Assembly: GCF_003857015.1 (NCBI RefSeq)
Contig: NZ_QGGF01000612.1
Coordinates: 1-64,000, forward strand
DNA: 64,000 nucleotides
Direction of reading: 5' to 3'
Source: Micromonospora globispora
Lineage (GTDB): Bacteria; Actinomycetota; Actinomycetes; Mycobacteriales; Micromonosporaceae
A program made the position numbers and the translations under genes. Every line of letters starts with the position of its first letter. Within the stretch, counting starts at the first letter, position 1. The notes under the pieces were generated by a model. The model worked only from the letters and a program-made list of their open reading frames with translations. It was not told where the DNA came from and searched no databases. Shown piece by piece: positions 1 through 64,000 of the stretch.

Positions 1-415
1 CCGGCCGACCGGTACCGCCGGGCCGGATCGCGGGCCGCGCCCCCGGTGCGGCGACCCGGCCGGCCTGGCCGCGCGGGGACTGGGTGACCGGAGCCGAGGG
101 CCGGGCGGGCCCCGGGCCGGTCAGCACGAACGGGAAGGGGACGTGCACGAACGGGTTGCCGTGCCGGATCAGCGCGTCGATCTGACGCTCGTTGAGGCCG
201 TGGGCCTCCAGCACCCGCCGCCCCCAGCGGTGCAGCCGGCAGGGGTACGTCGCGCCGTCGTTGCGGCACTTCGGTCCGGCGGGCCACTCCTCGGCGGCGT
301 GCACCACCACCGCCCGGACCGCGAGCCGGACATCCTCGGGGGTCAGCGGCGCCGGAACCGGCACCTCACCCAGGACCTGATCGATGGGATCCGTCGACTG
401 CTCACCAACTCGCAC
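1..415 (-). CDS. Small conserved actinobacterial protein of unknown function, partial (3' end beyond window)
   Basis: The reading frame starts at a GTG at 415 and stays open to base 1, so the C-terminus is missing. A ribosome site GGGAGG at 422-427 lies 6 bases upstream of the GTG and decides the start. The protein has a conserved block, CRNDGATYPCRLHRWGRRVL, nearly identical to CRNDRAPHPCRLHRWGRRVL in the gene at 35451-35705, so the two are paralogues. After this block comes a proline- and glycine-rich tail that the paralogue lacks. Function is unknown. A possible tiny upstream frame (402-506, ending in TAAELREACRASW) overlaps the start, but it is too short to call. Real gene: fairly sure. 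Function: none assigned. Confidence 0.6.
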   Translation of the reverse strand, partial: MRVGEQSTDPIDQVLGEVPVPAPLTPEDVRLAVRAVVVHAAEEWPAGPKCRNDGATYPCRLHRWGRRVLEAHGLNERQIDALIRHGNPFVHVPFPFVLTGPGPARPSAPVTQSPRGQAGRVAAPGARPAIRPGGTGRP

Positions 416-502
416 GGCAGGCCTCCCGCAGCTCGGCAGCGGTGCGGCTGACCCGCCGCACCACATCCTCGTCGATTGGTACGGAGCCGGACCGGCAGGA
501 GT

Positions 503-1927
503 TCAATCCCCCCATGCGGTCAGCAGGTCCTCCGGAGCGAGCACCCTGATGCCCTCAACCGCCCGCCCGCTGCGCGAGACAGCGATCAGCTCCGTCTTTT
601 CGTCCGCACCGGGCAAGCGGGAGCGGTGCAGCAGCAGCCGGCTCAGGTCGTGTGCGTCGAAGGGACTGTTCTCCAGCCACTTGACCGAGCCGGCAAAGGT
701 GATGCGCCTCGCCACGGGTGCCCGATCGGCACCGACGAGGTCGATCTCCGGATCGTTCGTCCGGGTCCAGTACCCACCGACAACCGCCGTGTTCTCCGGC
801 AGTTGACCGGCCGGCAACCGGCGCAACGACTCACGCACCACCGGTTCGACGGCTCTCCCCCGCCAGGATGTCCAGGACGAGGTGATGCGGGCGAGGGTCA
901 GATCGCCCCGGCCGCGCTCGATCTCCGGCAGCCAAGGGCCGAGGAACGACAGCCAGAACCGCAGGTACGGATCGGAGACGAGGTACCTGGTCTCCCGGGA
1001 CGGCTGGGTGGAGAGGGGGAGGGTCACGTCGACGATCCGCTTGTCGCTCAACAGGCGCAGAGCCCGGGTGAGCGAGGCCTGCGGGATGCCTCCGGCGGCG
1101 CGGCCGATCGACGAGAAGGTGCGCTCCCCGGAACCGATCGCCCGCAGCACCAGACCCGCCTGGGACTGCGCGGGGAACTCGGCGGCCAGCGCCCTCTCTC
1201 CGCTGACGAGCAGTGCCGAGGTGGGATCGGTGACGGCATCGGCGAGATAGTCGGTCAGCGACGAGCCCGCCGGCCACTCGTCGAGGATGAGGGGCAGCCC
1301 ACCGGAAACGAGATAGGCGTCGAACGCCTCGGCCGCGGGCAGGTCGAGCATCTCGGCGACGTCGGCGGGACTCAACGGTGGCACGACCATCTCCGTGGCC
1401 CGCTGGTGGAACGGGCGGCCGTAGTCGTTCAGCGCCTCCATCATCGCGAGGTCTGAACCGATGCAAACCAGGAGGACGGGACGACGCGAGAGTTCCCGGT
1501 CGAACACCTTCTGCAGCGTCCCCTCGAAGCCCGGGTCGGTGGCGATCAGGTAAGGCATCTCGTCCAGCACGACCACGCTCGGCCGGTCGGCCGGCAGCGC
1601 GGCGGCGAGAAGGGTGAGAGCGGCGTCCCAGGTCCGGGGCGCCTGCGCGGCGAACAGGTCGGCGCCGGGCAGCGTCGAGCTTGCCGCCGCCGAGACAAAG
1701 AGGTTCAAGTCGGCGGCGATGGTGGGCTGAGCCGAGGCGGTGAAGAACAGGTGGGGCACCTCGGCCCGCTCGACGAACTCCTCCACCAGCCGGGACTTGC
1801 CGACCCGGCGACGCCCCCGCATCAAGAGCGCCCGTCCCGGTCGGCCGGCGCGCCCGCCGCCCGTGACCCGGCGCAGCATGCCGTCCAGCAGCGCCAGTTC
1901 TCTGGTACGCCCGACGAAACCGTCCAT
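503..1927 (-). CDS. AAA+ ATPase of the archaeal ATPase / DUF234 type
   Basis: The protein has 474 residues. It opens with a typical FVGRTRELALLD motif, followed by a Walker A loop GRRRVGKSRL (about residues 38-47) and a Walker B strand VVVLDEMPYL near residue 120. The middle is helical with a winged-helix-like stretch (FSSIGRAAGGIPQASLTRAL). The C-terminus carries a PD-(D/E)XK-like DUF234 region (NTAVVGGYWTRTNDPEIDLV followed by SVKWL), as is usual in this family. These cytoplasmic ATPases are widespread in archaea and actinomycetes and their cellular role is not settled. The gene stands alone, preceded by an AT-rich direct-repeat promoter region. Family assignment is strong; function is open. 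Confidence 0.82.
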   Translation of the reverse strand: MDGFVGRTRELALLDGMLRRVTGGGRAGRPGRALLMRGRRRVGKSRLVEEFVERAEVPHLFFTASAQPTIAADLNLFVSAAASSTLPGADLFAAQAPRTWDAALTLLAAALPADRPSVVVLDEMPYLIATDPGFEGTLQKVFDRELSRRPVLLVCIGSDLAMMEALNDYGRPFHQRATEMVVPPLSPADVAEMLDLPAAEAFDAYLVSGGLPLILDEWPAGSSLTDYLADAVTDPTSALLVSGERALAAEFPAQSQAGLVLRAIGSGERTFSSIGRAAGGIPQASLTRALRLLSDKRIVDVTLPLSTQPSRETRYLVSDPYLRFWLSFLGPWLPEIERGRGDLTLARITSSWTSWRGRAVEPVVRESLRRLPAGQLPENTAVVGGYWTRTNDPEIDLVGADRAPVARRITFAGSVKWLENSPFDAHDLSRLLLHRSRLPGADEKTELIAVSRSGRAVEGIRVLAPEDLLTAWGD

Positions 1928-1939
1928 GCACTCACTCCA

Positions 1940-1966
1940 GATACAACCAAATTTGATACCACCAAG
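1940..1966. promoter_or_regulatory. Tandem direct repeat upstream of the DUF234 ATPase
   Basis: GATACAACCAAA (1940-1951) and GATACCACCAAG (1955-1966) match at 10 of 12 positions, spaced 15 bases start to start. They sit 13-39 bases before the ATPase start, in a locally AT-rich stretch, where a regulator or the promoter spacer would lie. Read on the gene's strand, the unit is TTGGTGGTATC / TTGGTTGTATC. A regulatory role is inferred. Confidence 0.4.
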
Positions 1967-2055
1967 ATTGAGTGTATGCGTTCATCGATTCGGGCCCCGG
2001 GACCTTGGACCCTGACGGGCGGGCGAGTCGCCCGGATAGCGTCGATCGCGGCTGC

Positions 2056-2391
2056 GGCGGAGCTCGGCTACGTGGCGGAGAACCTGCGCGCCGGCTCACC
2101 CGTACGGTGCAGTGACACGAGCTGACCTCCCGGCTGGCCGCCGGGGCGCACCTGATCGACGTCCGGAGCCCGGCCGAGCACGCCGCCGGCCACATTCCCG
2201 GCGCGGTCAACGTCCCCCTCGACGTACTGCGCGACCGGCTCGACGAGCTGCCCGCCGGTGAGCTGATCGTCTACTGCCAGGTGGGGCAGCGCGGGCACAC
2301 CGCGGCGATGCTGCTGCGCCGGACCGGCCGGGAGGCGTCCAACCTGGACGGGGGGTACCGCACCTGGGCAGCAGCCGGGGGCGCCGGCTGA
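2056..2391 (+). pseudogene. Decayed rhodanese domain, C-terminal remnant of a CoA-disulfide-reductase-like protein
   Basis: The frame ending at the TGA at 2389-2391 encodes a clear rhodanese domain: LIDVRSPAEHAAGHIPGAVN, then the catalytic-cysteine loop YCQVGQRG, then NLDGGYRTW. The frame is closed by a stop at 2113-2115 and has no plausible start codon before the domain. In another frame just upstream, ELGYVAENLRAG resembles the linker that precedes a C-terminal rhodanese domain in FAD-dependent CoA-disulfide reductases. This suggests a frameshift and loss of the oxidoreductase part. The loop YCQVGxRG is typical of that fusion family rather than of stand-alone sulfurtransferases. It is very likely non-functional. 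Confidence 0.7.
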
Positions 2392-2464
2392 CCGGCCGTT
2401 CCGCTGCCGGCCGCCGTCCGGGCCGGTAGCGTTTCCGGCGGGACAGCGAAGCCGGGAGCGTGTG

Positions 2465-2980
2465 ATGACCGAGCAGCAGCCGTACCGGGTGCTGGCCCGG
2501 CACCCCCGCTTCGAGCTGCGCCGCTACCCGGCCCACCTGGTGGCCGAGGTACGCGTCGAGGGTCCCTTCGAGAAGGCCGGCAACGAGGCGTTCCGGCCGC
2601 TGGCCCGGTACATCGGCGGGGCGAACCGGTCCCGAAGGGAGATCCCGATGACGGCGCCGGTGGTCCAGGAGGAGGGCGACCAGCCCGGTTGCTGGTTGGT
2701 GCGGTTCGTGATGCCGGCGAGCTTCACCGCGGCGACGCTGCCTGAGCCGGAGGATCCCCGCATCACCACCCGGGAGATTCCCGCGCAGCTCGCCGCCGCA
2801 GTGCGCTTCTCCGGCCGGTGGAGCGCCCGCGCGCTCGAGGAACGGGCCACCGCGCTGGGTCGGGCGGTCACCGCCGCCGGGCTCCAGCCGACCGACGCGG
2901 TCCGGTACGCCCGCTTCGACCCACCGTGGAAGCCCTGGTTTCTGCGCCGTAACGAGGTCGTCCTCCCGGTCGTCGAATAG
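2465..2980 (+). CDS. SOUL family heme-binding protein
   Basis: The 171-residue protein shows the SOUL signature throughout: YRVLARHPRFELRRYPAHLV at the start, NEAFRPLARYIGGANRSRREIPMTAPVV in the middle (quoted in part: REIPMTAPVV), and RFDPPWKPWFLRRNEVVLPV at the end. SOUL proteins bind heme or other tetrapyrroles in the cytoplasm; their role in bacteria is mostly unproven. The ATG at 2465 is preferred; a GTG lies directly before it at 2462. The gene stands alone between the rhodanese remnant and a lipoprotein gene. Family identity is clear. Confidence 0.88.
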   Translation: MTEQQPYRVLARHPRFELRRYPAHLVAEVRVEGPFEKAGNEAFRPLARYIGGANRSRREIPMTAPVVQEEGDQPGCWLVRFVMPASFTAATLPEPEDPRITTREIPAQLAAAVRFSGRWSARALEERATALGRAVTAAGLQPTDAVRYARFDPPWKPWFLRRNEVVLPVVE

Positions 2981-3038
2981 GTCGGCGCCGGCGGTCGCCG
3001 GGTCACCCCTAGAATCCCGGTGTCCCGCCCCGGCTCAG

Positions 3039-3551
3039 ATGGGAAGTCCCGTGCGTCGCTGGCCCGCCGCCCTGGCCCTGGTCCTGCTGCTCGCCGGCTG
3101 CGGGGGCCAGCAGGTCAAACCGGCCACCCAGCTGCCGGCCTGGCAGGCCCCCTCGGCGAGCGCCGCGGCTCCGCTGACCATGAAGGAGGCCAAGGGCCGG
3201 TACCTGGCGATCGTGGCGCCGTACAACACGGCGCTGGAGGAGCTGGAGGACGCCCTGAAGGCCGGCAAGCCGTGGCGGACGGTGCGCAGCCTGGCCCGCA
3301 CGGTCGCCACCACCAACGCCGCCCACGCCGAGCAGCTGCGCACCACCGCCTGGCCGGCGAACGTGCAGACCCCGGTCGCCGCGCTGCTCAAGGAGAACGA
3401 CCTGGCCCTGCCGCACTGGCAGCGGGCCGGCGCCGCGACGAGCGCCGAGGCGTTGATGCGGGAGATCCGGGCGGCCGCCGCGCACGACGGCGGCACGCAG
3501 GCGAACAAGGTACGCGCCACCCTCGGGCTGCCCGTCTACAAGGAGTCCTGA
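3039..3551 (+). CDS. Secreted lipoprotein of unknown function
   Basis: The 170-residue protein begins with a basic n-region (MGSPVRRW), a hydrophobic stretch and a lipobox LLAGC at about residues 18-22, so it should be exported and anchored to the outer face of the membrane. The mature part is helical and alanine-rich, with no recognised domain. It contains TMKEAKGRYLAIVAPYNTAL and ends near TLGLPVYKES. Its stop overlaps the stop of the convergent membrane-protein gene by 16 bases. The lipoprotein call is strong; its role is unknown. Confidence 0.8.
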   Translation: MGSPVRRWPAALALVLLLAGCGGQQVKPATQLPAWQAPSASAAAPLTMKEAKGRYLAIVAPYNTALEELEDALKAGKPWRTVRSLARTVATTNAAHAEQLRTTAWPANVQTPVAALLKENDLALPHWQRAGAATSAEALMREIRAAAAHDGGTQANKVRATLGLPVYKES

Positions 3552-4579
3552 CCCGCTTTCCCGACCGGCTGCCCCGGCTCCGAATGCCGGCAGTCGGCGG
3601 AATAGCCGAGGCCGATCTGCCGGGCCAGGAACACCCCGATCACGAGCCCGGCCACCAGCCCGACCATGGAGACCAACACGTCGGAGTCGGCGTCGCTGAT
3701 GGAGATGTTGCCGCTCAGCGCCGTCATCACCGGTCCGATCGGAACCAAGTTGGTCACCGTGACCAGGATGATCACCAGTACCGGCAGACCGACGGCGATT
3801 GAGACGCCAGCCAGAACGTGCCGACCCCAATGCGGTCGCCCGTCCGGGTGGTCCCAGGCGAGCAGGGTGATCCCGGTCAGCAGCAGGACAGCGGTCGCCC
3901 ACATGGGCAGGACCCGCGGGTCAGGCGGAAGCAGGCGGGTCGCGGTGAGCCCGGCGAGCCCGGCCATGGCCAGCCCGGCGGTCAGCCACCGGCGGGCACC
4001 GGTGACCGACCCGGCGGCGGCCAGCGCGCAGGAGAGCGTCAGCGCCAGCATCAGCACCCCGGTGGTGAGGCCGGCCCACGTGAGCTGCGGCTCCCGGTCG
4101 GTGGGCGACTCGACGCCGGCGCCGAAGACCGCCAGGACGGCCGCGACGCAGGCGCAGACCAGCAACGTACGCCGGGCGGCGACCTCGTCCACGTCGTCGC
4201 CGGGCCGGCGGCGGAGCAGCAGCACCGCCCCGGCCAGCACGGCGCACCCGGCGATGGCGAGCGGCGCCACGTAGGCCCAGCCCTCCAGGTCGGACCGGTC
4301 GACAGCGACGTCGGCCAACAGCCAGCCGACACCGAGCAGGGCCGCGATCCGGGTCGGCACCCGCCGGCCGCCGGCCGCGAGGACCAGCCCGAGCACAATC
4401 GCGATCAGGGCGGTGAACCGCAGGTCCCGCGCCCAGTAGGTGTTGTTCCCGGGCAGCACCTCGGACCAGGGCCCGGCCGGCTCGGTCAGCGGTTGCAGCA
4501 CCGCCATGCCGACCGCCCACCACAGGACCGACGCGGCGGCGAGGAGCAGCCCGACGCCGTACCGCGGATTCACGCGCAT
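3536..4579 (-). CDS. Multi-pass membrane protein of unknown function
   Basis: From the ATG at 4579 (MRVNPRYGVGLLLAAASVLW) the protein has 347 residues with about eight hydrophobic segments, an Arg/Asp-rich loop RRRPGDDVDEVAARR, and a cytoplasmic-looking tail. A longer frame back to 4705 exists, but it would overlap the divergent ParA gene and lacks a hydrophobic start, so the internal ATG is preferred. No transporter family motif is recognised. It converges on the lipoprotein gene with overlapping stops and diverges from parA. Confidence 0.72.
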   Translation of the reverse strand: MRVNPRYGVGLLLAAASVLWWAVGMAVLQPLTEPAGPWSEVLPGNNTYWARDLRFTALIAIVLGLVLAAGGRRVPTRIAALLGVGWLLADVAVDRSDLEGWAYVAPLAIAGCAVLAGAVLLLRRRPGDDVDEVAARRTLLVCACVAAVLAVFGAGVESPTDREPQLTWAGLTTGVLMLALTLSCALAAAGSVTGARRWLTAGLAMAGLAGLTATRLLPPDPRVLPMWATAVLLLTGITLLAWDHPDGRPHWGRHVLAGVSIAVGLPVLVIILVTVTNLVPIGPVMTALSGNISISDADSDVLVSMVGLVAGLVIGVFLARQIGLGYSADCRHSEPGQPVGKAGQDSL

Positions 4580-4682
4580 GGGCTGGACGCTATCCGCTGG
4601 CTGCCGCACCAGCGACCCCGGCGCTGGGCGGTCTGTCCCAAACGCCGATCGCCCGTTACCGTTCCCGGTCGGGGAGGTGCCG

Positions 4683-5615
4683 GTGTACGTCGTGTCGGTG
4701 ATCAACTACAAGGGCGGGGTGGGCAAGACCACGGTGACCGCCAACCTCGGCGCGGAACTGGCGAACCGGGGCATGAAGGTGCTGCTGATCGACCTCGATC
4801 CGCAGACCAGCCTCACATTCAGCTTCTACGACCCGGACGACTGGCGGGAGCGGTTGCGCGACGCGAGGACCGTGAAGCGCTGGTACGACAGCCTGCGCGG
4901 GGACGACGGGCCGGTCACCCTCGGCGATCTGGTGGTCTCCCCCGGGCCGGCCAACGCGCACATCACCGGCACCGGCCGGCTCGACCTGATCGCCTCCCAC
5001 CTGGGGCTGATCGACATCGACCTGGCCCTGGCCCGCGGCGTGGCCAACGGCGAGGAATACGACGCCGAGCTGTTCCGGGTACGCGGCGCGTTGGCGCGGG
5101 CGCTGCACGAGCACGTGCTGGATCCGTACGACATGGTGCTGATCGACTGCCCGCCGAACTTCAACGTGGTCACCCAGTCGGCGATCATCGCGAGCGATCA
5201 CCTGGTCATCCCGGCCCGGGCCGACTACCTGTCCACCCTCGGCATCGACTACCTCTACGGCAACGTGCAGGAGCTGGTCGAGCGGTACAACGCCGACGCC
5301 CGCCGGTTCGCCACCGTCCGGCGGCACCACAAGGTGGCGCCGGGCATCGCCGGTGTGGTGTTCACGATGATCCAGCTCATGGCGCAGCGGCCGATCGCCG
5401 CCCATCAGGGCTTCATGGACCAGACCCGGGCGCTGGGCCTGCCGGTCTTCCCCACCGCGCTGCGGGAGAACGTCAGTCTCTACGCCAGCAACACCCCGCG
5501 CGGGGTCCCGGTGGTGCTCCGCAACCGGCTGACCGTCCCCGCGGTCCGCGACGAGCTGCGCCAGCTCACCACCGAGTTCCTCGAGAACCTCCAGCCGGAA
5601 AGGGCGGCGGCATGA
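4683..5615 (+). CDS. parA-like: ParA/MinD-like ATPase
   Basis: The 310-residue protein begins VYVVSVINYKGGVGKTTVTA: a deviant Walker A motif KGGVGKTT with the signature lysine, at the very N-terminus. It is followed by VLLIDLDPQTSLT (Walker A' type) and VLIDCPPNFN (Walker B). Such P-loop ATPases dimerise on ATP and position DNA or protein cargo. The GTG at 4683 is chosen because GGGGAGG at 4671-4677 lies 5 bases upstream. The stop overlaps the next start by four bases (ATGA), so the two genes are translationally coupled. The partner is not a ParB. It resembles the stand-alone ParA-like proteins of actinomycetes rather than the chromosomal parAB pair, which sits at oriC. Confidence 0.88.
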   Translation: MYVVSVINYKGGVGKTTVTANLGAELANRGMKVLLIDLDPQTSLTFSFYDPDDWRERLRDARTVKRWYDSLRGDDGPVTLGDLVVSPGPANAHITGTGRLDLIASHLGLIDIDLALARGVANGEEYDAELFRVRGALARALHEHVLDPYDMVLIDCPPNFNVVTQSAIIASDHLVIPARADYLSTLGIDYLYGNVQELVERYNADARRFATVRRHHKVAPGIAGVVFTMIQLMAQRPIAAHQGFMDQTRALGLPVFPTALRENVSLYASNTPRGVPVVLRNRLTVPAVRDELRQLTTEFLENLQPERAAA

Positions 5616-6031
5616 CGAACGCGAAGCTCTCCATCGCCGTGCTGGCCCGGGTCGCCGAGTTCCTCCAGGAGCTGCCGGAGGCCGACGTCGCCGATCTCGC
5701 CGCGGGCCGGGCCCGGCTGGCGGTGGTGCCGTTCGGCGCCTCGGCCCCACGGGTGCCGGCCGCGCGACGTCCCTCCCGGACCGTCGGCGCCCACCGGCCG
5801 GCCGCGCCGGCCCTCGATCCGGACGGCGCCCGCGCGACGCTCACCGCCATGGGCAGCCGCGACGAGGGTACGGTCTACCTGTCCCCGTGGAACGCCAAGG
5901 ACCTCAGGGTGCTGGCGGCGCACCTGGAGATGCGCGGGGTGACCGGCCTGAAGAAGGCGGACCTGATCGACCGGATCGTCGACCGGACCATCGGATACCG
6001 GGTCAACTCCTCGGCCATCCGCCAGCTCTGA
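5612..6031 (+). CDS. SAP/Rho_N-like small DNA-binding partner of the ParA-like ATPase
   Basis: The protein has 139 residues. The N-terminal 45 residues are helical (LARVAEFLQELPEADVADLA); the middle is a Pro/Arg/Ala linker. The C-terminal part, LRVLAAHLEMRGVTGLKKAD followed by LIDRIVDRTIGYRVN, has the helix-turn-helix spacing of SAP or Rho N-terminal domains, which bind nucleic acid. The ATG overlaps the parA stop, so stoichiometric production with ParA is expected. Taken together the pair looks like a minimal ATPase/adaptor positioning module. The domain call rests on pattern and spacing only. Confidence 0.62.
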   Translation: MTNAKLSIAVLARVAEFLQELPEADVADLAAGRARLAVVPFGASAPRVPAARRPSRTVGAHRPAAPALDPDGARATLTAMGSRDEGTVYLSPWNAKDLRVLAAHLEMRGVTGLKKADLIDRIVDRTIGYRVNSSAIRQL

Positions 6032-6095
6032 CGGAAGGCGCCGGAAGCGGTACGGGCACTAGGCTGAGGGCCCTCATCGAGAGCGAGGAGGCGGC

Positions 6096-6638
6096 ATGAG
6101 CCGGTACGTCGCCCTGCTGCGCGGCATCAACGTCGGCACCGCCACCCGGATCGCGATGGCCGACCTGCGCCGCCTCGTGACCGACCTGGGCCACGAGGAC
6201 GTGAAGACCTACCTGCAGAGCGGCAACGTCGTCTTCACCAGTACGGCGACGGACACCGCGAAGCTGGCGCGGGGCATCGAGCGGGCGATCGCCGACGAGC
6301 TGGGGATGACCGTCCCGGTGCTGGTCCGCAGCGGCGCCGAGCTGGCCGAGGTGATGGCGGCCAGCCCGTACGCGAAGAAGCAGGACGACCCGGCCCGGCT
6401 GCTGGTGGCGTTCCTGTCGGCCGAGCCCACCAAGGCCCGGGTCGCCGAGCTAACCGTGCCGGGCGGCGAGAACGTCGAGTACACGGTGGCCGGTCGGGAG
6501 GTCCACCTGCACTTCCCCGACGGCGGGTACGGCCGGAGCAAGTTCACCAACGCGTACCTGGAGAAGAAGCTCGACGTGGTGGCGACCACCCGGAACTGGA
6601 AGTCCGTGCAGGCGCTGCGGGAGATGGCCGACGCCTAA
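6096..6638 (+). CDS. DUF1697 family protein
   Basis: The 180-residue protein starts MSRYVALLRGINVGTATRIA, the hallmark of DUF1697, and continues with KTYLQSGNVVFTSTATDTAK and near the end GRSKFTNAYLEKKLDVVATT and RNWKSVQAL, all conserved in the family. Length is normal. The ATG follows GAGGAGG. The function of DUF1697 proteins is unknown; they are small soluble cytoplasmic proteins, common in actinomycetes. The gene appears monocistronic. Confidence 0.85.
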   Translation: MSRYVALLRGINVGTATRIAMADLRRLVTDLGHEDVKTYLQSGNVVFTSTATDTAKLARGIERAIADELGMTVPVLVRSGAELAEVMAASPYAKKQDDPARLLVAFLSAEPTKARVAELTVPGGENVEYTVAGREVHLHFPDGGYGRSKFTNAYLEKKLDVVATTRNWKSVQALREMADA

Positions 6639-6795
6639 GCACCGCACCTGAGCCCCGGCGGGCTGACTTGGCGCAGATTAGCCGGGCAGTCGGTGAGGAG
6701 CGCGTTGCAGCGGGTACCACGAACAGGTTGCACGGCCCGGCGCAACGTGTGGAAGCGTTTCCGGGCGCCCCCGACCGATGGGAGACAAGGCTTCG

Positions 6796-7650
6796 ATGGC
6801 CGCGAACACCATTCCCCAGATCCCGCTCAACGACGGCAACACCATCCCGCAGCTCGGCTTCGGGGTCTTCCAGATCGAGCCGAAGGACACCGCCGAGGCG
6901 GTCGGTCGGGCCCTCGAGGTCGGTTACCGGCACATCGACACCGCCGAGATGTACGGCAACGAGGCCGAGGTGGGCCAGGCGGTCCGCACCTCCGGGCTGG
7001 ACCGCGGCGACGTCTACGTCACCAGCAAGCTGAACAACGGCTTCCACCGTCCCGACGACGCCCGCAAGGCGTTCGAGTCGACGCTGGCGGCGTTGAAGTT
7101 CGACTACATCGACCTGTTCCTGATCCACTGGCCGCTGCCGACCCTCTACGACGGTGACTTCGTCTCCACCTGGAAGGTGCTGGAGGAGTTCCAGCGCGAC
7201 GGCCGGGCCCGCTCGATCGGCGTCTCCAACTTCCAGGTCCCGCACCTGGAGCGGCTCGCCGCCGAGGCGGACGTGGTGCCGGCGGTGAACCAGATCGAGG
7301 TGCACCCGTACTTCGGCAACGAGGAGGTGCGCGCGTACGGCAAGGCGCACAACATCCTCACCGAGGCGTGGTCGCCGATCGCGCAGGGCAAGGTGCTCGA
7401 CGACCCGACCCTGGTCGACATCGCCGAGCAGGTCGGCCGGACGGTGGCGCAGGTGGTGCTGCGCTGGCACGTGCAGCGCGGCGACGTCGTCTTCCCGAAG
7501 TCGACCACGCCGAAGCGGATCGAGGAGAACTTCCAGATCTTCGACTTCGAGCTGGACGACGCGACGATGGAGCGGATCACCGCGCTGGACAAGGGCGAGG
7601 CCGGCCGTCAGGGCCCGAACCCGGACACGTTCGACTACGTCCCGAGCTGA
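6796..7650 (+). CDS. Aldo/keto reductase (2,5-diketo-D-gluconate reductase type)
   Basis: The protein has about 284 residues, the usual AKR size. It shows the family signatures in order: IPQLGFGVFQIE, GYRHIDTAEMYGNEAEVG (catalytic Asp and Tyr), VYVTSKLNN (catalytic Lys), YIDLFLIHWPLP (catalytic His), IGVSNF, NQIEVHPYF and VVFPKSTTPKRIEENF (NADPH 2'-phosphate site). It should reduce aldehydes or ketones with NADPH in the cytosol; the substrate cannot be read from sequence. The ATG at 6796 is preferred because GGAGA at 6781-6785 precedes it; an upstream ATG at 6778 is possible. It ends at a strong hairpin shared with the convergent XRE gene. Confidence 0.9.
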   Translation: MAANTIPQIPLNDGNTIPQLGFGVFQIEPKDTAEAVGRALEVGYRHIDTAEMYGNEAEVGQAVRTSGLDRGDVYVTSKLNNGFHRPDDARKAFESTLAALKFDYIDLFLIHWPLPTLYDGDFVSTWKVLEEFQRDGRARSIGVSNFQVPHLERLAAEADVVPAVNQIEVHPYFGNEEVRAYGKAHNILTEAWSPIAQGKVLDDPTLVDIAEQVGRTVAQVVLRWHVQRGDVVFPKSTTPKRIEENFQIFDFELDDATMERITALDKGEAGRQGPNPDTFDYVPS

Positions 7651-7657
7651 GTCGACG

Positions 7658-7689
7658 GAAGAAGGGGCTCCCTCGGGGGCCCCTTCTTC
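7658..7689. terminator. Bidirectional terminator hairpin
   Basis: GAAGAAGGGGC (7658-7668) pairs perfectly with GCCCCTTCTTC (7679-7689), an 11-bp stem around a 10-base loop. It lies between the convergent stops of the aldo/keto reductase (7650) and the XRE regulator (7698), and the outer A/T pairs give short U-rich tails in both directions. Confidence 0.75.
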
Positions 7690-7697
7690 GTGCTTGG

Positions 7698-8531
7698 TCA
7701 GGAGCCGACGCGCTCGGCGAGGCGGCGGAAGGCCGCCTGGGTCGGCGAGCCCGGTTCGGGCACGTAGACGATCAGTCGCTGGTCGGTCTCCGGCACGTGC
7801 AGCACCCGGCACTCGAACTCCAGCGGCCCGAGCTCCGGGTGGGCGACCCGCTTGACGGTCGGGCGGCGCTCGCTGACCTCGTGCTCGGCCCAGAGCGCGG
7901 CGAACGGGGGCGACACCCCGAGCAGCTCGGTGACCAGCGCGGCGATCGCCGGATCGCCGGGCCAGCGGCCGTACGCGGCCCGCAGGTCCGCGATCGTGGT
8001 GCGGGCGAACCGCAGCAGCTCCGGGTCGTCCTCCGGGAAGGGCCGGCGGAACATCCAGCGGATCATGTTCCGCTCGTCGACCGGCACCGCCGACAGGTCG
8101 CCCACGAAGAAGGTGGCCAGCCGGTTCCACGCCAGCACGTCGTAGCGGGCGTCGACCAGGTACGCCGGGGTCTCGGTCATCGCGTCCAGCAGATGCCGCA
8201 GCCCCGGGGTCACCTCGCGGCTCGGCCCGGCCGACGGCGGCGGGGCCTCCCCGGCGAGCCGGAACAGGTACTCCCGCTCGTCCCGGGTGAGCAGCAGCGC
8301 CCGGGCCAGCGCGGCGAGCACCTGCCGGGACGGGTGCGGCCCCCGGCCCTGTTCGAGGCGGATGTAGTAGTCGATCGACATGCCGGCGAGCTGGGCGACC
8401 TCCTGCCGGCGCAGGCCGGGCGTGCGGCGGCGTACCCCGTCGGGAAGGCCGACCTCGGCGGGGCGCAGCCGGGCGCGGCGGCTGCGCAGGAACGCCGCCA
8501 GTTCGTCGCGCCGCAACCCGCTGCTCGTCAT
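7698..8531 (-). CDS. XRE-family transcriptional regulator with MmyB-like ligand domain
   Basis: The 277-residue protein has an N-terminal helix-turn-helix (GLRRQEVAQLAGMSIDYYIR followed by LEQGRGPHPS) and a C-terminal MmyB-like region (YDVLAWNRLATFFVGDLSAV and later LGPLEFECRVLHVPETDQRL). This layout is very common in actinomycetes, where the regulator usually controls a neighbouring dehydrogenase. The ATG at 8531 gives the normal family start MTSSGLRRDELAAFLRSRR. The gene diverges from an SDR gene with 103 bases between starts, so the SDR is its likely target. Family is certain; target is inferred. Confidence 0.88.
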   Translation of the reverse strand: MTSSGLRRDELAAFLRSRRARLRPAEVGLPDGVRRRTPGLRRQEVAQLAGMSIDYYIRLEQGRGPHPSRQVLAALARALLLTRDEREYLFRLAGEAPPPSAGPSREVTPGLRHLLDAMTETPAYLVDARYDVLAWNRLATFFVGDLSAVPVDERNMIRWMFRRPFPEDDPELLRFARTTIADLRAAYGRWPGDPAIAALVTELLGVSPPFAALWAEHEVSERRPTVKRVAHPELGPLEFECRVLHVPETDQRLIVYVPEPGSPTQAAFRRLAERVGS

Positions 8532-8634
8532 GCCCTCCAGCTTGCCCCACCCGCGGCCGGTCAGGGTGGTACCGCCGATCCCAGCCTCCGCGGGTCTCTC
8601 CCGACCCACCGCGGCCGGCGGCAGGCTCGGTGTC

Positions 8635-9384
8635 ATGACGACGACGATTGCCCTGATCACCGGGGCCAACAAGGGAATCGGCCTGGCCACCGCCCGGCAG
8701 CTCGGCGCGCGCGGGATGACCGTGCTGGTCGGCGCGCGGGACGCGGCGCGGGGCCGGGAGGCCGAGCGGACGCTGCGCGACGGCGGCGCGGACGCCCGGT
8801 TCGTGCCGCTGGACGTCACCGACGAGGCGTCGGTCGCCGCCGCGGCCAAGCTGGTCGAGCAGGAGTACGGCCACCTCGACGTGCTGGTCAACAACGCCGG
8901 CATCGTCCGGGCCGACGGCGCCGGGCTGCCCAGCGCCACCACCCTCGCCACCCTGCGGGAGGTGTACGAGACGAACGTCTTCGGGGTGGTGGCGGTGACC
9001 AACGCCCTGCTGCCGCTGCTCCGGAAGGCGCCCGCCGCGCGGATCGTGAACGTCTCCAGCGAGGTGGGTTCGATCGCGGTGATGACCGACCCGCAGGGCG
9101 CCCTGTTCGCGCTCACCTCGGTGCCGTACCCGTCGTCGAAGGCGGCGCTGAACATGGTCACCGCGATGTACGCCAAGGAACTGCGGGACACCCCGATCAA
9201 AGTGAACGCCGCCAACCCCGGCTACTGCGCCACCGACCTGAACCACCACAGCGGCTTCCGTACGCCCGAAGAGGGCGCCGAGGTGAGCGTGCACCTGGCG
9301 ACACTGCCGGCGGACGGGCCGAGCGGGCTGCTCTGGGGTTTCCAGATGGACGCCGGCGGCGGCTACGGAGTGCTGCCCTGGTGA
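8635..9384 (+). CDS. SDR family oxidoreductase
   Basis: The 249-residue protein has the Rossmann cofactor motif TGANKGIG near the N-terminus, followed by the classical NNAG motif (LVNNAGIV). The catalytic Tyr-x3-Lys is VPYPSSKAALNM (Tyr then Ser-Ser-Lys), with an upstream catalytic serine in IVNVSSEVGS. It probably uses NADP(H), since an Arg follows in GARDAARGREAE. It lies divergent from the XRE regulator, a common regulator/target pairing in actinomycetes. The substrate is unknown. Confidence 0.9.
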   Translation: MTTTIALITGANKGIGLATARQLGARGMTVLVGARDAARGREAERTLRDGGADARFVPLDVTDEASVAAAAKLVEQEYGHLDVLVNNAGIVRADGAGLPSATTLATLREVYETNVFGVVAVTNALLPLLRKAPAARIVNVSSEVGSIAVMTDPQGALFALTSVPYPSSKAALNMVTAMYAKELRDTPIKVNAANPGYCATDLNHHSGFRTPEEGAEVSVHLATLPADGPSGLLWGFQMDAGGGYGVLPW

Positions 9385-9454
9385 GGGCTTGACCTCGAGT
9401 GCGCTCGAAGGTGGACGGTGGTCGGCGACGGCTCTCATCCAGCGGGGAGGACCC

Positions 9455-10441
9455 ATGAGATACCGCACGATCGGCACCGACCCGGCGACCCGCCGGGAGG
9501 TCAGCGTCCTGAGCCTGGGCGCGATGCTCTTCGGCACCGCCACCGACGAGGCCACCTCGTACGCCATCCTCGACCGGTACGTCGAGGCCGGCGGCACCTT
9601 CATCGACACCTCCGACAACTACGCGTTCTGGATGAACGGCGGCCAGGGCGGGGAGAGCGAGGAACTGCTGGGCCGGTGGCGGCGCAGCCGTGGCGTCGGG
9701 AAGGAGATCATCATCGCCACCAAGCTCGGCGCGCGGCCCCTCGCCCCCGGCACCAGCTACCTCGACAACCCGGAGGGCCTGTCGGCGAAGGTGATCCGGG
9801 AGTCGGCCGAGCGCAGCCGGGAACGACTCGGCGTGGAGCGGCTGGACCTGCTCTACGCCCACATCGAGGACCGGACCGTGCCGCTGCGGGAGACCGTGGA
9901 GGGCTTCGCGGAGCTGGTCGGCGAGGGCGCCGTGGGCCTGCTGGGGGCGAGCAACCACCGGGCCTGGCGGGTGGAGCGGGCCCGGGCGATCGCCGCCGCG
10001 GCCGGCCTGCCCGGGTACGAGGTGCTCCAGTACCACCACACCTACCTGCACCGCCGCCACGACCTGCCCAGCGAGCTGGACCCGGACGGTGACGTCGGGT
10101 CGGTCGGGCCCGACCTGGCAAGCTACCTGCGGGCCGAGCCGGAGCTGGCCCTGGTCGCCTACTCGCCGCTGATCCGAGGCGGCTACACCCGGACGGACAA
10201 GCCGCTCGGCGCCGACTACGACCTGCCCAGCGTCCCGGGTCGGCTGGCCGCGCTGCGGGAGGTGGCGGCGGAGACCGGGGCGACGGTGAACCAGGTGGTG
10301 CTGGCCTGGCTGATGGGCGGCGACATCCCGGCGATCCCGCTGGTCGGCGCCTCGTCGGTGGCGCAGCTCGACGAGAGCCTGGCCGCGGTGGAGCTGGAGC
10401 TGACCGCCGAGCAGCGGGCCAGGCTGGACGGGGCCCGGTGA
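9455..10441 (+). CDS. Aldo/keto reductase (YajO/Tas-like, class with potassium-channel beta similarity)
   Basis: From the ATG at 9455, preceded by GGGGAGG at 9444-9450, the protein has 328 residues. It carries VLSLGAMLFGT, GGTFIDTSDNYAFW (catalytic Asp/Tyr), IIATKLGARP (Lys), RLDLLYAHIEDRTVPLRETV (His), LLGASNHRAWRV and IPAIPLVGASSVAQLDESL (NADPH site). The catalytic tetrad is complete. The substrate cannot be inferred. It is transcribed in the same direction as the SDR gene 70 bases upstream and ends at a long terminator hairpin. Confidence 0.88.
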   Translation: MRYRTIGTDPATRREVSVLSLGAMLFGTATDEATSYAILDRYVEAGGTFIDTSDNYAFWMNGGQGGESEELLGRWRRSRGVGKEIIIATKLGARPLAPGTSYLDNPEGLSAKVIRESAERSRERLGVERLDLLYAHIEDRTVPLRETVEGFAELVGEGAVGLLGASNHRAWRVERARAIAAAAGLPGYEVLQYHHTYLHRRHDLPSELDPDGDVGSVGPDLASYLRAEPELALVAYSPLIRGGYTRTDKPLGADYDLPSVPGRLAALREVAAETGATVNQVVLAWLMGGDIPAIPLVGASSVAQLDESLAAVELELTAEQRARLDGAR

Positions 10442-10442
10442 T

Positions 10443-10486
10443 CGGGCCCTGGTCGGGCGTGCACTGTCCCGCCCGGCCAGGGCCCG
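10443..10486. terminator. Bidirectional terminator hairpin
   Basis: CGGGCCCTGG (10443-10452) pairs with CCAGGGCCCG (10477-10486), and the inner CGGGCG (10454-10459) pairs with CGCCCG (10470-10475). This makes a 16-bp stem with one mismatch, sitting just after the aldo/keto reductase stop and just before the stop of the convergent secreted-protein gene. Confidence 0.75.
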
Positions 10487-10496
10487 TCCCCGGCAC

Positions 10497-12041
10497 TCAG
10501 TTCGTCGCCGGGATCCGGCCCACCCCGACGTCGAGCGTCACCGTGCCGCTGCGCGGAATGAGCACCTGCTTCGCGCTCGCGGCGTCGGTGGCACCGTCGT
10601 ACCAGCCAGCGTAGGAGACGAAGGGCGGCTGCCACTTCCAGGCGATCGTGACGTCCTGCCGGCCGAGCACCAGCGCCCGATACTCACCGTCGTAGTCCCA
10701 GACCTTCCCGACGACCTCGCCGGTGCGGGCGTTGTGGAACTCCAGGTCCGCCGTGACCAGGCGCCCCGCGGGATCGGTGACCCGACCGGTCACCACCGTG
10801 CCCACCTTCAGGGCCGGGCTGTAGACGGTGGTCTGACCGGTCCGGACGGTGACCGGCTTCGCCCGGCTTCGGACGGGCACCCCGCCGGACCACTGCAGGG
10901 CGTGGTCATCGGTGGTGAACAGCAGCGGCCACTTGTACGGCCCCAGCCAGTCCAGCCGGTACCGGCCCTGGTCGTCGAGGGAGGTCCCCCACCGGAGGTA
11001 GGACAGCCCGTCGGCGTGGGCGATGGACACCTCGCCAGCGGTGACCGGCGCGCCGGTGGCGGCGCTGGTGACCGTGCCGGTAATGACGCCGGCCCGGTCG
11101 AGGCGGACCGGCGGGACGCTGACGGTTCGGCCGGCCGCGAGGGTCACCGTGCGGGCGCGGGCGGGGTCGCCGGTGCCGCCGGTGGCACCCACCCACTGCG
11201 CGCCGTACGGCGAACCGTTCGTCGGTCGGACGAAGAGGTTCCAGGAACCGGCCTCGAGGCTGTCGAGACGGAGGCGCCCCGCCTCGTCGGAGCACGCCAG
11301 CGACCCCACCCGCGGCAACTCCCCGGTGCCGGCCGGCGCCACGGTCGCACACGCGCCCGCGACCGGTGCGCCGGTGGCGGCGTCGACGACCGTGGTCTCC
11401 ACGTGGGCGGCGGGCGTCAGGTCGACCACGGCGGTGGCCGTGCTGCCCTCGACCACCATCACCGTGGCATCGGTCGGCAGGTAGTTCCCGTCCTCGGTGT
11501 AGACCCGGATCGTCTGCGGACCGGGGACCAGCCCGCTTATCGTCACCTCGGTGTCGCCACAGTGGTTGCGGCGGGCGTCGGCGAACGCACAGACCCTGCT
11601 GATCGGCGCACCGGTGATCGCGTCCCGCGCCTTCACCGTGATCGGGCTCGGCGGGAGCAGCCGCTCGGCGACCTCCGTGGTGCCCCCCGCGGTCACCCGG
11701 AACGCATCGGCCTGGGCGAAGCTCGTCTTCCCGTGCGCCCACTGCTGCAGGCCGTCGTCCGGCATGTCGGGGTCGCCGTACGCCGGAGTGACCCTGATCT
11801 TGTAGTCATTGGCCGGCACCTCGATGGTGAGCTGGCCGGACTCGTCCAGCAGGTCGTATCGGTGGTAGCTGCTGTCGGCGGCGACCACGTCGATCGCGCC
11901 CCGGGCGACGGCGCCGTCGGGCTGGGTCACGGTGAGCCGGAGGGTTCCGACATCCTGTTGGTCCACTGCGGACGCGGCGGTAGCGGGTAGTGCAGCCGCG
12001 AGAACCGCGACGGTCAACGTGGCGAGACTTCGACGTGTCAT
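10497..12041 (-). CDS. Secreted protein with repeated carboxypeptidase-regulatory / Ig-like beta domains
   Basis: The ATG at 12041 gives a classic signal peptide (MTRRSLATLTVAVLAAALPA ending TAASA) and has a GAGAGGGG ribosome site upstream. The 514-residue protein then repeats beta-sandwich modules of the CarboxypepD_reg type, seen as PITVKARDAITGAPISRVCA, VVDAATGAPVAGACATV and ITGTVTSAATGAPVTAGEV, with YRLDWLGPYKWPL and YRALVLGRQDVTIAWKW in the later modules. Paired cysteines occur within modules, as expected outside the cell. No enzymatic domain or wall anchor is visible, so it is probably released or loosely wall-bound. Role unknown, perhaps adhesion or matrix binding. Confidence 0.8.
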   Translation of the reverse strand: MTRRSLATLTVAVLAAALPATAASAVDQQDVGTLRLTVTQPDGAVARGAIDVVAADSSYHRYDLLDESGQLTIEVPANDYKIRVTPAYGDPDMPDDGLQQWAHGKTSFAQADAFRVTAGGTTEVAERLLPPSPITVKARDAITGAPISRVCAFADARRNHCGDTEVTISGLVPGPQTIRVYTEDGNYLPTDATVMVVEGSTATAVVDLTPAAHVETTVVDAATGAPVAGACATVAPAGTGELPRVGSLACSDEAGRLRLDSLEAGSWNLFVRPTNGSPYGAQWVGATGGTGDPARARTVTLAAGRTVSVPPVRLDRAGVITGTVTSAATGAPVTAGEVSIAHADGLSYLRWGTSLDDQGRYRLDWLGPYKWPLLFTTDDHALQWSGGVPVRSRAKPVTVRTGQTTVYSPALKVGTVVTGRVTDPAGRLVTADLEFHNARTGEVVGKVWDYDGEYRALVLGRQDVTIAWKWQPPFVSYAGWYDGATDAASAKQVLIPRSGTVTLDVGVGRIPATN

Positions 12042-12259
12042 GGGCACCCCTCTCGTGTGGACGCGCGACGAGGGACCCGCGTGGCAGTGACGAGACACCC
12101 CCCGTGCGTCATGTGCCGCCGGCATCGTATGGCGACCGGCCCGTCACGCACTGTCCGTGACCCGGCACCGCCCCGACCTTTCCGCAGCCCTTGCACGACT
12201 TCGCATAACGGCGTCACCTGGGACAGGCCGACTCGTCACTCCTGTTCCCCCAGGTGTGG

Positions 12260-12766
12260 TCAGCTTCGATCGGTCAGGTCGACGCGCCAGTCGTTGGAGC
12301 GCATCAGGTGGCCCGGCGGGTACTCGAACTCGGTCTCGCCGAGCAGGGTGAAGCCGGCCTTGCGGCAGACCGCGTTCGACGGGGGGTTGTCGACCGACGG
12401 GTAGGCGTGCGCCCACCGAAGCTTCCGCTCCGCCGCGGCCTCCGCGATGGCCGCGCGCACCGCCGCGGTCGCCAGCCCCCTCCCCTGGTACGCGGGCAGG
12501 ACCGCCCAGCCCATCTCGTAGACCGGCTCGTCGTGCCAGAGCCGTTCCCAGTAGCCGACGCTGCCGACCTTCACCCCGTCGGGCAGCACGATGGTGAACA
12601 TGGTGCCGCTGCGCGGGCCGGGGCCGCGGACGTACCGGTCGTGCCGCGCGATCACCTGCTCGTCGGTCTCCGGGCCGCCGGTGTGGTTGCGGATCTCCGG
12701 CGCGTTGAGCTGCCGCAGCAGCTCCAGGTCGTCGGCGCTCCAGCGTTCGATGCGTACCTCGGTCAA
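12260..12766 (-). CDS. GNAT family N-acetyltransferase (RimJ/RimL-like)
   Basis: The 168-residue protein contains the acetyl-CoA binding segment AVLPAYQGRGLATAAVRAAI and the C-terminal core RWAHAYPSVDNPPSNAVCRK with AGFTLLGETEFEYPPG, typical of GNAT proteins that acetylate protein N-termini or small amines. It starts MTEVRIERWSADDLELLRQL. It diverges from the SUKH-3 gene with 144 bases between starts. The acceptor is unknown. Confidence 0.85.
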   Translation of the reverse strand: MTEVRIERWSADDLELLRQLNAPEIRNHTGGPETDEQVIARHDRYVRGPGPRSGTMFTIVLPDGVKVGSVGYWERLWHDEPVYEMGWAVLPAYQGRGLATAAVRAAIAEAAAERKLRWAHAYPSVDNPPSNAVCRKAGFTLLGETEFEYPPGHLMRSNDWRVDLTDRS

Positions 12767-12910
12767 GACGCCCCCTCATGCCGGGTGGTAGTGAAGCAGC
12801 CACCACCGACATTCCGGGTGGCTTCCCGGGTGACGGACATGCGCCCACAATCCGTGCTGCAGCAGTTGTAAGGCGTTGCGGAACGAGTTCGACCTCGAGG
12901 AGGTGCTGTG

Positions 12911-13363
12911 ATGCGCGGGGACGACCGCGACCTGCCGGCGCGGGCGGCACAGGAGCTCAAGACGGCGGGCTGGTCGCCGCGCCGCCGGGTGGACGTGTCC
13001 GAGTGGGAGAAGGCGCTCACCCCGGAGGGGTTCGTCATGCACGCCCCCGCGCGCGCGTTCCTGACCGAGTTCGGCGGGCTGGCGGTGCCGGTGAGCGGCC
13101 CGGGCCGCGACTACGCCCGCATCGGCGTACGACTCGACCCGGTGCTGTGCCTCGGCCAGAAGAGGTGGTTCGACAGCCTCGACGGGTCGACGGCCGGCCA
13201 GCTCTATCCGGTCGGTGAGGAGTACGACGGGCACGCGAGCCTGGCCATGGACGCCGACGGCACCATCCACATGCTCTTCAACGAGCAGGTCGACCGGATC
13301 GGCCCAGGAGCGACCGGCCTGGCCCGGTTGCTGGAGGGCGAGGAGGCACCCGAGGAGCGCTGA
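12911..13363 (+). CDS. SUKH-3 domain protein (immunity-protein family)
   Basis: The 150-residue protein matches the SUKH-3 pattern: a start helix then AGWSPRRRVDVSEWEKAL, GFVMHAPARAFLTEFGGLAV, LCLGQKRWFDSLDG (tryptophan core), LYPVGEEYDGHASLAMDADG and GTIHMLFNEQVDRIG. SUKH proteins neutralise nuclease and deaminase toxins of contact-dependent or polymorphic toxin systems, and isolated copies are widespread in actinomycetes as immunity reserves. No toxin gene is seen beside it. GAGGAGG at 12897-12903 favours the ATG at 12911. A frameshifted relative lies at 27896-28188. Confidence 0.78.
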   Translation: MRGDDRDLPARAAQELKTAGWSPRRRVDVSEWEKALTPEGFVMHAPARAFLTEFGGLAVPVSGPGRDYARIGVRLDPVLCLGQKRWFDSLDGSTAGQLYPVGEEYDGHASLAMDADGTIHMLFNEQVDRIGPGATGLARLLEGEEAPEER

Positions 13364-13380
13364 CCCGTCCCGAGCCGACC

Positions 13381-13418
13381 GCCCCCGACCAGCCGCCACG
13401 GCGGGTCGGGGGCCTTTT
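13381..13418 (+). terminator. Rho-independent terminator after the SUKH-3 gene
   Basis: GCCCCCGAC (13381-13389) pairs with GTCGGGGGC (13405-13413), with CCGCC/GGCGG pairing inside (13393-13397 with 13400-13404). The hairpin is followed by CTTTT, a U-tract that is rare in this G+C-rich sequence. It is a textbook intrinsic terminator. Confidence 0.85.
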
Positions 13419-13437
13419 CGCGGCCGCGCCAGTAAAG

Positions 13438-13497
13438 CTCAACCAACTGGTTTACAAACGGGCACGCCGTCGCCTATCCTCAACCACATGGTTGAGG
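13438..13497 (+). promoter_or_regulatory. Promoter with two ArsR-type operators; leaderless start
   Basis: A -35 box TTTACA (13451-13456) and a -10 box TATCCT (13475-13480) are 18 bases apart, placing the transcript start at or beside the ATG at 13488. No ribosome site is present, so the mRNA is probably leaderless. Two copies of AACCA-N2-TGGTT are present: 13441-13452, overlapping the -35, and 13482-13493 inside the larger perfect dyad CCTCAACCA-CA-TGGTTGAGG (13478-13497), which covers the start codon. The centres are 41 bases apart. Binding of the ArsR product would block its own promoter. Confidence 0.75.
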
Positions 13498-13823
13498 ATT
13501 CGGTGGGCATGGACGCGGTGTTCCACGCCCTCGCACACGGCGCGCGGCGCACCATGCTGCGCCGGCTCGCCGAGCGGGAGCTGACCGTCGGCGAACTGGC
13601 CGAGCCGCTGGAGATGTCCCTGGCCGCCGCGTCCAAGCACGTGCAGGTGCTGGAGCGGGCCGGCCTGGTCAAGCGCACGGTCACCGGCCGGCGGCACGTG
13701 TGCCGGCTGGAAGCCGCCCCGCTCGCCTCCGCCTCGGCCTGGTTGAACTTCTACGAGCGCCACTGGACCGAGCGGCTCGACGCCCTGGAGGCGCTCTTCA
13801 CCGACGAAGGGACCGACCGATGA
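13488..13823 (+). CDS. ArsR family winged-helix repressor
   Basis: The 111-residue protein is a minimal ArsR regulator: MDAVFHALAHGARRTMLRRL, ELTVGELAEPLEMSLAAASK (recognition helix) and HVQVLERAGLVKRTVTGRRH. It has none of the cysteine metal-binding motifs of ArsR/SmtB sensors. It belongs to the group paired with SRPBCC (AHSA1) genes, where the ligand is usually unknown. It starts without a ribosome site inside a perfect palindrome, and its stop overlaps the next start by four bases (ATGA). It heads a three-gene operon that it probably represses. Confidence 0.88.
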   Translation: MVEDSVGMDAVFHALAHGARRTMLRRLAERELTVGELAEPLEMSLAAASKHVQVLERAGLVKRTVTGRRHVCRLEAAPLASASAWLNFYERHWTERLDALEALFTDEGTDR

Positions 13824-14275
13824 GCACCGCCGTACGGCTGCACCGCGACATCCCCGCCCCACCCGACAAGGTCTACCGGGCCTGGCTCGACCCCGACCTG
13901 CTGCGCCGGTGGCTCGCCCCCGGCGGGCTGGAGGTGGCCCGCGCCGAGGTCGAGCCGCGGGTGGGCGGCCGGTACCGGATCTGGCACTCCGATGCCGGCA
14001 CCGACGTCGGCGGCTTCGACTGCGAAATTGTCGAGCTGGAACAGGACCGGCGCATCGTCTGGCGCTGGGGCTTCGTCGGCCCGCAGCGCACCGAGGGGCC
14101 GAGCTTCGACTCGCTGCTGACCGTGACCCTCGACGGAAAGCCGGACGGCGGGACTGACCTTTCCCTCGTACACGAGCGTTTGGACGAGCTGGCGGCGGCG
14201 ATGCCGCAGGTGGCCGACGGCGTGGCACCCGGCTGGGAGTCGGCGCTGGACAAGCTCGCGGAGGTGGCGGCGTGA
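13820..14275 (+). CDS. SRPBCC / AHSA1 (START-like) domain protein
   Basis: The 151-residue protein has the AHSA1-type helix-grip fold markers: RDIPAPPDKVYRAWLDPDLL, RRWLAPGGLEV, GGRYRIWHSD, DRRIVWRWGFVGPQR and the terminal helix GWESALDKLAEVAA. Such proteins have a hydrophobic pocket and bind small ligands or assist proteins. It is coupled to the ArsR gene by ATGA and to the DHFR-like gene by a 4-base overlap (GTGA), a frequent actinobacterial arrangement. Physiological role unknown. Confidence 0.86.
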   Translation: MSTAVRLHRDIPAPPDKVYRAWLDPDLLRRWLAPGGLEVARAEVEPRVGGRYRIWHSDAGTDVGGFDCEIVELEQDRRIVWRWGFVGPQRTEGPSFDSLLTVTLDGKPDGGTDLSLVHERLDELAAAMPQVADGVAPGWESALDKLAEVAA

Positions 14276-14859
14276 AGCTGGTGGTGGTCGAGTGGATGAG
14301 CATGGACGGTGTGGTGCAGGCGCCCGGCGCGCCCGACGAGGACCCCAGCGGCGGGTTCACGCACGGTGGCTGGCACCTGCGTTGGTTCGACGACACGTCG
14401 CGGCAGTGGGTGGTCGACAATCTGAACGTCGCGTCCGCCTTCCTGTTCGGACGGGTGACGTACCAGAACTTCGCCGCGCATTGGCCGCACGTGACTGGGC
14501 CGGAGCGGGTGGTCGCGGACCCGCTGAACAGCAAGCCGAAGTACGTGGTGTCCTCGACGCTCTCGTCCGCCGACTGGGCGCACTCCGCGCTGCTGCCCGG
14601 GGACCTGGTGCCGGCGGTGGGCGCGCTCAAGGAGCTGGGTGACGGTGAGGTGCACCTGATCGGCAGCGCTCGGCTGGCCGCGACGCTGCTGGCGCACGAC
14701 CTGGTTGACGAGCTACGGCTGATGGTCGACCCGGTGCGCCTCGGCGGCGGCAAGCGCATCTGGCCGGAGGATGGTCTGCTGCGGTCGTTCTCGCTGGTGA
14801 GCAGCCAGGCGACGAGCACCGGCGCACTCCTCGTCACCTACGCGAAGGTCACCGACTGA
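14272..14859 (+). CDS. Dihydrofolate reductase family protein (RibD C-terminal-like)
   Basis: The 195-residue protein starts MKLVVVEWMSMDGVVQAPGA (GTG start overlapping the previous stop) and contains LFGRVTYQNFAAHWPH, KYVVSSTLSSADWAHSALL, VHLIGSARLAATLLAHDLVD and LRLMVDPVRLGGGKRIWPED. These are the conserved blocks of the small RibD-C/DHFR-like proteins of actinomycetes. They bind NADPH but usually are not the housekeeping folate enzyme. It is the last gene of the ArsR operon. Confidence 0.88.
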   Translation: MKLVVVEWMSMDGVVQAPGAPDEDPSGGFTHGGWHLRWFDDTSRQWVVDNLNVASAFLFGRVTYQNFAAHWPHVTGPERVVADPLNSKPKYVVSSTLSSADWAHSALLPGDLVPAVGALKELGDGEVHLIGSARLAATLLAHDLVDELRLMVDPVRLGGGKRIWPEDGLLRSFSLVSSQATSTGALLVTYAKVTD

Positions 14860-14919
14860 CGAAACGGTCGGGAGCGCTCGTGGAGGACTAGCCGTCGGGC
14901 TACCGGGAATGCGCGGGCC

Positions 14920-15141
14920 ATGGGTAGCCACAAGCCGAACAAGCATGATCCAGGCGGCGAGTCGGCGCGCGCGGGGCGGAATCCCGGCAGCGGGGCACGG
15001 GGCCGGCAGGGCTCCGAGGTCGAACACTCGCCGCAACGCCGGCGGCTGCGAGCCGCGACCGGGACATCCGGCACAGAACGCGACCAGGGCCGGGCCAGGG
15101 TCGAGGGCCGCGAACGGGTCCAACGCCAAGGAACGCGCTGA
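14920..15141 (+). CDS. Possible small hydrophilic basic protein
   Basis: A 73-codon frame starting MGSHKPNKHDPGGESARAGR is rich in Gly, Arg, Gln and Ser and lacks any hydrophobic core, so it would be disordered. It lies in the 366-bp gap between the DHFR-like gene and the GYD gene. No convincing ribosome site precedes the ATG, and high G+C sequence makes chance frames common, so it may not be a gene. Nothing else is seen in the gap. Confidence 0.25.
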   Translation: MGSHKPNKHDPGGESARAGRNPGSGARGRQGSEVEHSPQRRRLRAATGTSGTERDQGRARVEGRERVQRQGTR

Positions 15142-15225
15142 ACAGACCCCCGGTCCACCGAGAGTTGATCCGTAGGCACTGGCGGCCGCCGCGCGGCCGC
15201 CACCACATCGGGAGTTGATGTCGAG

Positions 15226-15546
15226 GTGCCCAAATTCCTGTTGCAGTCGACCTACACCGTCGAGGGGCTCAAGGGGCTGATCAGTGACGGTGGCACCAAG
15301 CGCGTCGACGTCGTCCGGAAGACGATCGAGGCCAACGGCGGGCGGCTGGAGTCGATGTACTTCTCATTCGGTAAGAAGGACACCTATGTGTTGTGTGACC
15401 TGCCGGACCACAGGAGCGCGGCCGCACTGGTCATCGCCATCCGGGCAGCCGGCGGTTTGGACTCGCGGGTCACACCGGTGCTGACCGCCGAGGAGGTCGA
15501 CGAGGCGGTCCGGGTGAAAGAGACCTACCAGCCCCCGGGCCGTTGA
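15226..15546 (+). CDS. GYD domain protein
   Basis: The 106-residue protein shows the GYD family layout: MPKFLLQSTYTVEGLKGLIS, a helix with a basic face (TKRVDVVRKTIEANGGRLES), MYFSFGKKDTYVLCDLPDHR and a final segment with LTAEEVDEAVRVK. GYD proteins are small ferredoxin-fold proteins of unknown function, often in stress-related gene sets. It starts at a GTG with only a weak ribosome site. Monocistronic as far as can be seen. Confidence 0.85.
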   Translation: MPKFLLQSTYTVEGLKGLISDGGTKRVDVVRKTIEANGGRLESMYFSFGKKDTYVLCDLPDHRSAAALVIAIRAAGGLDSRVTPVLTAEEVDEAVRVKETYQPPGR

Positions 15547-15668
15547 CCCCGGCCCGCCGCGAGAATTACCGAACCGGCGCTGACCTGCGCAGATGGGCAC
15601 TACCGTGGGCCTGGAAGGGGAGCTACGCCTCCGTCCGGTAGCCGACCATGCCGATCATGGGGGTGTCC

Positions 15669-18600
15669 ATGCGCGGGCCGAGACGTGGTCCCGTCTGGGC
15701 GACCCAGCTGTGGTTACGCCAGCGCCGGCGTCGGTGGCGTACCCGACAGGAACGCCACGCCGAGCGGACCCGCCGCCGGCGGGAGGACGAGCGGGCCGAC
15801 CACCGGATGACCTGGCGGCACCACCGCGGGCTGCGGTGGGTCATCCTCGCCACCGCCGGGACGCTCGTGGTGTGGACCGTCTTCTCGCTGGTCCTGACCG
15901 TCCTCAACACCGAGCTCGGTTTCCTGCCGATGTCGAAGTGGTGCGCGGGGAAACCGCCCAGGTCGTACTACTGCGGGCAGGTGGAGGGCTTCGTCAAGGG
16001 CCCACTGGTGCTGGCGCTGGGGCTGGCCGTTTTCCTCTTCTGGCGGTACGTCCCGGTCCGTCGCTGGTACGACCGCAACGCCCTGCGCAACCTGCGGATG
16101 CTGCTGCCCACCGCCGAACGCGACGTCGGCGCGAACCACGTCGTCGGCCGCGACGAACTGTGCGAACTGATGATCCAGCGGCTGCAGGACGAGCATCGCC
16201 GGCGGCCGCTGCTGCTGGTGGGGGGCATCGGCACCGGCAAGACCGCGACCCTGGTCCGCCTCGCGGAGATGCTGATGGCCACTGACGTGGTACCGGTCGG
16301 GATCGACCTGCGCACCGTCACGGACCCGGCGAAGCTGAACTTCCACCAGCTTGCCCTCGAACAGTTCACCAAGACCATCGACAGCCAGTTGCACGCCGCC
16401 GGCGAGGCCGACAAGGTGTGGCGGCGGCTCTGGCTGGAAAACCGGATCGTGGTGCTCGCGGACGGCCTGGAGGAGGTCCTCGCCGACTCCGCTCAGCCCG
16501 CCGACCGGGACAGCGTGCTCCGCGAGGCGGTGCGGGGCGCGGTCCGCGAGCGGCTCCCCCTGGTGGTCGCCTCCCGACCCGACGATCCGCTGCGCGGGTT
16601 GGACGCGCTGCTGCTGCAACTCGAGCCGCTCTCCACGGGCGCCGCGCTGGAGTACGTGCAGGCCCGCAGCCATCGCTCGGGCGCCGGCCAGCAGTGGGAC
16701 CGGATCACCGAACTGGTCAAGGCTGCCGACGTCGCCGACTCACCGTTCTACCTGCGGGTGATCAGCCAGCTCCACGGGGTGGACCGCCTGGACCGGGTCG
16801 GGCCGACGGACCAGGGCAGGTCCGCGCTGCGCTGGTGCCTGCTGGAGGAGTGGTGGGACGCCATCGTCGCCGGGGACCTGTACGAGGACTACGGCATGCC
16901 GCGCACCGAACGGGCCGACGCGATCGAGGTGCTCTCCGCGCTCGCCTGCATCGGGCTGCGCGACAACCGGCTGTCGGTGCGGACCACGGACCTCACCGGT
17001 GCCGAGGGCGGGAAGGACGCCGGCCGCCAGTGGATCCTGGCCGAGCTGCGGGCCCGGCTGCACAAGCTCAGCGCCGACAACCCGCAGGACCTCGGACTCG
17101 CCGAGACCACCGGGGACGCGCTGAACATCGTGGTGAAGCGGCAGGACGGGGTCCGTTTCCAGCACGGCGTGATCCAGGCGTACCTCGGGACGCGCTACCT
17201 CACCGCCGCCCTGCGCGACGACGACTTCCTGGAGCGGGCCTTCACCGAGAACCACGGCCCCGGACGGGAGCTGCTCTCCGCCCTCACCCTCTACACCGGC
17301 AGCGCGGGCGCGTTCGAACGGCTGGACGGGCGGCGGAAACCACCGGTGCCGCACGGAACCCTGCTCCGACTTCGGGACGCCGTCCGGCAGAAAGGATCGT
17401 CCCCGGGCGTCCGGGACGCGAGAGCGACCCAAGAGCGGTCGACCGCTCTCGTCCACCGGCTCTGTGATGCGGCGACCGGGACGCGCAACCGCACCCGGGC
17501 GATGGAGATGTTTGCGACCGCGCTGGAGATGGACGCCGGCACCGGGCACACGGCCCACCGGAAACTGGCCGACGCGATCCTCCAGGCATGGCCCCGGTAT
17601 CAAGGGGACGGCTCGATCACCGACCGGCCGCTCGAAGACGGCAAGATCGCCCTGGTGCACCGGTACGGCGCCGCCGCCTGGAGGCTCCGCGACCGGCCAC
17701 CGGAGCCCACCGGGCTGCGGCGGCAGCAGCCCACGCCGCAATACCGGCAGCTGTTCCAGATGATGGCGTACGAGACGTCGTACCTGCCTCGGCTGACCGC
17801 GGCCCGCCAGATCGCCAGCGGCGGCAACGCGGCGGTCGGCGCGCTGCGCGACCTGCTCGACGAGCCGCCGCAGGCGGCCGACACCCAGGGCCGGGAGCGC
17901 CTGGAGGAGCTGCGGACCTGGCTCGCGCCGTCGCTGTTCCTCTTCACCGAGGCCGCACACGCGCCCGACGAACCGGACTGGCAGGGCATGGCCCGGGAAA
18001 CCCTGCGGCGCTGGGTCGACCGGCTGGCCACCGACTTCCGCGAGGGCGCCCGCGTCTACGAACTCACCCTGGCACAGGGGTTCCGGATGGCGGCCAACTG
18101 CCGGACCTACCCGGCGCACCGCAGCGTGCTGATCGAGGAAGCCGAGAAGGCGCTGCGGCACTCCCGGTTCTGGTACTCCCACCTGGTGCTCATCCAGGCA
18201 CTCACCCTGCTCGCCCTGCCCCGCGATCCCAGCGAGACGCTGCGCGAGCGAGGTCACGGCTCGGACCCGCGCGGGCTGGTCAGCTTCTGGACCTCCATCG
18301 CCGGGGGCGGGCACCGCGCCCCGCAGCCAGGCGGCGGTACGGCCCACCCGCTCGTCCTCGAGGTCGCGGACCTGTGCGTCGCGGCGCTCATCGACCGCCA
18401 TCCCGAGCGGCACTGCTGGCTGGACGAACGGGAGATCGTCGGGCGGATCGGGTCGGTCAACCCCCAGCCGGGCATCCGGCGGCACCTGGCCTCCTGGCTG
18501 CCGCCCTGGCACGGCTGGGCCGTCCTGGAACCGCGGGCCCAACGGCTGCTGGCCGACGTGATGCTGCTGCTCAACCTCGCCGACCGGGGACGGGACAACG

Positions 18601-18947
18601 ACCAGCGGGCGCGCCGGCTCAGCCGGGCCAGCCGGGCCGAGCTGCCGCCGTGCCTCACCATCGACCGCAGCGCCATGCGGGTCACCCTGAGTCGGCGCCA
18701 GGCCCACGACGTGCAACCGGGCGCCACCTGCATCGACGACTGCCCGTTCCGGCTATGCCCGCTGCCGCCGAAGGGCGACGAGCTGCCGTACCAGATGGAC
18801 GAGGCCTTCTGCGCCCATCAGGTCGACCTCGTCGAGCGGTGGTTGCGGTCGCCCGGGCGGGCGGACTGGCAGGCGGTCAACCGGGAGGATCTGCGGACGT
18901 TCTGGCGCGAGATGTCGGAGCGGATGGCCCCCGCCTGGCGGAAGTGA
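15669..18947 (+). CDS. Membrane-anchored NACHT/STAND-like NTPase
   Basis: About 1092 residues. After a very basic N-terminus come two hydrophobic helices (near residues 57-78 and 109-127), which would tether it to the membrane with the bulk in the cytoplasm. Then comes a P-loop LLLVGGIGTGKTATL (near residue 184) and a Walker B-like strand RIVVLADGLEEVL (near 258), the order found in NACHT/AAA-type STAND proteins. The remaining 700 residues are helical without recognisable repeats. Near the C-terminus is a cysteine cluster CIDDCPFRLCP plus a later Cys in FCAHQVDLVERW, possibly metal-binding. The ATG at 15669 follows a G-rich ribosome site; an ATG at 15648 is possible. STAND proteins are switches in regulation or antiviral defence; which applies here is unknown. 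Confidence 0.78.
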   Translation: MRGPRRGPVWATQLWLRQRRRRWRTRQERHAERTRRRREDERADHRMTWRHHRGLRWVILATAGTLVVWTVFSLVLTVLNTELGFLPMSKWCAGKPPRSYYCGQVEGFVKGPLVLALGLAVFLFWRYVPVRRWYDRNALRNLRMLLPTAERDVGANHVVGRDELCELMIQRLQDEHRRRPLLLVGGIGTGKTATLVRLAEMLMATDVVPVGIDLRTVTDPAKLNFHQLALEQFTKTIDSQLHAAGEADKVWRRLWLENRIVVLADGLEEVLADSAQPADRDSVLREAVRGAVRERLPLVVASRPDDPLRGLDALLLQLEPLSTGAALEYVQARSHRSGAGQQWDRITELVKAADVADSPFYLRVISQLHGVDRLDRVGPTDQGRSALRWCLLEEWWDAIVAGDLYEDYGMPRTERADAIEVLSALACIGLRDNRLSVRTTDLTGAEGGKDAGRQWILAELRARLHKLSADNPQDLGLAETTGDALNIVVKRQDGVRFQHGVIQAYLGTRYLTAALRDDDFLERAFTENHGPGRELLSALTLYTGSAGAFERLDGRRKPPVPHGTLLRLRDAVRQKGSSPGVRDARATQERSTALVHRLCDAATGTRNRTRAMEMFATALEMDAGTGHTAHRKLADAILQAWPRYQGDGSITDRPLEDGKIALVHRYGAAAWRLRDRPPEPTGLRRQQPTPQYRQLFQMMAYETSYLPRLTAARQIASGGNAAVGALRDLLDEPPQAADTQGRERLEELRTWLAPSLFLFTEAAHAPDEPDWQGMARETLRRWVDRLATDFREGARVYELTLAQGFRMAANCRTYPAHRSVLIEEAEKALRHSRFWYSHLVLIQALTLLALPRDPSETLRERGHGSDPRGLVSFWTSIAGGGHRAPQPGGGTAHPLVLEVADLCVAALIDRHPERHCWLDEREIVGRIGSVNPQPGIRRHLASWLPPWHGWAVLEPRAQRLLADVMLLLNLADRGRDNDQRARRLSRASRAELPPCLTIDRSAMRVTLSRRQAHDVQPGATCIDDCPFRLCPLPPKGDELPYQMDEAFCAHQVDLVERWLRSPGRADWQAVNREDLRTFWREMSERMAPAWRK

Positions 18948-18987
18948 CGGGAGGGGTGGCCGGCATCGGGACGGGTATGGGACACCC

Positions 18988-19458
18988 ATGCGCACTCCGA
19001 CGCTCGTCAAGACCGGCCTCGCCACGGCGGCCACCGCCGCCTCCGGCGCCGTCGCCACCGACCCCGGCTCGGAGTGGTACCGCTCGCTGGACAAGCCGGC
19101 CTGGCAGCCGCCGCCGGCGGCGTTTCCCGCGGTCTGGACCCCGCTGTACGCGCTGATCGCGTTCGCGGGCGCGCGGGTCCTGGACCGTACGGCCGGCCCA
19201 CAGCGCGCCCGGTTCGCCCGCGCGTACGCGGTCGATCTCGCGCTGAACGCCGGCTGGACCGCGCTGTTCTTCCGCGCCCGCAGCCCGCGGTCGGCCCTGG
19301 TCGAGATCGTCGCGCTGAACGCGGCCAACGTCGGACTCCTGCGCCAGGCGTGGCGGGCCGACCGGCTCGCCGGGGCGTCGCTGCTGCCGTACGTGGCGTG
19401 GACCGGCTTCGCCACCGCGCTGAACGCTTCGCTCGCCGCCCGCAACCCCGCACGCTAG
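18988..19458 (+). CDS. tspO: TspO/MBR family membrane protein
   Basis: The 156-residue protein carries the TspO signature WYRSLDKPAWQPPPAAFPAV followed by WTPLYALIAFAGARVL and, later, LALNAGWTALFFRARSPRSA, with five hydrophobic segments. TspO proteins bind porphyrins and lipophilic ligands in the membrane and are linked to stress responses. The N-terminal helix starts after a short leader. The gene follows the large NTPase by 40 bases on the same strand, so cotranscription is possible. Confidence 0.88.
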   Translation: MRTPTLVKTGLATAATAASGAVATDPGSEWYRSLDKPAWQPPPAAFPAVWTPLYALIAFAGARVLDRTAGPQRARFARAYAVDLALNAGWTALFFRARSPRSALVEIVALNAANVGLLRQAWRADRLAGASLLPYVAWTGFATALNASLAARNPAR

Positions 19459-19498
19459 CCCCGCCTCGCGCGGCGCTTCCCCTCAGCCGGTTCGGCGG

Positions 19499-20047
19499 TC
19501 AGCGCGAACGCTGATCGGTCGACGGCTGTGCAGTCAGCCGAGGTTCCACATTCTCCGGCAGTTCAGCACCGCAGACCGCACAGCTGTAGTCGCCGTCGCG
19601 GACCACGTTGCGCTGGCCGCAGTCCAGGCAGCGCCGGAAGACGATGGACGCGGTGAAGCCGTCCGGGCGGGCGATGCCGGCCCGGGCGAGGGCGTCCGCC
19701 ACCGCCGCCCACGAGCTGAGATCGGGACAGTAGCCGGTGGACTGGTTGCTCACCTCGGTCACGGCCCAGCCGTTCCGGTCGGCGGCGAAGGCAATCTCCC
19801 CCGCGCCGAGGACCTCGCCGCCTCCGGCGCAGGCGACGTGCTCGCTGCGCCTCGGCGCGAGCCGCAGTGTGCCGTCGCGGTCGATGACGAAGGTGAAGGG
19901 CTCGTCCAGGTCGCGCGGATCGACGGCGGCCAGGTAGCTGTCGAGATCGGCCAGGGATCGGATGGGCCAGCCTTCGGGGAAGCCGGCAACCGCAGCGCGC
20001 ACGTCCAGCGGGCCGATGTACCGGTACCGGCGCCTCGCCCCTGCCAT
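19499..20047 (-). CDS. Zinc-ribbon protein of unknown function
   Basis: From the ATG at 20047 (MAGARRRYRYIGPLDVRAAV) the protein has 182 residues. The N-terminal half contains GWPIRSLADLDSYLAAVDPR, PFTFVIDRDGTLRLAPRRSE and GGGEVLGAGEIAFAADRNGW, resembling a small conserved actinobacterial family. The C-terminus has a zinc ribbon with CLDCGQ and, after 13 residues, CAVCG. Its first two thirds are copied, with one frameshift, in the chimeric pseudogene at 23680-24878. An upstream start at 20071 is possible. Function unknown. Confidence 0.7.
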   Translation of the reverse strand: MAGARRRYRYIGPLDVRAAVAGFPEGWPIRSLADLDSYLAAVDPRDLDEPFTFVIDRDGTLRLAPRRSEHVACAGGGEVLGAGEIAFAADRNGWAVTEVSNQSTGYCPDLSSWAAVADALARAGIARPDGFTASIVFRRCLDCGQRNVVRDGDYSCAVCGAELPENVEPRLTAQPSTDQRSR

Positions 20048-20109
20048 GGCATCGACTCTACGTCCGGACAACCGCCCCCGCGGCCAACCGCGCCGGTACG
20101 CGCCGGACC

Positions 20110-20141
20110 ATCCCTAGGTACGCAGCCCTGGCTTTAGGGAT
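20110..20141. promoter_or_regulatory. Inverted repeat between divergent genes
   Basis: ATCCCTA (20110-20116) and TAGGGAT (20135-20141) form a 7-bp inverted repeat with an 18-base spacer in the 137-bp space between the zinc-ribbon gene and the membrane-protein gene. It could be an operator or the stem of a short leader hairpin. The regulator is unknown. Confidence 0.3.
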
Positions 20142-20184
20142 GTTGCCCCTGGGACGCCGTAGATCACCTAAAGTCGAGCGCGTT

Positions 20185-20766
20185 ATGACGGCATCGTGGC
20201 TGACGAGATCGGGGGCCGCCGGGCAGCCCGCGGAACGCCGACCGCTGACCCGGCTGACCGTGGTCAGCCTTGCGGGACACGTGGTGTTCGAGCTGGGGGC
20301 CGGCGTGGGTATGCCGCTCGCCTCGGTGATCGGGCCGTACGGCGCGGCCGGTTTCTGGACCCTCGTCACCGGCGGCGTCCTAGCTACGAGCGCTCGCGAC
20401 GAGTCGGCTGACAAGCTCCTGGCAGCGGCGAACGGCTTCGGGATCGCTGCGATATCGGCCCATCTGCTCGGCTGGCCGACCCGTCGCACCAGAACAGGTC
20501 TGCCCTGGTTGAGGGATTGCGAAGGGCTGGGACCCGAGCTGATGCCCTTCTACAACCCGATCCTCTACTTCTCGGGCGCAACAGGACTGCTCGCCATCCT
20601 CCGGGAGAACCGCACCGCCCGCCGGTACCTGCCGATGGCCATGCTCGGGCTCGTGCCGGGACTCATCGCGTTCCAGCACTGGGAGCACCGGCGACTCCGC
20701 CGACAGGCGCAGACCCGCCCCGCGTGGTGGAACCGCCGACTACAGCGACTCGCCCCCGCACCATGA
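20185..20766 (+). CDS. Membrane protein of unknown function
   Basis: The 193-residue protein (ATG at 20185, MTASWLTRSGAAGQPAERRP) has hydrophobic segments around VVSLAGHVVFELGAGVGMPL, YGAAGFWTLVTGG, NPILYFSGATGLLAIL and YLPMAMLGLVPGLIAFQHWE, followed by a basic tail. No family is recognised. It diverges from the zinc-ribbon gene and converges on the helicase gene with a 52-base gap. Confidence 0.6.
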   Translation: MTASWLTRSGAAGQPAERRPLTRLTVVSLAGHVVFELGAGVGMPLASVIGPYGAAGFWTLVTGGVLATSARDESADKLLAAANGFGIAAISAHLLGWPTRRTRTGLPWLRDCEGLGPELMPFYNPILYFSGATGLLAILRENRTARRYLPMAMLGLVPGLIAFQHWEHRRLRRQAQTRPAWWNRRLQRLAPAP

Positions 20767-20818
20767 CGGGGACCGGTACCTCCCTGCACAGCTGGGCGCG
20801 CTCGCATCCGCCGCGTAG

Positions 20819-22141
20819 TCAGCAGGCGCGGTGCGCGGCGAGGTGGGCAAGCATGGTCTGGTTGGCTTCCCAGCCGTCCGGGAACTTCACGGGCACGTCC
20901 AGGTGCACGCGCTCGGTCGACGGGTGCGCATCCAGGAGTTCCGGAATCCCGGCCCGCGCCACCACAATGCAGGCGTGCCGGTGCCGGGACGTCAGCACGC
21001 AGAGCCGCCCCGACTCCAGGTGGAACGCGGTGGCGTCGCGCCGCCCGGAGAGCGGGTGCAGCACGATCGTGACGTCGTACTCCCGGCCTTGGAGCCGGTT
21101 GGCGGTGTCGACGGTGATGCCTGCGCCGGCCTCGCCGAGCCGCGACCGGATCGCCGCCGCCTGGTCCCGGTGCGCGGCCCCGATCGCGATCCGGTCCGCC
21201 GTCACCGCAGTGCCACCGGGCGCCTGCTCGGAGACGGCGACCGAGCCGCGCCGCAGCACGCGCAGCGCCAGCTCCGCGCAGGCCGCCGCGGCCTCGGTAT
21301 CGGTACGCAGCGTGTGCCGGGCCGGCAGCTCGTACAGCCCCCAGCCGGTGCGGGCCGCGAGCTCGACCGCCGCGTCGACCGCGTCCCCCGGTCCCGCCGC
21401 GGTGAACGTCAACCCCCGGTCGGCCGGCCCGGTGCCGGCCCGGAACCCGGTGAACGGGTAGAAGGCCGCCGCCACCACCGGCGCCGCCGTGGCCGGCAGC
21501 CGCCAGGACACCGGCAACCGGTGTACGGGCAGTTCCGGGTTGTGCCGCAGCAGGGTGGCCACCGCGGACTGCATCGGATCCCAGGTCAGCCCGGTCCAGC
21601 GCACGGTCTCGACGGTGGAGAACGGATCGAGCTGGCCGGGATCCCCCACGAACAGCGCCCGCTCGAACCGCCCGGCCAGACGCAGGAGGGCGTCCGAGCG
21701 CATCTGGTACGCCTCGTCGACGATCGCCCACGGCCAGGTGCCCTCGGCGACCGTGGCCCACTTGGCGGCCGTACCGATGACGACCGCCGGACCGCCGAGG
21801 TCGGCGACCTTGGCCGCGACCCGGACGCTGTCGTGGTCCCTGACCCGGGCCGAGGGCCGGTAGTCGGTGGCGGAGAGCCGGCCGATGCGCAGCTCGGGTG
21901 CCTTGCGGGCGAGGCGGTCGATGAGGTCGTCCACCTGCTCGTTGGTCTGCGCGATGATGATCAGCGGCTCGCCGGCGGCGGCCAGCTCGGTGGCGGCCCG
22001 GACCACGAGCGTCGACTTGCCGGCACCCGGAGGGGAGTCGACGACCACGCCCCGGTGCTCGCCGGAGCGCAGGTCGCTGAGCACCGCGGTGATCACGCGC
22101 TCCGCTTCGACCGCGGGTGGCACCGCCAGCTCCGCGAGCAT
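20819..22141 (-). CDS. AAA_11/12-type superfamily 1 helicase-like ATPase
   Basis: The 440-residue protein has Walker A SPPGAGKST (residues 36-44), motif II AIVDEAYQM, motif III LFVGDPGQLDPF, a motif IV/V region ITVDTANRLQGREYDVTIVL, and motif VI CVLTSRHRHACIVVARA. This is a compact SF1 helicase-like ATPase, similar in layout to the C-terminal part of UPF1-type proteins but lacking accessory domains. It should hydrolyse ATP and act on nucleic acid in the cytoplasm; a specific role is unknown. The C-terminal two thirds is duplicated at 23694-24581 without any indel. Confidence 0.8.
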   Translation of the reverse strand: MLAELAVPPAVEAERVITAVLSDLRSGEHRGVVVDSPPGAGKSTLVVRAATELAAAGEPLIIIAQTNEQVDDLIDRLARKAPELRIGRLSATDYRPSARVRDHDSVRVAAKVADLGGPAVVIGTAAKWATVAEGTWPWAIVDEAYQMRSDALLRLAGRFERALFVGDPGQLDPFSTVETVRWTGLTWDPMQSAVATLLRHNPELPVHRLPVSWRLPATAAPVVAAAFYPFTGFRAGTGPADRGLTFTAAGPGDAVDAAVELAARTGWGLYELPARHTLRTDTEAAAACAELALRVLRRGSVAVSEQAPGGTAVTADRIAIGAAHRDQAAAIRSRLGEAGAGITVDTANRLQGREYDVTIVLHPLSGRRDATAFHLESGRLCVLTSRHRHACIVVARAGIPELLDAHPSTERVHLDVPVKFPDGWEANQTMLAHLAAHRAC

Positions 22142-22547
22142 CGACTCACCTCCCGATACGGCGTCCCCGGCACCCTACCGGGCCGGACCGACTGCCTCTG
22201 TTCGCCCGAGGGTCAGCGGGTGGGCCGTCGCCCGTCCTGACTGGCGATGGGTGGAGAGCCGCTTTGGAGCTGAGCCGTTTGTGCTGTCGCCGCACGCCGG
22301 CCGATTCCGACAGCACAGCCGAGTCAGCTCCACAGCATGTGCGGTAGCGATCCACGTGCTGAGCGAGTCGATCCGGCTGCAGCTCGCCGACACGACCGTG
22401 AAGGCCGTGGAGCCGCAGGTGGAGGCTCAAGATTAGAGAGCATTAAGAATCCGATTAGCGGCGCCTTACGTACGCATATTCCTCGGGCCGTCCTCACTAC
22501 TGTTGGTCCGCGTCCGTTCCGGACGCCGGTGGAAGGAGCCGAGCCCG
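22142..22547. other. 406-bp divergent intergenic region with an extended hairpin
   Basis: This gap separates the helicase start from the NlpC/P60 start. It holds an imperfect long inverted repeat: GGAGCTGA (22266-22273) with TCAGCTCC (22324-22331), and GTGCTGTCG (22281-22289) with CGACAGCAC (22308-22316), separated by symmetrical 7-base internal loops. A short open stretch ending at 22436 (LSESIRLQLADTTVKAVEPQ) has coding-like third positions and may be the tail of a lost gene. No known riboswitch core was recognised upstream of the hydrolase. Confidence 0.45.
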
Positions 22548-23633
22548 TTGCCACCCACGCCCACCCGGTCCACCAGATCACGTCTGCTCACCAGAATCCT
22601 CGCCGTCGCGGCGGCGGTCATGGTGGCCGTCGGACCAGCGGCCCACGCCGACGCCGCACCGTCGGCCGCCGACGTACAGAAGCAGATCGACGCGGCATGG
22701 GAAAAGCTCGAACCCGTCATCGAGCAGTACAACAAGGTGCGGACGGAACTGGCCGCGAACCAGCGGAGATCCGCCGAACTGAGCCGCAAAATCGAGCCAC
22801 TCGGCAAGACGGTGGAGGCCAGCCGGGCGCAAGTCCAGGAAATCCTTGCGGGGTACTACAAGCAGGCAGGGTCGATATCCACGGTCAACGCCCTGCTGTC
22901 CCGTGGCTCGCCGACGGCGTTGGGGGATCAGCTCGCGCTCGTGAACCAGGTCGCGGATTCGGAGAAGCGACAGATCACCAGGCTGTCGGCGCAGCAGGCG
23001 AGCTACGACGCCGACAAGGAGAAGGTCGACGCGCTGATCGCGATACAGCAGCGCCAGCAGGCCCAGCTGGCGGCTCGCAAGAAGGCCATCGACGCCGAGA
23101 TCAAGCGGCTGGATGCGCTGCGCAAGAAGATCGCCGCCGCCGAGGTGGCCAAGGAGGCCGCGGAGGCCGCCGCGGCCAGAGCCGCAGCCGCCGCGCAGTC
23201 AGCCGCCACCACGAGCAGCACCTCACCCATCACGGGGACCAGTCCGCTGTTCATCGGTGGGCAGTGTCCCGCCGTCCCCATCACCGGAAGCGGCGGCATC
23301 GCGGCAAAGACCGCATGCAAGCAGATCGGCAAGCCGTACGTGTGGGCAGCCAACGGTCCGGACTCGTTCGACTGCTCCGGCCTGACCCAGTACGCGTGGG
23401 CTGCCGCCGGGGTGCAGCTGGCCCACTACACAGGTGATCAATGGACCTCAGGTGTGGCAGTGAGCAGAGACAACCTTCGCACGGGCGACCTCGTCTTCTT
23501 CTACTCCGATCACCATCACATGGGTATCTACGTCGGCAATGGACTGCTCGTCCACGCCCCGCATACCGGGGACGTGGTCCGCATGGCCCAGCTGGCGGAT
23601 ATGCCCTACAGCGGTGCTCGCCGCCCCGGCTGA
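22548..23633 (+). CDS. Secreted C40 (NlpC/P60) peptidoglycan endopeptidase
   Basis: The TTG at 22548 is chosen because AAGGAG at 22533-22538 precedes it by 9 bases and it gives a proper signal peptide (basic PTRSTRSRLLTR, then AVAAAVMVAVGPAAHADA). The 361-residue protein then has a long coiled-coil (residues about 40-230: VQKQIDAAWEKLEPVIEQYN through AAARAAAAAQ), a flexible linker, and a C-terminal NlpC/P60 domain. The catalytic Cys is in DSFDCSGLTQYAW, the His in HMGIYVGNGLLVHAPHTGD. It should cut stem peptides of peptidoglycan, with the coiled coil controlling access, as in RipA-type hydrolases of actinobacteria. Confidence 0.9.
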   Translation: MPPTPTRSTRSRLLTRILAVAAAVMVAVGPAAHADAAPSAADVQKQIDAAWEKLEPVIEQYNKVRTELAANQRRSAELSRKIEPLGKTVEASRAQVQEILAGYYKQAGSISTVNALLSRGSPTALGDQLALVNQVADSEKRQITRLSAQQASYDADKEKVDALIAIQQRQQAQLAARKKAIDAEIKRLDALRKKIAAAEVAKEAAEAAAARAAAAAQSAATTSSTSPITGTSPLFIGGQCPAVPITGSGGIAAKTACKQIGKPYVWAANGPDSFDCSGLTQYAWAAAGVQLAHYTGDQWTSGVAVSRDNLRTGDLVFFYSDHHHMGIYVGNGLLVHAPHTGDVVRMAQLADMPYSGARRPG

Positions 23634-23679
23634 CCGTCCCGTCCGGAGCCAGCGGGCACCGTTGACGCTTCTGCCGTAG

Positions 23680-24831
23680 TCAGGGGACGGTGTGCGCGGC
23701 GAGGTGGGCGAGCATGGTCTGGTTGGCTTCCCAGCCGTCCGGGAACTTCACCGGCACGTCCGGGTGCACCCGCTCGGTCGACGGGTGCGCGTCCAGCAGC
23801 TCCGGGATCCCCGCCCGCGCCACCACGACGCACGCGTGCCGGTGCCGGGAGGTGAGCACGCAGAGCCGCCCCGACTCCAGGTGGAACGCGGTCGCGTCCC
23901 GCCGCCCGGAGAGCGGGTGCAGCACGATCGTCACGTCGTACTCCCGGCCCTGGAGCCGGTTGGCGGTGTCCACGGTGATGCCCGCACCCGCCGCGCCGAG
24001 ATGCCAGCGGATCGCCGCCACCTGGTCCCGGTGGGCAGCCCCGACGGCGATCCGGTCGGCGGTCACCGGCGCGCCCTGCGGCGCCTGCTCGGAGACCGCG
24101 ACCGCGCCGCGCCGCAGCACCCGAAGCGCCAGCTCCGCGCAGGCCGCCGCGGCCTCGGCATCGGTACGCAGGGTGTGCCGGGCCGGCAGCTCGTACAGCG
24201 CCCAGCCCGACTCGGCCGCCACCTCGACGGCCGCGTCGTACCCGTCGCCCGGCCCGGCCTCGGTGAACGTCAACGCCCGGTCGGCGGGCCCGGTGCCGGC
24301 CCGGAACCCGGTGAACGGGTAGAAGGCCGCCGCCACCACCGGCGCCGCGCTGACGGGCAGCCGCCAGGACACCGGCAACCGGTGTACGGGCAGCTGCGGG
24401 TTGTGCCGCAGCAGGGTGGCCACCGCCGACTGCATCGGATCCCAGGTCAGGCCGGTCCAGCGCGCGGTCTCGACGGTGGAGAACGGGTCGAGCTGGCCGG
24501 GATCACCCACGAACAGCGCCCGCTCGAATCGGCCGGCCACGCGCAGCAGGGCATCCGAGCACATCTGGTACGCCTCGTCCACCTCGGTCACGACCCAGCC
24601 GTCCCGCTCGCCAGCGAAGGCGATCTCCCCCGCGCCGAGGACCTCCCCACCGCCGGCGCAGGCGACGTCCTCGCTGCGTCTCGGCACGAGCAGCAGCAGG
24701 CCGCCAGGGTCGATGACGTAGGTGAACGGCTCGTCACGGTCGCGCGGATCTGCGGCCGCCAGGTAGGTGTCGAGATCGACCGATGATCGAACGGGCCAGC
24801 CCTCGGGAGAGTCGGCGACCGACGCCAGCAC
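23680..24831 (-). pseudogene. Chimeric helicase / zinc-ribbon gene fusion, broken at the 5' end
   Basis: The N-terminal part (WPVRSSVDLDTYLAAADPRD, GGGEVLGAGEIAFAGERDGW) is a copy of the zinc-ribbon gene at 19499-20047. At the VVTEVDEAYQM junction it switches to the C-terminal two thirds of the helicase at 20819, starting at motif II and running to the helicase stop. The nucleotide junction is at about 24578-24582. The product lacks Walker A, so it cannot be an ATPase. Homology to the zinc-ribbon start continues to about 24878 but in another frame, because one base is inserted near the original start. Probably a non-functional recombination product. Confidence 0.8.
23694..24581. repeat. 888-bp direct repeat of the helicase 3' part (other copy 20833-21720)
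   Basis: Bases 20833-21720 align with 23694-24581 at a constant offset of 2861, with no insertion or deletion and scattered substitutions (roughly 9 in 10 bases equal by eye). The repeat encodes helicase motifs II to VI. The copies are in the same orientation and flank the NlpC/P60 gene, so recombination between them could delete or duplicate that gene. Confidence 0.8.
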
Positions 24832-25084
24832 ATCCGCCGGGCCGACGTATCGGTATCGACGCCCCCGCCCCTACCACGGCACCGACCCTACGCCCGTGCG
24901 GCCGCCGCTGTGGACAACCGCATGGTCCGGACGTCCAGACCTGACCGCCTGCACCTCCGGGACTCCACGCCACACCGATGCTTTCTCACACTCATGTCGC
25001 AGGCGACGTCGCCTGCGACCCGCCCAAGATCCGCTCCCTGGGCTTACCGGCCATTTTCCGTGCTGGGGTGTTGAACGTCGCGGT

Positions 25085-25672
25085 TCAGCGGGTGAGCGCT
25101 GCGAGGAAGTCGTCGACGAGTCGGGTCTGCGTCGCGGCTGGCAGCCGCTCGGGGTCGAACAGCGCCTGAACCACCAGGCCGTGGGTGAACGCCAGCACGG
25201 TCGTCGCGAGCCGGCCTGAGTCACCGTCGGGAAGCTCGCCCACCCGTTGGGCGTCCTCGATGGAGGTGCGCAGGCCTGCCCGGATGCGCTCGTAGCGAAG
25301 GCTCTGGGCGGCAAACAGGTCGGGGTCGGACAGGGCGACGTCCCAGGAGCCGACCCAGATCCGGTTCATCGCCGCTGCATCGGGGGTCAGCGGGAGAATG
25401 TTGAGCATCTGCGTGCGCAGCGCCGCCAGTCCGGGTGCGGGAGCGGCCTGCCGGGGGCGCTGCGCGGTGCGCACCTCGAGGATGTCGAGGGCGTGGGCGA
25501 TCAGTTCGCGCTTGCCCGCGAAGTAGTGGGTGAGCAGTCCGGTCGAGGAGCCCAGGGCAGCCGCCACGGCGCGCATGGTGAGGCCGCCGAAGCCGTGCTC
25601 GGCCAGGACCTGCCAAACCGCCTCTGAGACGTCCTGGCGGCGGGAGTCATGGTCGGTGCGTGCGGGGCTCAT
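25085..25672 (-). CDS. TetR family transcriptional regulator
   Basis: The 195-residue protein has an N-terminal TetR helix-turn-helix: AVWQVLAEHGFGGLTMRAVA, AALGSSTGLLTHYFAGKREL. The C-terminal domain (residues about 80-195) resembles the BetI-type TetR_C. It diverges from the GNAT-SnoaL fusion gene; a 28-bp palindrome lies between the two starts and is the obvious operator. It probably represses itself and the divergent gene. Ligand unknown. Confidence 0.88.
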   Translation of the reverse strand: MSPARTDHDSRRQDVSEAVWQVLAEHGFGGLTMRAVAAALGSSTGLLTHYFAGKRELIAHALDILEVRTAQRPRQAAPAPGLAALRTQMLNILPLTPDAAAMNRIWVGSWDVALSDPDLFAAQSLRYERIRAGLRTSIEDAQRVGELPDGDSGRLATTVLAFTHGLVVQALFDPERLPAATQTRLVDDFLAALTR

Positions 25673-25682
25673 GGCCTGCTAG

Positions 25683-25710
25683 CGTACATGCCAAACGTTT
25701 GTTATGTACG
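25683..25710. promoter_or_regulatory. 28-bp palindromic operator, probably of the TetR regulator
   Basis: CGTACAT (25683-25689) and ATGTACG (25704-25710) are perfect inverted repeats around a central AAACGTTT palindrome (25693-25700), all sharing the axis between 25696 and 25697. The dyad lies between the divergent starts at 25672 and 25720, and its right end overlaps the ribosome site of the divergent gene (GGAGG at 25710-25714). Confidence 0.75.
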
Positions 25711-25719
25711 GAGGTTGTG

Positions 25720-26718
25720 ATGTTCGCGCTGCCCCTCGCCGACTCTGCCGTGCTGCGTCCGCTGGACCCGTGGCACGCCGAGGAGTTCCTCGCCCACCTG
25801 GACCGGGCGCGCGAGCACATCGCGCCGTGGGTCTCCCCCTCGTTCGTCGCCCGCGACGTCGGCGGGGCTCGCGCGGTACTGCAGCGTTACGCGGACAAGC
25901 GGGCTCAGGACGACGGCGGCATCTGGGGCATCTGGCTGGACGACCGCCTGGTCGGCGGCGTCATGTTCGTCTCCTTCGACACCGCGCTGGGCGTCTGCGA
26001 AGCGGGCTGCTGGCTGGAGCCCGGCGCACAGGGCCGCGGGCTGATCACGCGCGCCGCAGAGCGGCTCATCGACTGGGCCGTCGAAGAACGCGGCATTGCT
26101 CGCGTCGAGTGGCGCACCAAATCGCGCAACGAGCGCAGCATCGCGGTCGCGCAGCGGCTGGGAATGAGCCACGACGGAACGCTGCGTCAGGTCTACCCGG
26201 ACGGCGGGGGCGGACGGATTGATCTCGAGATTTGGTCCGTGCTGGCCGACGAGTGGCGGGGCCGCCGCGCCGGCCGACCGGGCTTCTCGCGAGCCAGGAG
26301 CATCATGTCCGCTGATGTGAAGGCCGAACTCGACTGCCTGATGGCCACCTTCCTGGATGCCTTCGCCAACCCGGGCGGCGCCAGGCCGAACGTCGAGGCG
26401 ATCTACGAGGTGTTCATCCCCGAAGGGATGATCATCAAGAACGTCGGCGCGACCCCGGTGATCTACGATCTGCGCCAGTTCGTCGAACCTCGCGAGAAGA
26501 TCCTCACCGACGGGACGCTGACCGAGTTCCGGGAATGGGAGACCTCGGAGACCACCGAAATCTACGGCTCGATCGCCCACCGGTTCAGCGAGTACCGCAA
26601 GTCGGGCTACCTCAACGGCGAGTGGTTCGAGGGCCGTGGCATGAAGATGACCCAGTTCGTCAAAACCCCATCGGGCTGGAAATTGAGCTCGCTGGCCTGG
26701 GACGACGAGCCCGCCTGA
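25720..26718 (+). CDS. Fusion of a GNAT acetyltransferase and a SnoaL/NTF2-like domain
   Basis: The 332-residue frame has two parts. Residues 1-190 are a RimJ/RimL-type GNAT (SAVLRPLDPWHAEEFLAHLD, GCWLEPGAQGRGLITRAAER, NERSIAVAQRLGMSHDGTLR). Residues 196-332, beginning MSADVKAELDCLMATFLDAF, look like a SnoaL/DUF4440-type NTF2-like fold (GSIAHRFSEYRKSG, KMTQFVKTPSGWKLSSLAWD). The join is short and the second part has its own ATG at 26305 with AGGAG at 26296-26300, so this may be two genes fused by loss of a stop, with the second still made separately. GGAGG at 25710-25714 supports the first start. It is probably controlled by the divergent TetR. Confidence 0.78.
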   Translation: MFALPLADSAVLRPLDPWHAEEFLAHLDRAREHIAPWVSPSFVARDVGGARAVLQRYADKRAQDDGGIWGIWLDDRLVGGVMFVSFDTALGVCEAGCWLEPGAQGRGLITRAAERLIDWAVEERGIARVEWRTKSRNERSIAVAQRLGMSHDGTLRQVYPDGGGGRIDLEIWSVLADEWRGRRAGRPGFSRARSIMSADVKAELDCLMATFLDAFANPGGARPNVEAIYEVFIPEGMIIKNVGATPVIYDLRQFVEPREKILTDGTLTEFREWETSETTEIYGSIAHRFSEYRKSGYLNGEWFEGRGMKMTQFVKTPSGWKLSSLAWDDEPA

Positions 26719-26759
26719 AGATCGCTGCTCCTGGTCGAAGCCCCGACGTCCCGAGACTC

Positions 26760-26797
26760 GGGGCCCGGGCAGGTCCTGTTGGTCCTGGCCGGGCCCC
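26760..26797. terminator. Bidirectional terminator hairpin
   Basis: GGGGCCCGG (26760-26768) pairs with CCGGGCCCC (26789-26797), extended inward by further pairing, between the convergent stops of the GNAT-SnoaL gene (26718) and the EamA gene (26803). TCTTGT follows on the plus strand. Confidence 0.75.
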
Positions 26798-26802
26798 TCT
26801 TG

Positions 26803-27717
26803 TCAGTGGTGTGTGCTGCGGGTGTTCAGCACGATGGCGGTGGTGATCAGCCCGGCGCCGATGAGCCCGGTCGAGCCGAGGCGATCGCCGAGGAACAGCG
26901 TGGCCAGGAGTGTGGCGACGAGCGGTTCCAGTAGCGCGATCAGCGCTGCCGTACTGGCCGGGGTGGTACGCAGGCCCCGGAAGTACAGGGCGTACGCCAT
27001 CGCGGTAGGTGCGGTGCCCAGCAGGAGCAGCAACGTCACGGCCGTCGGGGTCGGGGCGAAGTCCATGCCGGATGTCACTGTGGCCGCAGGGGCGAGCACG
27101 GCCGCGCCGATCGCGAAGCTCACGCCGGTCCCGGTGAGATCGTCGAGACCGGCGACGGGCCGGGTGCCTATGAATGTCATGGTGGCGAAGCCGGTTGCCG
27201 ACAGCAACGCGAGTCCGGCTCCGGTGAGCGCATCCATGGTGGTGATGCCGCCGGCCGGCGTGCCGACGAGCAGGGTCAGACCGCTGACGGCCAGCGCCAC
27301 TGTGGCGAGCATCGACGCGCTCACCCGCCGCCGTCCGGCGATCCATTCAGCGGACAGGACCAGGGCGGGTGAGGCGCCGATGGTGAGTAGGGTGGCCAGG
27401 CTGACGTCGGTCAGTGACACTGCGGCGAAGAAGCAGGACTGGAAAACCGCGGCGAGCAGTCCGTTCACGACCATCCGGGCCCAGGCGTGCCGGCCACGTG
27501 GCAGCGGTTGCCGGGTCAAACAGAGCGAGGCGATGACGAGTGTGCCGCCCGCGGCGAGCCGGTAGGCGGCCACTGCCGACGGTGACAGCCCCGTTTCGTG
27601 GGCGAGGAGGCTGCCGGTGGGGCCACCGGTGCCCCACAGCACGCCGGCGAGGACAAGCGACCACAGGCCGGTGGCGGAGCGTCGGGCGGCGGCCACCGGG
27701 TGTTCGGAGACAAGCAT
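26803..27717 (-). CDS. EamA (DMT superfamily) transporter
   Basis: The 304-residue protein has ten hydrophobic helices in two five-helix repeats, the EamA layout. Typical spots are GVLWGTGGPTGSLLAHETGL at the start of repeat one, FFAAVSLTDVSLATLLTIGA, and LYFRGLRTTPASTAALIALL with EPLVATLLATLFLGDRLG in repeat two. It is probably an exporter of amino acids, metabolites or drugs; the substrate cannot be read from sequence. Its stop faces a shared terminator. Confidence 0.87.
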   Translation of the reverse strand: MLVSEHPVAAARRSATGLWSLVLAGVLWGTGGPTGSLLAHETGLSPSAVAAYRLAAGGTLVIASLCLTRQPLPRGRHAWARMVVNGLLAAVFQSCFFAAVSLTDVSLATLLTIGASPALVLSAEWIAGRRRVSASMLATVALAVSGLTLLVGTPAGGITTMDALTGAGLALLSATGFATMTFIGTRPVAGLDDLTGTGVSFAIGAAVLAPAATVTSGMDFAPTPTAVTLLLLLGTAPTAMAYALYFRGLRTTPASTAALIALLEPLVATLLATLFLGDRLGSTGLIGAGLITTAIVLNTRSTHH

Positions 27718-27895
27718 GAAGAAATCGCTCCTGCGACGAGAGGAATTGGGGTCGCGGAAGCGGGGCGTACCGGACTCAGCGATGGGTGAACCGCGCGTCC
27801 AGCCGGCACAGGCTGGACACGATGAGCAGAGTCGCCCCGCTCAGGAGCGCGGCGGGGTGATGATGTCGAAGGTCCGGCCCATGATCCGATCCTAT

Positions 27896-28188
27896 TCACG
27901 GCTGCTGGACGACACGAACCTCTTTTCGCGGGCGCCCAGCTGGTCCTTTCACGCGGGCCTTCAGCTGCGGGTCCAGCTCGAACGGGACACGCGTCTGCGA
28001 GATCCCGATCCCCGGTGGGCGAACGTCAGCCTGCCGAACTCGGCGAGGAACCGTTCGGCCGCCTGGTGCATGTCGAACCCACCCGCCTCCAGCGGCGTCC
28101 GCCATGCGGTGGTGTCCGCCCGCCGGCCCGGCCGCCACCCGGCCTCGAGCAGGACCCGCCGTGTCTCTGCCGAAAAGTCGTTCATCAC
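27896..28188 (-). pseudogene. Frameshifted and truncated SUKH-3 gene
   Basis: The first part, from the start at 28188, reads MMNDFSAETRRVLLEAGWRP, GFDMHQAAERFLAEFGRLTF, a clear SUKH-3 N-terminus. After AHRGSG the frame turns to nonsense, while the neighbouring frame continues with the expected GISQTRVPFELDPQLKA, placing a frameshift at about 28010-28017. Beyond that the conserved tryptophan region is missing and a stop follows at 27896. The gene is related to the intact SUKH-3 at 12911-13363 and is almost certainly dead. Confidence 0.75.
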
Positions 28189-28281
28189 TTTCCCGTCAGG
28201 AATTCAGGTTGAAGTGCTGGACGAGAGCCTTGGCCGTGCCGCGCGTCCATAGCCGCGGGGATGCTCGTCGCACGCGCCGAT

Positions 28282-29802
28282 TCAGGCGTACGCCAGGGCG
28301 AGCCTGCGATGTTCGGGGTCGTCGGTGCGCTCGGCCAGGGCCCGCAACTCGGCGGAGGCAGTGGCGGGGTGGCGCGCGCACCAGGCGTGCATGAGGGCGG
28401 CGGCGGTTTCCGGCGGGCTCCCGGTGGCGGTGGAGACCACCACCTCCGCGGTCTCCTCCAGCATCTGGTCGAGGGTCGGCACGGTCACGCCCAGTTCCCG
28501 CAGGTGCCCGGCGAGCAGACCGACGCCCAAGGGGGTCAGGGCGGCAGCAGCGGCATCCTTGTCGATCGCTCCGAGCCTGGCCAGCTGGTCGAGCAGGCGG
28601 TCGGTGTCGTTGTCAGCGAGCCGGCGCCAGCTCCGCTCCTGCTCCTCGCTTCCGGGGTCGAACCCCAGTCCGTCGCATGCCGCCTGGTAGGCGAGCTGCC
28701 GCAACTCGTCGATCGCCACAGGTTCCGGCGCGATGTACAGGGCCATGGTCACGGCGAACACCGCCTCGTCGAACCGCCACCGCAGCACCGACTCGGCCCA
28801 CCCGCCGCCGCAGACCGCCTCGCCGAGCTCGAACAGCGCGGCGAAGGCCCGCCGGGACAGCGCGAGCGGGTCCGCCAGCACCTTCGCCGCGCTCTTGACC
28901 GGCAGCAGCCGCCCCTTGACCACCCGTACGACGCGGGCCGCCCGGGCCCAAGCGACCAGCACGGTGAGCACGTACAGCTCGTCGCTGCTGCGCGTCTTGA
29001 AGACCCGGTCGCCGATCACCGGGTCGAGGACGTCGCCGGTCTCCAGCAGCGCAACGAGTTCCCGCGCGTCGGCCAGCCGCAGCCGGCCGGTGGTGGTGAG
29101 GGTCCGCCCGTCACCGAGCCACCGCACCAGCTCCTGCAGGCGGCGTACGACAACGGAATCGGCGGCCAGCCCGCGGAGGGTGTCGTCGTCGGGCACGGCC
29201 ACCAGCGGCAGCGGCGGGTGCCGGTCGGAATCCTCGCCGAGCAGGTGGTTGGCCATCACCTGGCGCAGCAGGTCCTCGTCGACGGCGACGCGACCGGCGT
29301 GCAGGTCGCTGATGAACCGCGTGGCGGCCGCCTGATCGGTGGGGTCGACGCCCTCGTCCAGCATCCGGGTGGTCCAGAACTTCGCGAGCCCGTAACGGCT
29401 CTGGTCCGTCATCGCGTCGGCGAACGGTGCGGCGAACTTGTCCAGGGCGGCGTGCAGCAGTTGCCGGTCGGCGCACCGCCGGTCGGCGAGGTCCTGGTCG
29501 AAGAGGAAGTCGATGAACGCGCCGACGGTCGGCGCGACGCCGGCCCACTGGTCCGGCGGCAACGTCACCTGGCGGGGAAACCAGTCGAGCAGCGCCTCTT
29601 CCAGGTCCTCGGGCTGCCACCGTCCGAGGAGTCCGTCACCGTCGGCCCAGCGATGCTCGAGCAGCGTCTCGACGACGAACGCGTCGACCGGCCGACGGTG
29701 CCGCCGCGCCCAACGGTCGAACCGCCGCACCAGCCGGTCACGGGCGGGGAAGAACAGCTCTTCCGGCGCCGAGGTGTAGACCATCCGCATGACGGCCGAC
29801 AC
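28282..29802 (-). CDS. Large uncharacterised actinobacterial protein
   Basis: The protein has 506 residues (an ATG four codons in, at MRMVYTSAPEELFFPARDRL, is an alternative start). It is mostly helical and soluble, with conserved-looking stretches FVVETLLEHRWADGDGLLGR, GRTLTTTGRLRLADARELVA (a pattern like a winged-helix wing) and LLPVKSAAKVLADPLALSRR, and an alanine/acid-rich C-terminus with SPPETAAALMHAWCARHPAT. No catalytic or transmembrane motif is recognised. Codon use looks normal for the genome, so it is a real gene of unknown role. Confidence 0.72.
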   Translation of the reverse strand: MSAVMRMVYTSAPEELFFPARDRLVRRFDRWARRHRRPVDAFVVETLLEHRWADGDGLLGRWQPEDLEEALLDWFPRQVTLPPDQWAGVAPTVGAFIDFLFDQDLADRRCADRQLLHAALDKFAAPFADAMTDQSRYGLAKFWTTRMLDEGVDPTDQAAATRFISDLHAGRVAVDEDLLRQVMANHLLGEDSDRHPPLPLVAVPDDDTLRGLAADSVVVRRLQELVRWLGDGRTLTTTGRLRLADARELVALLETGDVLDPVIGDRVFKTRSSDELYVLTVLVAWARAARVVRVVKGRLLPVKSAAKVLADPLALSRRAFAALFELGEAVCGGGWAESVLRWRFDEAVFAVTMALYIAPEPVAIDELRQLAYQAACDGLGFDPGSEEQERSWRRLADNDTDRLLDQLARLGAIDKDAAAAALTPLGVGLLAGHLRELGVTVPTLDQMLEETAEVVVSTATGSPPETAAALMHAWCARHPATASAELRALAERTDDPEHRRLALAYA

Positions 29803-29834
29803 TACCCGCAGAGCCGGCCGCCGCCGCCTGACAG

Positions 29835-30755
29835 TCAGAGGTGCCGGTGCAGGAACGCGGCTGCCGCGCTCGCCGCGTCGGTGACATGCGGTTCCACGTC
29901 GTAGAGGTCGATGTGCTGGGCGGCGTCGAGCCAGACGATCTCCTTCTCGCCGGCGGCCCGGCGGTGCAGCTCGGCGGCGAGTTCGGGCGCGCAGTAGGCG
30001 TCGAGCTTGCCGTGCACGATCAGCAGCGGGGTCGCGGCGAGCAGCGGGGCCGCGCCGAGCGCGTCGAACGTCATCAGCGTGTGCAGCGAACCGCGGGTCA
30101 CCTGGTTGAACCAGTGCGGTGAGGCGGACCGGCTGGTGCCGTAGTAGGCGTACGGCTCGTCGCCGCCCATCGCCGCCTCCGCGCCGCCGGGCGCGACGGC
30201 GGGGAGAACCTCGTCGTACGAGTCGAGGAACCCGCCGAGCGATGAGCGGTAGTCGTCGATCCCCATCCGCTCGACGAACCAGGCCGGGCTGTTGTAGCCG
30301 CCGGCGATGCCGACGACCGCCTTCACCCGGGGGTTCTCCGCCGCCGCCCGTACCGCGTAGCCGCCGCCGAGGCAGACGCCGACCAGCCCGATCCGGCTGG
30401 CGTCCACCTCGGGCCGGGACCGCAGCAGCTCGACCGCCGCCCGCAGGTCGGCGAGCTTGCCCTGGCTGTCCTCGTGCCCGCGGCGGCCCCCGCTCTCGCC
30501 GAATCCACGATGGTCGAAGGCGAGCGTGACGAAGCCGGCCCGGGCGAGCCGTTCGGCGTACGTCCCGGCGACCTGGTCCTTGACGCCGGTGAACGGCCCG
30601 GTGAGGGCGACCGCCGACGCCGGCCCGGCGACGGGCGGCAGCCGCAGCTCGCCGACCAGGTCGATGCCGTCGCTGGTGAAGGTGACGCGTTCGGTGTCGG
30701 GGGCCGCCGGCTGGTCGGGTCCGGCCCCCGGGTCGGCGGTACGGGCAAGGCTCAT
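29835..30755 (-). CDS. Alpha/beta hydrolase (dienelactone-hydrolase-like / UPF0227 type)
   Basis: The 306-residue protein has ALTGPFTGVKDQVAGTYAER (oxyanion region), FDHRGFGESGG, the nucleophile elbow GVCLGGG (Cys in the nucleophile position, as in dienelactone-hydrolase-like enzymes), a late Asp in LIVHGKLDAYCAPEL and the catalytic His in LDAAQHIDLYDVE. The catalytic triad is therefore Cys-Asp-His. It is a cytoplasmic hydrolase with unknown substrate. It diverges from an HxlR regulator, a common pairing for detoxification enzymes. Confidence 0.85.
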   Translation of the reverse strand: MSLARTADPGAGPDQPAAPDTERVTFTSDGIDLVGELRLPPVAGPASAVALTGPFTGVKDQVAGTYAERLARAGFVTLAFDHRGFGESGGRRGHEDSQGKLADLRAAVELLRSRPEVDASRIGLVGVCLGGGYAVRAAAENPRVKAVVGIAGGYNSPAWFVERMGIDDYRSSLGGFLDSYDEVLPAVAPGGAEAAMGGDEPYAYYGTSRSASPHWFNQVTRGSLHTLMTFDALGAAPLLAATPLLIVHGKLDAYCAPELAAELHRRAAGEKEIVWLDAAQHIDLYDVEPHVTDAASAAAAFLHRHL

Positions 30756-30826
30756 CTTCTGGTCCTCAGCTTCGGCGAATTAGGGTTGGTCGTGACGGTA
30801 GGCGGCGGGGCCAGCACGGACCAGAA

Positions 30827-30842
30827 GGCACTTTGGAGTGCC
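30827..30842. promoter_or_regulatory. Short palindrome, likely HxlR operator
   Basis: GGCACT-TTGG-AGTGCC is a perfect 6-bp inverted repeat with a 4-base centre, located between the divergent starts of the hydrolase (30755) and the HxlR gene (30942). Inverted repeats with 4-base centres are typical for HxlR-family operators, so autoregulation and control of the hydrolase are likely. Confidence 0.5.
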
Positions 30843-30941
30843 CATGCCGAGGCAGGGGCTGGGCCAGAGTGCGGGCCCAGGCGGTACGACGCCAACGCCG
30901 AGACCGGCACCAGCAGCGGCGCCGACGACCGGGAGGATTCG

Positions 30942-31277
30942 ATGGTTCTCGTCATCCCCGACGTACTCGAGGAGAGCTGCTCGACCCGGCAGGCGCTGGA
31001 GCGGTTCGCGGCGAAGTGGCGGGTCCTGCTGATCTACGCGCTGCTGGCCGGGCCGCAGCGGCACGCCCAGCTGCGCCGCCGCCTGCCGGGTATCAGCCAG
31101 AAGGTGCTGACCGAGACGTTGCGCGGGATGGAGACCGACGGGCTCGTGCGGCGCCGAGTAGTCAAGGCGAGCGCGCCACAGCACGTTGAGTACGAGCTCA
31201 CCGACCTCGGTCACACGCTGGAGAAGCCCCTCGCGGCGATCTGCGACTGGGCGATCATCCAGCAGCCTCCGCAGTGA
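30942..31277 (+). CDS. HxlR family winged-helix regulator
   Basis: The 111-residue protein has the HxlR core: CSTRQALERFAAKWRVLLIY, RHAQLRRRLPGISQKVLTET, LRGMETDGLVRRRVVKASAP and VEYELTDLGHTLEKPLAAIC, with the family's N-terminal cysteine that often senses aldehydes or oxidants. GGGAGG at 30931-30936 gives the ATG at 30942. It diverges from the alpha/beta hydrolase and probably represses both. Confidence 0.9.
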   Translation: MVLVIPDVLEESCSTRQALERFAAKWRVLLIYALLAGPQRHAQLRRRLPGISQKVLTETLRGMETDGLVRRRVVKASAPQHVEYELTDLGHTLEKPLAAICDWAIIQQPPQ

Positions 31278-31466
31278 ATGCTCCCTGCGTATAGCCGCGT
31301 TGTGTGTCCTAGTTGGAGTGTTGACACGCCCCGTGCCCTTGCCAGCTCAACCGCCCTCGATGACGATGAGGAAGGCTCGCTGCGGCGAGGACGTTAATCC
31401 ACATTTCGTCTATCGGGCACTGGTCCCGGATCCGGGGTTCGCCCGACGTCACGAGGGTGCGAAGAC

Positions 31467-32504
31467 ATGACCTCCGGACTATTCAGGCGCTTCGCCGCCG
31501 CCACGATGACCTCATTGACCGTGCTGGCCCTCGGTATCGCCCCGGGCAGCCCTGCCCAAGCCGCTACCTCCCAACCCGGTGACTCACGCAACCCCTGGCT
31601 CGACAACCGGTTCCTGCACATCGCGCATCAGGGCGGCGAGAGCGAGGCACCGTCGAACACCATGTACGCGTACCGGCGTGCGGTCGCCGCCGGCGCCGAC
31701 ATGCTGGAGATGGACGTGCACTCGACCGCCGACGACGTACTGGTGGCGATCCACGATGCGACAGCCGACCGCACCACCAACGGGACGGGATTCATCCGGG
31801 ACATGACATACCGCGAGGTACGCAGGCTGGACGCGGCGTACAACTTCGTGCCGGGCCAGAACGCCGTGCCCGGGCTGCCGCCGGAGTCGTACCCGTTGCG
31901 GGGCATCCGGACCCACGACCGGAAGCCACCACGGGGCTACCAGGCCAACGACTTCTCGATCCCGTCGCTGCACCAGGTGCTCACCACGTTCCGGGACGTG
32001 CCGATCAGCATCGAGATCAAGGGCACCAACGACGCCGACACCGAGTCCTTCCTGCACAACGCGCGATTGCTCGCCACGCTGCTGAAGCAGACCCACCGGA
32101 CCCAGAACATGATCGTGACCTCATTCAACGATCTCGCGGTAGCGGAGTTCCACCGGCTGGCGCCGGAGGTTGCGCTGGCACCCGGCATGGCGGGGCTGAC
32201 CAACTATTTCCTCGCCGGCGTGCCGCCGATCGACGGCACGGTCGCCCTTCAGGTGCCGGTGCAGTTCCAGGGCATTCCGGTCGCCACCCCGGCCTTCATC
32301 GCCCGCGCCCACGCCGACGGGTACGCGGTCCACGTCTGGTTCAGCGGCACCGCCCCCGAGGACGAGTCCACCTACAACGCGCTCATCGACGCATGCGCGG
32401 ACGGGCTGATGTCATCGTGGCCGACCCTGTTGGAGCGGATCCTCAACGAGCGTGGCATCGCCCGCCCCGGCTCCCCCGGCATCGACCCCTGCGTCACCCG
32501 TTAA
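31467..32504 (+). CDS. glpQ-like: Secreted glycerophosphodiester phosphodiesterase
   Basis: The 345-residue protein has a signal peptide ending AQAATSQ and a GDPD TIM barrel with the expected motifs: HIAHQGGESEAPSNTMYAYR (catalytic and metal-binding His and Glu), ADMLEMDVHSTADDVLVAIH (EMD metal triad, then HD), DATADRTTNGTG and, late, YAVHVWFSGTAPEDESTYNA. It would cut glycerophosphodiesters outside the membrane to give alcohol and glycerol 3-phosphate. A strong terminator separates it from the convergent phosphodiester glycosidase gene. Confidence 0.9.
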   Translation: MTSGLFRRFAAATMTSLTVLALGIAPGSPAQAATSQPGDSRNPWLDNRFLHIAHQGGESEAPSNTMYAYRRAVAAGADMLEMDVHSTADDVLVAIHDATADRTTNGTGFIRDMTYREVRRLDAAYNFVPGQNAVPGLPPESYPLRGIRTHDRKPPRGYQANDFSIPSLHQVLTTFRDVPISIEIKGTNDADTESFLHNARLLATLLKQTHRTQNMIVTSFNDLAVAEFHRLAPEVALAPGMAGLTNYFLAGVPPIDGTVALQVPVQFQGIPVATPAFIARAHADGYAVHVWFSGTAPEDESTYNALIDACADGLMSSWPTLLERILNERGIARPGSPGIDPCVTR

Positions 32505-32552
32505 CCACCCCACCAGGCAGGAAGCTCGCTACTCGAACGTGACGGCGGGTGA

Positions 32553-32592
32553 GGGTGCGGCCGGCACCGATCGTACGGGGCCGGCCGCACCC
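32553..32592. terminator. Terminator hairpin
   Basis: GGGTGCGGCCGG (32553-32564) pairs with CCGGCCGCACCC (32581-32592), a 12-bp perfect stem, followed by CCCTTGTT. It lies between the convergent glycerophosphodiesterase and phosphodiester-glycosidase genes. Confidence 0.75.
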
Positions 32593-32643
32593 CCCTTGTT
32601 GAGTACGGACGTGGCCGCTGCTGCGGCTCGTCAGTGGCGGCGG

Positions 32644-33936
32644 TCAGTTCCCGCTGCGGTACGGGCCATCCACGTAGACGAGCGCGTCGCCGACGGCCCG
32701 CTCGGCGGACCCACTCGGCTGGTTGACCAGAGCGTCCTCGACGGCCATCGCGGTGGATCCGCCGCCGTCGAGGTTGACCGCGTTGTGCATGCCGAGCGCC
32801 TGGGCGACGGCGGCCGTCTCGTCCATGGTGGTGCCGACGCTCGTGGTCTGGCGGCCGTCGATGGTTGCGAGGACGATCTTCCCGTCCTGCGTGGTTCCGG
32901 CGATGGTACGGGGGTTGCGGGCGAAGAAGCTGCCGGAGCCGGCCGGTACGACGATCTGGCCGTCCGCGGTCAACGGGTAACGGCCGTTCACCCCGAACAG
33001 CCCGGGCCGCACGGGAAGTTCCTCGCCCTCCTGGTCGGTCAGGGTCGAGGTCCGATCCACGCACCCCTGCCCGGCCACATTCAGCAGGGCGGCGGTGTCC
33101 CGCCCGGTCGCCTGCAGCGAGGTCTCGCCGGCGGCCAGGGTGGTGCCGCGGGTGGTCGAGGTGCGCACCACGCAGCCGAGCCGGTCGAGCACGACCTCCA
33201 CGCCGGCGCCGGTCGGGGTGGACGAGGCGAATTCGGGGGTGAACTCGACGACGTCGCCTGGGAGGGTGCACTGTGTCTGGTCGGCGAGGGTGGCGCAGCC
33301 GGCGGGGACGACCGGCGGGTGGTTGACGAACTCCAGCGGCAGGGTGGCGTCGGTCTGCCGGTTCCGTACGCTGCCCGACCAGGTCAGCTTCCCGGTCAGG
33401 GCGCGGTTGCTGTTGGCGTCGACGACGAAGTTGACCTCGGCCGGGTCGGTGGTGGGCTCGCTGAGCAGCTTCCCGCCGAACAGCCCCAGCCCGACCGGGT
33501 CGCCGGGGTAGAGCTGGCTGGCGGTGAAGGTGAAGAAGGAGGCGTTGACCCCGGCGAGCGCGCCGGAGGCGCGGACGAGGTCCGTGGTCTTCTCGACCTG
33601 GCTCAGGTTCGGGCCGTACGTCGCCTGCAGGTGCCCGTGGGCCTGGCTCGGGTCGATGGTGAGTACGTTGACCACCCACGGGCCCCGGGTGGTGGTGTTG
33701 ATCTGGTCGGCTGGGGCAGGCTCGGTCCCCCGCTCGATCCGGGTCAGGGTGACGCCGTCGGCCAGCGCATGGCTGGTGTGTACCTCCGGCAGGTCGGCGT
33801 CGCCCAGCGGGAGGGTGTCGCCGGCGGCCTCGGCGCGGGCGCCCGGAACGACACCGAGAGCCACCGCGGCCAGCGCGGCAGCCGCGATCGCCCCGGTACG
33901 GCGGAAGCGGGACAGGCCAGGATTAGAAGCAGTCAT
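32644..33936 (-). CDS. Secreted phosphodiester glycosidase (NAGPA-like)
   Basis: From the ATG at 33936 (MTASNPGLSRFRRTGAIAAA) there is a signal peptide ending ARAEAA. The 430-residue protein contains the NAGPA domain, LVRASGALAGVNASFFTFTA near the start and DETAAVAQALGMHNAVNLDG with GGGSTAMAVE at the end, the conserved active-site region. Between them is an inserted beta-rich stretch. Family members cut sugars from phosphodiester glycosides, for example on wall polymers. A longer frame starts at 33981. Paired cysteines fit secretion. It converges on a glycerophosphodiesterase, both acting on extracellular phosphodiesters. Confidence 0.85.
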   Translation of the reverse strand: MTASNPGLSRFRRTGAIAAAALAAVALGVVPGARAEAAGDTLPLGDADLPEVHTSHALADGVTLTRIERGTEPAPADQINTTTRGPWVVNVLTIDPSQAHGHLQATYGPNLSQVEKTTDLVRASGALAGVNASFFTFTASQLYPGDPVGLGLFGGKLLSEPTTDPAEVNFVVDANSNRALTGKLTWSGSVRNRQTDATLPLEFVNHPPVVPAGCATLADQTQCTLPGDVVEFTPEFASSTPTGAGVEVVLDRLGCVVRTSTTRGTTLAAGETSLQATGRDTAALLNVAGQGCVDRTSTLTDQEGEELPVRPGLFGVNGRYPLTADGQIVVPAGSGSFFARNPRTIAGTTQDGKIVLATIDGRQTTSVGTTMDETAAVAQALGMHNAVNLDGGGSTAMAVEDALVNQPSGSAERAVGDALVYVDGPYRSGN

Positions 33937-34031
33937 GCCCGTGACCCTGGCGGCGCCACGGAACCACGTACCCGACGCCATTTGACACCGAGTCGAATTG
34001 TGGTGAAAGGACTTACCCGAGGGAGGCGGTT

Positions 34032-34490
34032 GTGAACGGCACCGACAAGCCGATCGGCTACTGGCTCAAGCACCTGCACAACCTGATCGACGAGCAGTTC
34101 GACGCGACGCTGGGCGACCTCGGCCTCGACCGCCGGCAGTGGCAGATCCTGAACGTGCTCTCCGGCGCGACGCGCAGCCGCGGCGAGATGGAGCAGGCGC
34201 TCGCACCGTTCTGGCCGGATGGCGTACCCCAACTCGAGGCCGCCCTTGACGGCGCCGACGGCCTGGTCACGCGGGGATGGGTGGGGTACGACGCCGACGC
34301 GCTCACCCTGACGGAGCAGGGGCGCGCGGCACACGGCGCGGCGGCTGAGCGCGTCGGCGAGACGCGGCTGCTGCTGCTGCGCGGGCTCACCCCCGAGCAG
34401 TACGCCGAGACCGTCCGGATCCTGTCGGTCATGGCCGACAACCTCGAGGCGGCGTTGGCAGGCCGCGCGGCGGACGGCAAACAGGACTGA
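34032..34490 (+). CDS. MarR family winged-helix regulator
   Basis: The 152-residue protein (GTG start after GGGAGG) has a MarR-like layout: long helix GYWLKHLHNLIDEQFDATLG, RRQWQILNVLSGATRSRGEM, DGADGLVTRGWVGYDADALT (wing) and a C-terminal dimer helix ENEQYAETVRILSVMADNLE in essence (EQYAETVRILSVMADNLEAA). It lacks the usual clear recognition helix sequence, so it is a divergent member. It lies divergent to the phosphodiester glycosidase; target unknown. Confidence 0.72.
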   Translation: MNGTDKPIGYWLKHLHNLIDEQFDATLGDLGLDRRQWQILNVLSGATRSRGEMEQALAPFWPDGVPQLEAALDGADGLVTRGWVGYDADALTLTEQGRAAHGAAAERVGETRLLLLRGLTPEQYAETVRILSVMADNLEAALAGRAADGKQD

Positions 34491-34534
34491 TGGGCCTGCG
34501 GTCCGTACCTCGGCCAGCAGAAGTCGCAGCCCTC

Positions 34535-34918
34535 TCAGCGGCGCGGCTTCGGCACCTGCCGGTTGAAGCGGGGCTTGAGGGCCAGGACCAGGGCTTCCTT
34601 CGTACCCTCCGGGTTGTCGGTCTCCTGCCAGCGGACCTCGCACCGGCCCAGCCAGTCGGCGATGTCCGCAGCCGACGCCTCGTGGCCGGGCTGGTCGAGG
34701 AGCTGGCCGACCTGCTCGTGCAGCACCGACGAATCCCGGTTACCCGTCAAGTGCTGCCGGAGGCGATTGCGCAGGTTCCCGGTGTAGCCGACGTAGACGA
34801 CCGTGCCGCGGTCGAGGACCACGTGCACGCCGGGCGAGCGAGGAGCGCCGGCGGCGGCTTCCATCGTGTACGGCTGGGGAGGCGTGAAGGCGGCCAGAAG
34901 ATCTTCGGCGTCGAGCAT
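34535..34918 (-). CDS. GIY-YIG nuclease domain protein
   Basis: The 127-residue protein has the small GIY-YIG core with V replacing I: GVHVVLDRGTVVYVGYTGNL followed by RNRLRQHLTGN, and the Arg and Glu positions in LVLALKPRFNRQ further on. Stand-alone GIY-YIG proteins of this size occur in mobile and defence gene sets as well as in repair. It precedes the left flank of the accessory region and points toward the MarR gene. Confidence 0.75.
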   Translation of the reverse strand: MLDAEDLLAAFTPPQPYTMEAAAGAPRSPGVHVVLDRGTVVYVGYTGNLRNRLRQHLTGNRDSSVLHEQVGQLLDQPGHEASAADIADWLGRCEVRWQETDNPEGTKEALVLALKPRFNRQVPKPRR

Positions 34919-34936
34919 CCCCGGACGGTACCGGTA

Positions 34937-35191
34937 TCAGCCCTCCCCCGCGGTCCCGCACGATCCGGGGTGCCCGTCGCGTAGTCGGCACCGCTGGCCG
35001 CCGTCAAGCCGAGCGTCGCACCAGACCCTGTGGCGGAGGTGCTGCCTGTCCTCCTCGCTGAGGGTGGTCTCGCCGAAATCGAGGGCGGCGACGTGGCCGA
35101 GGGAGTCGTACAGTGCGACGGCCAGGTCGGTGGCGGCGTCGTGGCTGGTCAGGGTGGTGGGCAGGTGGATGATCCAGCGGGGCTCGGTCAC
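34937..35191 (-). CDS. Small uncharacterised protein, third gene of a coupled operon
   Basis: The 84-residue protein starts at a GTG (35191) that overlaps the stop of the DivIVA-like gene (GTGA). It reads TEPRWIIHLPTTLTSHDAAT, DLAVALYDSLGHVAALDFGE, and has two cysteines at the end (WCDARLDGGQRCRLRDGHPG, then SC). The cysteines and His in the tail could bind a metal. No family is recognised. It is the last gene of a three-gene operon transcribed away from the GntR control region. Confidence 0.6.
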   Translation of the reverse strand: MTEPRWIIHLPTTLTSHDAATDLAVALYDSLGHVAALDFGETTLSEEDRQHLRHRVWCDARLDGGQRCRLRDGHPGSCGTAGEG

Positions 35192-35454
35192 GGCCGCCAC
35201 CGGTTGTTGAGTGACCAGTCGGGGTCCGGGTGGCGGCAGCCGGTGTGGCGGGACTGCCACTGGCGTAGGGCCTGGCGGATGCGTTCGGCCTCCGTGTTGG
35301 CGGTGGTCAACTCGCGGTGCAGGCGGTCGAGTTCGTCGGCGAGCTGGTTGAGGTAGGCGTGGACCTGGTCGGGGTCGAGGCCACGCCAGCGTGTGTCGAA
35401 GGCGGCGGCGCGGACCTGGTGCGGTTGCAGGCGTTCCCCGGTCACATAGATCAT
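35188..35454 (-). CDS. DivIVA-like coiled-coil protein
   Basis: The 88-residue protein reads LQPHQVRAAAFDTRWRGLDP, DQVHAYLNQLADELDRLHRE, LTTANTEAERIRQALRQW. The AAAFDTRWRGLDPDQV pattern followed by a coiled coil is the signature of the DivIVA N-terminal domain, which recognises curved membrane. The protein is much shorter than chromosomal DivIVA/Wag31. Its ATG overlaps the stop of the upstream gene (ATGA) and its stop overlaps the downstream GTG. Confidence 0.72.
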   Translation of the reverse strand: MIYVTGERLQPHQVRAAAFDTRWRGLDPDQVHAYLNQLADELDRLHRELTTANTEAERIRQALRQWQSRHTGCRHPDPDWSLNNRWRP

Positions 35455-35705
35455 GGCTGCCTCGCGGTCTGTTCGGCGACCACGGCCTCGATCTCCCGCT
35501 CGCTCAGGCCGCGACGGATCAGGACGCGCCGGCCCCAGCGGTGCAGGCGGCAGGGGTGCGGGGCGCGGTCGTTGCGGCAGCGCGGGCCGTCGGGCCACTG
35601 CTCGGCGGCGTGCACGGTAACTGCCTTGACGGCGAAGGTGACGTCTTCGGCGGTGACGTAGGGCGGTAGGGGTAGTTCGCCGAGGAAGTCGTCGATCGAG
35701 TCCAT
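35451..35705 (-). CDS. Small conserved actinobacterial protein, paralogue of the gene at 1-415
   Basis: The 84-residue protein (GGGAGGG before its ATG) contains PPYVTAEDVTFAVKAVTVHA, then AEQWPDGPRCRNDRAPHPCR and LHRWGRRVLIRRGLSEREIE. The block with CRND, PCRLHRWGRRVL is shared with the truncated gene at the left edge. Two conserved cysteines and a His could bind a metal. It opens the three-gene operon whose genes overlap by 4 bases each. Function unknown; such operons appear next to GntR regulators in actinomycetes (recollection, not checked). Confidence 0.68.
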   Translation of the reverse strand: MDSIDDFLGELPLPPYVTAEDVTFAVKAVTVHAAEQWPDGPRCRNDRAPHPCRLHRWGRRVLIRRGLSEREIEAVVAEQTARQP

Positions 35706-35750
35706 GTCCCTCCCATTGCTGGATGGTTGCGGCGCCGAGGCGGGCGGGGA

Positions 35751-35782
35751 CGACAGGTACGACCACGCGTCCGTACCTGTCG
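35751..35782. promoter_or_regulatory. Perfect 11-bp inverted repeat upstream of the three-gene operon
   Basis: CGACAGGTACG (35751-35761) and CGTACCTGTCG (35772-35782) form an 11-bp perfect inverted repeat around a 10-base centre, 46 bases before the start of the first operon gene. It could be an operator or an attenuator stem in the leader. Confidence 0.5.
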
Positions 35783-35898
35783 GAGCCCAGCACCCACCCC
35801 GGGCCTGCCTGTTACTCCCACCGCTGTGTCACGGCCGGAAGTCCTGTTCTCTGCTCCTCCCTCCGTCGATGCAGCGGCTGTGGCGGGAAGCTTCTGTG

Positions 35899-35968
35899 CG
35901 TCGGAGCAGCGCGCTGGCCAGCGCGAACTCGGGGGATTCGGCCAGCCGAGGCGGCTGCTGCTCCGACG
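35899..35968. other. 70-bp element that can fold as a three-way junction or cruciform
   Basis: CGTCGGAGCAGC (35899-35910) pairs with GCTGCTCCGACG (35957-35968), a perfect 12-bp closing stem. Inside are a perfect 16-base palindrome CGCGCTGGCCAGCGCG (35910-35925) and a second small stem CTCGG/CCGAG. Nothing here codes for protein. Such nested dyads are typical for plasmid origins, transfer origins or recombination sites. Which applies is unknown. Confidence 0.5.
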
Positions 35969-36013
35969 AAGGATCCACCGCAGTGCCTAGCTGGGGCGCT
36001 TCCTCGCCTTCCC

Positions 36014-36038
36014 ACTTTACCGGCGTTACTGGTAAAGT
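36014..36038. promoter_or_regulatory. Probable GntR operator
   Basis: ACTTTACC-N9-GGTAAAGT (36014-36038) is a perfect 8-bp inverted repeat, 69 bases before the GntR start, in the control region shared with the divergent three-gene operon. Inverted repeats with TTTAC/GTAAA arms are usual for small GntR repressors of actinobacterial integrative elements. Confidence 0.55.
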
Positions 36039-36106
36039 CAACGATGCCCTTGAAGTTCTCCCGGCTCCCGTGATCAGATGTGTGGGTCTAGCTGGGAGTA
36101 CTTCGC

Positions 36107-36361
36107 ATGCCCGCACCACGTAAGTTCGAGCCGCACTACCGGCGAATCATCGCCGACATCAGGGAGCGCATCGCCTCGGGCGAGTGGCCTCCCGGCCACA
36201 AGCTGCCATCCACAAAGGCGCTCGCCGAGATGTACGAGGTCGGCAGCCAGTCAACAGTCCGCCAGGCCATCACGATCCTCATCGAGACAGGCGAGCTGTA
36301 CGGCCACCAAGGCCTCGGCGTCTTTGTCGCCGGACGAGGTGCAACTGCATCCGAAGGCTAA
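36107..36361 (+). CDS. Minimal GntR family regulator
   Basis: The 84-residue protein is just the GntR winged helix: YRRIIADIRERIASGEWPPG, HKLPSTKALAEMYEVGSQST, VRQAITILIETGELYGHQGL, GVFVAG. It has no effector-binding domain, like small repressors found on actinobacterial integrative elements. A GGGAG precedes the ATG. Its stop codon overlaps the stop of the convergent EVE-HNH pseudogene, which was truncated at this point. It probably controls itself and the divergent three-gene operon. Confidence 0.85.
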   Translation: MPAPRKFEPHYRRIIADIRERIASGEWPPGHKLPSTKALAEMYEVGSQSTVRQAITILIETGELYGHQGLGVFVAGRGATASEG

Positions 36362-37060
36362 GCGGGGGGGCACAATGCAAGTCGAAGGAGCGTGTGCAGA
36401 TCCGCGCGGAGGATGAGGCCGTTCGTGATGCGGTTGCCGTGCGGACCCATGTACGAGTCGGTGTGCGCCGCTTCGAGTACAGCGTCGGCCGACTCACCGG
36501 TCACGACACACCTTCCGTCATACGCGTCGAGCAGCCGCTGCCGGAAGCTCGCCTGCCCCTGCCGCTGAACGATGTATCGCAGTGTGCGGAGCCGCAGGTC
36601 CTCGGCAGGATCTGGTTCGCCTTCAAGATCAGGCAGCGCGATGCTCCTGGACCGCAGCCAGCCATCGAGGACATCTACCGTCCTCCGGTCGGCTCGGACC
36701 GCCGCTCTCTGGGCGACCTGACCGAACGCCGAGCGCGGGATCGGCTCTCGCATCAGCTTATGAGTGGCGTCGAGGTTCCAGATCGAGCAACGCGTACCAA
36801 TGGTTACCGTCGGGATAGATGTCGACAGCCTTCCCTAGTGCGCAGATGTACTGGTATCGACCAGCGGCGTAGACCCAGACCGCATCGCCGGGCCGCATTT
36901 TGCGGTACCCGGTGCCAAGGATCCACGGATCCGCCTTGTCAGGGCTCTGCTCAATGTCGTCAAGCAGACGCTGCGATGACACCTCAGTGTCCCCATTTGG
37001 GTTGTCGAGGTAGTAGTCGCTCTTCTCGTTCGTCGGGTAGATCCGGTGAGTGACCGACAC
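36358..37060 (-). pseudogene. EVE-HNH nuclease (type IV-like restriction), frameshifted and truncated
   Basis: The N-terminal part from 37060 (MSVTHRIYPTNEKSDYYLDN) has an EVE/PUA-like pattern: WILGTGYRKMRPGDAVWVYA, AGRYQYICALGKAVDIYPDG. After LLDLE the frame stops with RRHS, but the next frame continues NLDATHKLMREPIPRSAFGQ, so one frameshift lies near 36780. The C-terminal part has the HNH motif FRQRLLDAYDGRCVVTGESA, EAAHTDSYMGPHGNRITNGL, ILRADLHTL. A second extra base near 36387 disrupts the expected LFDL, and the gene ends in the GntR stop. EVE-HNH proteins cut DNA with modified bases. This copy is dead. Confidence 0.75.
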
Positions 37061-37188
37061 CGTTGAGTCCCTCCGTCCTACAGACCGCGGTCCCTGCCCC
37101 GCGCCATGCGATGACCTCGATGCGGAGGCCGCTTACGGCCTCAGCAAGCCCGAGTTCGTTCGCCCAGGCACAGGTCTAGGGGCGGCAC

Positions 37189-38322
37189 TCATTCGCCTTG
37201 GGCGGGGAGCGTCGGAGCCTCGACTACGGGGTCCTCTGGCCGCGCGCGCCGCCATGCACCTCCGTTGACCTCGACGAATGGCTCGGGGTCACCTTGTCCC
37301 CAAGGGTGCAGACGAGTGCTGACGAACCTGCCGAGCGTGGGTGCAGGCAGGCCGAGTTCTTGTGCCATCTGGGGGTGCGGCGCATAGTGACCGAAGATCA
37401 CTATGCCCTCGGGCTTCAACTTCCTACGAGCGTCGCGTACTCGCTTGGCACTGTCGACTTGTTGGGCGGCGGTGAGGACCGTGGCCCGATTGACCAGCTC
37501 GCCGGTCAGTTCTCGGAACAGGTTCGTGACGGCGGTCTGACCATGCCTGGCGTAGGCGATGAGGTCCAGCTTGGTGGCGTCCTTGATATGTAGAAGCGTA
37601 TTGCTCACAAGGTCCGCACCGGGCACTACCCAGAGGATGCGGTCACGCCCGCGATCATTGAGCCGTCGTTTCCCGTCGCGCTGGCGTCCCAATGGTTTGA
37701 GCACCTCTTCGCTTATGCGAATGAGGCCCGATGCCCACCGCGCGGTGTACTCGTTGGCCCAGGCGACGAAAGCCAGCTTGGCGCCCCGGCTGTGCATCTC
37801 CTGGGGGATCTCCCAGTCGTACAGGTTCAACGACCACTTGCAGTCGACGTCCACGCCGGCTATCCGATAATCGAGTTCCTCCCCGTCGTCGAAGCCGAAT
37901 TCCCGCTGCAGCCAGATCTCGACGAGTGTGCCTATGTGCGTCTTCTCGGTCTTCATGAGCTGTGTGAAGTCCCAGCGGCCGGTACGTTGGCCGTCGTAGA
38001 TCTGGTCGAGCGCTTCCCGGATCGCATATCCCGTTCGTACGCCGTCTGGATCCATGGACTTGATGGCCGCATATACACCCCACAGCTCGGGGTCCTCCTG
38101 CGGGGTGGGCGGCCGTGCGTCCGTTCGGAACGGCGCGGGCCCCGTGGCAGGTCGTGGCCGGCCCGTGGTTGACGGGCGGCGTGGCAGTACGCGCCTGCGG
38201 TGTACCCGGAGGGTACGTGGTATCACGACCTCGACGGTGCGTGGTGTCACGACATCGACGGTGCGAGGTATCACGACATCGACCGCGTCATCCGAGAAGA
38301 GTTCACCTTGAGTGACCGACAC
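37189..38322 (-). CDS. naeIR-like: NaeI-family type II restriction endonuclease
   Basis: The 377-residue protein matches R.NaeI (target GCCGGC, a type IIE enzyme needing two sites) along its length: SMDPDGVRTGYAIREALDQI, YDGQRTGRWDFTQLMKTEKT, HIGTLVEIWLQREFGFDDGE, LDYRIAGVDVDCKWS, and a late LKPEGIVIFGHYAPHPQMAQ. The NaeI catalytic residues are conserved with the same spacing: Glu135, Asp151, Asp160 and Lys162. The ligase-like segment of NaeI is ALDQIYDGQR here (residues 104-113). The N-terminus carries a 70-residue extension with three 8-residue repeats not found in NaeI. It lies 72 bases after the methyltransferase gene, same strand. Specificity for GCCGGC is inferred from the family. Confidence 0.9.
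   Translation of the reverse strand: MSVTQGELFSDDAVDVVIPRTVDVVTPRTVEVVIPRTLRVHRRRVLPRRPSTTGRPRPATGPAPFRTDARPPTPQEDPELWGVYAAIKSMDPDGVRTGYAIREALDQIYDGQRTGRWDFTQLMKTEKTHIGTLVEIWLQREFGFDDGEELDYRIAGVDVDCKWSLNLYDWEIPQEMHSRGAKLAFVAWANEYTARWASGLIRISEEVLKPLGRQRDGKRRLNDRGRDRILWVVPGADLVSNTLLHIKDATKLDLIAYARHGQTAVTNLFRELTGELVNRATVLTAAQQVDSAKRVRDARRKLKPEGIVIFGHYAPHPQMAQELGLPAPTLGRFVSTRLHPWGQGDPEPFVEVNGGAWRRARPEDPVVEAPTLPAQGE
38216..38287. repeat. Three 24-bp tandem repeats in the NaeI-like gene
   Basis: Three in-frame copies, 38216-38239, 38240-38263 and 38264-38287, differ by a few bases and encode the 8-residue unit VDVVxPRT in the N-terminal extension of the endonuclease. Slippage-prone repeats near a start codon can vary in copy number. 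Confidence 0.85.
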
Positions 38323-38394
38323 AGGCGGAGGCTGCCAGACCAGGCTCCCCTCGTCAAACAGCCCCGTTCCGTGTTGCTCTATGGGGCTGACAGT

Positions 38395-39501
38395 TCAGCG
38401 CAGGTAATCTTTGAGGTGGCGCGCGATGGCTGCGGCCAAGCCGGACGGCACCGCGTTGCCGATCTGCTTGGCTATCTCGATCTTCGAACCGCACCACAGG
38501 TAATCCTTGGGGAAGTCCTGCAGCAGTGACGCCTCGTAGTGAGTGATGACGCGGTTCACCCGCCGTGCCGGGTCGACGGGATCCCACTGCGGATGAAGGT
38601 ACTGGCCCTTCTCTGGCTTGAAAAATTCCGTGCGGATCGTCAACGACGGCGCATCCCAGCGCATGCGTCCCATGACGTCCGTCGTCCCGGTCTTCTTCTC
38701 ACGCCAACAGCGAGACAAGAGGTGGTCCGGGAGGTTGAAACGACCTCCACCTGGAGGGATGTGGTCATAGCGTTCGAGCGATCGAGCTGTAGGTTGTCGA
38801 CCGAAATGGATGTCTGTTCCTTTGAACTCACCCTTGATGCGCTCGCCGAAATACTCCGTCGTGGCGTCGGGAAGCTCTGTCGTAGCCGGATGCTCATCCA
38901 CGGATCCGATGCGGCTACGCACCGTCTCCCATGGCAGGAGATCCCCGGTCGGCACCTTGGCGTGTGTGGGCAGCGGTAGCGGTATGCTGCCGATGCGGGA
39001 TCCGATCACGATGGTACGAGGACGACGTTGCGCCACTCCGTAGTCGGCTGCGAGCAGGACTCCCGAGCTGAGCTCGTAGTCCTTGATAATGCCGTGGTCG
39101 GCCTCGTTGAACAGGAGCTGGAACTCGCTGGTTCTCGAGAAGCGCTCCACGTTCTCGATGACGAACACCTGGGGCTGCGCCGTTACAACGAAGCGGAGAT
39201 ACTCCTTCCAGAGCTTGTTGCGCGGATCGTCGACGTCCTTGCTGCCAAGGTTCGAGAACCCCTGGCAGGGCGGCCCACCGATGATCACCTCAGCCTGAGG
39301 GATCTCGTCTTCACGGACGAGGGCGATGTCCCCCCACCGCGTGTGCGATTCGCCAAAGTTGGCGGCGTAGGTTGCCGCCGCCGCCAAGTCCCACTCTACA
39401 GAGAGAACCGGACGAAAGCCCTCACTATGGAAACCGACGGTCATACCGCCGCACCCTGCAAACAGGTCGATCATGCTTAGGCGGTCGCTCACCCGCGACA
39501 T
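38395..39501 (-). CDS. naeIM-like: C5-cytosine DNA methyltransferase of the NaeI system
   Basis: The 368-residue enzyme has all main C5-methyltransferase motifs: I MIDLFAGCGGMTVGF, IV IIGGPPCQGFSNLG (catalytic Cys79), VI VFVIENVERF, VIII QRRPRTIVIGSR, IX SRIGSVDEH with the preceding target region, and X IGNAVPSGLAAAIARHL. Its place directly upstream of the NaeI-like endonuclease implies that it protects GCCGGC. In class 2 DISARM a C5 methyltransferase is also part of the system, so it might serve both. It diverges from the vsr gene by 53 bases. Confidence 0.92.
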   Translation of the reverse strand: MSRVSDRLSMIDLFAGCGGMTVGFHSEGFRPVLSVEWDLAAAATYAANFGESHTRWGDIALVREDEIPQAEVIIGGPPCQGFSNLGSKDVDDPRNKLWKEYLRFVVTAQPQVFVIENVERFSRTSEFQLLFNEADHGIIKDYELSSGVLLAADYGVAQRRPRTIVIGSRIGSIPLPLPTHAKVPTGDLLPWETVRSRIGSVDEHPATTELPDATTEYFGERIKGEFKGTDIHFGRQPTARSLERYDHIPPGGGRFNLPDHLLSRCWREKKTGTTDVMGRMRWDAPSLTIRTEFFKPEKGQYLHPQWDPVDPARRVNRVITHYEASLLQDFPKDYLWCGSKIEIAKQIGNAVPSGLAAAIARHLKDYLR

Positions 39502-39554
39502 GTTAGTTGCCCCTGCTCTCGAAGCAACGCCGGCGCGCCGGTGAGGTAGAACGC

Positions 39555-40010
39555 ATGTCCGAAAAATCCTGGGCTTCGTCCGCAGGGGTGCGGAAGTCCA
39601 TGCAGGCGAATACGGGACGCGACACGCGGCCTGAACTGGCGCTCCGCCGGGCCGTGCACGCCCTCGGCTTGCGCTATTACGTCAACAGGCGTCCGATCAA
39701 ATCCGTCCGCCGCACGGCAGACCTCCTGTTTCCGCGCCTGCGGCTCGCGGTGTTCCTTGACGGTTGCTTCTGGCACGGCTGCCCTGACCATCACACGGTG
39801 GCCAAGAGGAACGCCGCCTTCTGGGCTGAGAAGGTCTCGACCAATCGTCGACGGGATGCCGAGACGAACGCCGTCTTGGCGACGGCAGGCTGGATAGTCG
39901 TGAGGATCTGGGAGCACGAGCCTGCGGAAGAGGCTGCAGCCAAGGTGGCACGCGTTGCGGCGCGGCTACGGAGAGCCGGCCGCGCGGCGGACGAGTGCAC
40001 TGAGCCTTGA
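39555..40010 (+). CDS. vsr: Very short patch repair (Vsr) endonuclease
   Basis: The 151-residue protein has the Vsr pattern: RKSMQANTGRDTRPELALRR, AVHALGLRYYVNRRPIKSVR, RTADLLFPRLRLAVFLDGCF, WHGCPDHHTVAKRNAAFWAE, with the catalytic Asp56. Vsr nicks next to T:G mismatches left by deamination of 5-methylcytosine, so its pairing with the divergent C5 methyltransferase is functionally sensible. The ATG at 39555 has only a weak ribosome site. It is the first gene of the plus-strand block; 91 bases separate it from the helicase gene. Confidence 0.92.
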   Translation: MSEKSWASSAGVRKSMQANTGRDTRPELALRRAVHALGLRYYVNRRPIKSVRRTADLLFPRLRLAVFLDGCFWHGCPDHHTVAKRNAAFWAEKVSTNRRRDAETNAVLATAGWIVVRIWEHEPAEEAAAKVARVAARLRRAGRAADECTEP

Positions 40011-40101
40011 GGTATGTCCGTCCGCGCGCCGGTACATTCAGCCGCTCAGTCGAAGCTCTCGGCCGACTAGGGGTCCCACCAACGGTACTTCGGTCCCCAT
40101 A

Positions 40102-43100
40102 ATGATCACCGTGCCGACCGCAGCCAACTGGGACCAGCCTGATCCAGCCCTTCAGGCATGGATCGAGACGCACCGGAAGAATGCCCTGAACGCGTACGAG
40201 GCTGATCCACTGCTAGTCGGGGAACACGGTCTCCAAGAGGACGGGTTCAGGACCGGCGGATACGCCCAGCGGCAGGTGCTCGAACTGGTCCAGAACGCCG
40301 CGGATGCTCTGCGGCGCGCCGGAACCCGCGGCCGCGTGGAGGTGGTGCTCTTCGACGGCACGCTTTACTGCGCCAACGAGGGTGCACCCTTCGGGCTGGA
40401 CGGGCTGGAGGCGCTCTCTCATGCCTACCTCAGCGGCAAACGCGGCGACGACATGGGCCGGTTCGGCCTCGGCTTCAAGTCAGTACTCGGCGTCACCAAC
40501 ACCCCCTTGGTCCTCAGCCGCTCCGTGTCCTTCTCCTTCAGCGCTGAGGCGAGCCGCCGGGCGTTGACGCGGGTGGCGCCGGACGCGCCGAAGTACCCGG
40601 TGCTGCGTCTGCCGATTCTCGCTGACGCCAGGGCGGAGATGAGCACGGATCCAATTCTGTCCGGCCTCGGCGACTGGGCGCAGACGATCATCCGGTTGCC
40701 TTTGGCGGGTTCCAACCAGCGGTTGAACGACGACATGCGGAGCTTCCCGAAAGAGTTCCTGCTCTTCGCGCCCTTTGTATCCGAACTGGTCATGAGGTTT
40801 CCCGACGGATCCGGACAGGGGTTCCGTTGCGAAGACCTCGGTGAACGGCGGTACCGGCTGATCGGGACGGAGGGCACGTCGGCGGACTGGATGGTATGGC
40901 ACCAGACGCACCGGCCCTCTGAGGAGGCGCTGGCCGAGGTCAGCGAGGCCATCCGGCGACCGGAGGTCACTGTCTCCTACGCTGCCCCGCTGGACGAGAC
41001 GCAGACGTTGGGCCGCTTCTGGGCGTATTTCCCGCTGCAGGACTACACGTCGGCCCGTGGGATCTTCAATGCGCCCTGGCACATCAGCGATGACCGAACC
41101 AACCTCCTCCCCGGTCGATTCAACGAAGAACTGCTCAGGGTGGCCTCGGATCTCGTGGTGACCGCTCTGCCGCACCTGCGAACCGAGGAGGACCCGGCGC
41201 GTCATTTCGACTACATGCCGGCACGTGGCCGCGAGACTGACAACTTCGGTGATCTCCGGCTGACCGAGCTCGTGCCCGAGGCCGCCGCGACGGAGGCGTG
41301 CGTACCGGACGCCGAGGGTCTCCTGCGTCTGCCCGCGGATCTGGAATACGCGAACGCAGACCTCCGCCTGGAGATGGCTAGCTTCGTGGCGTGGAGCCAG
41401 GCTCCTGGCAGGCCCGTCCGCAGCCCACATTGGACCTGCTACCGGACGCCGACACGTCGCGCCCGCCTCCGTAGGCTGGTGCGAGGCGATGCCACCCGAC
41501 CCGCACCGAACGAACTGAGTGCGGCGGACTGGCTGACAAGTCTGGTACCCGACGCCAGCGACGAACAATGCGTAGCCGCGCTGAAAGTGGTCTTCACCAT
41601 CGGAGACGAACCAGTCCGCCGAGACATGCTTCGCGCTCCCATCATTCCCGACTCCTCGGGCACGCTGACCCGCCTCGGCCTGGTGAACAACCTCTTCCTG
41701 CGCGGTGACCGCCTCAGTGCGACTGCCGGGATCCGACTGGTGCGGCCGAGTTTCCTCGACCTGCCGGACGTCGAGGATCAGCTCCGAGCACTCGGTTTCA
41801 CCGACGTCGACCCTAAGCACGAGTTGCAGCAGCTCGCCACGACAGTCGCCAACCGGTGGACGGGCCAGGAGTGGCGGGACTTCTGGAACCTGGTCTCGGA
41901 CGTCAGCGTTCGCGACGCTCAGGTCATCCTCCTCGAACATGTCAGGAAGGGCGCCACCCTCAAGGTGCAGTGCCGCGACGGCTCCTGGCAACACGTCGGC
42001 TGCGCAGTAACCCCCGGCCTCGTGGATCCGATCGATGCCTCTCTAGCGGTCGACATCGATTACCATGAGCTTCATCTGGATCTGCTCAGAGTCATCGGTG
42101 TGGCCGATCGACCGGTGATCAGCAGCGTCGCACTACAAGACTTGACGCTGTCCGAGTATCGACGCAGGCAGCGCGTCGAGTACGTGGAGAGCCTGCCCCC
42201 ACGTGGCCGTCCCGAACGCGGCGACATCGACTTCGTCGAGCAGGAAGGCCCCACGCCACTACACGTGCTACGACGGTTCCAAGACACGCACGACGACCGA
42301 GCACGCATGCTTTGGACAAGAGCTCTGCTCGAGATCGACACCCCGCCGACGTGGACCCTGCAACACCCCAACACCAAGAAATTCGCGCCACACCAGGTCG
42401 CCGCCCCACACATCTGGGCGGCGCAGAACTACGGGCTGCTGGAGACAGCTTGGGGTCCACGTGAGCCCCTGCGCTCCCTGCATCCCGACCTCGCACACCT
42501 GGATCCCCTTCTTCCCGTGGCGCGCTGGCAGGTCGCCGCGAAGCTGGACACCATCGCCGACGAGAAGGACGTGTCCGTCAACCTGTGGCGTGAGTTCGTC
42601 TCGCGCACGCCCGTGGGTGGCGACGCCCGACAGCTCGGAGCACTCATCGGCACCGCGCTCCAGCGGCTGCCAGCCGGCGACGTGCCGGAGTGCCTACCTG
42701 CAGTAAGTAACAACGGCTACGACAGCGTGCCGACCGCACAGCTGCTCATCGCCAACACCGATCAAGAGGTCAGAACGCTGAAGGAGGAAGGGCTTCCGTT
42801 CGTCGTCGTCGAAGACGAGTCGGTCGCACAGGGCCTCGTCGAGAGATGGGGATGCCAGTCCGCTGCGTCGATGCTCCGGGTGGAGATCCTCCCTGAGACG
42901 CCGAGCGAACCCATCGTGCTCCTCGACCGCTTCCGCCGCCTGCGCGACTACACAAGCGGAGAACTCGACGAGTTCGAGCTGATCGGATGCGCCTCCCTGA
43001 GCCGGGCGGTGACCCTACCCACAGGAACCGACAGCCGTCCCGAGGACTTCGCGGTCGCCAGACGTACGATCTACTTCGAGAACTCACTGGGCGAGGAGGA

Positions 43101-44760
43101 CTTGCTCGCGAGGATCTCAGAGCACTTCCAGCTCGGTCTCGACGCCCTGGCCATCACGCGCATCCTTCAAGAGGCCGACAGCGAGCGGATCCAAGCCGCC
43201 ATGGCACAGGCACGCTCACTGCACGAGCCGGGGGATAAACTGCTGGCCCTGCTCCCCGTCGCCGCCCTTGAGGCCAAGCTGCCCGCGGGGCTGCTCGAGA
43301 CGGTACGGGCGGTGTCGGGCGACGCCGGGAACAAGCAGGTCGCCGAGCTGCTGTGGCATGTACATGGCTACAACGTGCTCAGCGAACTGCGCCACGACCT
43401 CCGGGACAATGGTTACCCCGTACCCGAAACCTGGGCTGGATCTGCACCGGCCATTGCCTTCGTGCGCAAGCTGGGATTCTCCGCCGAGTTCGCCGGCGAG
43501 CGTGGCCGTCAGCTCGACTCCGACATCACAGTCCTCGGCCCCCCCGATCTGAAACCTCTCCACGACTACCAACAGCGCCTGGCCGAGCAGATCCAGGATC
43601 TCGTGCATCCCAGCGACAAGCCTGATCGAGCGCTCCTCTTCCTTCCCACCGGGGCAGGCAAGACCCGCGTGACGGTCGAGGCGTTGGCCACCTCCATCCA
43701 CGACCGCATCTTCACCGGCCCCGTCCTCTGGATCGCCCAGAGCGAGGAACTCTGCGAGCAGGCGATCCAGACGTGGGCGACGGTGTGGCGCCAGGTCGGC
43801 AATCGCCCGCTGCGGCTGTGCCGACTGTGGGATAAAAACGAGGTCACTGCGAGTGACTCCGACGCGAACGTCGTCGTGGCCACAGATGCGAAGCTCGACC
43901 ACGTCCGCCTCCGCTCCGACTACGACTGGCTGCTGGATGCTGCGGTCGTGGTCATAGACGAAGCGCACGGTGCCACGGCACAGGGCATTACGGCCACACT
44001 TCGATGGCTCGGGATCGGCCAAGGGAGGACCGCCCGCCCACTGCTCGGGCTCACAGCGACCCCATTTAAGGGAACCGGAGAAGCCGCGAACAAGGCCCTG
44101 GCAAGCCGCTTCAACAACAGGCAGCTCAACGTGCTGGGTGATGACCCGTACGGTGAACTGCAGCGGCTCGAGGTGCTGGCCAGGATCCAGCACCGAGTCC
44201 TGCCAGGCTCCTACTACGCCCTGGACCCCGCCGAACGGCAGCAACTGGCCCGATACCGTGACGTCCCGCGATCGGTCCTCGAGCGAGTCGGTCGAGACCA
44301 GCATCGAACCCTGCGCCTGCTGGACGACATCTCGAAGCTGCCTGAAGACTGGCCGATCCTCGTCTTCACCTCATCGGTGCTTGCCGCGCAGACCCTGTCC
44401 GCGCTCCTTCGGCTGCGTGGCATCTCGTCGGCCACCATCAGTGGCGCCACACCGACGACTGAACGGCGGCGAACGATCGAGGCGTTCCGTGACGGAACGA
44501 TCCAGGTGCTGACGAACTGCAACGTCCTGACCCAGGGGTTCGACGCCCCGGGCGTTCGGGCGCTCTACATTGCGCGGCCCACCTTCAGCCCGAACGCCTA
44601 CATCCAGATGGTCGGGCGGGCTCTACGCGGGCCTGCCAACGGCGGTAAGGCTGAGTGCTTGGTCGTCAACGTCGCGGACACCTTCGAGACCTTCGGCGAG
44701 GAACTCGCTTACCAGAAGTTCGACCACCTATGGAAGAACCAGGGTGGTGGTCCCAACTGA
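40102..44760 (+). CDS. Sacsin-like GHKL ATPase fused to an SF2 helicase
   Basis: The protein has 1552 residues from the ATG at 40102 (no clear ribosome site; possibly leaderless or coupled to vsr). The N-terminus is a GHKL ATPase of the sacsin/HSP90-like type: QVLELVQNAADALRRAG (N-box, near residue 61) and DDMGRFGLGFKSVLG (G1 box). About 1000 residues without recognised domains follow. The C-terminus is an SF2 helicase: LLFLPTGAGKTRVTV (Walker A, near 1184), VVVIDEAHGATAQG (near 1286), LLGLTATPFKGTG and YIQMVGRALRGPANG (motif VI, near 1501). It belongs with the next three genes, which overlap in series. GHKL-helicase fusions are known mainly from phage-defence loci; the mechanism is unknown. 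Confidence 0.85.
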   Translation: MITVPTAANWDQPDPALQAWIETHRKNALNAYEADPLLVGEHGLQEDGFRTGGYAQRQVLELVQNAADALRRAGTRGRVEVVLFDGTLYCANEGAPFGLDGLEALSHAYLSGKRGDDMGRFGLGFKSVLGVTNTPLVLSRSVSFSFSAEASRRALTRVAPDAPKYPVLRLPILADARAEMSTDPILSGLGDWAQTIIRLPLAGSNQRLNDDMRSFPKEFLLFAPFVSELVMRFPDGSGQGFRCEDLGERRYRLIGTEGTSADWMVWHQTHRPSEEALAEVSEAIRRPEVTVSYAAPLDETQTLGRFWAYFPLQDYTSARGIFNAPWHISDDRTNLLPGRFNEELLRVASDLVVTALPHLRTEEDPARHFDYMPARGRETDNFGDLRLTELVPEAAATEACVPDAEGLLRLPADLEYANADLRLEMASFVAWSQAPGRPVRSPHWTCYRTPTRRARLRRLVRGDATRPAPNELSAADWLTSLVPDASDEQCVAALKVVFTIGDEPVRRDMLRAPIIPDSSGTLTRLGLVNNLFLRGDRLSATAGIRLVRPSFLDLPDVEDQLRALGFTDVDPKHELQQLATTVANRWTGQEWRDFWNLVSDVSVRDAQVILLEHVRKGATLKVQCRDGSWQHVGCAVTPGLVDPIDASLAVDIDYHELHLDLLRVIGVADRPVISSVALQDLTLSEYRRRQRVEYVESLPPRGRPERGDIDFVEQEGPTPLHVLRRFQDTHDDRARMLWTRALLEIDTPPTWTLQHPNTKKFAPHQVAAPHIWAAQNYGLLETAWGPREPLRSLHPDLAHLDPLLPVARWQVAAKLDTIADEKDVSVNLWREFVSRTPVGGDARQLGALIGTALQRLPAGDVPECLPAVSNNGYDSVPTAQLLIANTDQEVRTLKEEGLPFVVVEDESVAQGLVERWGCQSAASMLRVEILPETPSEPIVLLDRFRRLRDYTSGELDEFELIGCASLSRAVTLPTGTDSRPEDFAVARRTIYFENSLGEEDLLARISEHFQLGLDALAITRILQEADSERIQAAMAQARSLHEPGDKLLALLPVAALEAKLPAGLLETVRAVSGDAGNKQVAELLWHVHGYNVLSELRHDLRDNGYPVPETWAGSAPAIAFVRKLGFSAEFAGERGRQLDSDITVLGPPDLKPLHDYQQRLAEQIQDLVHPSDKPDRALLFLPTGAGKTRVTVEALATSIHDRIFTGPVLWIAQSEELCEQAIQTWATVWRQVGNRPLRLCRLWDKNEVTASDSDANVVVATDAKLDHVRLRSDYDWLLDAAVVVIDEAHGATAQGITATLRWLGIGQGRTARPLLGLTATPFKGTGEAANKALASRFNNRQLNVLGDDPYGELQRLEVLARIQHRVLPGSYYALDPAERQQLARYRDVPRSVLERVGRDQHRTLRLLDDISKLPEDWPILVFTSSVLAAQTLSALLRLRGISSATISGATPTTERRRTIEAFRDGTIQVLTNCNVLTQGFDAPGVRALYIARPTFSPNAYIQMVGRALRGPANGGKAECLVVNVADTFETFGEELAYQKFDHLWKNQGGGPN

Positions 44761-46343
44761 AGATCATCCCTGGGCTGGACCGGCTCGGATACGTCCAGTC
44801 GGTTGCGGAGACACGTGTCGCCAAGCTGTTGTCCCAGGCAGATCTGGGTGAGCCAGCAACCTGCTTCTACTCGGTTCATCTGCCACGCCACGAGTACAAG
44901 CGCATGGCGGAAATCGACTTCCTCATAGTGCTGCGAGACCTGCTGCTGGTCATCGAGGTGAAGGGCGGCAGGCTGTCTCGGCGGGACGGCCTGTGGACCT
45001 TCACGGATCGGTTCGGAGAGGTTCACACCAAACGCGAAGGCCCGTTCGAGCAGGCGCGTAGCGCGATGTTTGCCCTCGAGGCGACCTTGGCACAGCGCAT
45101 ACCCGGCCTCACTGCGGCGTTCGGCACCGTTGTCGTGACCCCCGGCCAGGCACTGGACCGTGACCTGGAGTGGGATCCGGCCGAACACATCGGGCCCTCG
45201 GCCATGACCGTCAGTGGCTTCGAAACGGCGTTGATCAAGGCCCTCAGATTCTGGCGCGGCAGGTCGTCTCGTATCCCAAGGGGATCTGACTACCAGAGTG
45301 TCCTGTCGGTGTTGCGGCCGGACTTCGACCGCGTACCCCGCCTCTCACTATTGACCGGTGCCATCGAGTCCGAGTATGTGGCGTTGGCTCGGGAGCAGTA
45401 CGACATGCTGCGCGGCAGCGAGATCAACGACAGGATCTTCTGCACGGGCGGCGCCGGTTCGGGCAAGACACTTCTCGCGGTCGAGACGGCCCGCCGCGCG
45501 GCGAGCAGCGGGGCATCCGTTCTTCTCACCTGTCGCTCTTCCGGCGTCGTCGATGTGATGCGTCGTTCGCTCGGCGAGACCAAGGTCAGGTGCGTGCCAT
45601 GGTCCGATGCGGAGAAGCTCGACCCCTTCGACGTCCTCGTCGTGGACGAGGCGCAGGACCTACTCAACCTCGACGACTGCCTGGAACTCGACCGGCTCGT
45701 CGTGGGGGGCCTACAGCGAGGCCGATGGCGCATGTTCAGTGATCCCAACAATCAGACGAACATTCATGGCGCCTTCGACCCCGACATCTATCAGGAGGTG
45801 GCGGCCGGCGCCGCCCGCTACCAGCTCCCGTACAACTGCCGGAACACCTCAGCGATCGTCGATCAGACACAGCTTATGACCGGGGCCGACCTGGGTGTCG
45901 CGAAGGCGGGCCAGGGCCCGGCGGTGGACTTCGTGAGGCCCGCCACCGACCTCGATGCAGCGGCTCTGCTGGATGCACGCCTCAAAAGGTTCCGTCAGGA
46001 GGAGATCGACCTCGCCGAGATCGTGGTCGTCACGTTGCGGGACTCGGTTGCGAATAGCGCTGCCACGAGAAGCCGCGCTTTCATGAGAGGACAACTGGTC
46101 GCCGAGACGGGTTCCGGAACGCCAACGGTCGCGGGTGTCGCCCGATTGGTGACGGTTCAGGAGTACAAGGGCTTGGAGGCACAGCACGTTTTGGTGATCG
46201 ACGTGGATGACCTGTCCGAGGCCCGCGACATGTCGAAGCTGTATGTTGCTATGACCAGGCCACGGGTCTCCCTGTGGCTGGCCGTCAGTCCGTTAGCCTG
46301 GCAACAGTTGTCGAAGATGCCCGAAGGACGCCGCGATGCCTGA
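44730..46343 (+). CDS. NERD nuclease domain fused to a UvrD/DUF2075-type helicase
   Basis: The ATG at 44730 lies inside the end of the previous gene (31-base overlap). The 537-residue protein starts with a NERD domain: VAETRVAKLLSQADLGEPAT, EIDFLIVLRDLLLVIEVKGG, whose Asp, Glu75 and Lys77 form a PD-(D/E)XK site. The rest is an SF1 helicase: CTGGAGSGKTLLAVETARRA (Walker A near residue 240), LVVDEAQDLLN (near 305), TVQEYKGLEAQHVLVIDVDD and LYVAMTRPRVSLWLAVSPLA. Nuclease and motor in one protein suggest processing of DNA ends. The stop overlaps the drmA-like start by 8 bases. Confidence 0.88.
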   Translation: MEEPGWWSQLKIIPGLDRLGYVQSVAETRVAKLLSQADLGEPATCFYSVHLPRHEYKRMAEIDFLIVLRDLLLVIEVKGGRLSRRDGLWTFTDRFGEVHTKREGPFEQARSAMFALEATLAQRIPGLTAAFGTVVVTPGQALDRDLEWDPAEHIGPSAMTVSGFETALIKALRFWRGRSSRIPRGSDYQSVLSVLRPDFDRVPRLSLLTGAIESEYVALAREQYDMLRGSEINDRIFCTGGAGSGKTLLAVETARRAASSGASVLLTCRSSGVVDVMRRSLGETKVRCVPWSDAEKLDPFDVLVVDEAQDLLNLDDCLELDRLVVGGLQRGRWRMFSDPNNQTNIHGAFDPDIYQEVAAGAARYQLPYNCRNTSAIVDQTQLMTGADLGVAKAGQGPAVDFVRPATDLDAAALLDARLKRFRQEEIDLAEIVVVTLRDSVANSAATRSRAFMRGQLVAETGSGTPTVAGVARLVTVQEYKGLEAQHVLVIDVDDLSEARDMSKLYVAMTRPRVSLWLAVSPLAWQQLSKMPEGRRDA

Positions 46344-49300
46344 ACCGCGAACCTTCGCTCGACTGCGCGAGGACGTCGTCACATACCTGCGGCGCCAATA
46401 CCTCGGCCCTGAGAACGATGAGTCAGAGGTGCTGAAGGACCGCCCCGACAGGGTGTACCTCGTCGGCACCCTCTACCCTCGTGGACCCGCGGCCCAGCCC
46501 CTCGACGGTGAGATCCTGGGCGACGACGGCCACGAGGAAGGGCTTGACGAACCGATCGAGCTGGCGAATGCATGGCATCCAGCCTCTGCAGCCATATCTT
46601 TCCTCCATGACGGAGCCGAGATCACCGTCCTGCTGTCCGCGGCACGCTACGAGCGCCTAGCCGACGAAACCGGCTGGCGACGCCTGCCACTGACTGAAGC
46701 ACCCATCGTGCTCGACCCGCAGACCGACCCGGTCGCCTGCTTCGACGGTGCCGCACGGCTTCGCGCCGAGTGGCGCAGGACAGGTGATGCATGGCTGGTC
46801 ACGGTGGCGGTTGAAAACAGTGCCCGCCACGACAACGCAGAGTCCCCGCCTCCCACTGAGGACTGTCTGTTCCAGGTCCGCATTGTCTGCACCGTAGAGA
46901 GCGGCCAGGTGCGGCCGTACCCCTCGGTCACCCTGCTCAGTGACGACCAAGAAGACGAGGAACTGCAGCTGCTGTACCGACACCGGCAGGTCTACGGGGT
47001 CGGGCACGGATGCTCGGTGACGTGGGACGCCCTGCCCGATGGAACGGTTCGCACGGTGGCGACTGAGATGCTGCCCCGGAGCATCGTGCCTGGTGTGTCT
47101 CCTGGATCCCGCGGTTCCGCCGTACTGCGCCTGGCATATCTTGCGGACCAGACCGTGCCGACGGCACGGCTAGTCGAGGCCCTCGATGCATTCATCGACG
47201 CCTACGACGAGTGGGTAGAAGCACGCCACAAAGAGGCGCCGACGCTCGGCGCCCATCACAGCGACGCGGCGAGCCGGCTCCTGACCCGCATGGACACGGC
47301 CCGGGCAAGGATGCGCGAAGGTGTACGCGTCCTGGCGAAGAACGGTAACGAACTGGTCGCGTTCCGTCTGGCCAACAAGGCTATGCGTGAACAGATCCTG
47401 CAGACCCGTCACGCCAAGGTTGCACCCGGACGGCGTAACCAGCCTCTGGTCGAGCGGCCATCCGAGATGTCGGAACCGGCCTGGTACCCGTTCCAGCTCG
47501 CCTTTCAGCTTCTCACCATCGCCTCGACCGCTAACAGCAAGCATGAGGACCGGGGCGTCGTGGACCTGATCTGGTTCCCGACCGGCGGCGGTAAGACTGA
47601 GGCTTACCTCGCCCTAGCCGCATTCGAGATGATCCACAGGCGGCTGATACGGGGACACCACGGCGGAGGAACAGCCGTCCTCACCAGGTACACCCTGCGT
47701 ATGCTCACCGCCCAGCAGTTCCAACGAGCCGCGACCCTCATCTGCGCGCTAGAGCGCATGCGCCAAAAGGACGACCGGCTTGCCGGAAAGGCTCCCTTCT
47801 CGATCGGTCTCTGGGTCGGTGGCGAGACGACGCCGAACAGGTTCGAGGAGGCCCACGCTCTTACCCGAGAGCTTCGTAGGGCGTCGGAGCCAGACAACCC
47901 CTTCCAGATCAACAATTGCCCCTGGTGCGCCACGCCGCTGCTCCCTGCGCAACGCACTAGGGATCACGGCGCCTACGGTGTGCGGTCAACCAGGCACACG
48001 TTCGAACTGTTCTGCCCCCACACCGAGTGCCCCTTCCACCAGGAGCTGCCGGTACGGGTCGTCGACCAGCAGATATTCGCCGATCCGCCCACACTTCTCG
48101 TGGCAACCGTCGACAAGTTCGCCAGGATGCCCTGGCATAACGAAGCAGGGGTGGTGCTGGGCCGCGACAACTCACCGTACGATCCGCCGGGCCTCGTCAT
48201 CCAAGATGAGCTACACCTGCTGTCGGGTCCGCTGGGGACGACCGTGGCACTCTATGAGGCCGCCGTCCTCGGGCTAATCGGCTGGAACGGCACTAGAGCC
48301 AAGGTAGTCGCCTCAACTGCGACGATCAGATCAGCGCCCGAACAGGTACGTCGTCTATACGGATCCGAGGTCGCACTATTTCCTCCCAGCGGGCTCGACG
48401 CCGACGATAGCTACTTCGCCGCCGTCGACCGGGAGTCGCCCGGCCGGATGTATGTGGGACTAATGCCCCAGGCGCACACCCAGTCCCGGGCGACCGGCCT
48501 GGCCGCGGTAGCCCTCCTCGAAGCGCCCATGTTGGTCCGTGAACAGCCCAGCGATCTGGACGCCTACTGGACAGTGGTGGCCTACCACAACTCGCTCCGA
48601 GAACTCGGGCGAACCGTCACCATCGCCCGTGACGACATTGAAAGCATGCTCACCGCCCGAGCATCGATGCGGGAAAAGAACTCCCGGCGGATCCGCCGGG
48701 ACGGCGTCGTCGAACTCACCAGTAACGTCCCGCCCAGTGCCCTGATCAAGAGGCTCGCCCGCCTCGAACGCCGCGTCGACCACGGTGATGCCATCGACCT
48801 CGTGGCCACGACCAACATGCTGTCCGTCGGGATCGACATCAGTCGCCTCGGCCTGATGCTCATGAACGGCCAGCCAAAGACGACCTCCGAATACATCCAG
48901 GCCACCAGCCGAGTGGGCCGATCCGACGTGCCCGGCCTCGTCGTGACCCTGCTCCGCGCGGGAAAACCCCGAGACCGTTCCCACTACGAATCCTTCAGGG
49001 CGTTCCACGAATCGCTGTACCGCCACGTCGAACCGACCAGCGTCACACCGTGGTCGGCGGCATCCCGGCAACGATCACTTCACGCAGCGCTGGTTATGCT
49101 CGTCCGGCACGGTGCAGGACTGCGATTTAACGATGATGCCAGCCAGTTCCGCGCTACCGACGCACCCGTGGCCAAGGCCGTCCGCATCCTGCTCGACGCC
49201 GTGACCGAGTGCGAACCGGAAGCAGCCGAGGACACTCGAGTCGAATTACAACGGCTTGTCAACGAATGGGAGCGCAAGGCTCGCCGCGCTGAGGAACTCG

Positions 49301-49446
49301 GGTTGAACCTGCGCTACGACAGCAGCGACAACGAACACCCGGTACTGCTGTGCGACTTCGGAGAGCGGCGGGATGCGTGGCCGACCATGCATTCGATGCG
49401 CTCAGTCGACCGCACCGTGCGGGTGATCGCGCTGGGGGAGGCCTGA
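46336..49446 (+). CDS. drmA-like: DrmA-like helicase (DISARM core)
   Basis: The 1036-residue protein has an SF2 motor: LIWFPTGGGKTEAYLALAAF (Walker A near residue 417), AVLTRYTLRMLTAQQFQRAA, VIQDELHLLSGPLGTTVALY (motif II DELH near 624), KVVASTATIRSAPEQVRRLY and SEYIQATSRVGRSDVPGLVV (motif VI). A zinc-finger-like insert (NNCPWCATPLLP, then ELFCPHTECPFH near 527-575) sits between the first motifs. This architecture, DELH in motif II, and adjacency to a DUF1998 protein identify DrmA of DISARM. Its stop overlaps the next start by one base (TGATG). Confidence 0.85.
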   Translation: MPEPRTFARLREDVVTYLRRQYLGPENDESEVLKDRPDRVYLVGTLYPRGPAAQPLDGEILGDDGHEEGLDEPIELANAWHPASAAISFLHDGAEITVLLSAARYERLADETGWRRLPLTEAPIVLDPQTDPVACFDGAARLRAEWRRTGDAWLVTVAVENSARHDNAESPPPTEDCLFQVRIVCTVESGQVRPYPSVTLLSDDQEDEELQLLYRHRQVYGVGHGCSVTWDALPDGTVRTVATEMLPRSIVPGVSPGSRGSAVLRLAYLADQTVPTARLVEALDAFIDAYDEWVEARHKEAPTLGAHHSDAASRLLTRMDTARARMREGVRVLAKNGNELVAFRLANKAMREQILQTRHAKVAPGRRNQPLVERPSEMSEPAWYPFQLAFQLLTIASTANSKHEDRGVVDLIWFPTGGGKTEAYLALAAFEMIHRRLIRGHHGGGTAVLTRYTLRMLTAQQFQRAATLICALERMRQKDDRLAGKAPFSIGLWVGGETTPNRFEEAHALTRELRRASEPDNPFQINNCPWCATPLLPAQRTRDHGAYGVRSTRHTFELFCPHTECPFHQELPVRVVDQQIFADPPTLLVATVDKFARMPWHNEAGVVLGRDNSPYDPPGLVIQDELHLLSGPLGTTVALYEAAVLGLIGWNGTRAKVVASTATIRSAPEQVRRLYGSEVALFPPSGLDADDSYFAAVDRESPGRMYVGLMPQAHTQSRATGLAAVALLEAPMLVREQPSDLDAYWTVVAYHNSLRELGRTVTIARDDIESMLTARASMREKNSRRIRRDGVVELTSNVPPSALIKRLARLERRVDHGDAIDLVATTNMLSVGIDISRLGLMLMNGQPKTTSEYIQATSRVGRSDVPGLVVTLLRAGKPRDRSHYESFRAFHESLYRHVEPTSVTPWSAASRQRSLHAALVMLVRHGAGLRFNDDASQFRATDAPVAKAVRILLDAVTECEPEAAEDTRVELQRLVNEWERKARRAEELGLNLRYDSSDNEHPVLLCDFGERRDAWPTMHSMRSVDRTVRVIALGEA

Positions 49447-51251
49447 TGAGGAAGACCCGACTCAGTCAAACCATCTCACCGTTCGGCGTCGGTGCCATCC
49501 TGGATATCGACGGCGAATCGCTGATGGCCGCCGACATCAGCCTATGGCCCGTGGATCACACCCAGCGCATCGAGTCCCGGCGTCTGGAGGAGAGCCTCGG
49601 GGTCACAGAGCTCCGAAGCCCGCCTAGCGTCCCCTCGTATCCCTCGAGACGCACACCCGGCATCTTCTATCAACGCTTCCCTGGATGGCTCTTCTGCCAG
49701 GACTGCCGGCGCATGCATCGCATCAAGCGCCACGATGAGACCGGGGAGGTGCCCATTTGCAGACACTGCAGAGGCCCGATGGTCCCCATGCGCTTCATCG
49801 CCGTGGGTACCAAGCGTGGTCACGCAATGGACGTTCCCTGGGTCCGATGGACACACTCCGAGCCCAGAAACGCGGACCAAGAGCGATGCCGGGTAGAAGA
49901 CCTGTTGTTCAAGACGCGGGGGGGAGGTTCGGAGGGCCTATCCAGCCTCGTCGTGCACTGCGCCGTCTGTTCCGCCAGCCGCGACCTCGGCGATCTGACG
50001 GCCAAGGGAGCCCTGAACCGAATCGGCTTCCGATGCGCGGGCGGACAACCCTGGCAGCCCTCGAGCGTGAACGGCTGCGACGAACCGGTCGAGGTGCTGC
50101 AGCGCGGAGCGACGAACGTGACACTCAACGAAGTCACGACCGCACTGGACATCCCCGAACCCTCGATGCCCATACGTGATGAAGAAGCCGAGATCAGGCA
50201 GCATCGCAACTTCGAGAACGTCAAATCGGCGCCGACGGGACCACGCGCCGAGATGCTGATCGAGCTGATCGCGGAGGAGCTGGGGGTAACGACAGACCTG
50301 GTACGCCGAGTGGTCACCTCCACCACCAGCCCCGACGACGAAGTGAAGGCAGCACGCGACGGGCTTCTGGCCGACGAATGGCAGGCGTTCCAGCAGGCCA
50401 TCGACAACCCCGCAGAGTCGATCGGCACACCGACCTTCATCGTCTCCGCCACCCCTTTCCTCAAGCCAAACGCTCCTTCCGTGCACCGCGCCGCGGAAGA
50501 GCTGGTGGGGCACGTCGTGCTGGCCCACAGACTCCGGGAAGTGCGAGTGCTGCACGGATTCCGCCGATACGATCTCGCAGCCGATATCGTCGACGTCAAC
50601 CTTGCGCCGAGGGGACGCGCGCGATGGCTGCCAGCCGTCGAGTCCTTCGGCGAGGGCGTCTTGTTGACCCTCGATGAAAGCCGCCTGACGGAGTGGGAGA
50701 ACCGCGAGGCGATAACGGAACGTGCGCGACAGCTGGAGCGCAGACGACGCGACTCCCCGATTGGGTCACGGCTCTCCGACGCGACGCCGCGACTCATCCT
50801 GCTACACACGCTTGCCCATATCCTCATGCGGCAGCTGGCGTTCTCCTGCGGTTACTCGGCCGCCTCCCTACGCGAACGCGTCTACGCCTCGACAGGCCCG
50901 AAGCCAGAGGCAGGCCTGCTGATCTATACAGCGGCCGGAGACGCCGAGGGCACGCTGGGTGGGCTTGTCCGCCAGGGAGAACCACCCCGACTGGTCAGGA
51001 CGCTGCTGTCCGCGCTCGAGAGCGCAGCATGGTGCTCATCTGATCCGTTGTGTCGTGGGAGCCGTGGCCAAGGACTCGGAAGTATGAACCTGGCCGCGTG
51101 TCACGGTTGCTCCTTGGTTTCAGAGACGTCGTGTGAACGGGGCAACCTGCTGCTAGACCGCGTCATGCTTGTCGGAGACGAAGGCGCTCCCGGGTACTTC
51201 CAGGACGTCATCGCATTCGCAAGACAGGAAGCCGCCAAGCTTTCCTCGTGA
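49446..51251 (+). CDS. drmB-like: DrmB-like DUF1998 protein (DISARM core)
   Basis: The 601-residue protein begins TRLSQTISPFGVGAILDIDG, typical for DrmB. It has two or more zinc sites: LFCQDCRRMHR with ICRHCRGPM (near residues 83-105) and VVHCAVCSAS. The C-terminus is the DUF1998 signature: LLHTLAHILMRQLAFSCGYS, ASLRERVYAS, LAACHGCSLVSETSCERGNL, LLDRVMLVG. DrmB forms a complex with DrmA that loads on DNA in DISARM. No DrmC phospholipase-type nuclease gene follows, which is unusual. It ends 44 bases before the convergent HNH gene. Confidence 0.87.
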   Translation: MRKTRLSQTISPFGVGAILDIDGESLMAADISLWPVDHTQRIESRRLEESLGVTELRSPPSVPSYPSRRTPGIFYQRFPGWLFCQDCRRMHRIKRHDETGEVPICRHCRGPMVPMRFIAVGTKRGHAMDVPWVRWTHSEPRNADQERCRVEDLLFKTRGGGSEGLSSLVVHCAVCSASRDLGDLTAKGALNRIGFRCAGGQPWQPSSVNGCDEPVEVLQRGATNVTLNEVTTALDIPEPSMPIRDEEAEIRQHRNFENVKSAPTGPRAEMLIELIAEELGVTTDLVRRVVTSTTSPDDEVKAARDGLLADEWQAFQQAIDNPAESIGTPTFIVSATPFLKPNAPSVHRAAEELVGHVVLAHRLREVRVLHGFRRYDLAADIVDVNLAPRGRARWLPAVESFGEGVLLTLDESRLTEWENREAITERARQLERRRRDSPIGSRLSDATPRLILLHTLAHILMRQLAFSCGYSAASLRERVYASTGPKPEAGLLIYTAAGDAEGTLGGLVRQGEPPRLVRTLLSALESAAWCSSDPLCRGSRGQGLGSMNLAACHGCSLVSETSCERGNLLLDRVMLVGDEGAPGYFQDVIAFARQEAAKLSS

Positions 51252-51295
51252 AGACACCAAGACTGCTTACGCCGGGCGCTGGCCGCGAGCAGACC

Positions 51296-52174
51296 CTACG
51301 CGCTTCCCTTCGAGGCACAGCGGTTGCACCAGCTTGCCAGTCGTGCAAGGTCGGTCAAGCGCTCGGCCTGGAGGCCCGGAAGCGCGTCGGGCGACGCATC
51401 CAGGTGACGAATAACGAGGTAGAACGCCCGGTCCGCCGTACCTGATGTGCTTCGACCCATGCGGCACGTGCGACAAATGAAGCGATCCCGCGAGAACACC
51501 TGCCGACGGATGTCCTCGCCGAACAATGCCTGAGAAGGATGCAGACGATCCCACTCCATGAGTGAAGCCAGACGGTGATCGCCGGGATCGAGGTCGGGAG
51601 CGTCGGCATTGGTCTCAATGGGCAACAGCTCTCGCTTCCGTAGCTGGCGCGCCAGTTCCGCCCCCTCAATACCGTGCGCCACGCGGTAGATCTCCTCCAG
51701 CGTCACGATCTCGCCCACCAGCGCCTCGAACAGCTTCTGCACACGCTCTAAGGAACTGCCTTGCCCGTTACGGATGGAGGTCACAGTCCGCCATCGTTCG
51801 CGCCGTGCCAGATTGGGCTCCTCGGTGAGGATTCGGTAGCGTCCACCACCTTCCTCGATTTCATACCCCTCCTCGACGCGGAGCTCACGAATCCGGCGGG
51901 CCCACTCCCCGATACCGGACACAGCAGCGATCTCCCCACTGCTGACCCACTCACCCACATGCTTCAACAGGTAGGCGAGAATCCGCGCTTGTGCGCCACC
52001 ACCACGCTCGGACCGCGGCCGCCTTCCCTGGTATGCACGTGCGACCGCCGCGCGAACGTCTGCCAGAGCGTCGAGCACCTCATCGTGTGATCGTTCTGCC
52101 GCCACCTCGTCGGCCAGCTCAGCAAGTCGCTTCACGGCCGATCGATATTGGTCGACTGCATCTGCCCGCGTCAT
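51296..52174 (-). CDS. Winged-helix and HNH-like nuclease protein
   Basis: The 292-residue protein has an N-terminal helical region, a winged helix (ARILAYLLKHVGEWVSSGEI, AAVSGIGEWARRIRELRVEE), and a C-terminal HNH-like domain: EDIRRQVFSRDRFICRTCRM, AFYLVIRHLDA (His), LTDLARLASWCNRCASKG (Asn-x-x-Cys). The zinc-binding Cys pairs are present, while the central His motif is VIRHLDA instead of the usual HI. It is convergent to the drmB-like gene and shares the island's lower G+C, so it likely belongs to the defence set, perhaps as a regulator or an auxiliary nuclease. Confidence 0.72.
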   Translation of the reverse strand: MTRADAVDQYRSAVKRLAELADEVAAERSHDEVLDALADVRAAVARAYQGRRPRSERGGGAQARILAYLLKHVGEWVSSGEIAAVSGIGEWARRIRELRVEEGYEIEEGGGRYRILTEEPNLARRERWRTVTSIRNGQGSSLERVQKLFEALVGEIVTLEEIYRVAHGIEGAELARQLRKRELLPIETNADAPDLDPGDHRLASLMEWDRLHPSQALFGEDIRRQVFSRDRFICRTCRMGRSTSGTADRAFYLVIRHLDASPDALPGLQAERLTDLARLASWCNRCASKGSA

Positions 52175-52212
52175 GATGACAGCCTATGCTGCGGCGGTCT
52201 ACCGCCTGAGTC

Positions 52213-52857
52213 TCAGCCGTTCAGGTACGCGAGCACCGCGAGCACTCGCCGGTTGTCGTCATCGGACGGCGGCATCCCCAGCTTGCTGAAGATGTTGTTG
52301 ATGTGCTTGCTGACCGCCTTCTCGGTCACGAACAACCGCCCCGCGATCGCCGCGTTCGACCGCCCCTCGGCCATCAACCCCAACACCTCCCGCTCCCGCG
52401 CAGTCAGCTCCCCCAACCGCTGCGCCCCGGAATTCCGAGCCAGCAGCGCGGCGACCACGTCGGGGTCCATCACCATGCCCCCGTCGGCCACCCGGCGCAC
52501 CGCGTCGATGAACTGCCCGACGTTCGACACCCGGTCCTTGAGCAGGTAGCCGACTCCCCCACCCCGGTCGGCGAGCAGTTCCCGCGCGTACAGCTGCTCG
52601 ACGTGCTGGGACAGCACGAGGATCGGCAGCCCGGGAAGCTGCGTCCGGGCCGCGAGCGCCGACTGCAGGCCCTCGTCGGTGAAGGTCGGCGGCAGGCGTA
52701 CGTCGAGGACCGCGACGTCGGAGCGGTACCGGGTGAGCGCCGGCAGCACGGACGGCCCGTCGGCGACTGCCTCGACCACCTGGTAGCCGTACGCGTCGAG
52801 GATGCGGGTCAGCCCGTCCCGGAGGAGGGCGAGATCCTCCGCGATGACAACGCGCAC
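52213..52857 (-). CDS. NarL/FixJ (LuxR-type) response regulator
   Basis: The 214-residue protein has a receiver domain (VVIAEDLALLRDGLTRILDA, phospho-acceptor Asp in VAVLDVRLPPT, Lys in GYLLKDRV) and a LuxR-type DNA-binding domain (LGELTAREREVLGLMAEGRS, AAIAGRLFVTEKAVSKHINN, IFSKLGMPP). It overlaps the 3' end of the sensor-kinase gene upstream, as in a normal two-component operon, but that kinase is a pseudogene, so the regulator has lost its cognate partner here. Confidence 0.9.
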   Translation of the reverse strand: MRVVIAEDLALLRDGLTRILDAYGYQVVEAVADGPSVLPALTRYRSDVAVLDVRLPPTFTDEGLQSALAARTQLPGLPILVLSQHVEQLYARELLADRGGGVGYLLKDRVSNVGQFIDAVRRVADGGMVMDPDVVAALLARNSGAQRLGELTAREREVLGLMAEGRSNAAIAGRLFVTEKAVSKHINNIFSKLGMPPSDDDNRRVLAVLAYLNG

Positions 52858-53490
52858 GGCAGCTCCATGGTCACGACGGTGGGTCCGCCGGGCGGACTCG
52901 TCACGGTCATCGTGCCATCGAAGGCCGCCAGACGGCGTCGCACACCCGCCAGGCCTGTCCCCGCGTCGGGGGTGGCGCAGCCCCGGCCGTCGTCGCCGAC
53001 CACCATCCTCAGCAGGCCGTTTTCAAAGGACAGACGAACCCAGGCGCGGCGCGCCGCTGTGTTTGGTGACGTTCGTCAGCACCTCGGCCACCGCGAAGTA
53101 GGCCGCAGATTCGACCGCCGCGGGCGGGCTGCCGGCCAGCTGCACGTCGACGTCCACGGGCAGCGGCACGGCCAGGGCGAGGGCCTGCACCGCCCCGTCG
53201 AGGCCGCGCTCGGCGAGCACGGGCGGTTAGATGCCGCGTACGAGATCGCGCAGCTCGGCGAGGGCATGGCCGCTGGCCTCCTGTGCCTCGGTCAGCAGCC
53301 GCTGCGCCGCTGCCGGGTTGTCGGCCAGGAGCTGCTCGGCCAGGCCGATGCTCATCCGCAGCGCGACCAGCCGGGCCTGCGCCCCGTCGTGCAGGTCGCG
53401 TTCGATCCGGCGCAGCTCGGCGGCCTGCGTGTCGATGGTGTCGGCGCGAGTGGCGGCGAGGTGCTGGATCCGGGATCCGCTGCCCGCTTG
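52809..53490 (-). pseudogene. Sensor histidine kinase (NarL-type), broken
   Basis: Recognisable pieces in order: LRRIERDLHDGAQARLVALR (HisKA_3 with the phospho-accepting His), HALAELRDLVRGI, then a stop (TAA, 53227-53229) where the family has HPPVLAERGL, then PPVLAERGLDGAVQALALAV, AYFAVAEVLTNVTKHSGA, then a frameshift near 53045-53056 where two bases of a GCGCGC run are missing, and finally RMVVGDDGRGCATPDAGTGL, AGVRRRLAAFDGT in the corrected frame. The N-terminal sensor part is missing as well. The gene cannot make an active kinase. Confidence 0.85.
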
Positions 53491-53537
53491 ACAGCTGGCG
53501 CCCGACGTTCGCAGGGCATCCGGCGGCGGGCAGGTTC

Positions 53538-54224
53538 CTATTGGGCGCTGTTTGCTTCCCTGGCGTTGCCTTGTCTGAGGTTGACCGTAGCGAGCGGAGC
53601 GGTGGCCAGGAGGGCTGTGAGTTGTTCCCGCATACGTTCCAGTGGACCGTCGGCGCTGTGCAGTCCCTGGTGAAGGTGGCGCAGCACGTCATCAGAGCCG
53701 TTGGTGAACGCCAGTATCTCGGCAAGCGAGAGCTGATGATTGAAAATCTCCGCTTCGTTCCGCCAGTCATGGAGCATGCTGGCAAGCGTTTCATCGCGCC
53801 GTGGGGACAGCACGGCTGAGGACAACGCAGCATTCACCGCCGAGAGGTTCATTCGTGGGTAGACCTGCCGACGAGCGAGTGGCGTGGTTCCCGCGGTGAA
53901 GGGCGGAGAGGTCAGGATCTTCCGGTTGTCCTGCAACTCGTCCTCGATGGCCTGGAGGGCCTCGGCGCGTCTTTCCCGATTCGCCGCCCAGCGCTCGGCG
54001 ACGATGCCGGTGATGCCGCCGAGCAGACCCATGATCTGCACCGCCGGCTCGAAGCGCGACACCCCGTATGACCGGCTCCACCAGACAGCACTGACGACGA
54101 AAGCCACCGCCAGGCTGCCGGCCGTGACCGACATGATCCAGGTGCGGGGCGCCTTCACCCATGACGGCAGGGGCGGCAGGTGGCGCACCGGCGCCTCGGC
54201 TCGGGGCCGCACCGGCCCGCTCAT
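53538..54224 (-). CDS. Membrane protein coupled to the EgtD-like gene
   Basis: The 228-residue protein has two hydrophobic helices at the N-terminus (WIMSVTAGSLAVAFVVSAVW and IMGLLGGITGIVAERWAA), followed by a cytoplasmic helical region (LQAIEDELQDNRKILTSPPF, LASMLHDWRNEAEIFNHQLS, HQGLHSADGPLERMREQLTA). Nothing in it matches a known enzyme. Its ATG overlaps the stop of the EgtD-like gene (TGATG), so the two are made together. Function unknown. Confidence 0.7.
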   Translation of the reverse strand: MSGPVRPRAEAPVRHLPPLPSWVKAPRTWIMSVTAGSLAVAFVVSAVWWSRSYGVSRFEPAVQIMGLLGGITGIVAERWAANRERRAEALQAIEDELQDNRKILTSPPFTAGTTPLARRQVYPRMNLSAVNAALSSAVLSPRRDETLASMLHDWRNEAEIFNHQLSLAEILAFTNGSDDVLRHLHQGLHSADGPLERMREQLTALLATAPLATVNLRQGNAREANSAQ

Positions 54225-55405
54225 CAGTTCCCTACGCGGCGGAACACGTCTCGCGCGGCCGTGTCGGGACCGTTGCCGGCGTCGCTGCTCGACAGGAGCA
54301 TCAGATCCATGCCGAACCGACGGACTTTTTCGTAGGCCTGGAACTGCGTGAAGGCCTCACTCTCCACGAAAAGTCCCGCTTTGGCCAACGCAGTTGCCAA
54401 GGCCTTCAGCTGGTATTTCCGCGTGATGTGGAGGCGAATGGTGTCCCCGCTCGGGAAATGGACCTCACTGCGGTTCGGAAGTACGATCTTCAGATCTTCG
54501 GCCGATTTGTTGCAGTAGATCACCTTGATGAGCAGCGAGCGACCCTCTTCGACCACTCCCTCGAATCGCACATGATTCATGTTGATCGAGAGGTCGGTGT
54601 TCTGGTGCAACGCGCTGATGACGAACTCGCGGAACACCCAACTGGTCTCATACTCGCGGGCCGCCTGCTGCGCCATTCTCTCGTCGAGATGAGACGCCGT
54701 GGCGACCTCCACCATCAGCCTGTCCTGCGGGCGGAGCAGTTGCTTGCTCAGCCGTTCGACCAGGTCGACGTCGTCGTCGAAGTTGGCCATCGTGTTGCCG
54801 AGCAGAGAGAACAATACCGGCTCGTCGCCCATCAGCCGGCCACGCAACTCGTTCAACTCGGCCACGTTCTCTTCGACCGAGAAGTCGAGTTGCACCGGAA
54901 GCAGCTGGTTCCGGAACTGCCTGAAAAAGGGCAGGGACTTCATCGGCTTCAGACCGAGACGTAGCATCTCCGCGCTCATGTCGACGGGCACGTAGTACAT
55001 TTCGGGGTTCAGCGGCTGGAGATCAGCCAGAACCACGGCGTCCTTCTCCCCCGTCCCGGGGCCCAGGCTGATGTAATGATAGGGCGTGCCATTGTGCCGG
55101 GAATGCAGATTCCGCCAACGCCGGCTGAAGGTGTCGATCCCGTCTCTCATGACGGGGTAGTTGGGGTCAGTACAGGCCCGCTGCCAGTTGACCGCCGGCT
55201 CGATACCCCAGTACGAATAACCGGACAGAATCCTTTTCTCGTCACCAGTTGACGAGAAGGGACGCTGAAGCTCGTTGGCCAGTTCGTTGAGCTTCCGGGA
55301 CTGGTCTTCACCTATTAGGCACAGGGACCACGAGAACTCGGTTTCCGATATCACTTTCTCGAGTCTGCGCAGAAGCTTTATCTGCTCCCTGGCCTGCTGA
55401 TTCAT
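54224..55405 (-). CDS. EgtD-like SAM-dependent methyltransferase family protein
   Basis: The 393-residue protein shows the Methyltransf_33/EgtD fold: YHYISLGPGTGEKDAVVLAD (SAM site), YVPVDMSAEMLRLGLKPM, DEPVLFSLLGNTMANFDDD and LMVEVATASHLDERMAQQAA, and a late TRKYQLKALATALAKAGLFV. EgtD methylates histidine on the path to ergothioneine, but there are no egtB/C/E genes here, so the substrate is probably different. It also has a long N-terminal region (about 100 residues) with GYSYWGIEPAVNWQRACTDP not seen in EgtD. It is transcribed with a membrane protein; membrane-linked methylation is one possible reading. Confidence 0.68.
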   Translation of the reverse strand: MNQQAREQIKLLRRLEKVISETEFSWSLCLIGEDQSRKLNELANELQRPFSSTGDEKRILSGYSYWGIEPAVNWQRACTDPNYPVMRDGIDTFSRRWRNLHSRHNGTPYHYISLGPGTGEKDAVVLADLQPLNPEMYYVPVDMSAEMLRLGLKPMKSLPFFRQFRNQLLPVQLDFSVEENVAELNELRGRLMGDEPVLFSLLGNTMANFDDDVDLVERLSKQLLRPQDRLMVEVATASHLDERMAQQAAREYETSWVFREFVISALHQNTDLSINMNHVRFEGVVEEGRSLLIKVIYCNKSAEDLKIVLPNRSEVHFPSGDTIRLHITRKYQLKALATALAKAGLFVESEAFTQFQAYEKVRRFGMDLMLLSSSDAGNGPDTAARDVFRRVGN

Positions 55406-55769
55406 GATGAGCCATCCCCCGCGCGAGCTCGGACTGTCCCCATGTTCCGCGCGTCAACTTTAACAGCATTGAAGTGTTTGCAGGTACCCGCTTTGACGTG
55501 GTTTTTCAGGGACGCAGGACCGGCGCAACGGACCTTTTGTTGCAATTGCGCCTGTCGTGGAACACGTTCAGGCACCCGGCGGCGCTACATCCACCTCGCT
55601 CCCCGCCGACACGTACGCCGCCGCTCGGGCCGTCGCCGCATGAGCGCCGGGCAGGAGGTGCTGGACCGCCTGACCTGGTTGCGCCTGCACCAGCAGATCG
55701 GCCACCGCGCCCGGGCACCAGCCGCTGTCGGTGCTGCGGCAGCTCACCTCAGGTAGCTGCAGTGACCTG
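55406..55769. other. 364-bp region without a recognised gene
   Basis: Between the start of the EgtD-like gene and the first MMPL remnant there is no frame with convincing start, ribosome site and family similarity. The plus strand carries several short high-G+C frames only. It probably contains the promoter of the EgtD-like operon next to its start and degraded sequence beyond. Confidence 0.4.
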
Positions 55770-56072
55770 ATGGACAGCGCCACGAAGCCCAATGCGCCGC
55801 CGGCGGCCATAGGCTGGACGGTCGCGGCAGCGGGGCTGATCCTTGCCGGGACGTTCGGGGTGCTGATGCTCGCGCCGATCTCGTTCCTGCAGCAGATGGG
55901 CTTCGCGGTGGCGATCGGCATCGTGCTGTCGGCGTTCGTCATGTCGATGTTCTTCGTGCCGGCGCTGACCGCGCTGATCGGGCATAAGGCGTGGTGGCCG
56001 GGGCACGGCGACGAGCGGCCCGTCAGCGGGCCGCACGCCCCGGCGGAGCCGGCGACCGTGGCGAAGGCGTAG
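55770..56072 (+). pseudogene. MMPL transporter, C-terminal remnant
   Basis: The stretch GWTVAAAGLILAGTFGVLML, APISFLQQMGFAVAIGIVLS, AFVMSMFFVPALTALIGHKA, WWPGH is the last two-helix part and C-terminal tail of an MMPL family exporter. The preceding 900 or more residues are missing. The frame has no sensible start. A second remnant, of an earlier part of an MMPL protein, follows immediately, so the order is reversed compared with an intact gene. Confidence 0.75.
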
Positions 56073-56084
56073 GCGGCGGTGCGC

Positions 56085-56433
56085 CCACCGCCAGCTCTGC
56101 CTGCTCGCCGCGGACCTGCCGTCCACCCGGGGGCTCGGGCCGGTCGGCGCGGTCGGGATCGCCGCGGCGTTCCTGGCCATGACCACGCTGCTGCCGGCCG
56201 TGCTGGTCATCTTCGGGCGGTGGCTGTTCTGGCCGTTCGTGCCCCGATACTCCCCCGACGCCGTCGAGCTCGACGTGGCGGCCCAGCACGGGGTGTGGCG
56301 ACGGATCGCCGTGCCGGGTGCGCAGGCCCTCGTCGGCGGGGACACCGCGTACCTGATCGACGAGGAAACGACGGTCAGCCGGGACAACCGGACGGTGGTG
56401 CCGCTGGTGCTGGCGGTCGCCCCGTGGTCGTAA
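56085..56433 (+). pseudogene. MMPL transporter, central remnant with internal deletion
   Basis: Bases 56085-56330 encode LPSTRGLGPVGAVGIAAAFL, AMTTLLPAVLVIFGRWLFWP, FVPRYSPDAVELDVAAQHGV, WRRIA, the end of the first membrane half of an MMPL protein. The sequence then jumps to PGAQALVGGDTAYLIDEETT, RDNRTVVPLVLAV, which normally lies about 200 residues later, so there is an internal deletion. It ends at a stop at 56433. Together with the previous entry it is debris of one or two MMPL genes. Confidence 0.72.
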
Positions 56434-56472
56434 TCTGGGGCGACTTTCTTCCCAGCAACAGTTGGAGTGATC

Positions 56473-57105
56473 ATGCTGGTCGGCATTCCTGCGCCCCTCG
56501 TTACCGGCGGGGGTCAGGTGCTCCAGCTGTGCAGCCGGCACGGTGAGCCGGCAGCCCAGCACAAGCGGGTGCTCTTCAAGTCGAAAGCGCCATCGTGGAC
56601 GTACCTGCTCATCCCGTTCGGGCTAGTGGCGTTCGCGATCGTCGCCACGGTGCTGGAGAAGCGGGTGAAGGCGCCGGCGTGGCCGTTCTGCGCGCGCTGC
56701 CTCAAGCTGCGTACCAGTCGGCTGCTCGGCGGCATCGGCGTGGTGGTCTTCGCCGTCCTGGCCGTGCTCGTCCTCGCCGCCGTGGTCTCGCAGGGCACGT
56801 CGTACGCCGGGCCGATCGTCCTGGCGTTCGCGGCGCTGCTCTTCGTGGGGCTCCTACTCGCCGCGAACGGCGGGTGGCCCGTCATCGCCTCCGCCCACGT
56901 ATCGGGCGACGGCCGCACGGTCCTGGTACGGAAAGCCGACCCGCGGTTCGCCGAAAACGTCGCGACGCTGCAGCAGTGGGTCGCCCAGCAACAATGGGCG
57001 GCGCAGCAGGGCTACCACCAGCCGCAACAGTGGCAACCGCAGTACGCCCACCCGCAGTACCCGCAGCAGCAGCCGTACGGCCCCGGCGGCACCATGCCCT
57101 CCTGA
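56473..57105 (+). CDS. Membrane protein with C-terminal Gln/Pro/Tyr-rich tail
   Basis: From the ATG at 56473 (TTGGAG 5 bases upstream) the 210-residue protein has a Cys pair region (LCSRHGEPAAQHKRVLFKSK, later WPFCARCLKLR), three hydrophobic helices (YLLIPFGLVAFAIVATVLEK, LGGIGVVVFAVLAVLVLAAV, IVLAFAALLFVGLLLAANGG) and a low-complexity tail rich in Gln, Pro and Tyr (PQQWQPQYAHPQYPQQQPYG). Such tails are frequent in actinobacterial membrane proteins of unknown function. No enzymatic motif. Confidence 0.72.
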   Translation: MLVGIPAPLVTGGGQVLQLCSRHGEPAAQHKRVLFKSKAPSWTYLLIPFGLVAFAIVATVLEKRVKAPAWPFCARCLKLRTSRLLGGIGVVVFAVLAVLVLAAVVSQGTSYAGPIVLAFAALLFVGLLLAANGGWPVIASAHVSGDGRTVLVRKADPRFAENVATLQQWVAQQQWAAQQGYHQPQQWQPQYAHPQYPQQQPYGPGGTMPS

Positions 57106-57176
57106 TCCTCCGACAGGCTGATCGGCGGGACAGGCACTAGATCAACGAATTGCGTTGACCGGCTGTGACACCGGCC

Positions 57177-58133
57177 CTAGAAGGGCGCGGTCGCCACGGC
57201 TTGGGCTGGTAGGAACCAGTCGTCGCCCGCGTACGAGGCGATGACTCGGGTCGCGCCCTGCCGCTTGAAGCTGATCGTCGGCGTGTATCCGCCACCCTCC
57301 GGGAGCGTGAAGCGGGCGACCTCCCAGGTCCGGCTGTCTGATGCGGCGGTGACCACCAGCTCGCAATTGACGTGGCAGCCCGCGAGATTGGCGTACATGT
57401 GCAGCGTGCCCTGTGGGTTCGCCCAGACGTTCATACCCACGTATGAGGCCCGGCGCTCCACGGTCACCGTCGCCGTCGCCTGTGCCGGCGCGTGCACGTC
57501 GTCGCCGTCGAAGGTGGCCAGGTACTCGTAGGTGCCCGCGGCCTGGGGATAGTCGTAGAACCAGTTGCCGGAGGATGCGAGCACGATGTCGGGCAGCGGT
57601 GTCACCTCGCCGTTGAACGTGCGCTGCATGTGAATCACTGAACCCGTTGCATCGGCGTAGTCGTCGAACCACAGCCCGAGCGTTCCCGAGATCGTGCAAC
57701 CGGCACAGGACGGATTGTTGGCGCTGAGGTTGAGGTGGGAAGGGACCCGGGTCACGGTGACCGTCGCCGTCGCCTGTGCCGGCGCGTGCACGTCGTCGCC
57801 GTCGAAGGTGGCCAGGTACTCGTAGGTGCCCTCGGCCTGGGGATAGTCGTAGAACCAGTCGCCCGACGATGTGACCACGATGTCCGGTAGGGGCGTCACC
57901 TCTCCGTTGAACGTCCGCTGCATGTGGATCACGGAACCGGTCACGTCGGCGTAGTCGTCGAACGACAGTGCAACCTTGCCCGTGATCGTGTAGCCGACGT
58001 ACGACGGACTGCTCGGGGTGATGGTGAGGTGAGATGGGACGGCGCCAACCGCTTGGGCGTTCGGCGGTGCCATGAGGACCGCCGCAGCGGCCGTGACGAT
58101 GAGCAGCAGCGCAGAACGAACTCGAGACCGCAT
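57177..58133 (-). CDS. Secreted protein with tandem Ig-like repeats
   Basis: The ATG at 58133 has GGGAGG 7 bases upstream and gives a signal peptide (RSRVRSALLLIVTAAAAVLM ending NAQA). The 318-residue protein has two nearly identical 98-residue Ig-like modules (VPSHLTITPSSPSYVGYTIT ... DWFYDYPQAEGTYEYLATFD; second copy starts VPSHLNLSANNPSCAGCTIS), then a third, more divergent module (RASYVGMNVWANPQGTLHMY). The fold resembles bacterial Ig-like (Big_5-type) domains. A pair of cysteines appears only in the second and third modules. No anchor is visible. Role: probably extracellular binding or structure. Confidence 0.8.
   Translation of the reverse strand: MRSRVRSALLLIVTAAAAVLMAPPNAQAVGAVPSHLTITPSSPSYVGYTITGKVALSFDDYADVTGSVIHMQRTFNGEVTPLPDIVVTSSGDWFYDYPQAEGTYEYLATFDGDDVHAPAQATATVTVTRVPSHLNLSANNPSCAGCTISGTLGLWFDDYADATGSVIHMQRTFNGEVTPLPDIVLASSGNWFYDYPQAAGTYEYLATFDGDDVHAPAQATATVTVERRASYVGMNVWANPQGTLHMYANLAGCHVNCELVVTAASDSRTWEVARFTLPEGGGYTPTISFKRQGATRVIASYAGDDWFLPAQAVATAPF
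57453..58040. repeat. Tandem duplication, two copies of 294 bp
   Basis: Copy 1 is 57747-58040 and copy 2 is 57453-57746, in frame and adjacent. Long stretches are identical (for example the part coding for HAPAQATATVTV and SVIHMQRTFNGEVTPLPD), while the beginning of each copy differs, which suggests gene conversion or selection on part of the module. Confidence 0.85.
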
Positions 58134-58246
58134 GGCCTGACCTCCCGTTGTGGGGCGCTCGCTGTCAGTCTCGACTCGCTGTTTGACGCAGGTCAATAGT
58201 TGATGCACGTCAAAAGACTGGCGGTGCTGAAACCGGGGCGCGGTGA

Positions 58247-59446
58247 CTAGGCGAGGCCGACCGGGGTCCCGCGGACCAGCACCTCACGCGGGACGCTCAG
58301 GAGCGAGGGGTCCTGGGCGAGGTCGCCGTCCACGATGAGTACGTCGGCGGCGTAGCCCGCAGCGAGCCGGCCGGTCTTCCCCGCGAGCCCGCATGCCTCT
58401 GCGGCCACCGACGTCGCGGCCGCGAGGGCCTCGGCAACGGTGTGGCCACCCTCGACCAGCTCCCCGATGGTGCGCCAGGCGTTGCCGTGCCGCTTGGCCG
58501 GGCCCATGCCGGAGTCCACGCCGGTGACCACGGCGACCCCGTGCTCGCGAAGCCGGCTGAACACGCCGATCCGCGACAGGTAGAACGCCTCGAAACTGGT
58601 GAAGCCCAGCCTCGCGGCGAGTGCCGCGAGCGGCGGCGGTGGTGCGGGCATCCGTGACAGGAGGGAGCGGTCGCTACCCATGGTGAGGTCGATGTAAACG
58701 CCCCGGCGGGCCACCTCGTGCAGCAGGTCGTCGTCGATGCGTGGTCCTTCGGAGGTGAGGCCGGTGAAGTGCTCGATCCCGTCGACGCCCGCCGCCACCG
58801 CGTTCCGCATGCCGATGGCTGAGTGTGCGTGCGCCACGACGGGGAGACCCGCGCCGTGCGCTTCGTCGACCAGTGCGGCGAGCTCGGCGACGGTGAACTG
58901 GGCACCCAGCTGGTCGGTTCCCAGCGTCGCGAACCCGCCCGAGGCCATCACCTTGATCACGTCGACGCCGCGCTCGGCGCGCGCCACGACCGCCGCCCGC
59001 AGGTCGCCGTCCACCACTCCGCCGAGGAAGTGGCAGTGCCCTCCCGGGGTCGTGAGCGGTGGCCCCGACGCGACCACGCGAGGCAGCCCCGGGCGGTCCC
59101 GGAAAACGAGGGTCCGGTAGTCGCGGTCGCCGAGGTCCCGGACGGTCGTCACCCCGGCCGCCGCGTGAGCACGCAGCGACTCAATGATGACGATGTCGAT
59201 CGCCTCGTCTGGCATCGCCCCGGCGCGCTCGAGCCCTCCGACGGTGCTGTCCGCGACCAGGTGGGTGTGGCAGTCGATGAGCCCGGGCAGCACCGTGCCG
59301 CCGTACTCCACTACCTCGACGCCGTCCGGCAGATCCCCCCGGCCCGTCTCGACCCCGACGATCTGGTCTGCCTCGAGGAACACGGTGGCGCCGCCGGGCA
59401 GGAACCGGGTGCCGTCAAATGCGTGTGCCGCGCGGATCGCGTGCAT
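58247..59446 (-). CDS. Amidohydrolase (imidazolonepropionase-related / prolidase-like)
   Basis: The 399-residue enzyme (ATG at 59446) has all metal-ligand motifs of the amidohydrolase superfamily: GLIDCHTHLVAD (HxH), IKVMASGGFAT (Lys), PVVAHAHSAIGMRNAVAAGV (His), GIEHFTG (His) and VTGVDSGMG (Asp). This order is that of the Xaa-Pro dipeptidase/ carboxypeptidase Sgx-type amidohydrolases. It would hydrolyse amide bonds of dipeptides or related compounds in the cytosol with two metal ions. An alternative start at 59509 exists. Monocistronic. Confidence 0.87.
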   Translation of the reverse strand: MHAIRAAHAFDGTRFLPGGATVFLEADQIVGVETGRGDLPDGVEVVEYGGTVLPGLIDCHTHLVADSTVGGLERAGAMPDEAIDIVIIESLRAHAAAGVTTVRDLGDRDYRTLVFRDRPGLPRVVASGPPLTTPGGHCHFLGGVVDGDLRAAVVARAERGVDVIKVMASGGFATLGTDQLGAQFTVAELAALVDEAHGAGLPVVAHAHSAIGMRNAVAAGVDGIEHFTGLTSEGPRIDDDLLHEVARRGVYIDLTMGSDRSLLSRMPAPPPPLAALAARLGFTSFEAFYLSRIGVFSRLREHGVAVVTGVDSGMGPAKRHGNAWRTIGELVEGGHTVAEALAAATSVAAEACGLAGKTGRLAAGYAADVLIVDGDLAQDPSLLSVPREVLVRGTPVGLA

Positions 59447-59576
59447 ACGACCACCATGCGGGGCCCGCTCTCCTGCTGCTATACCCCAACCGGGCCATTC
59501 AACCGTCACGTTCCTGACAAATATCGCCCCAGCGGGATCCCACTCAATGCTGGCCCGTCTACGCCGACGGCGCGGT

Positions 59577-59618
59577 GATCGCGAGGAGGCCCTACCCGAG
59601 TCGTACCTCCTCGCGATC
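59577..59618 (-). terminator. Strong 13-bp hairpin after the nor operon
   Basis: GATCGCGAGGAGG (59577-59589) and CCTCCTCGCGATC (59606-59618) are perfect 13-bp inverted repeats around a 16-base loop, downstream of the small membrane-protein gene (stop 59667) and upstream of the amidohydrolase start. There is no U-run, as is common for actinobacterial terminators. Confidence 0.65.
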
Positions 59619-59666
59619 CCGGACCCGGGGCGCCGGCGCGCGGTGCGCGACGCCCCCGGGGGTCAC

Positions 59667-60041
59667 TCAGCCGGGCGGGGGTGCGGGCCGCCGGAGCAGC
59701 CGCGGTGCCCTACGAGCGAGCAGCATTCCGTGCGGTAGCGCCACCGCGCCCAGCACCGCGATCTCGATCGGCCCGTGGTTGCGTACGAGTGCTGCCGCGA
59801 CCAGGACCAGTGCGATCGCCGCGACCGACAGGGCGATCACCGCGTGGAAACGGTGCACCTCCGAGTGCGGCCAGTCGGTCTGGTCGGCCGGTCGCGGCGC
59901 GTCCGGTACGGCCCGCCGGTAGCCGGCGAAGACCCGCGACGCCCAGGCGCTGGTGTTCTGCCGCCCCCAGATTTCCAGGGCGACCACCCCGGCGAGCAGC
60001 ACCAGCACGTACCCGGCGGCGAAGGCTGCCTCGCCACTCAT
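59667..60041 (-). CDS. Small membrane protein coupled to the NO reductase
   Basis: The 124-residue protein has three hydrophobic segments (AAFAAGYVLVLLAGVVALEI, HAVIALSVAAIALVLVAAAL, IEIAVLGAVALPHGMLLARR) and a polar loop with WPHSEVHRFH in which several His lie near the membrane. Its ATG overlaps the stop of the qNOR gene (ATGA), so it is made together with the reductase. It could be an assembly or accessory subunit. Not recognised as a named family. Confidence 0.72.
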   Translation of the reverse strand: MSGEAAFAAGYVLVLLAGVVALEIWGRQNTSAWASRVFAGYRRAVPDAPRPADQTDWPHSEVHRFHAVIALSVAAIALVLVAAALVRNHGPIEIAVLGAVALPHGMLLARRAPRLLRRPAPPPG

Positions 60042-62467
60042 CTCGTCGCCTCCGGCCCACCAGCAACCTTGTCCGCCACCCCGACGACCAGGTCAGCCGC
60101 GTCCGTGTCCTCGGCCTTGTCATCCGAGCTGTCCGGGACGATCTCGGTGAAGAGCAGCGTCTCGGCCGGCGCCTCCGGCGAGCGCGTCGTCTTGCTGCGG
60201 TAGCGGATGCCCAGGTAGCTCAGCCACAGCAGCGGCAGCACGCCGCCGACCATGAAGACCACGTCACCGGGGAGCCGCAGCCACTCGAGGAACATGTTGG
60301 TGCCGCCCTGCAGGTAACCGAGGCTGCGGCCGTCGGCGTACCCGGCGTCGACGACCTTGTAGAGCTGCAGGGCCCCGGCGGGCAGCAGCGTGGCGAACGA
60401 CATCCATGCCAGGCCCAGGTTGAGCGACCAGAATGAGATCGAGGCCAGCCGGTCCGACCAGCGTTCCTCGGGGATCAGGTAGCGCAGGGCGAACATAGCG
60501 AACCCGACCGCGAGCATGCCGTAGACGCCCATCATGGCGGCGTGCGCGTGGTTGGCGGTCAGGCCGGTGCCGATCTCGTAGTAGGAGACGATCGGCAGGT
60601 TGATCAGGAAGCCGAACACGCCGGCGCCGAGGAAGTTCCAGAACCCGACGGCGGCGAGGAACATGACGGCCCAGCGGTGCGGGAACGGGGTGCTCGACGC
60701 GCTCTTGCGGCGGGCGCCCAGTTGCAGGAAGCTCCACGCTTCCACGGTGAGGAACAGCAGCGGTACGACCTCCAGCGCGGAGAACGTCGCGCCGAGCGCC
60801 AGGTGCTCGGCCGGTTCGCCGGAGAAGTACAGGTGGTGCATGGTGCCGATGACGCCGCCCGCGCTGTAGAGCACGACGTCGAGGAAGATCACCGACAGGG
60901 CGACCCGCTCCCGTACGACGCCGAGCAGCACGAACAGGTAGGCGACGGTGGCCGTGGTGAAGAGTTCGAGGAAGTCCTCGACCCAGAGGTGCACCACGAT
61001 GAACCGCCAGAAGTCGGCCGCGGTGAAGTGGCTGTCCGGGCTGGCGAGCAGGCCCACGGCGTAGAACGCCGGCAGGGCGAGGGCGGCGAGGAAGAACAGC
61101 CACGGCATGTTGGCCAGGTGTTCGGTGCGCAGCCGGCGGCGCAGCCCGCGGAACAGGATGAACGCCCAGATGCCCATGCCGAGGGTGAGCAGCACCTGCC
61201 AGATCCGGCCGAGGTCGAGGTACTCGAAGCCCTGGTTGCCGAGCTGTGCCCACAGCGGGCCGAGCCAGCCGCGCATGCCGGCCAGCTCGCCGAGCAGGCT
61301 GCCGACGACCACCACGACGAGCGCGCCGAGCAGCAGCCGGGTCAGCAGCGCCTGCCGCTTCGGCTCCCAGCCGCGGGCGATCAGCGGCGCCAGGAAGATG
61401 CCGATGGCGAGGAAGGAGGTGACCACCCAGAAGATGGAGAGCTGCACGTGCCAGGTGCGGGTCAGGTTGTACGGCAGCCACTGGTCGAGCGGGAAGCCGA
61501 AGAAGCTCTGCAGGTCGGCCCGGTAGTGCTGGGTGGCGGAGCCGAGCAGCGTCTGCACCAGGAAGAGCCCGGACATGATGAAGAAGAACCAGGCGGTGGC
61601 GCGCTGCGCGGGGGTGAGCCTTACGTCGCGCGGTGCGTGGAAGCGCAGCTCCCGGTGGTCGCGGTTGTGCCAGCCGAGGAAGTTCCACCGGCCGAAGGCC
61701 GCGAACAGGGCGCCGGCCCCGACCAGCAGGAAGATCAGCGACAGTACGCTCCAGGTGACCGTGTGCCCGGTCGGCTTGTTGTCGACCAGCGGCTCTGAGG
61801 GCCAGTTGTTGGTGTAGGAGTACGTCTTGCTGGGCCGCTCCGCCGCGGACGCCCACGCCGTCCAGCCGAAGTACGCCGTCAGGTCGTGGATCTCCGCCGG
61901 GTCGGTGATCGCGTTGGGGCGCAGCCCGTTCTTGCCCTCGGGTGAGCTGAGCGTCGCGGCGTAGTGGGCGGTCAGCTCGGTGAACGCCTTGCCCTGGGCG
62001 GGGCTCCAGACCAGCGTGCCGGTCTTGTCGTCGTACCGGTTGGCTTTGAAGTCCTCGACGGTGCGGGCGTGCCCGGCCTCGGTGCCGCCGTACTGGTCCT
62101 GCACGGAGGTGGCGGCGCGGTGCAGGTAGTCGGCGGTGAAGTCCGGACCGAGGTACGCGCCGTGGCCGAAGATCGAGCCGTACTGCATGAGACCGTTGCG
62201 CAGGAACGCCTCCTGGCCCTGGCGGATGTCCTCGCCGGTGAACAGCAGCTGACCGTCCGACGTGGTCACCTTCTCCGGGATCGGCGGCTGCGCCTGGTAG
62301 GTGCGCATCGCCAGGAACCCGAGGACGAGGAACCCGGCGAGGGTGACCAGGATGGCAGCCTGCACCCAGCCGCGACCGATCATGCGGCCCCGCTTGCCCA
62401 CCCGGGTGCCGGTGGGGGGCGGCGCCGGGTCGGGTACGGCGTCGACGGGGGCTTTCGACATGACCAT
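60038..62467 (-). CDS. norZ: Quinol-dependent nitric oxide reductase (qNOR, single-subunit)
   Basis: The 809-residue protein has the N-terminal extension of quinol-type enzymes (IRQGQEAFLRNGLMQYGSIF, GHGAYLGPDFTADYLHRAAT) and a NorB-type core with about 14 helices. Heme- and iron-ligand histidines are in TRTWHVQLSIFWVVTSFLAI, VVHLWVEDFLELFTTAT (His and the essential Glu), GGVIGTMHHLYFSGEP and TANHAHAAMMGVYGM. It reduces two NO to N2O in the membrane with electrons from quinol and so detoxifies NO or supports denitrification. The ATG at 62467 follows GAGGAGA. Divergent to a DUF2249 gene. Confidence 0.93.
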   Translation of the reverse strand: MVMSKAPVDAVPDPAPPPTGTRVGKRGRMIGRGWVQAAILVTLAGFLVLGFLAMRTYQAQPPIPEKVTTSDGQLLFTGEDIRQGQEAFLRNGLMQYGSIFGHGAYLGPDFTADYLHRAATSVQDQYGGTEAGHARTVEDFKANRYDDKTGTLVWSPAQGKAFTELTAHYAATLSSPEGKNGLRPNAITDPAEIHDLTAYFGWTAWASAAERPSKTYSYTNNWPSEPLVDNKPTGHTVTWSVLSLIFLLVGAGALFAAFGRWNFLGWHNRDHRELRFHAPRDVRLTPAQRATAWFFFIMSGLFLVQTLLGSATQHYRADLQSFFGFPLDQWLPYNLTRTWHVQLSIFWVVTSFLAIGIFLAPLIARGWEPKRQALLTRLLLGALVVVVVGSLLGELAGMRGWLGPLWAQLGNQGFEYLDLGRIWQVLLTLGMGIWAFILFRGLRRRLRTEHLANMPWLFFLAALALPAFYAVGLLASPDSHFTAADFWRFIVVHLWVEDFLELFTTATVAYLFVLLGVVRERVALSVIFLDVVLYSAGGVIGTMHHLYFSGEPAEHLALGATFSALEVVPLLFLTVEAWSFLQLGARRKSASSTPFPHRWAVMFLAAVGFWNFLGAGVFGFLINLPIVSYYEIGTGLTANHAHAAMMGVYGMLAVGFAMFALRYLIPEERWSDRLASISFWSLNLGLAWMSFATLLPAGALQLYKVVDAGYADGRSLGYLQGGTNMFLEWLRLPGDVVFMVGGVLPLLWLSYLGIRYRSKTTRSPEAPAETLLFTEIVPDSSDDKAEDTDAADLVVGVADKVAGGPEATR

Positions 62468-62714
62468 GCGATCTCCTCGGGTGGATGCGAAGGTCGCGAC
62501 GGCCGGCGCCTGGAGAGCGACCCGTTCCAGCGGGCCGACCGTGAAACACGAGTCGTCCAGAAGAAACTAGCTATCCGGTTAAAAGCCTTCATGGGGCTAC
62601 CGACCCGGGCCGAAGGACCCGGTCCGATGGGGATTAGCTGACTTCTCCGATCCGCAGGCGCAGCACCGGGGAGACCGCGTGACGACGGCCTCACTGCGCG
62701 GGTCTAGCTTTATG

Positions 62715-62733
62715 ACGAACCTGTTCGTATAAA
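62715..62733 (+). promoter_or_regulatory. Operator-like dyad over the -10 region of the DUF2249 gene
   Basis: ACGAAC-CT-GTTCGT (62715-62728) is a perfect 6-bp inverted repeat with a 2-base centre, touching TATAAA (62728-62733), which would be the -10 box. It could be the site of a NO- or oxygen-responsive regulator for the divergent nor genes. The regulator is not identified. Confidence 0.5.
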
Positions 62734-62764
62734 CGTGGGTAGCCGAGACCTCAGGGAGGCAGCC

Positions 62765-62998
62765 ATGACCGAGGACCGTCAGCTCGACGTCCGCCAGGAG
62801 GCGCCGGCGCGCCGCCACGACCTCATCTTCGGCACGTACCACTCGCTCGGCGCGGGTGAGAGCTTCGTGCTGGTCAACGACCACGACCCGAAGCCGCTGT
62901 ACTACCAGTTCGCCGCCGAGCACCGCGGCCAGTTCAGCTGGGACTACCTGGAGACCGGCCCGGAGCGCTGGCAGGTACGCATCGGCCGCCCGGCGTAG
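62765..62998 (+). CDS. DUF2249 domain protein
   Basis: The 77-residue protein reads LDVRQEAPARRHDLIFGTYH, SLGAGESFVLVNDHDPKPLY, YQFAAEHRGQFSWDYLETGP, ERWQVRI, the DUF2249 pattern (EH.G.F.W and GPE.W.V.I). DUF2249 is often found with hemerythrins, NorB and other nitrogen-oxide genes, in line with its divergent place next to qNOR. GGGAGGC precedes the ATG at 62765. Function unproven; a redox or NO-related helper role is inferred. Confidence 0.88.
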   Translation: MTEDRQLDVRQEAPARRHDLIFGTYHSLGAGESFVLVNDHDPKPLYYQFAAEHRGQFSWDYLETGPERWQVRIGRPA

Positions 62999-63014
62999 GC
63001 AGTCGGGCGCTCGG

Positions 63015-64000
63015 TCAGCTCGCGGGCTGGTAGACGTACACCGGCTCTTTCCGGCCGGCGCGCTCCGGGCACCTGCCGCTCGGGCCGCCCACCATGCCGA
63101 GCCGGCCGTCCTCGCACACGGTCAGGTAACCCCTGCCCTGCCAGAACCCCTCCACGCAGGTGAACCACCGGCACACGTCGGGAGCCGGCTCGTGGACGAG
63201 GGTGCCGCCGCAGTAGTTGTAGCCGTACGGGTTCGCCGGAGCCCCACACCGGTCCGCCGGTGTCGGTGAAGGCATGCCCGGAGAGCCGGTGGGGCCCGGT
63301 GCCGGGTCGATGAGGCCCGGAACCGGGATGGGCTGGGACGCCTCCGGATCGGCCGTACGGGGGCCCGGCGCGCCGCTGGTGACATCGGGATCCGCAGCCT
63401 GGGAAGGAGCGGTGCTGGGCACCGAGGGACCGGTGGTGGGAGCGGCGCTGGGCGGTGTCTCGGTGCCGGGTCCGGTGCCCCGGGTGATGGGAGTGCCACC
63501 ATCCAGGGCGCCTCGCGGGCCCTCGGGCCCGGCCGAGTCGGCCGTCATGGCGTACGCGGGCAGGGCGATGAGCGCGACGGCGGCGGCGATGATCGCAGGG
63601 TGGGCGAGGCGGGCCCGCGCCGGCGCATGCTCCGCCGTGACCACCACCGGCGCCGGCGGCCGCGACCGCCGGTTGGCGGCCACCGCCTCGTCGAGCCGGG
63701 CGAGCACGACGCGGCGCTGACCGATGAAGTCGGCGTACGCCATGGTCAGCCGCAGCCGGAAGCGGGCCGCGGCGTCCAGGGGCACCCGGAGGCCGGCGAC
63801 CGGCCCGCCGTCAAAGGTGTGCAGCAGCGTGATCGGCGCCGCCGGGTGGTGGGCCAGGCCGCTGAGCTCCAGGTACGTCCACTCGCGATCGCCCTCGCGC
63901 CCGAAGAGGATCACGCGGCGGTCGGTGACCACGGCCGTTCCGGCGTCGGTCACTCGTACCCCGTTGGGCAGGCGTGGTGTCCGCCGTGTTCGCTGGACGG
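63015..64000 (-). CDS. Membrane protein with PH-like N-terminal domain, 5' end beyond window
   Basis: The frame is open to the right edge, so the N-terminus is missing. What is visible reads LPNGVRVTDAGTAVVTDRRV, ILFGREGDREWTYLELSGLA (a PH-like or bPH beta pattern), a hydrophobic helix (IIAAAVALIALPAYAMTA), a Pro/Thr/Ser-rich linker, and a Cys-rich C-terminus (DRCGAPANPYGYNYCGGTLV, DVCRWFTCVEGFWQGRG, TVCEDGRLGMVGGPSGRCPE). The N-terminal part should be cytoplasmic and the Cys-rich part outside. This composition is frequent in actinobacterial proteins of unknown function. Confidence 0.7.
   Translation of the reverse strand, partial: VQRTRRTPRLPNGVRVTDAGTAVVTDRRVILFGREGDREWTYLELSGLAHHPAAPITLLHTFDGGPVAGLRVPLDAAARFRLRLTMAYADFIGQRRVVLARLDEAVAANRRSRPPAPVVVTAEHAPARARLAHPAIIAAAVALIALPAYAMTADSAGPEGPRGALDGGTPITRGTGPGTETPPSAAPTTGPSVPSTAPSQAADPDVTSGAPGPRTADPEASQPIPVPGLIDPAPGPTGSPGMPSPTPADRCGAPANPYGYNYCGGTLVHEPAPDVCRWFTCVEGFWQGRGYLTVCEDGRLGMVGGPSGRCPERAGRKEPVYVYQPAS

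What the first reader, a model, noticed from the sequence alone, without database searches (positions are those of the whole stretch)
40102..44760. 1552-residue sacsin-like GHKL ATPase joined to an SF2 helicase
The protein carries two separate ATP-using domains at its ends: an N-terminal GHKL (N-box QNAADA, G1 MGRFGLGFKS) and a C-terminal DEAH helicase, separated by about 1000 residues without known domains. It heads the DISARM-like operon and could be the sensor or the part that decides between self and foreign DNA in place of DrmE.
Basis: partly seen in the sequence, partly recalled or inferred. Interest (0 to 1): 0.75.

Follow-up and report, generated by a model that had tools for sequence, protein, structure and literature searches.

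The report
Two-motor protein of DISARM-like defence
A very large bacterial protein with two separate ATP-driven motors is a regular part of a four-gene, apparently undescribed relative of the DISARM anti-phage system, seen almost only in Actinomycetota and accompanied by exchangeable DNA-marking and DNA-cutting genes.

Summary
In detail: one ORF (40102-44760, 1552 aa) joins an N-terminal GHKL+S5 ATPase (Hsp90/sacsin/MORC/TopoVI-B fold) to a C-terminal RadD-type SF2 helicase, with both active sites unvaried in 57 of 57 family members. In an even sample of the order, 20 of 21 copies are full-length; one is cut by a contig edge. It begins a conserved core, SacHel > SF1 helicase > DrmA > DrmB (78 of 84 loci; 20 of 21 in the order sample). 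SacHel distances track SF1, DrmA and DrmB (r 0.96-0.98) but barely the C5 methyltransferase (r 0.26), so R-M genes look exchangeable. Of 24 SacHel genomes, 0 have DrmE and none has class I DrmC beside SacHel. The one DrmE locus found has DrmE in the same slot. Corrections: a Vsr gene precedes it; 'G1' is the later glycine-rich lid; the middle is the body of a sacsin-type module that occurs without a helicase in an MZA-like plasmid operon. 'In place of DrmE' is supported for position (one DrmE locus), untested for function. Best reading: an ATP-gated DNA clamp-translocase that loads SF1 and DrmAB on unmodified DNA. New variant of a known kind.

The parts
40102..44760 (+). SacHel: 1552-aa GHKL (sacsin-type) ATPase joined to a RadD-type SF2 helicase
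40198..41181 (+). residues 33-360: GHKL ATPase plus S5 transducer domain
   Evidence: AF2 model, VIA matches to TopoVI-B, Hsp90, SMCHD1, MORC2, sacsin SR1; NF047352
41302..43521 (+). residues 401-1140: sacsin-type body, predicted scaffold; 17 of 740 positions at 97% or more, 11 of them W, G or P
   Evidence: no PDB sequence match
43534..44757 (+). residues 1145-1552: RadD-type SF2 helicase core
39555..40010 (+). Vsr-family endonuclease gene directly upstream, same strand (ATG 39555)
   Evidence: PF03852 59.7 bits; sequence
44730..46343 (+). NERD nuclease domain plus SF1 (UvrD-like) helicase; start codon tentative
   Evidence: PF08378, UvrD_C_2; E86, D88, E101, K103 in 33 of 33 partners of this type, window included; sequence
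46336..49446 (+). DrmA-type helicase
   Evidence: NF038325 877 bits (cut-off 950), PADLOC DrmA 700 bits
49446..51251 (+). DrmB (start read from the frame)
   Evidence: NF038324 415 bits (cut-off 240), MZB domain
38395..39501 (-). C5-cytosine DNA methyltransferase, divergent neighbour
   Evidence: PF00145 191 bits, PADLOC DruM2/MTase_II
37189..38322 (-). NaeI-family restriction endonuclease
   Evidence: PF09126 392.5 bits
51296..52174 (-). 292-aa protein, winged-helix part plus a CxxC/HNH-like end (the latter read by eye)
   Evidence: HTH_39 E 0.023 only; relatives of it in 17 of 84 loci

Best explanation
SacHel is the regulatory two-motor component of an uncharacterised DISARM-like immune system whose core is SacHel, an SF1 helicase (with a NERD nuclease in this lineage), DrmA and DrmB. 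Shown by sequence: composition, gene order, co-divergence and unvaried catalytic residues. Inferred: (1) a C5 methyltransferase marks self DNA, while Vsr/NaeI-type nucleases cut or nick unmarked DNA; (2) the GHKL+S5 part dimerises on ATP and closes as a clamp on DNA, as MutL and MORC proteins do (recalled); (3) the RadD-type motor engages ends, forks or gaps and moves the clamp; (4) the clamped complex loads the SF1 helicase(-nuclease) and DrmAB, which unwind and destroy the DNA. The sacsin-type body is the scaffold that connects the two motors and docks the partners. The slot is that of DrmE in the one DrmE locus seen, so SacHel may do DrmE's job by other means.
For: Both ATPase sites unvaried in 57 of 57. 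Core order in 78 of 84 non-redundant loci and in 20 of 21 copies from an even sample of 348 genomes of the order. SacHel distances correlate with SF1 0.973, DrmA 0.982, DrmB 0.960 (68 loci) but with the C5 methyltransferase 0.257 (57 loci). C5 methyltransferase in 71, Vsr in 60, NaeI-like in 12 of 84. DrmE in 0 of 24 SacHel genomes; the single DrmE locus has it in that slot. NERD residues unvaried in 33 of 33. GHKL fold shared with clamp ATPases. GHKL + SF2 helicase + methylase + Vsr operons were described for MORC/paraMORC (PMC2292703, passages); DrmAB binds 5'-overhang DNA and is autoinhibited until loaded (PMC9142583, passages); ARMADA type II combines a BrxHII-like helicase, a UvrD-family helicase, a YprA-like helicase and a methyltransferase, and acts directly, not abortively (PMC12458937, abstract and passages).
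Against: No experiment. Distance correlations have no species-tree baseline, so vertical descent contributes. Four DrmA lineages close to the window's (L147, L149, L150, L152) come from genomes without a SacHel match, so SacHel is not indispensable to DrmAB. 13 of 84 loci show no C5 methyltransferase and 22 of 84 none of Vsr/NaeI/P7 in the DNA held (some flanks are cut), so the R-M link is loose. Hsp90 chains fill the 50 Foldseek rows shown and tie with TopoVI-B and MORC2 by Z, which leaves a chaperone role open. [quoted passage not shown]
Confidence: 0.45

Rival explanations
1. SacHel is mainly a DNA-damage or replication-state sensor: the RadD-type domain recognises SSB-coated gaps or forks of replicating phage DNA, and the GHKL switch passes this to DrmAB and SF1.
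For: RadD is first in Foldseek and the best NCBIfam helicase model; RadD ATPase is stimulated by SSB rather than DNA (PMC10238739, passages).
Against: The match to the RadD family model is far below cut-off (98 of 720 bits); the stretch that carries RadD's SSB pocket aligns too weakly to judge (4.9 bits).
Confidence: 0.2
2. SacHel is a chaperone-like assembly factor (Hsp90/sacsin style) that builds or protects the multi-helicase complex, without acting on DNA through the GHKL part.
For: All 50 Foldseek rows shown are Hsp90-family chains; Hsp90 and sacsin SR1 are among the best Z; eukaryotic sacsin acts as a chaperone (PMC3710099, passages).
Against: Fusion to a complete helicase and steady linkage to DNA helicases; TopoVI-B, SMCHD1 and MORC2 match as well by Z.
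Confidence: 0.13
3. SacHel is a Tiamat-like stand-alone effector that happens to travel with DrmAB.
For: PADLOC TmtA profiles match residues 17-482 (E down to 1e-41); SacHel lies away from a same-strand DrmAB in L020 and L059.
Against: Only about the first third of those profiles is matched; co-divergence with SF1, DrmA and DrmB at r 0.96-0.98; adjacency in 78 of 84.
Confidence: 0.08
4. The motor half is the essential translocase (Res- or ArmA-like) and the GHKL half only regulates its turnover; self/foreign choice rests entirely on the methyltransferase and DrmAB.
For: A stand-alone SacHel-type helicase without GHKL sits beside DrmAB in G186 (38% identical over 484 positions).
Against: GHKL residues unvaried in 57 of 57; the G186 DrmA lies in the DrmC-side clade, far from SacHel-type DrmA.
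Confidence: 0.14

Closest known systems
DISARM class 2 (DrmE, DrmA, DrmB with C5 methyltransferase)
   Same: DrmA and DrmB homologues, a C5 methyltransferase nearby, a large gene in the slot before SF1-DrmA-DrmB; DrmA of the one DrmE locus branches on the same side as SacHel-type DrmA
   Different: no DrmE in 24 of 24 genomes, no class I DrmC beside SacHel; no similarity of SacHel to that DrmE found
DISARM class 1 (DrmC present)
   Same: DrmA-DrmB core
   Different: DrmA of the 10 DrmC loci fall in one clade of 13 rows that holds no SacHel row
ARMADA type II (ArmA BrxHII-like, ArmB methyltransferase, ArmC YprA-like, ArmD UvrD-family)
   Same: similar parts list by function (PMC12458937, passages); one SacHel (G335) sits with an SF1 helicase, a DruE/YprA-type helicase and a type IIG enzyme
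   Different: DrmA and DrmB split, C5 methyltransferase, GHKL-fused RadD-type motor
MZA-like operon of Arthrobacter plasmid p2MP
   Same: its 1096-aa sacsin protein aligns with SacHel from residue 24 to about 1005 over 969 columns (hhalign E 1e-118, 26% identity); with C5 methyltransferase and MzaB/C/D-like genes, the MzaB and MzaC matches being below their cut-offs
   Different: no helicase domain on the sacsin protein; Z1 helicase is a separate gene; no DrmAB in the 24 kb read
MORC/paraMORC restriction systems
   Same: GHKL+S5 ATPase with SF2 helicase, methylase and Vsr (PMC2292703, passages)
   Different: helicase and GHKL genes are described as neighbours there; no DUF1998 mention; sacsin-type here
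RadD/YejH
   Same: SF2 core, 24-26% identity
   Different: far below the family cut-off; no GHKL

Membership tests
DISARM | DrmA helicase | tested here: inconclusive
   Window DrmA 877 bits, under the NCBIfam cut-off 950; of four relatives 3 pass (1018, 1007, 956) and 1 fails (817)
DISARM | DrmB with DUF1998/MZB | tested here: met
   415 bits against cut-off 240; MZB 34.9 bits
DISARM | DrmC PLD nuclease in the operon | tested here: not met
   No DrmC or PLD match among the 7 operon-region and 10 flanking window proteins scanned; class I model NF038319 has no hit near SacHel in 24 SacHel genomes, 3 having one elsewhere. A class II DrmC model was not searched in genomes
DISARM class 2 | DrmE | tested here: not met
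   NF038316: 0 of 24 SacHel genomes; the same search finds it in G178
DISARM | associated DNA methyltransferase | tested here: met
   C5 methyltransferase 38395-39501; in 71 of 84 loci
DISARM | anti-phage activity | not testable with these tools
   needs an experiment
GHKL ATPase | N-box and glycine-lid residues, S5 transducer | tested here: met
   57 of 57; fold Z 15.2 to TopoVI-B over both domains
Tiamat (PADLOC TmtA; that the two are the same is recalled) | full-length match to a TmtA profile | tested here: not met
   best profile matched at 9-414 of 1538 only
RadD | equivalog score | tested here: not met
   98.4 bits, cut-off 720
MORC | MORC-specific S5 motif | not tested
   motif described in PMC2292703, not scanned here
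[quoted passage not shown]
   window has split DrmA/DrmB and a C5 methyltransferase

The most novel reading that the evidence does not exclude
SacHel-SF1-DrmA-DrmB is a separate, third class of DISARM-like immunity in which an ATP-gated GHKL clamp carrying its own RadD-type motor replaces DrmE and works without DrmC. The same sacsin-type body serves MZA-like and possibly YprA/ARMADA-like operons, so it is a general licensing module that couples exchangeable restriction-modification marks to different helicase machines.
Probability: 0.4. Interest if true: 0.78.

Novelty: new variant of a known kind. Interest (0 to 1): 0.62.

Why it matters
What DrmE and other auxiliary DISARM genes do is open (PMC9142583, discussion passage). 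A lineage that regularly has a recognisable two-motor protein in what is DrmE's slot elsewhere gives a concrete, testable candidate for the step that licenses DrmAB. It also links three bodies of work that are usually apart: MORC/MutL-type GHKL ATPases in restriction systems, MZA, and DISARM/ARMADA. The tightly co-diverging four-gene core beside weakly linked methyltransferase genes suggests a plug-in design for self/foreign marking.

Tried and rejected
Hidden enzyme in the middle region: thought unlikely; 17 of 740 positions are at 97% or more, 11 of them W, G or P, the only polar ones being H443 and R452; no Pfam match and no PDB sequence match at E up to 1.

Repeat structure of the middle: profile self-comparison gave one suggestive pair (471-581 with 581-691, probability 81%); the other 65 pairs were under 7%. 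Not pursued.

Similarity of SacHel to DrmE and to the 1252-aa ORF in the slot of L147: none found; each was a comparison with a single sequence.

DrmC by a PLD motif pattern in 86 loci gave 1 hit (L067), but the pattern marked only 4 of the 10 loci that the DrmC profile shows to be positive, so it was set aside for the profile search in 24 genomes. The 80 named loci were not searched with the DrmC or DrmE profiles.

Rows dropped: of 86 loci, L023 (same contig as L013) and L094 (6.7-kb contig) were left out of the 84. For the distance test L016, L020 and L059 were excluded beforehand and L025 and L027 had no intact frame; 68 loci passed the placement rule, 57 of them with a C5 methyltransferase. 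The genome scan kept the best 80 of 358 relatives, so those 80 favour full-length copies; the even samples do not. The middle profile found only proteins of about 1600 residues in the 396-genome sample, but a remote stand-alone form such as P0010 could escape its first-look filter.

Phage and plasmid records: no record covers 80% of the query; the hits shown are to the helicase half, except one plasmid with the sacsin half. One IMG/VR contig carries a full-length copy.

Not in print, as far as searched: and term searches inside PMC12458937 showed no sacsin/GHKL-helicase protein with DrmAB. The library holds open-licence papers only. Other DISARM-like operons are in print, for example with ShdA (PMC10270631, passages) and with McrBC (PMC11090510, passages). 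Ofir 2018 is not held; Tiamat and MZA papers were not read, and what is said of them beyond database names is recalled.

Full report
WHAT IS THERE. Window 40102-44760 (+) is one open frame of 1552 codons. Pfam gives ResIII, DEAD and Helicase_C at the C-terminus; NCBIfam gives the sacsin-type ATP-binding domain at residues 57-137 above its cut-off, and RadD as the best helicase model though far below its cut-off. AlphaFold2 models built on 57 family members have mean pLDDT 88 for residues 1-1150 and for 405-1552, with pTM 0.54 and 0.49, so domain folds are trusted and their mutual arrangement is not. By Z, residues 33-360 match TopoVI-B 15.2, Hsp90 14.7, SMCHD1 14.3, MORC2 14.0 and sacsin SR1 13.7 (most are ties); by Foldseek the 50 rows shown are all Hsp90-family. 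Residues 1145-1552 match SF2 helicases: RadD is first in Foldseek (E 3e-14), while DEAD-box proteins lead by Z (DbpA 31.0), RadD being at Z 28.7 with 26% identity.

BOTH ENGINES ARE KEPT. In 57 family members (window included, none over 80% identical), E61, Q64, N65, D68, N92, G94, G119, G122, G124, K126, S127, D331 and R332 never vary, nor do P1182, T1183, G1184, G1186, K1187, T1188, D1286, E1287, H1289, A1319, T1320, Q1502, G1505, R1506 and R1509. The middle is less conserved: 17 of 740 positions at 97% or more, against 53 of 400 before and 74 of 412 after it. I read it as scaffold.

THE MIDDLE IS NOT AN ORPHAN. A profile of residues 1-1150 aligns over 969 columns (E 1e-118, 26% identity) with a 1096-aa protein of Arthrobacter plasmid p2MP that has no helicase. 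Its operon holds a C5 methyltransferase, an MzaB-like ATPase, a DUF4420/MzaD-like gene and a Z1/MzaC-like gene, the MzaB and MzaC matches being below their NCBIfam cut-offs. A more distant sacsin-type ORF of G057 aligns to about residue 820 (E 4e-29). So SacHel looks like a sacsin-type protein with a helicase added at about residue 1140. The helicase also exists alone: a 586-aa relative (38% over 484 positions) lies beside DrmB-DrmA in G186, and helicase-only relatives occur on plasmids and in G007. In Phytohabitans flavus (L025) the gene is two ORFs that meet exactly at this junction; a frameshift or assembly error is possible.

FUSION IS THE RULE. A middle-only profile hit 4 of 396 genomes drawn evenly from the phylum, all in frames of 1610-1618 codons, and 20 of 348 from the order with 21 matches, 20 in frames of 1543-1625 and one of 1129 that starts at a contig edge. 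Of the 84 non-redundant loci, 82 have a full-length frame, one is split (L025) and one is cut by a contig end (L027); 80 of the 86 loci before removal of two rows were chosen as best matches, so this second count is biased.

THE CORE. The order SacHel > SF1 helicase > DrmA > DrmB on one strand holds in 78 of 84 loci; exceptions are L016 (DrmAB first, then two SacHel copies), L020 and L059 (no DrmAB on the SacHel strand), L025 and L027 (no intact SacHel frame) and L079 (contig end). In the order sample 20 of 21 copies have it: window, L013, L014 and L017 and the 16 loci, where L172's SF1 gene came out only on a second look and L173's DrmB is in two ORFs. The exception, G335, has SacHel with an 885-aa SF1 helicase, a 2238-aa DruE/YprA-type helicase and a type IIG enzyme, 27 kb from a DrmA-DrmB pair. 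The SF1 partner has two forms by best profile, a NERD type (33) and a longer UvrD type (39), among 72 loci where it could be assigned; E86, D88, E101 and K103 of the NERD motif are in 33 of 33.

CO-DIVERGENCE. Over 68 loci, pairwise distances of SacHel correlate with SF1 (0.973), DrmA (0.982) and DrmB (0.960); over 57 loci with the C5 methyltransferase only 0.257. None of 999 permutations reached any of these values. There is no species-tree baseline, so vertical descent contributes; the contrast with the methyltransferase is the informative part, with the caution that the best-scoring methyltransferase of a locus need not be orthologous. C5 methyltransferase occurs in 71, Vsr in 60, NaeI-like in 12 and the window's 292-aa protein family in 17 of 84; 62 of 84 have at least one of the last three.

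PLACE AMONG DISARM. DrmB is found in 24 of 396 sampled genomes. Class I DrmC lies beside it in 10 of these, DrmE only in G178, where the order is DrmE > SF1 > DrmA > DrmB with a C5 methyltransferase. Of 24 SacHel genomes none has a DrmE match, and DrmC passes its cut-off in three, each far from SacHel or on another contig; no DrmAB was seen in the 19.9 kb read around G000's. In a quick DrmA tree of 55 rows, the 10 DrmC rows fall in one clade of 13, with 3 others (SH-aLRT 95), while SacHel rows fall on the other side with the DrmE row; the SacHel label needs 3 changes (the G335 row was labelled 'other'). Four lineages near the window's (L147, L149, L150, L152) come from genomes without SacHel, so it was gained or lost more than once.

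HOW IT PROBABLY WORKS. Shown: parts, order, unvaried sites, co-divergence. Inferred: the GHKL+S5 unit closes on DNA when it binds ATP, the RadD-type motor engages ends, forks or gaps and moves the clamp, and the complex loads the SF1 helicase(-nuclease) and DrmAB, while methylation spares self DNA. Support by analogy: MORC/paraMORC systems with SF2 helicases, methylases and Vsr (PMC2292703, passages); autoinhibited DrmAB that is activated by 5'-overhang DNA and proposed to sense methylation (PMC9142583, passages); ARMADA's three helicases plus methyltransferase, direct and non-abortive (PMC12458937, abstract and passages). I give this mechanism 0.45.

NOVELTY. [quoted passage not shown] Searches listed no description of this protein with DrmAB; the library holds only open-licence papers and supplements were not open to me. 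It may therefore be inside those authors' unshown data. I file it as a new variant of a known kind: DISARM-like by DrmA-DrmB and methyltransferase, not DISARM by its lack of DrmE and of an adjacent DrmC.

Noticed in passing
L156 (G335:C3:1-19900): SacHel next to an 885-aa SF1 helicase, a 2238-aa DruE/YprA-type helicase with MZB domain and a type IIG restriction enzyme: SacHel in an ARMADA/Druantia-like operon.
   Followed up: partly
L151 (G186:C1:3004400-3024300): Stand-alone 586-aa SacHel-type helicase convergent with DrmB-DrmA, with a strong MzaC/Z1 match nearby.
   Followed up: partly
L016 (G031) 5746-10392 and 10689-15389: Two divergent SacHel genes in tandem after DrmA-DrmB.
   Followed up: no
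L034 1829-8434 (L029 and L030 have genes of similar size there): MZA-like genes (Z1, DUF4420/MzaD-like, a 633-aa gene) beside the SacHel operon.
   Followed up: partly
L092 5058-9089 and Streptomyces loci with genes of similar size: A 718-aa HTH protein (PADLOC PDC-M33A), a 331-aa protein without match and a DUF6339 protein (PDC-M33C) between methyltransferases and SacHel.
   Followed up: no
L184: IMG/VR contig IMGVR_UViG_3300003747_000017 carries a full-length 1568-aa SacHel near its end; viral or misassigned host DNA is not settled.
   Followed up: no
L147 489-4247, L148 1761-3833, L153 2246-3784: ORFs of 1252 (coding strand uncertain), 690 and 512 aa without Pfam or PADLOC match in the DrmE/SacHel slot of other DrmAB loci.
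   Followed up: partly
window 37189-40010: NaeI endonuclease, C5 methyltransferase and Vsr lie together and may be a complete NaeI-type R-M system beside the DISARM-like core.
   Followed up: partly
G000:C166:25429-25932: DrmC-like PLD gene on another contig of the window's genome, with no DrmAB in the 19.9 kb read; could serve in trans.
   Followed up: partly
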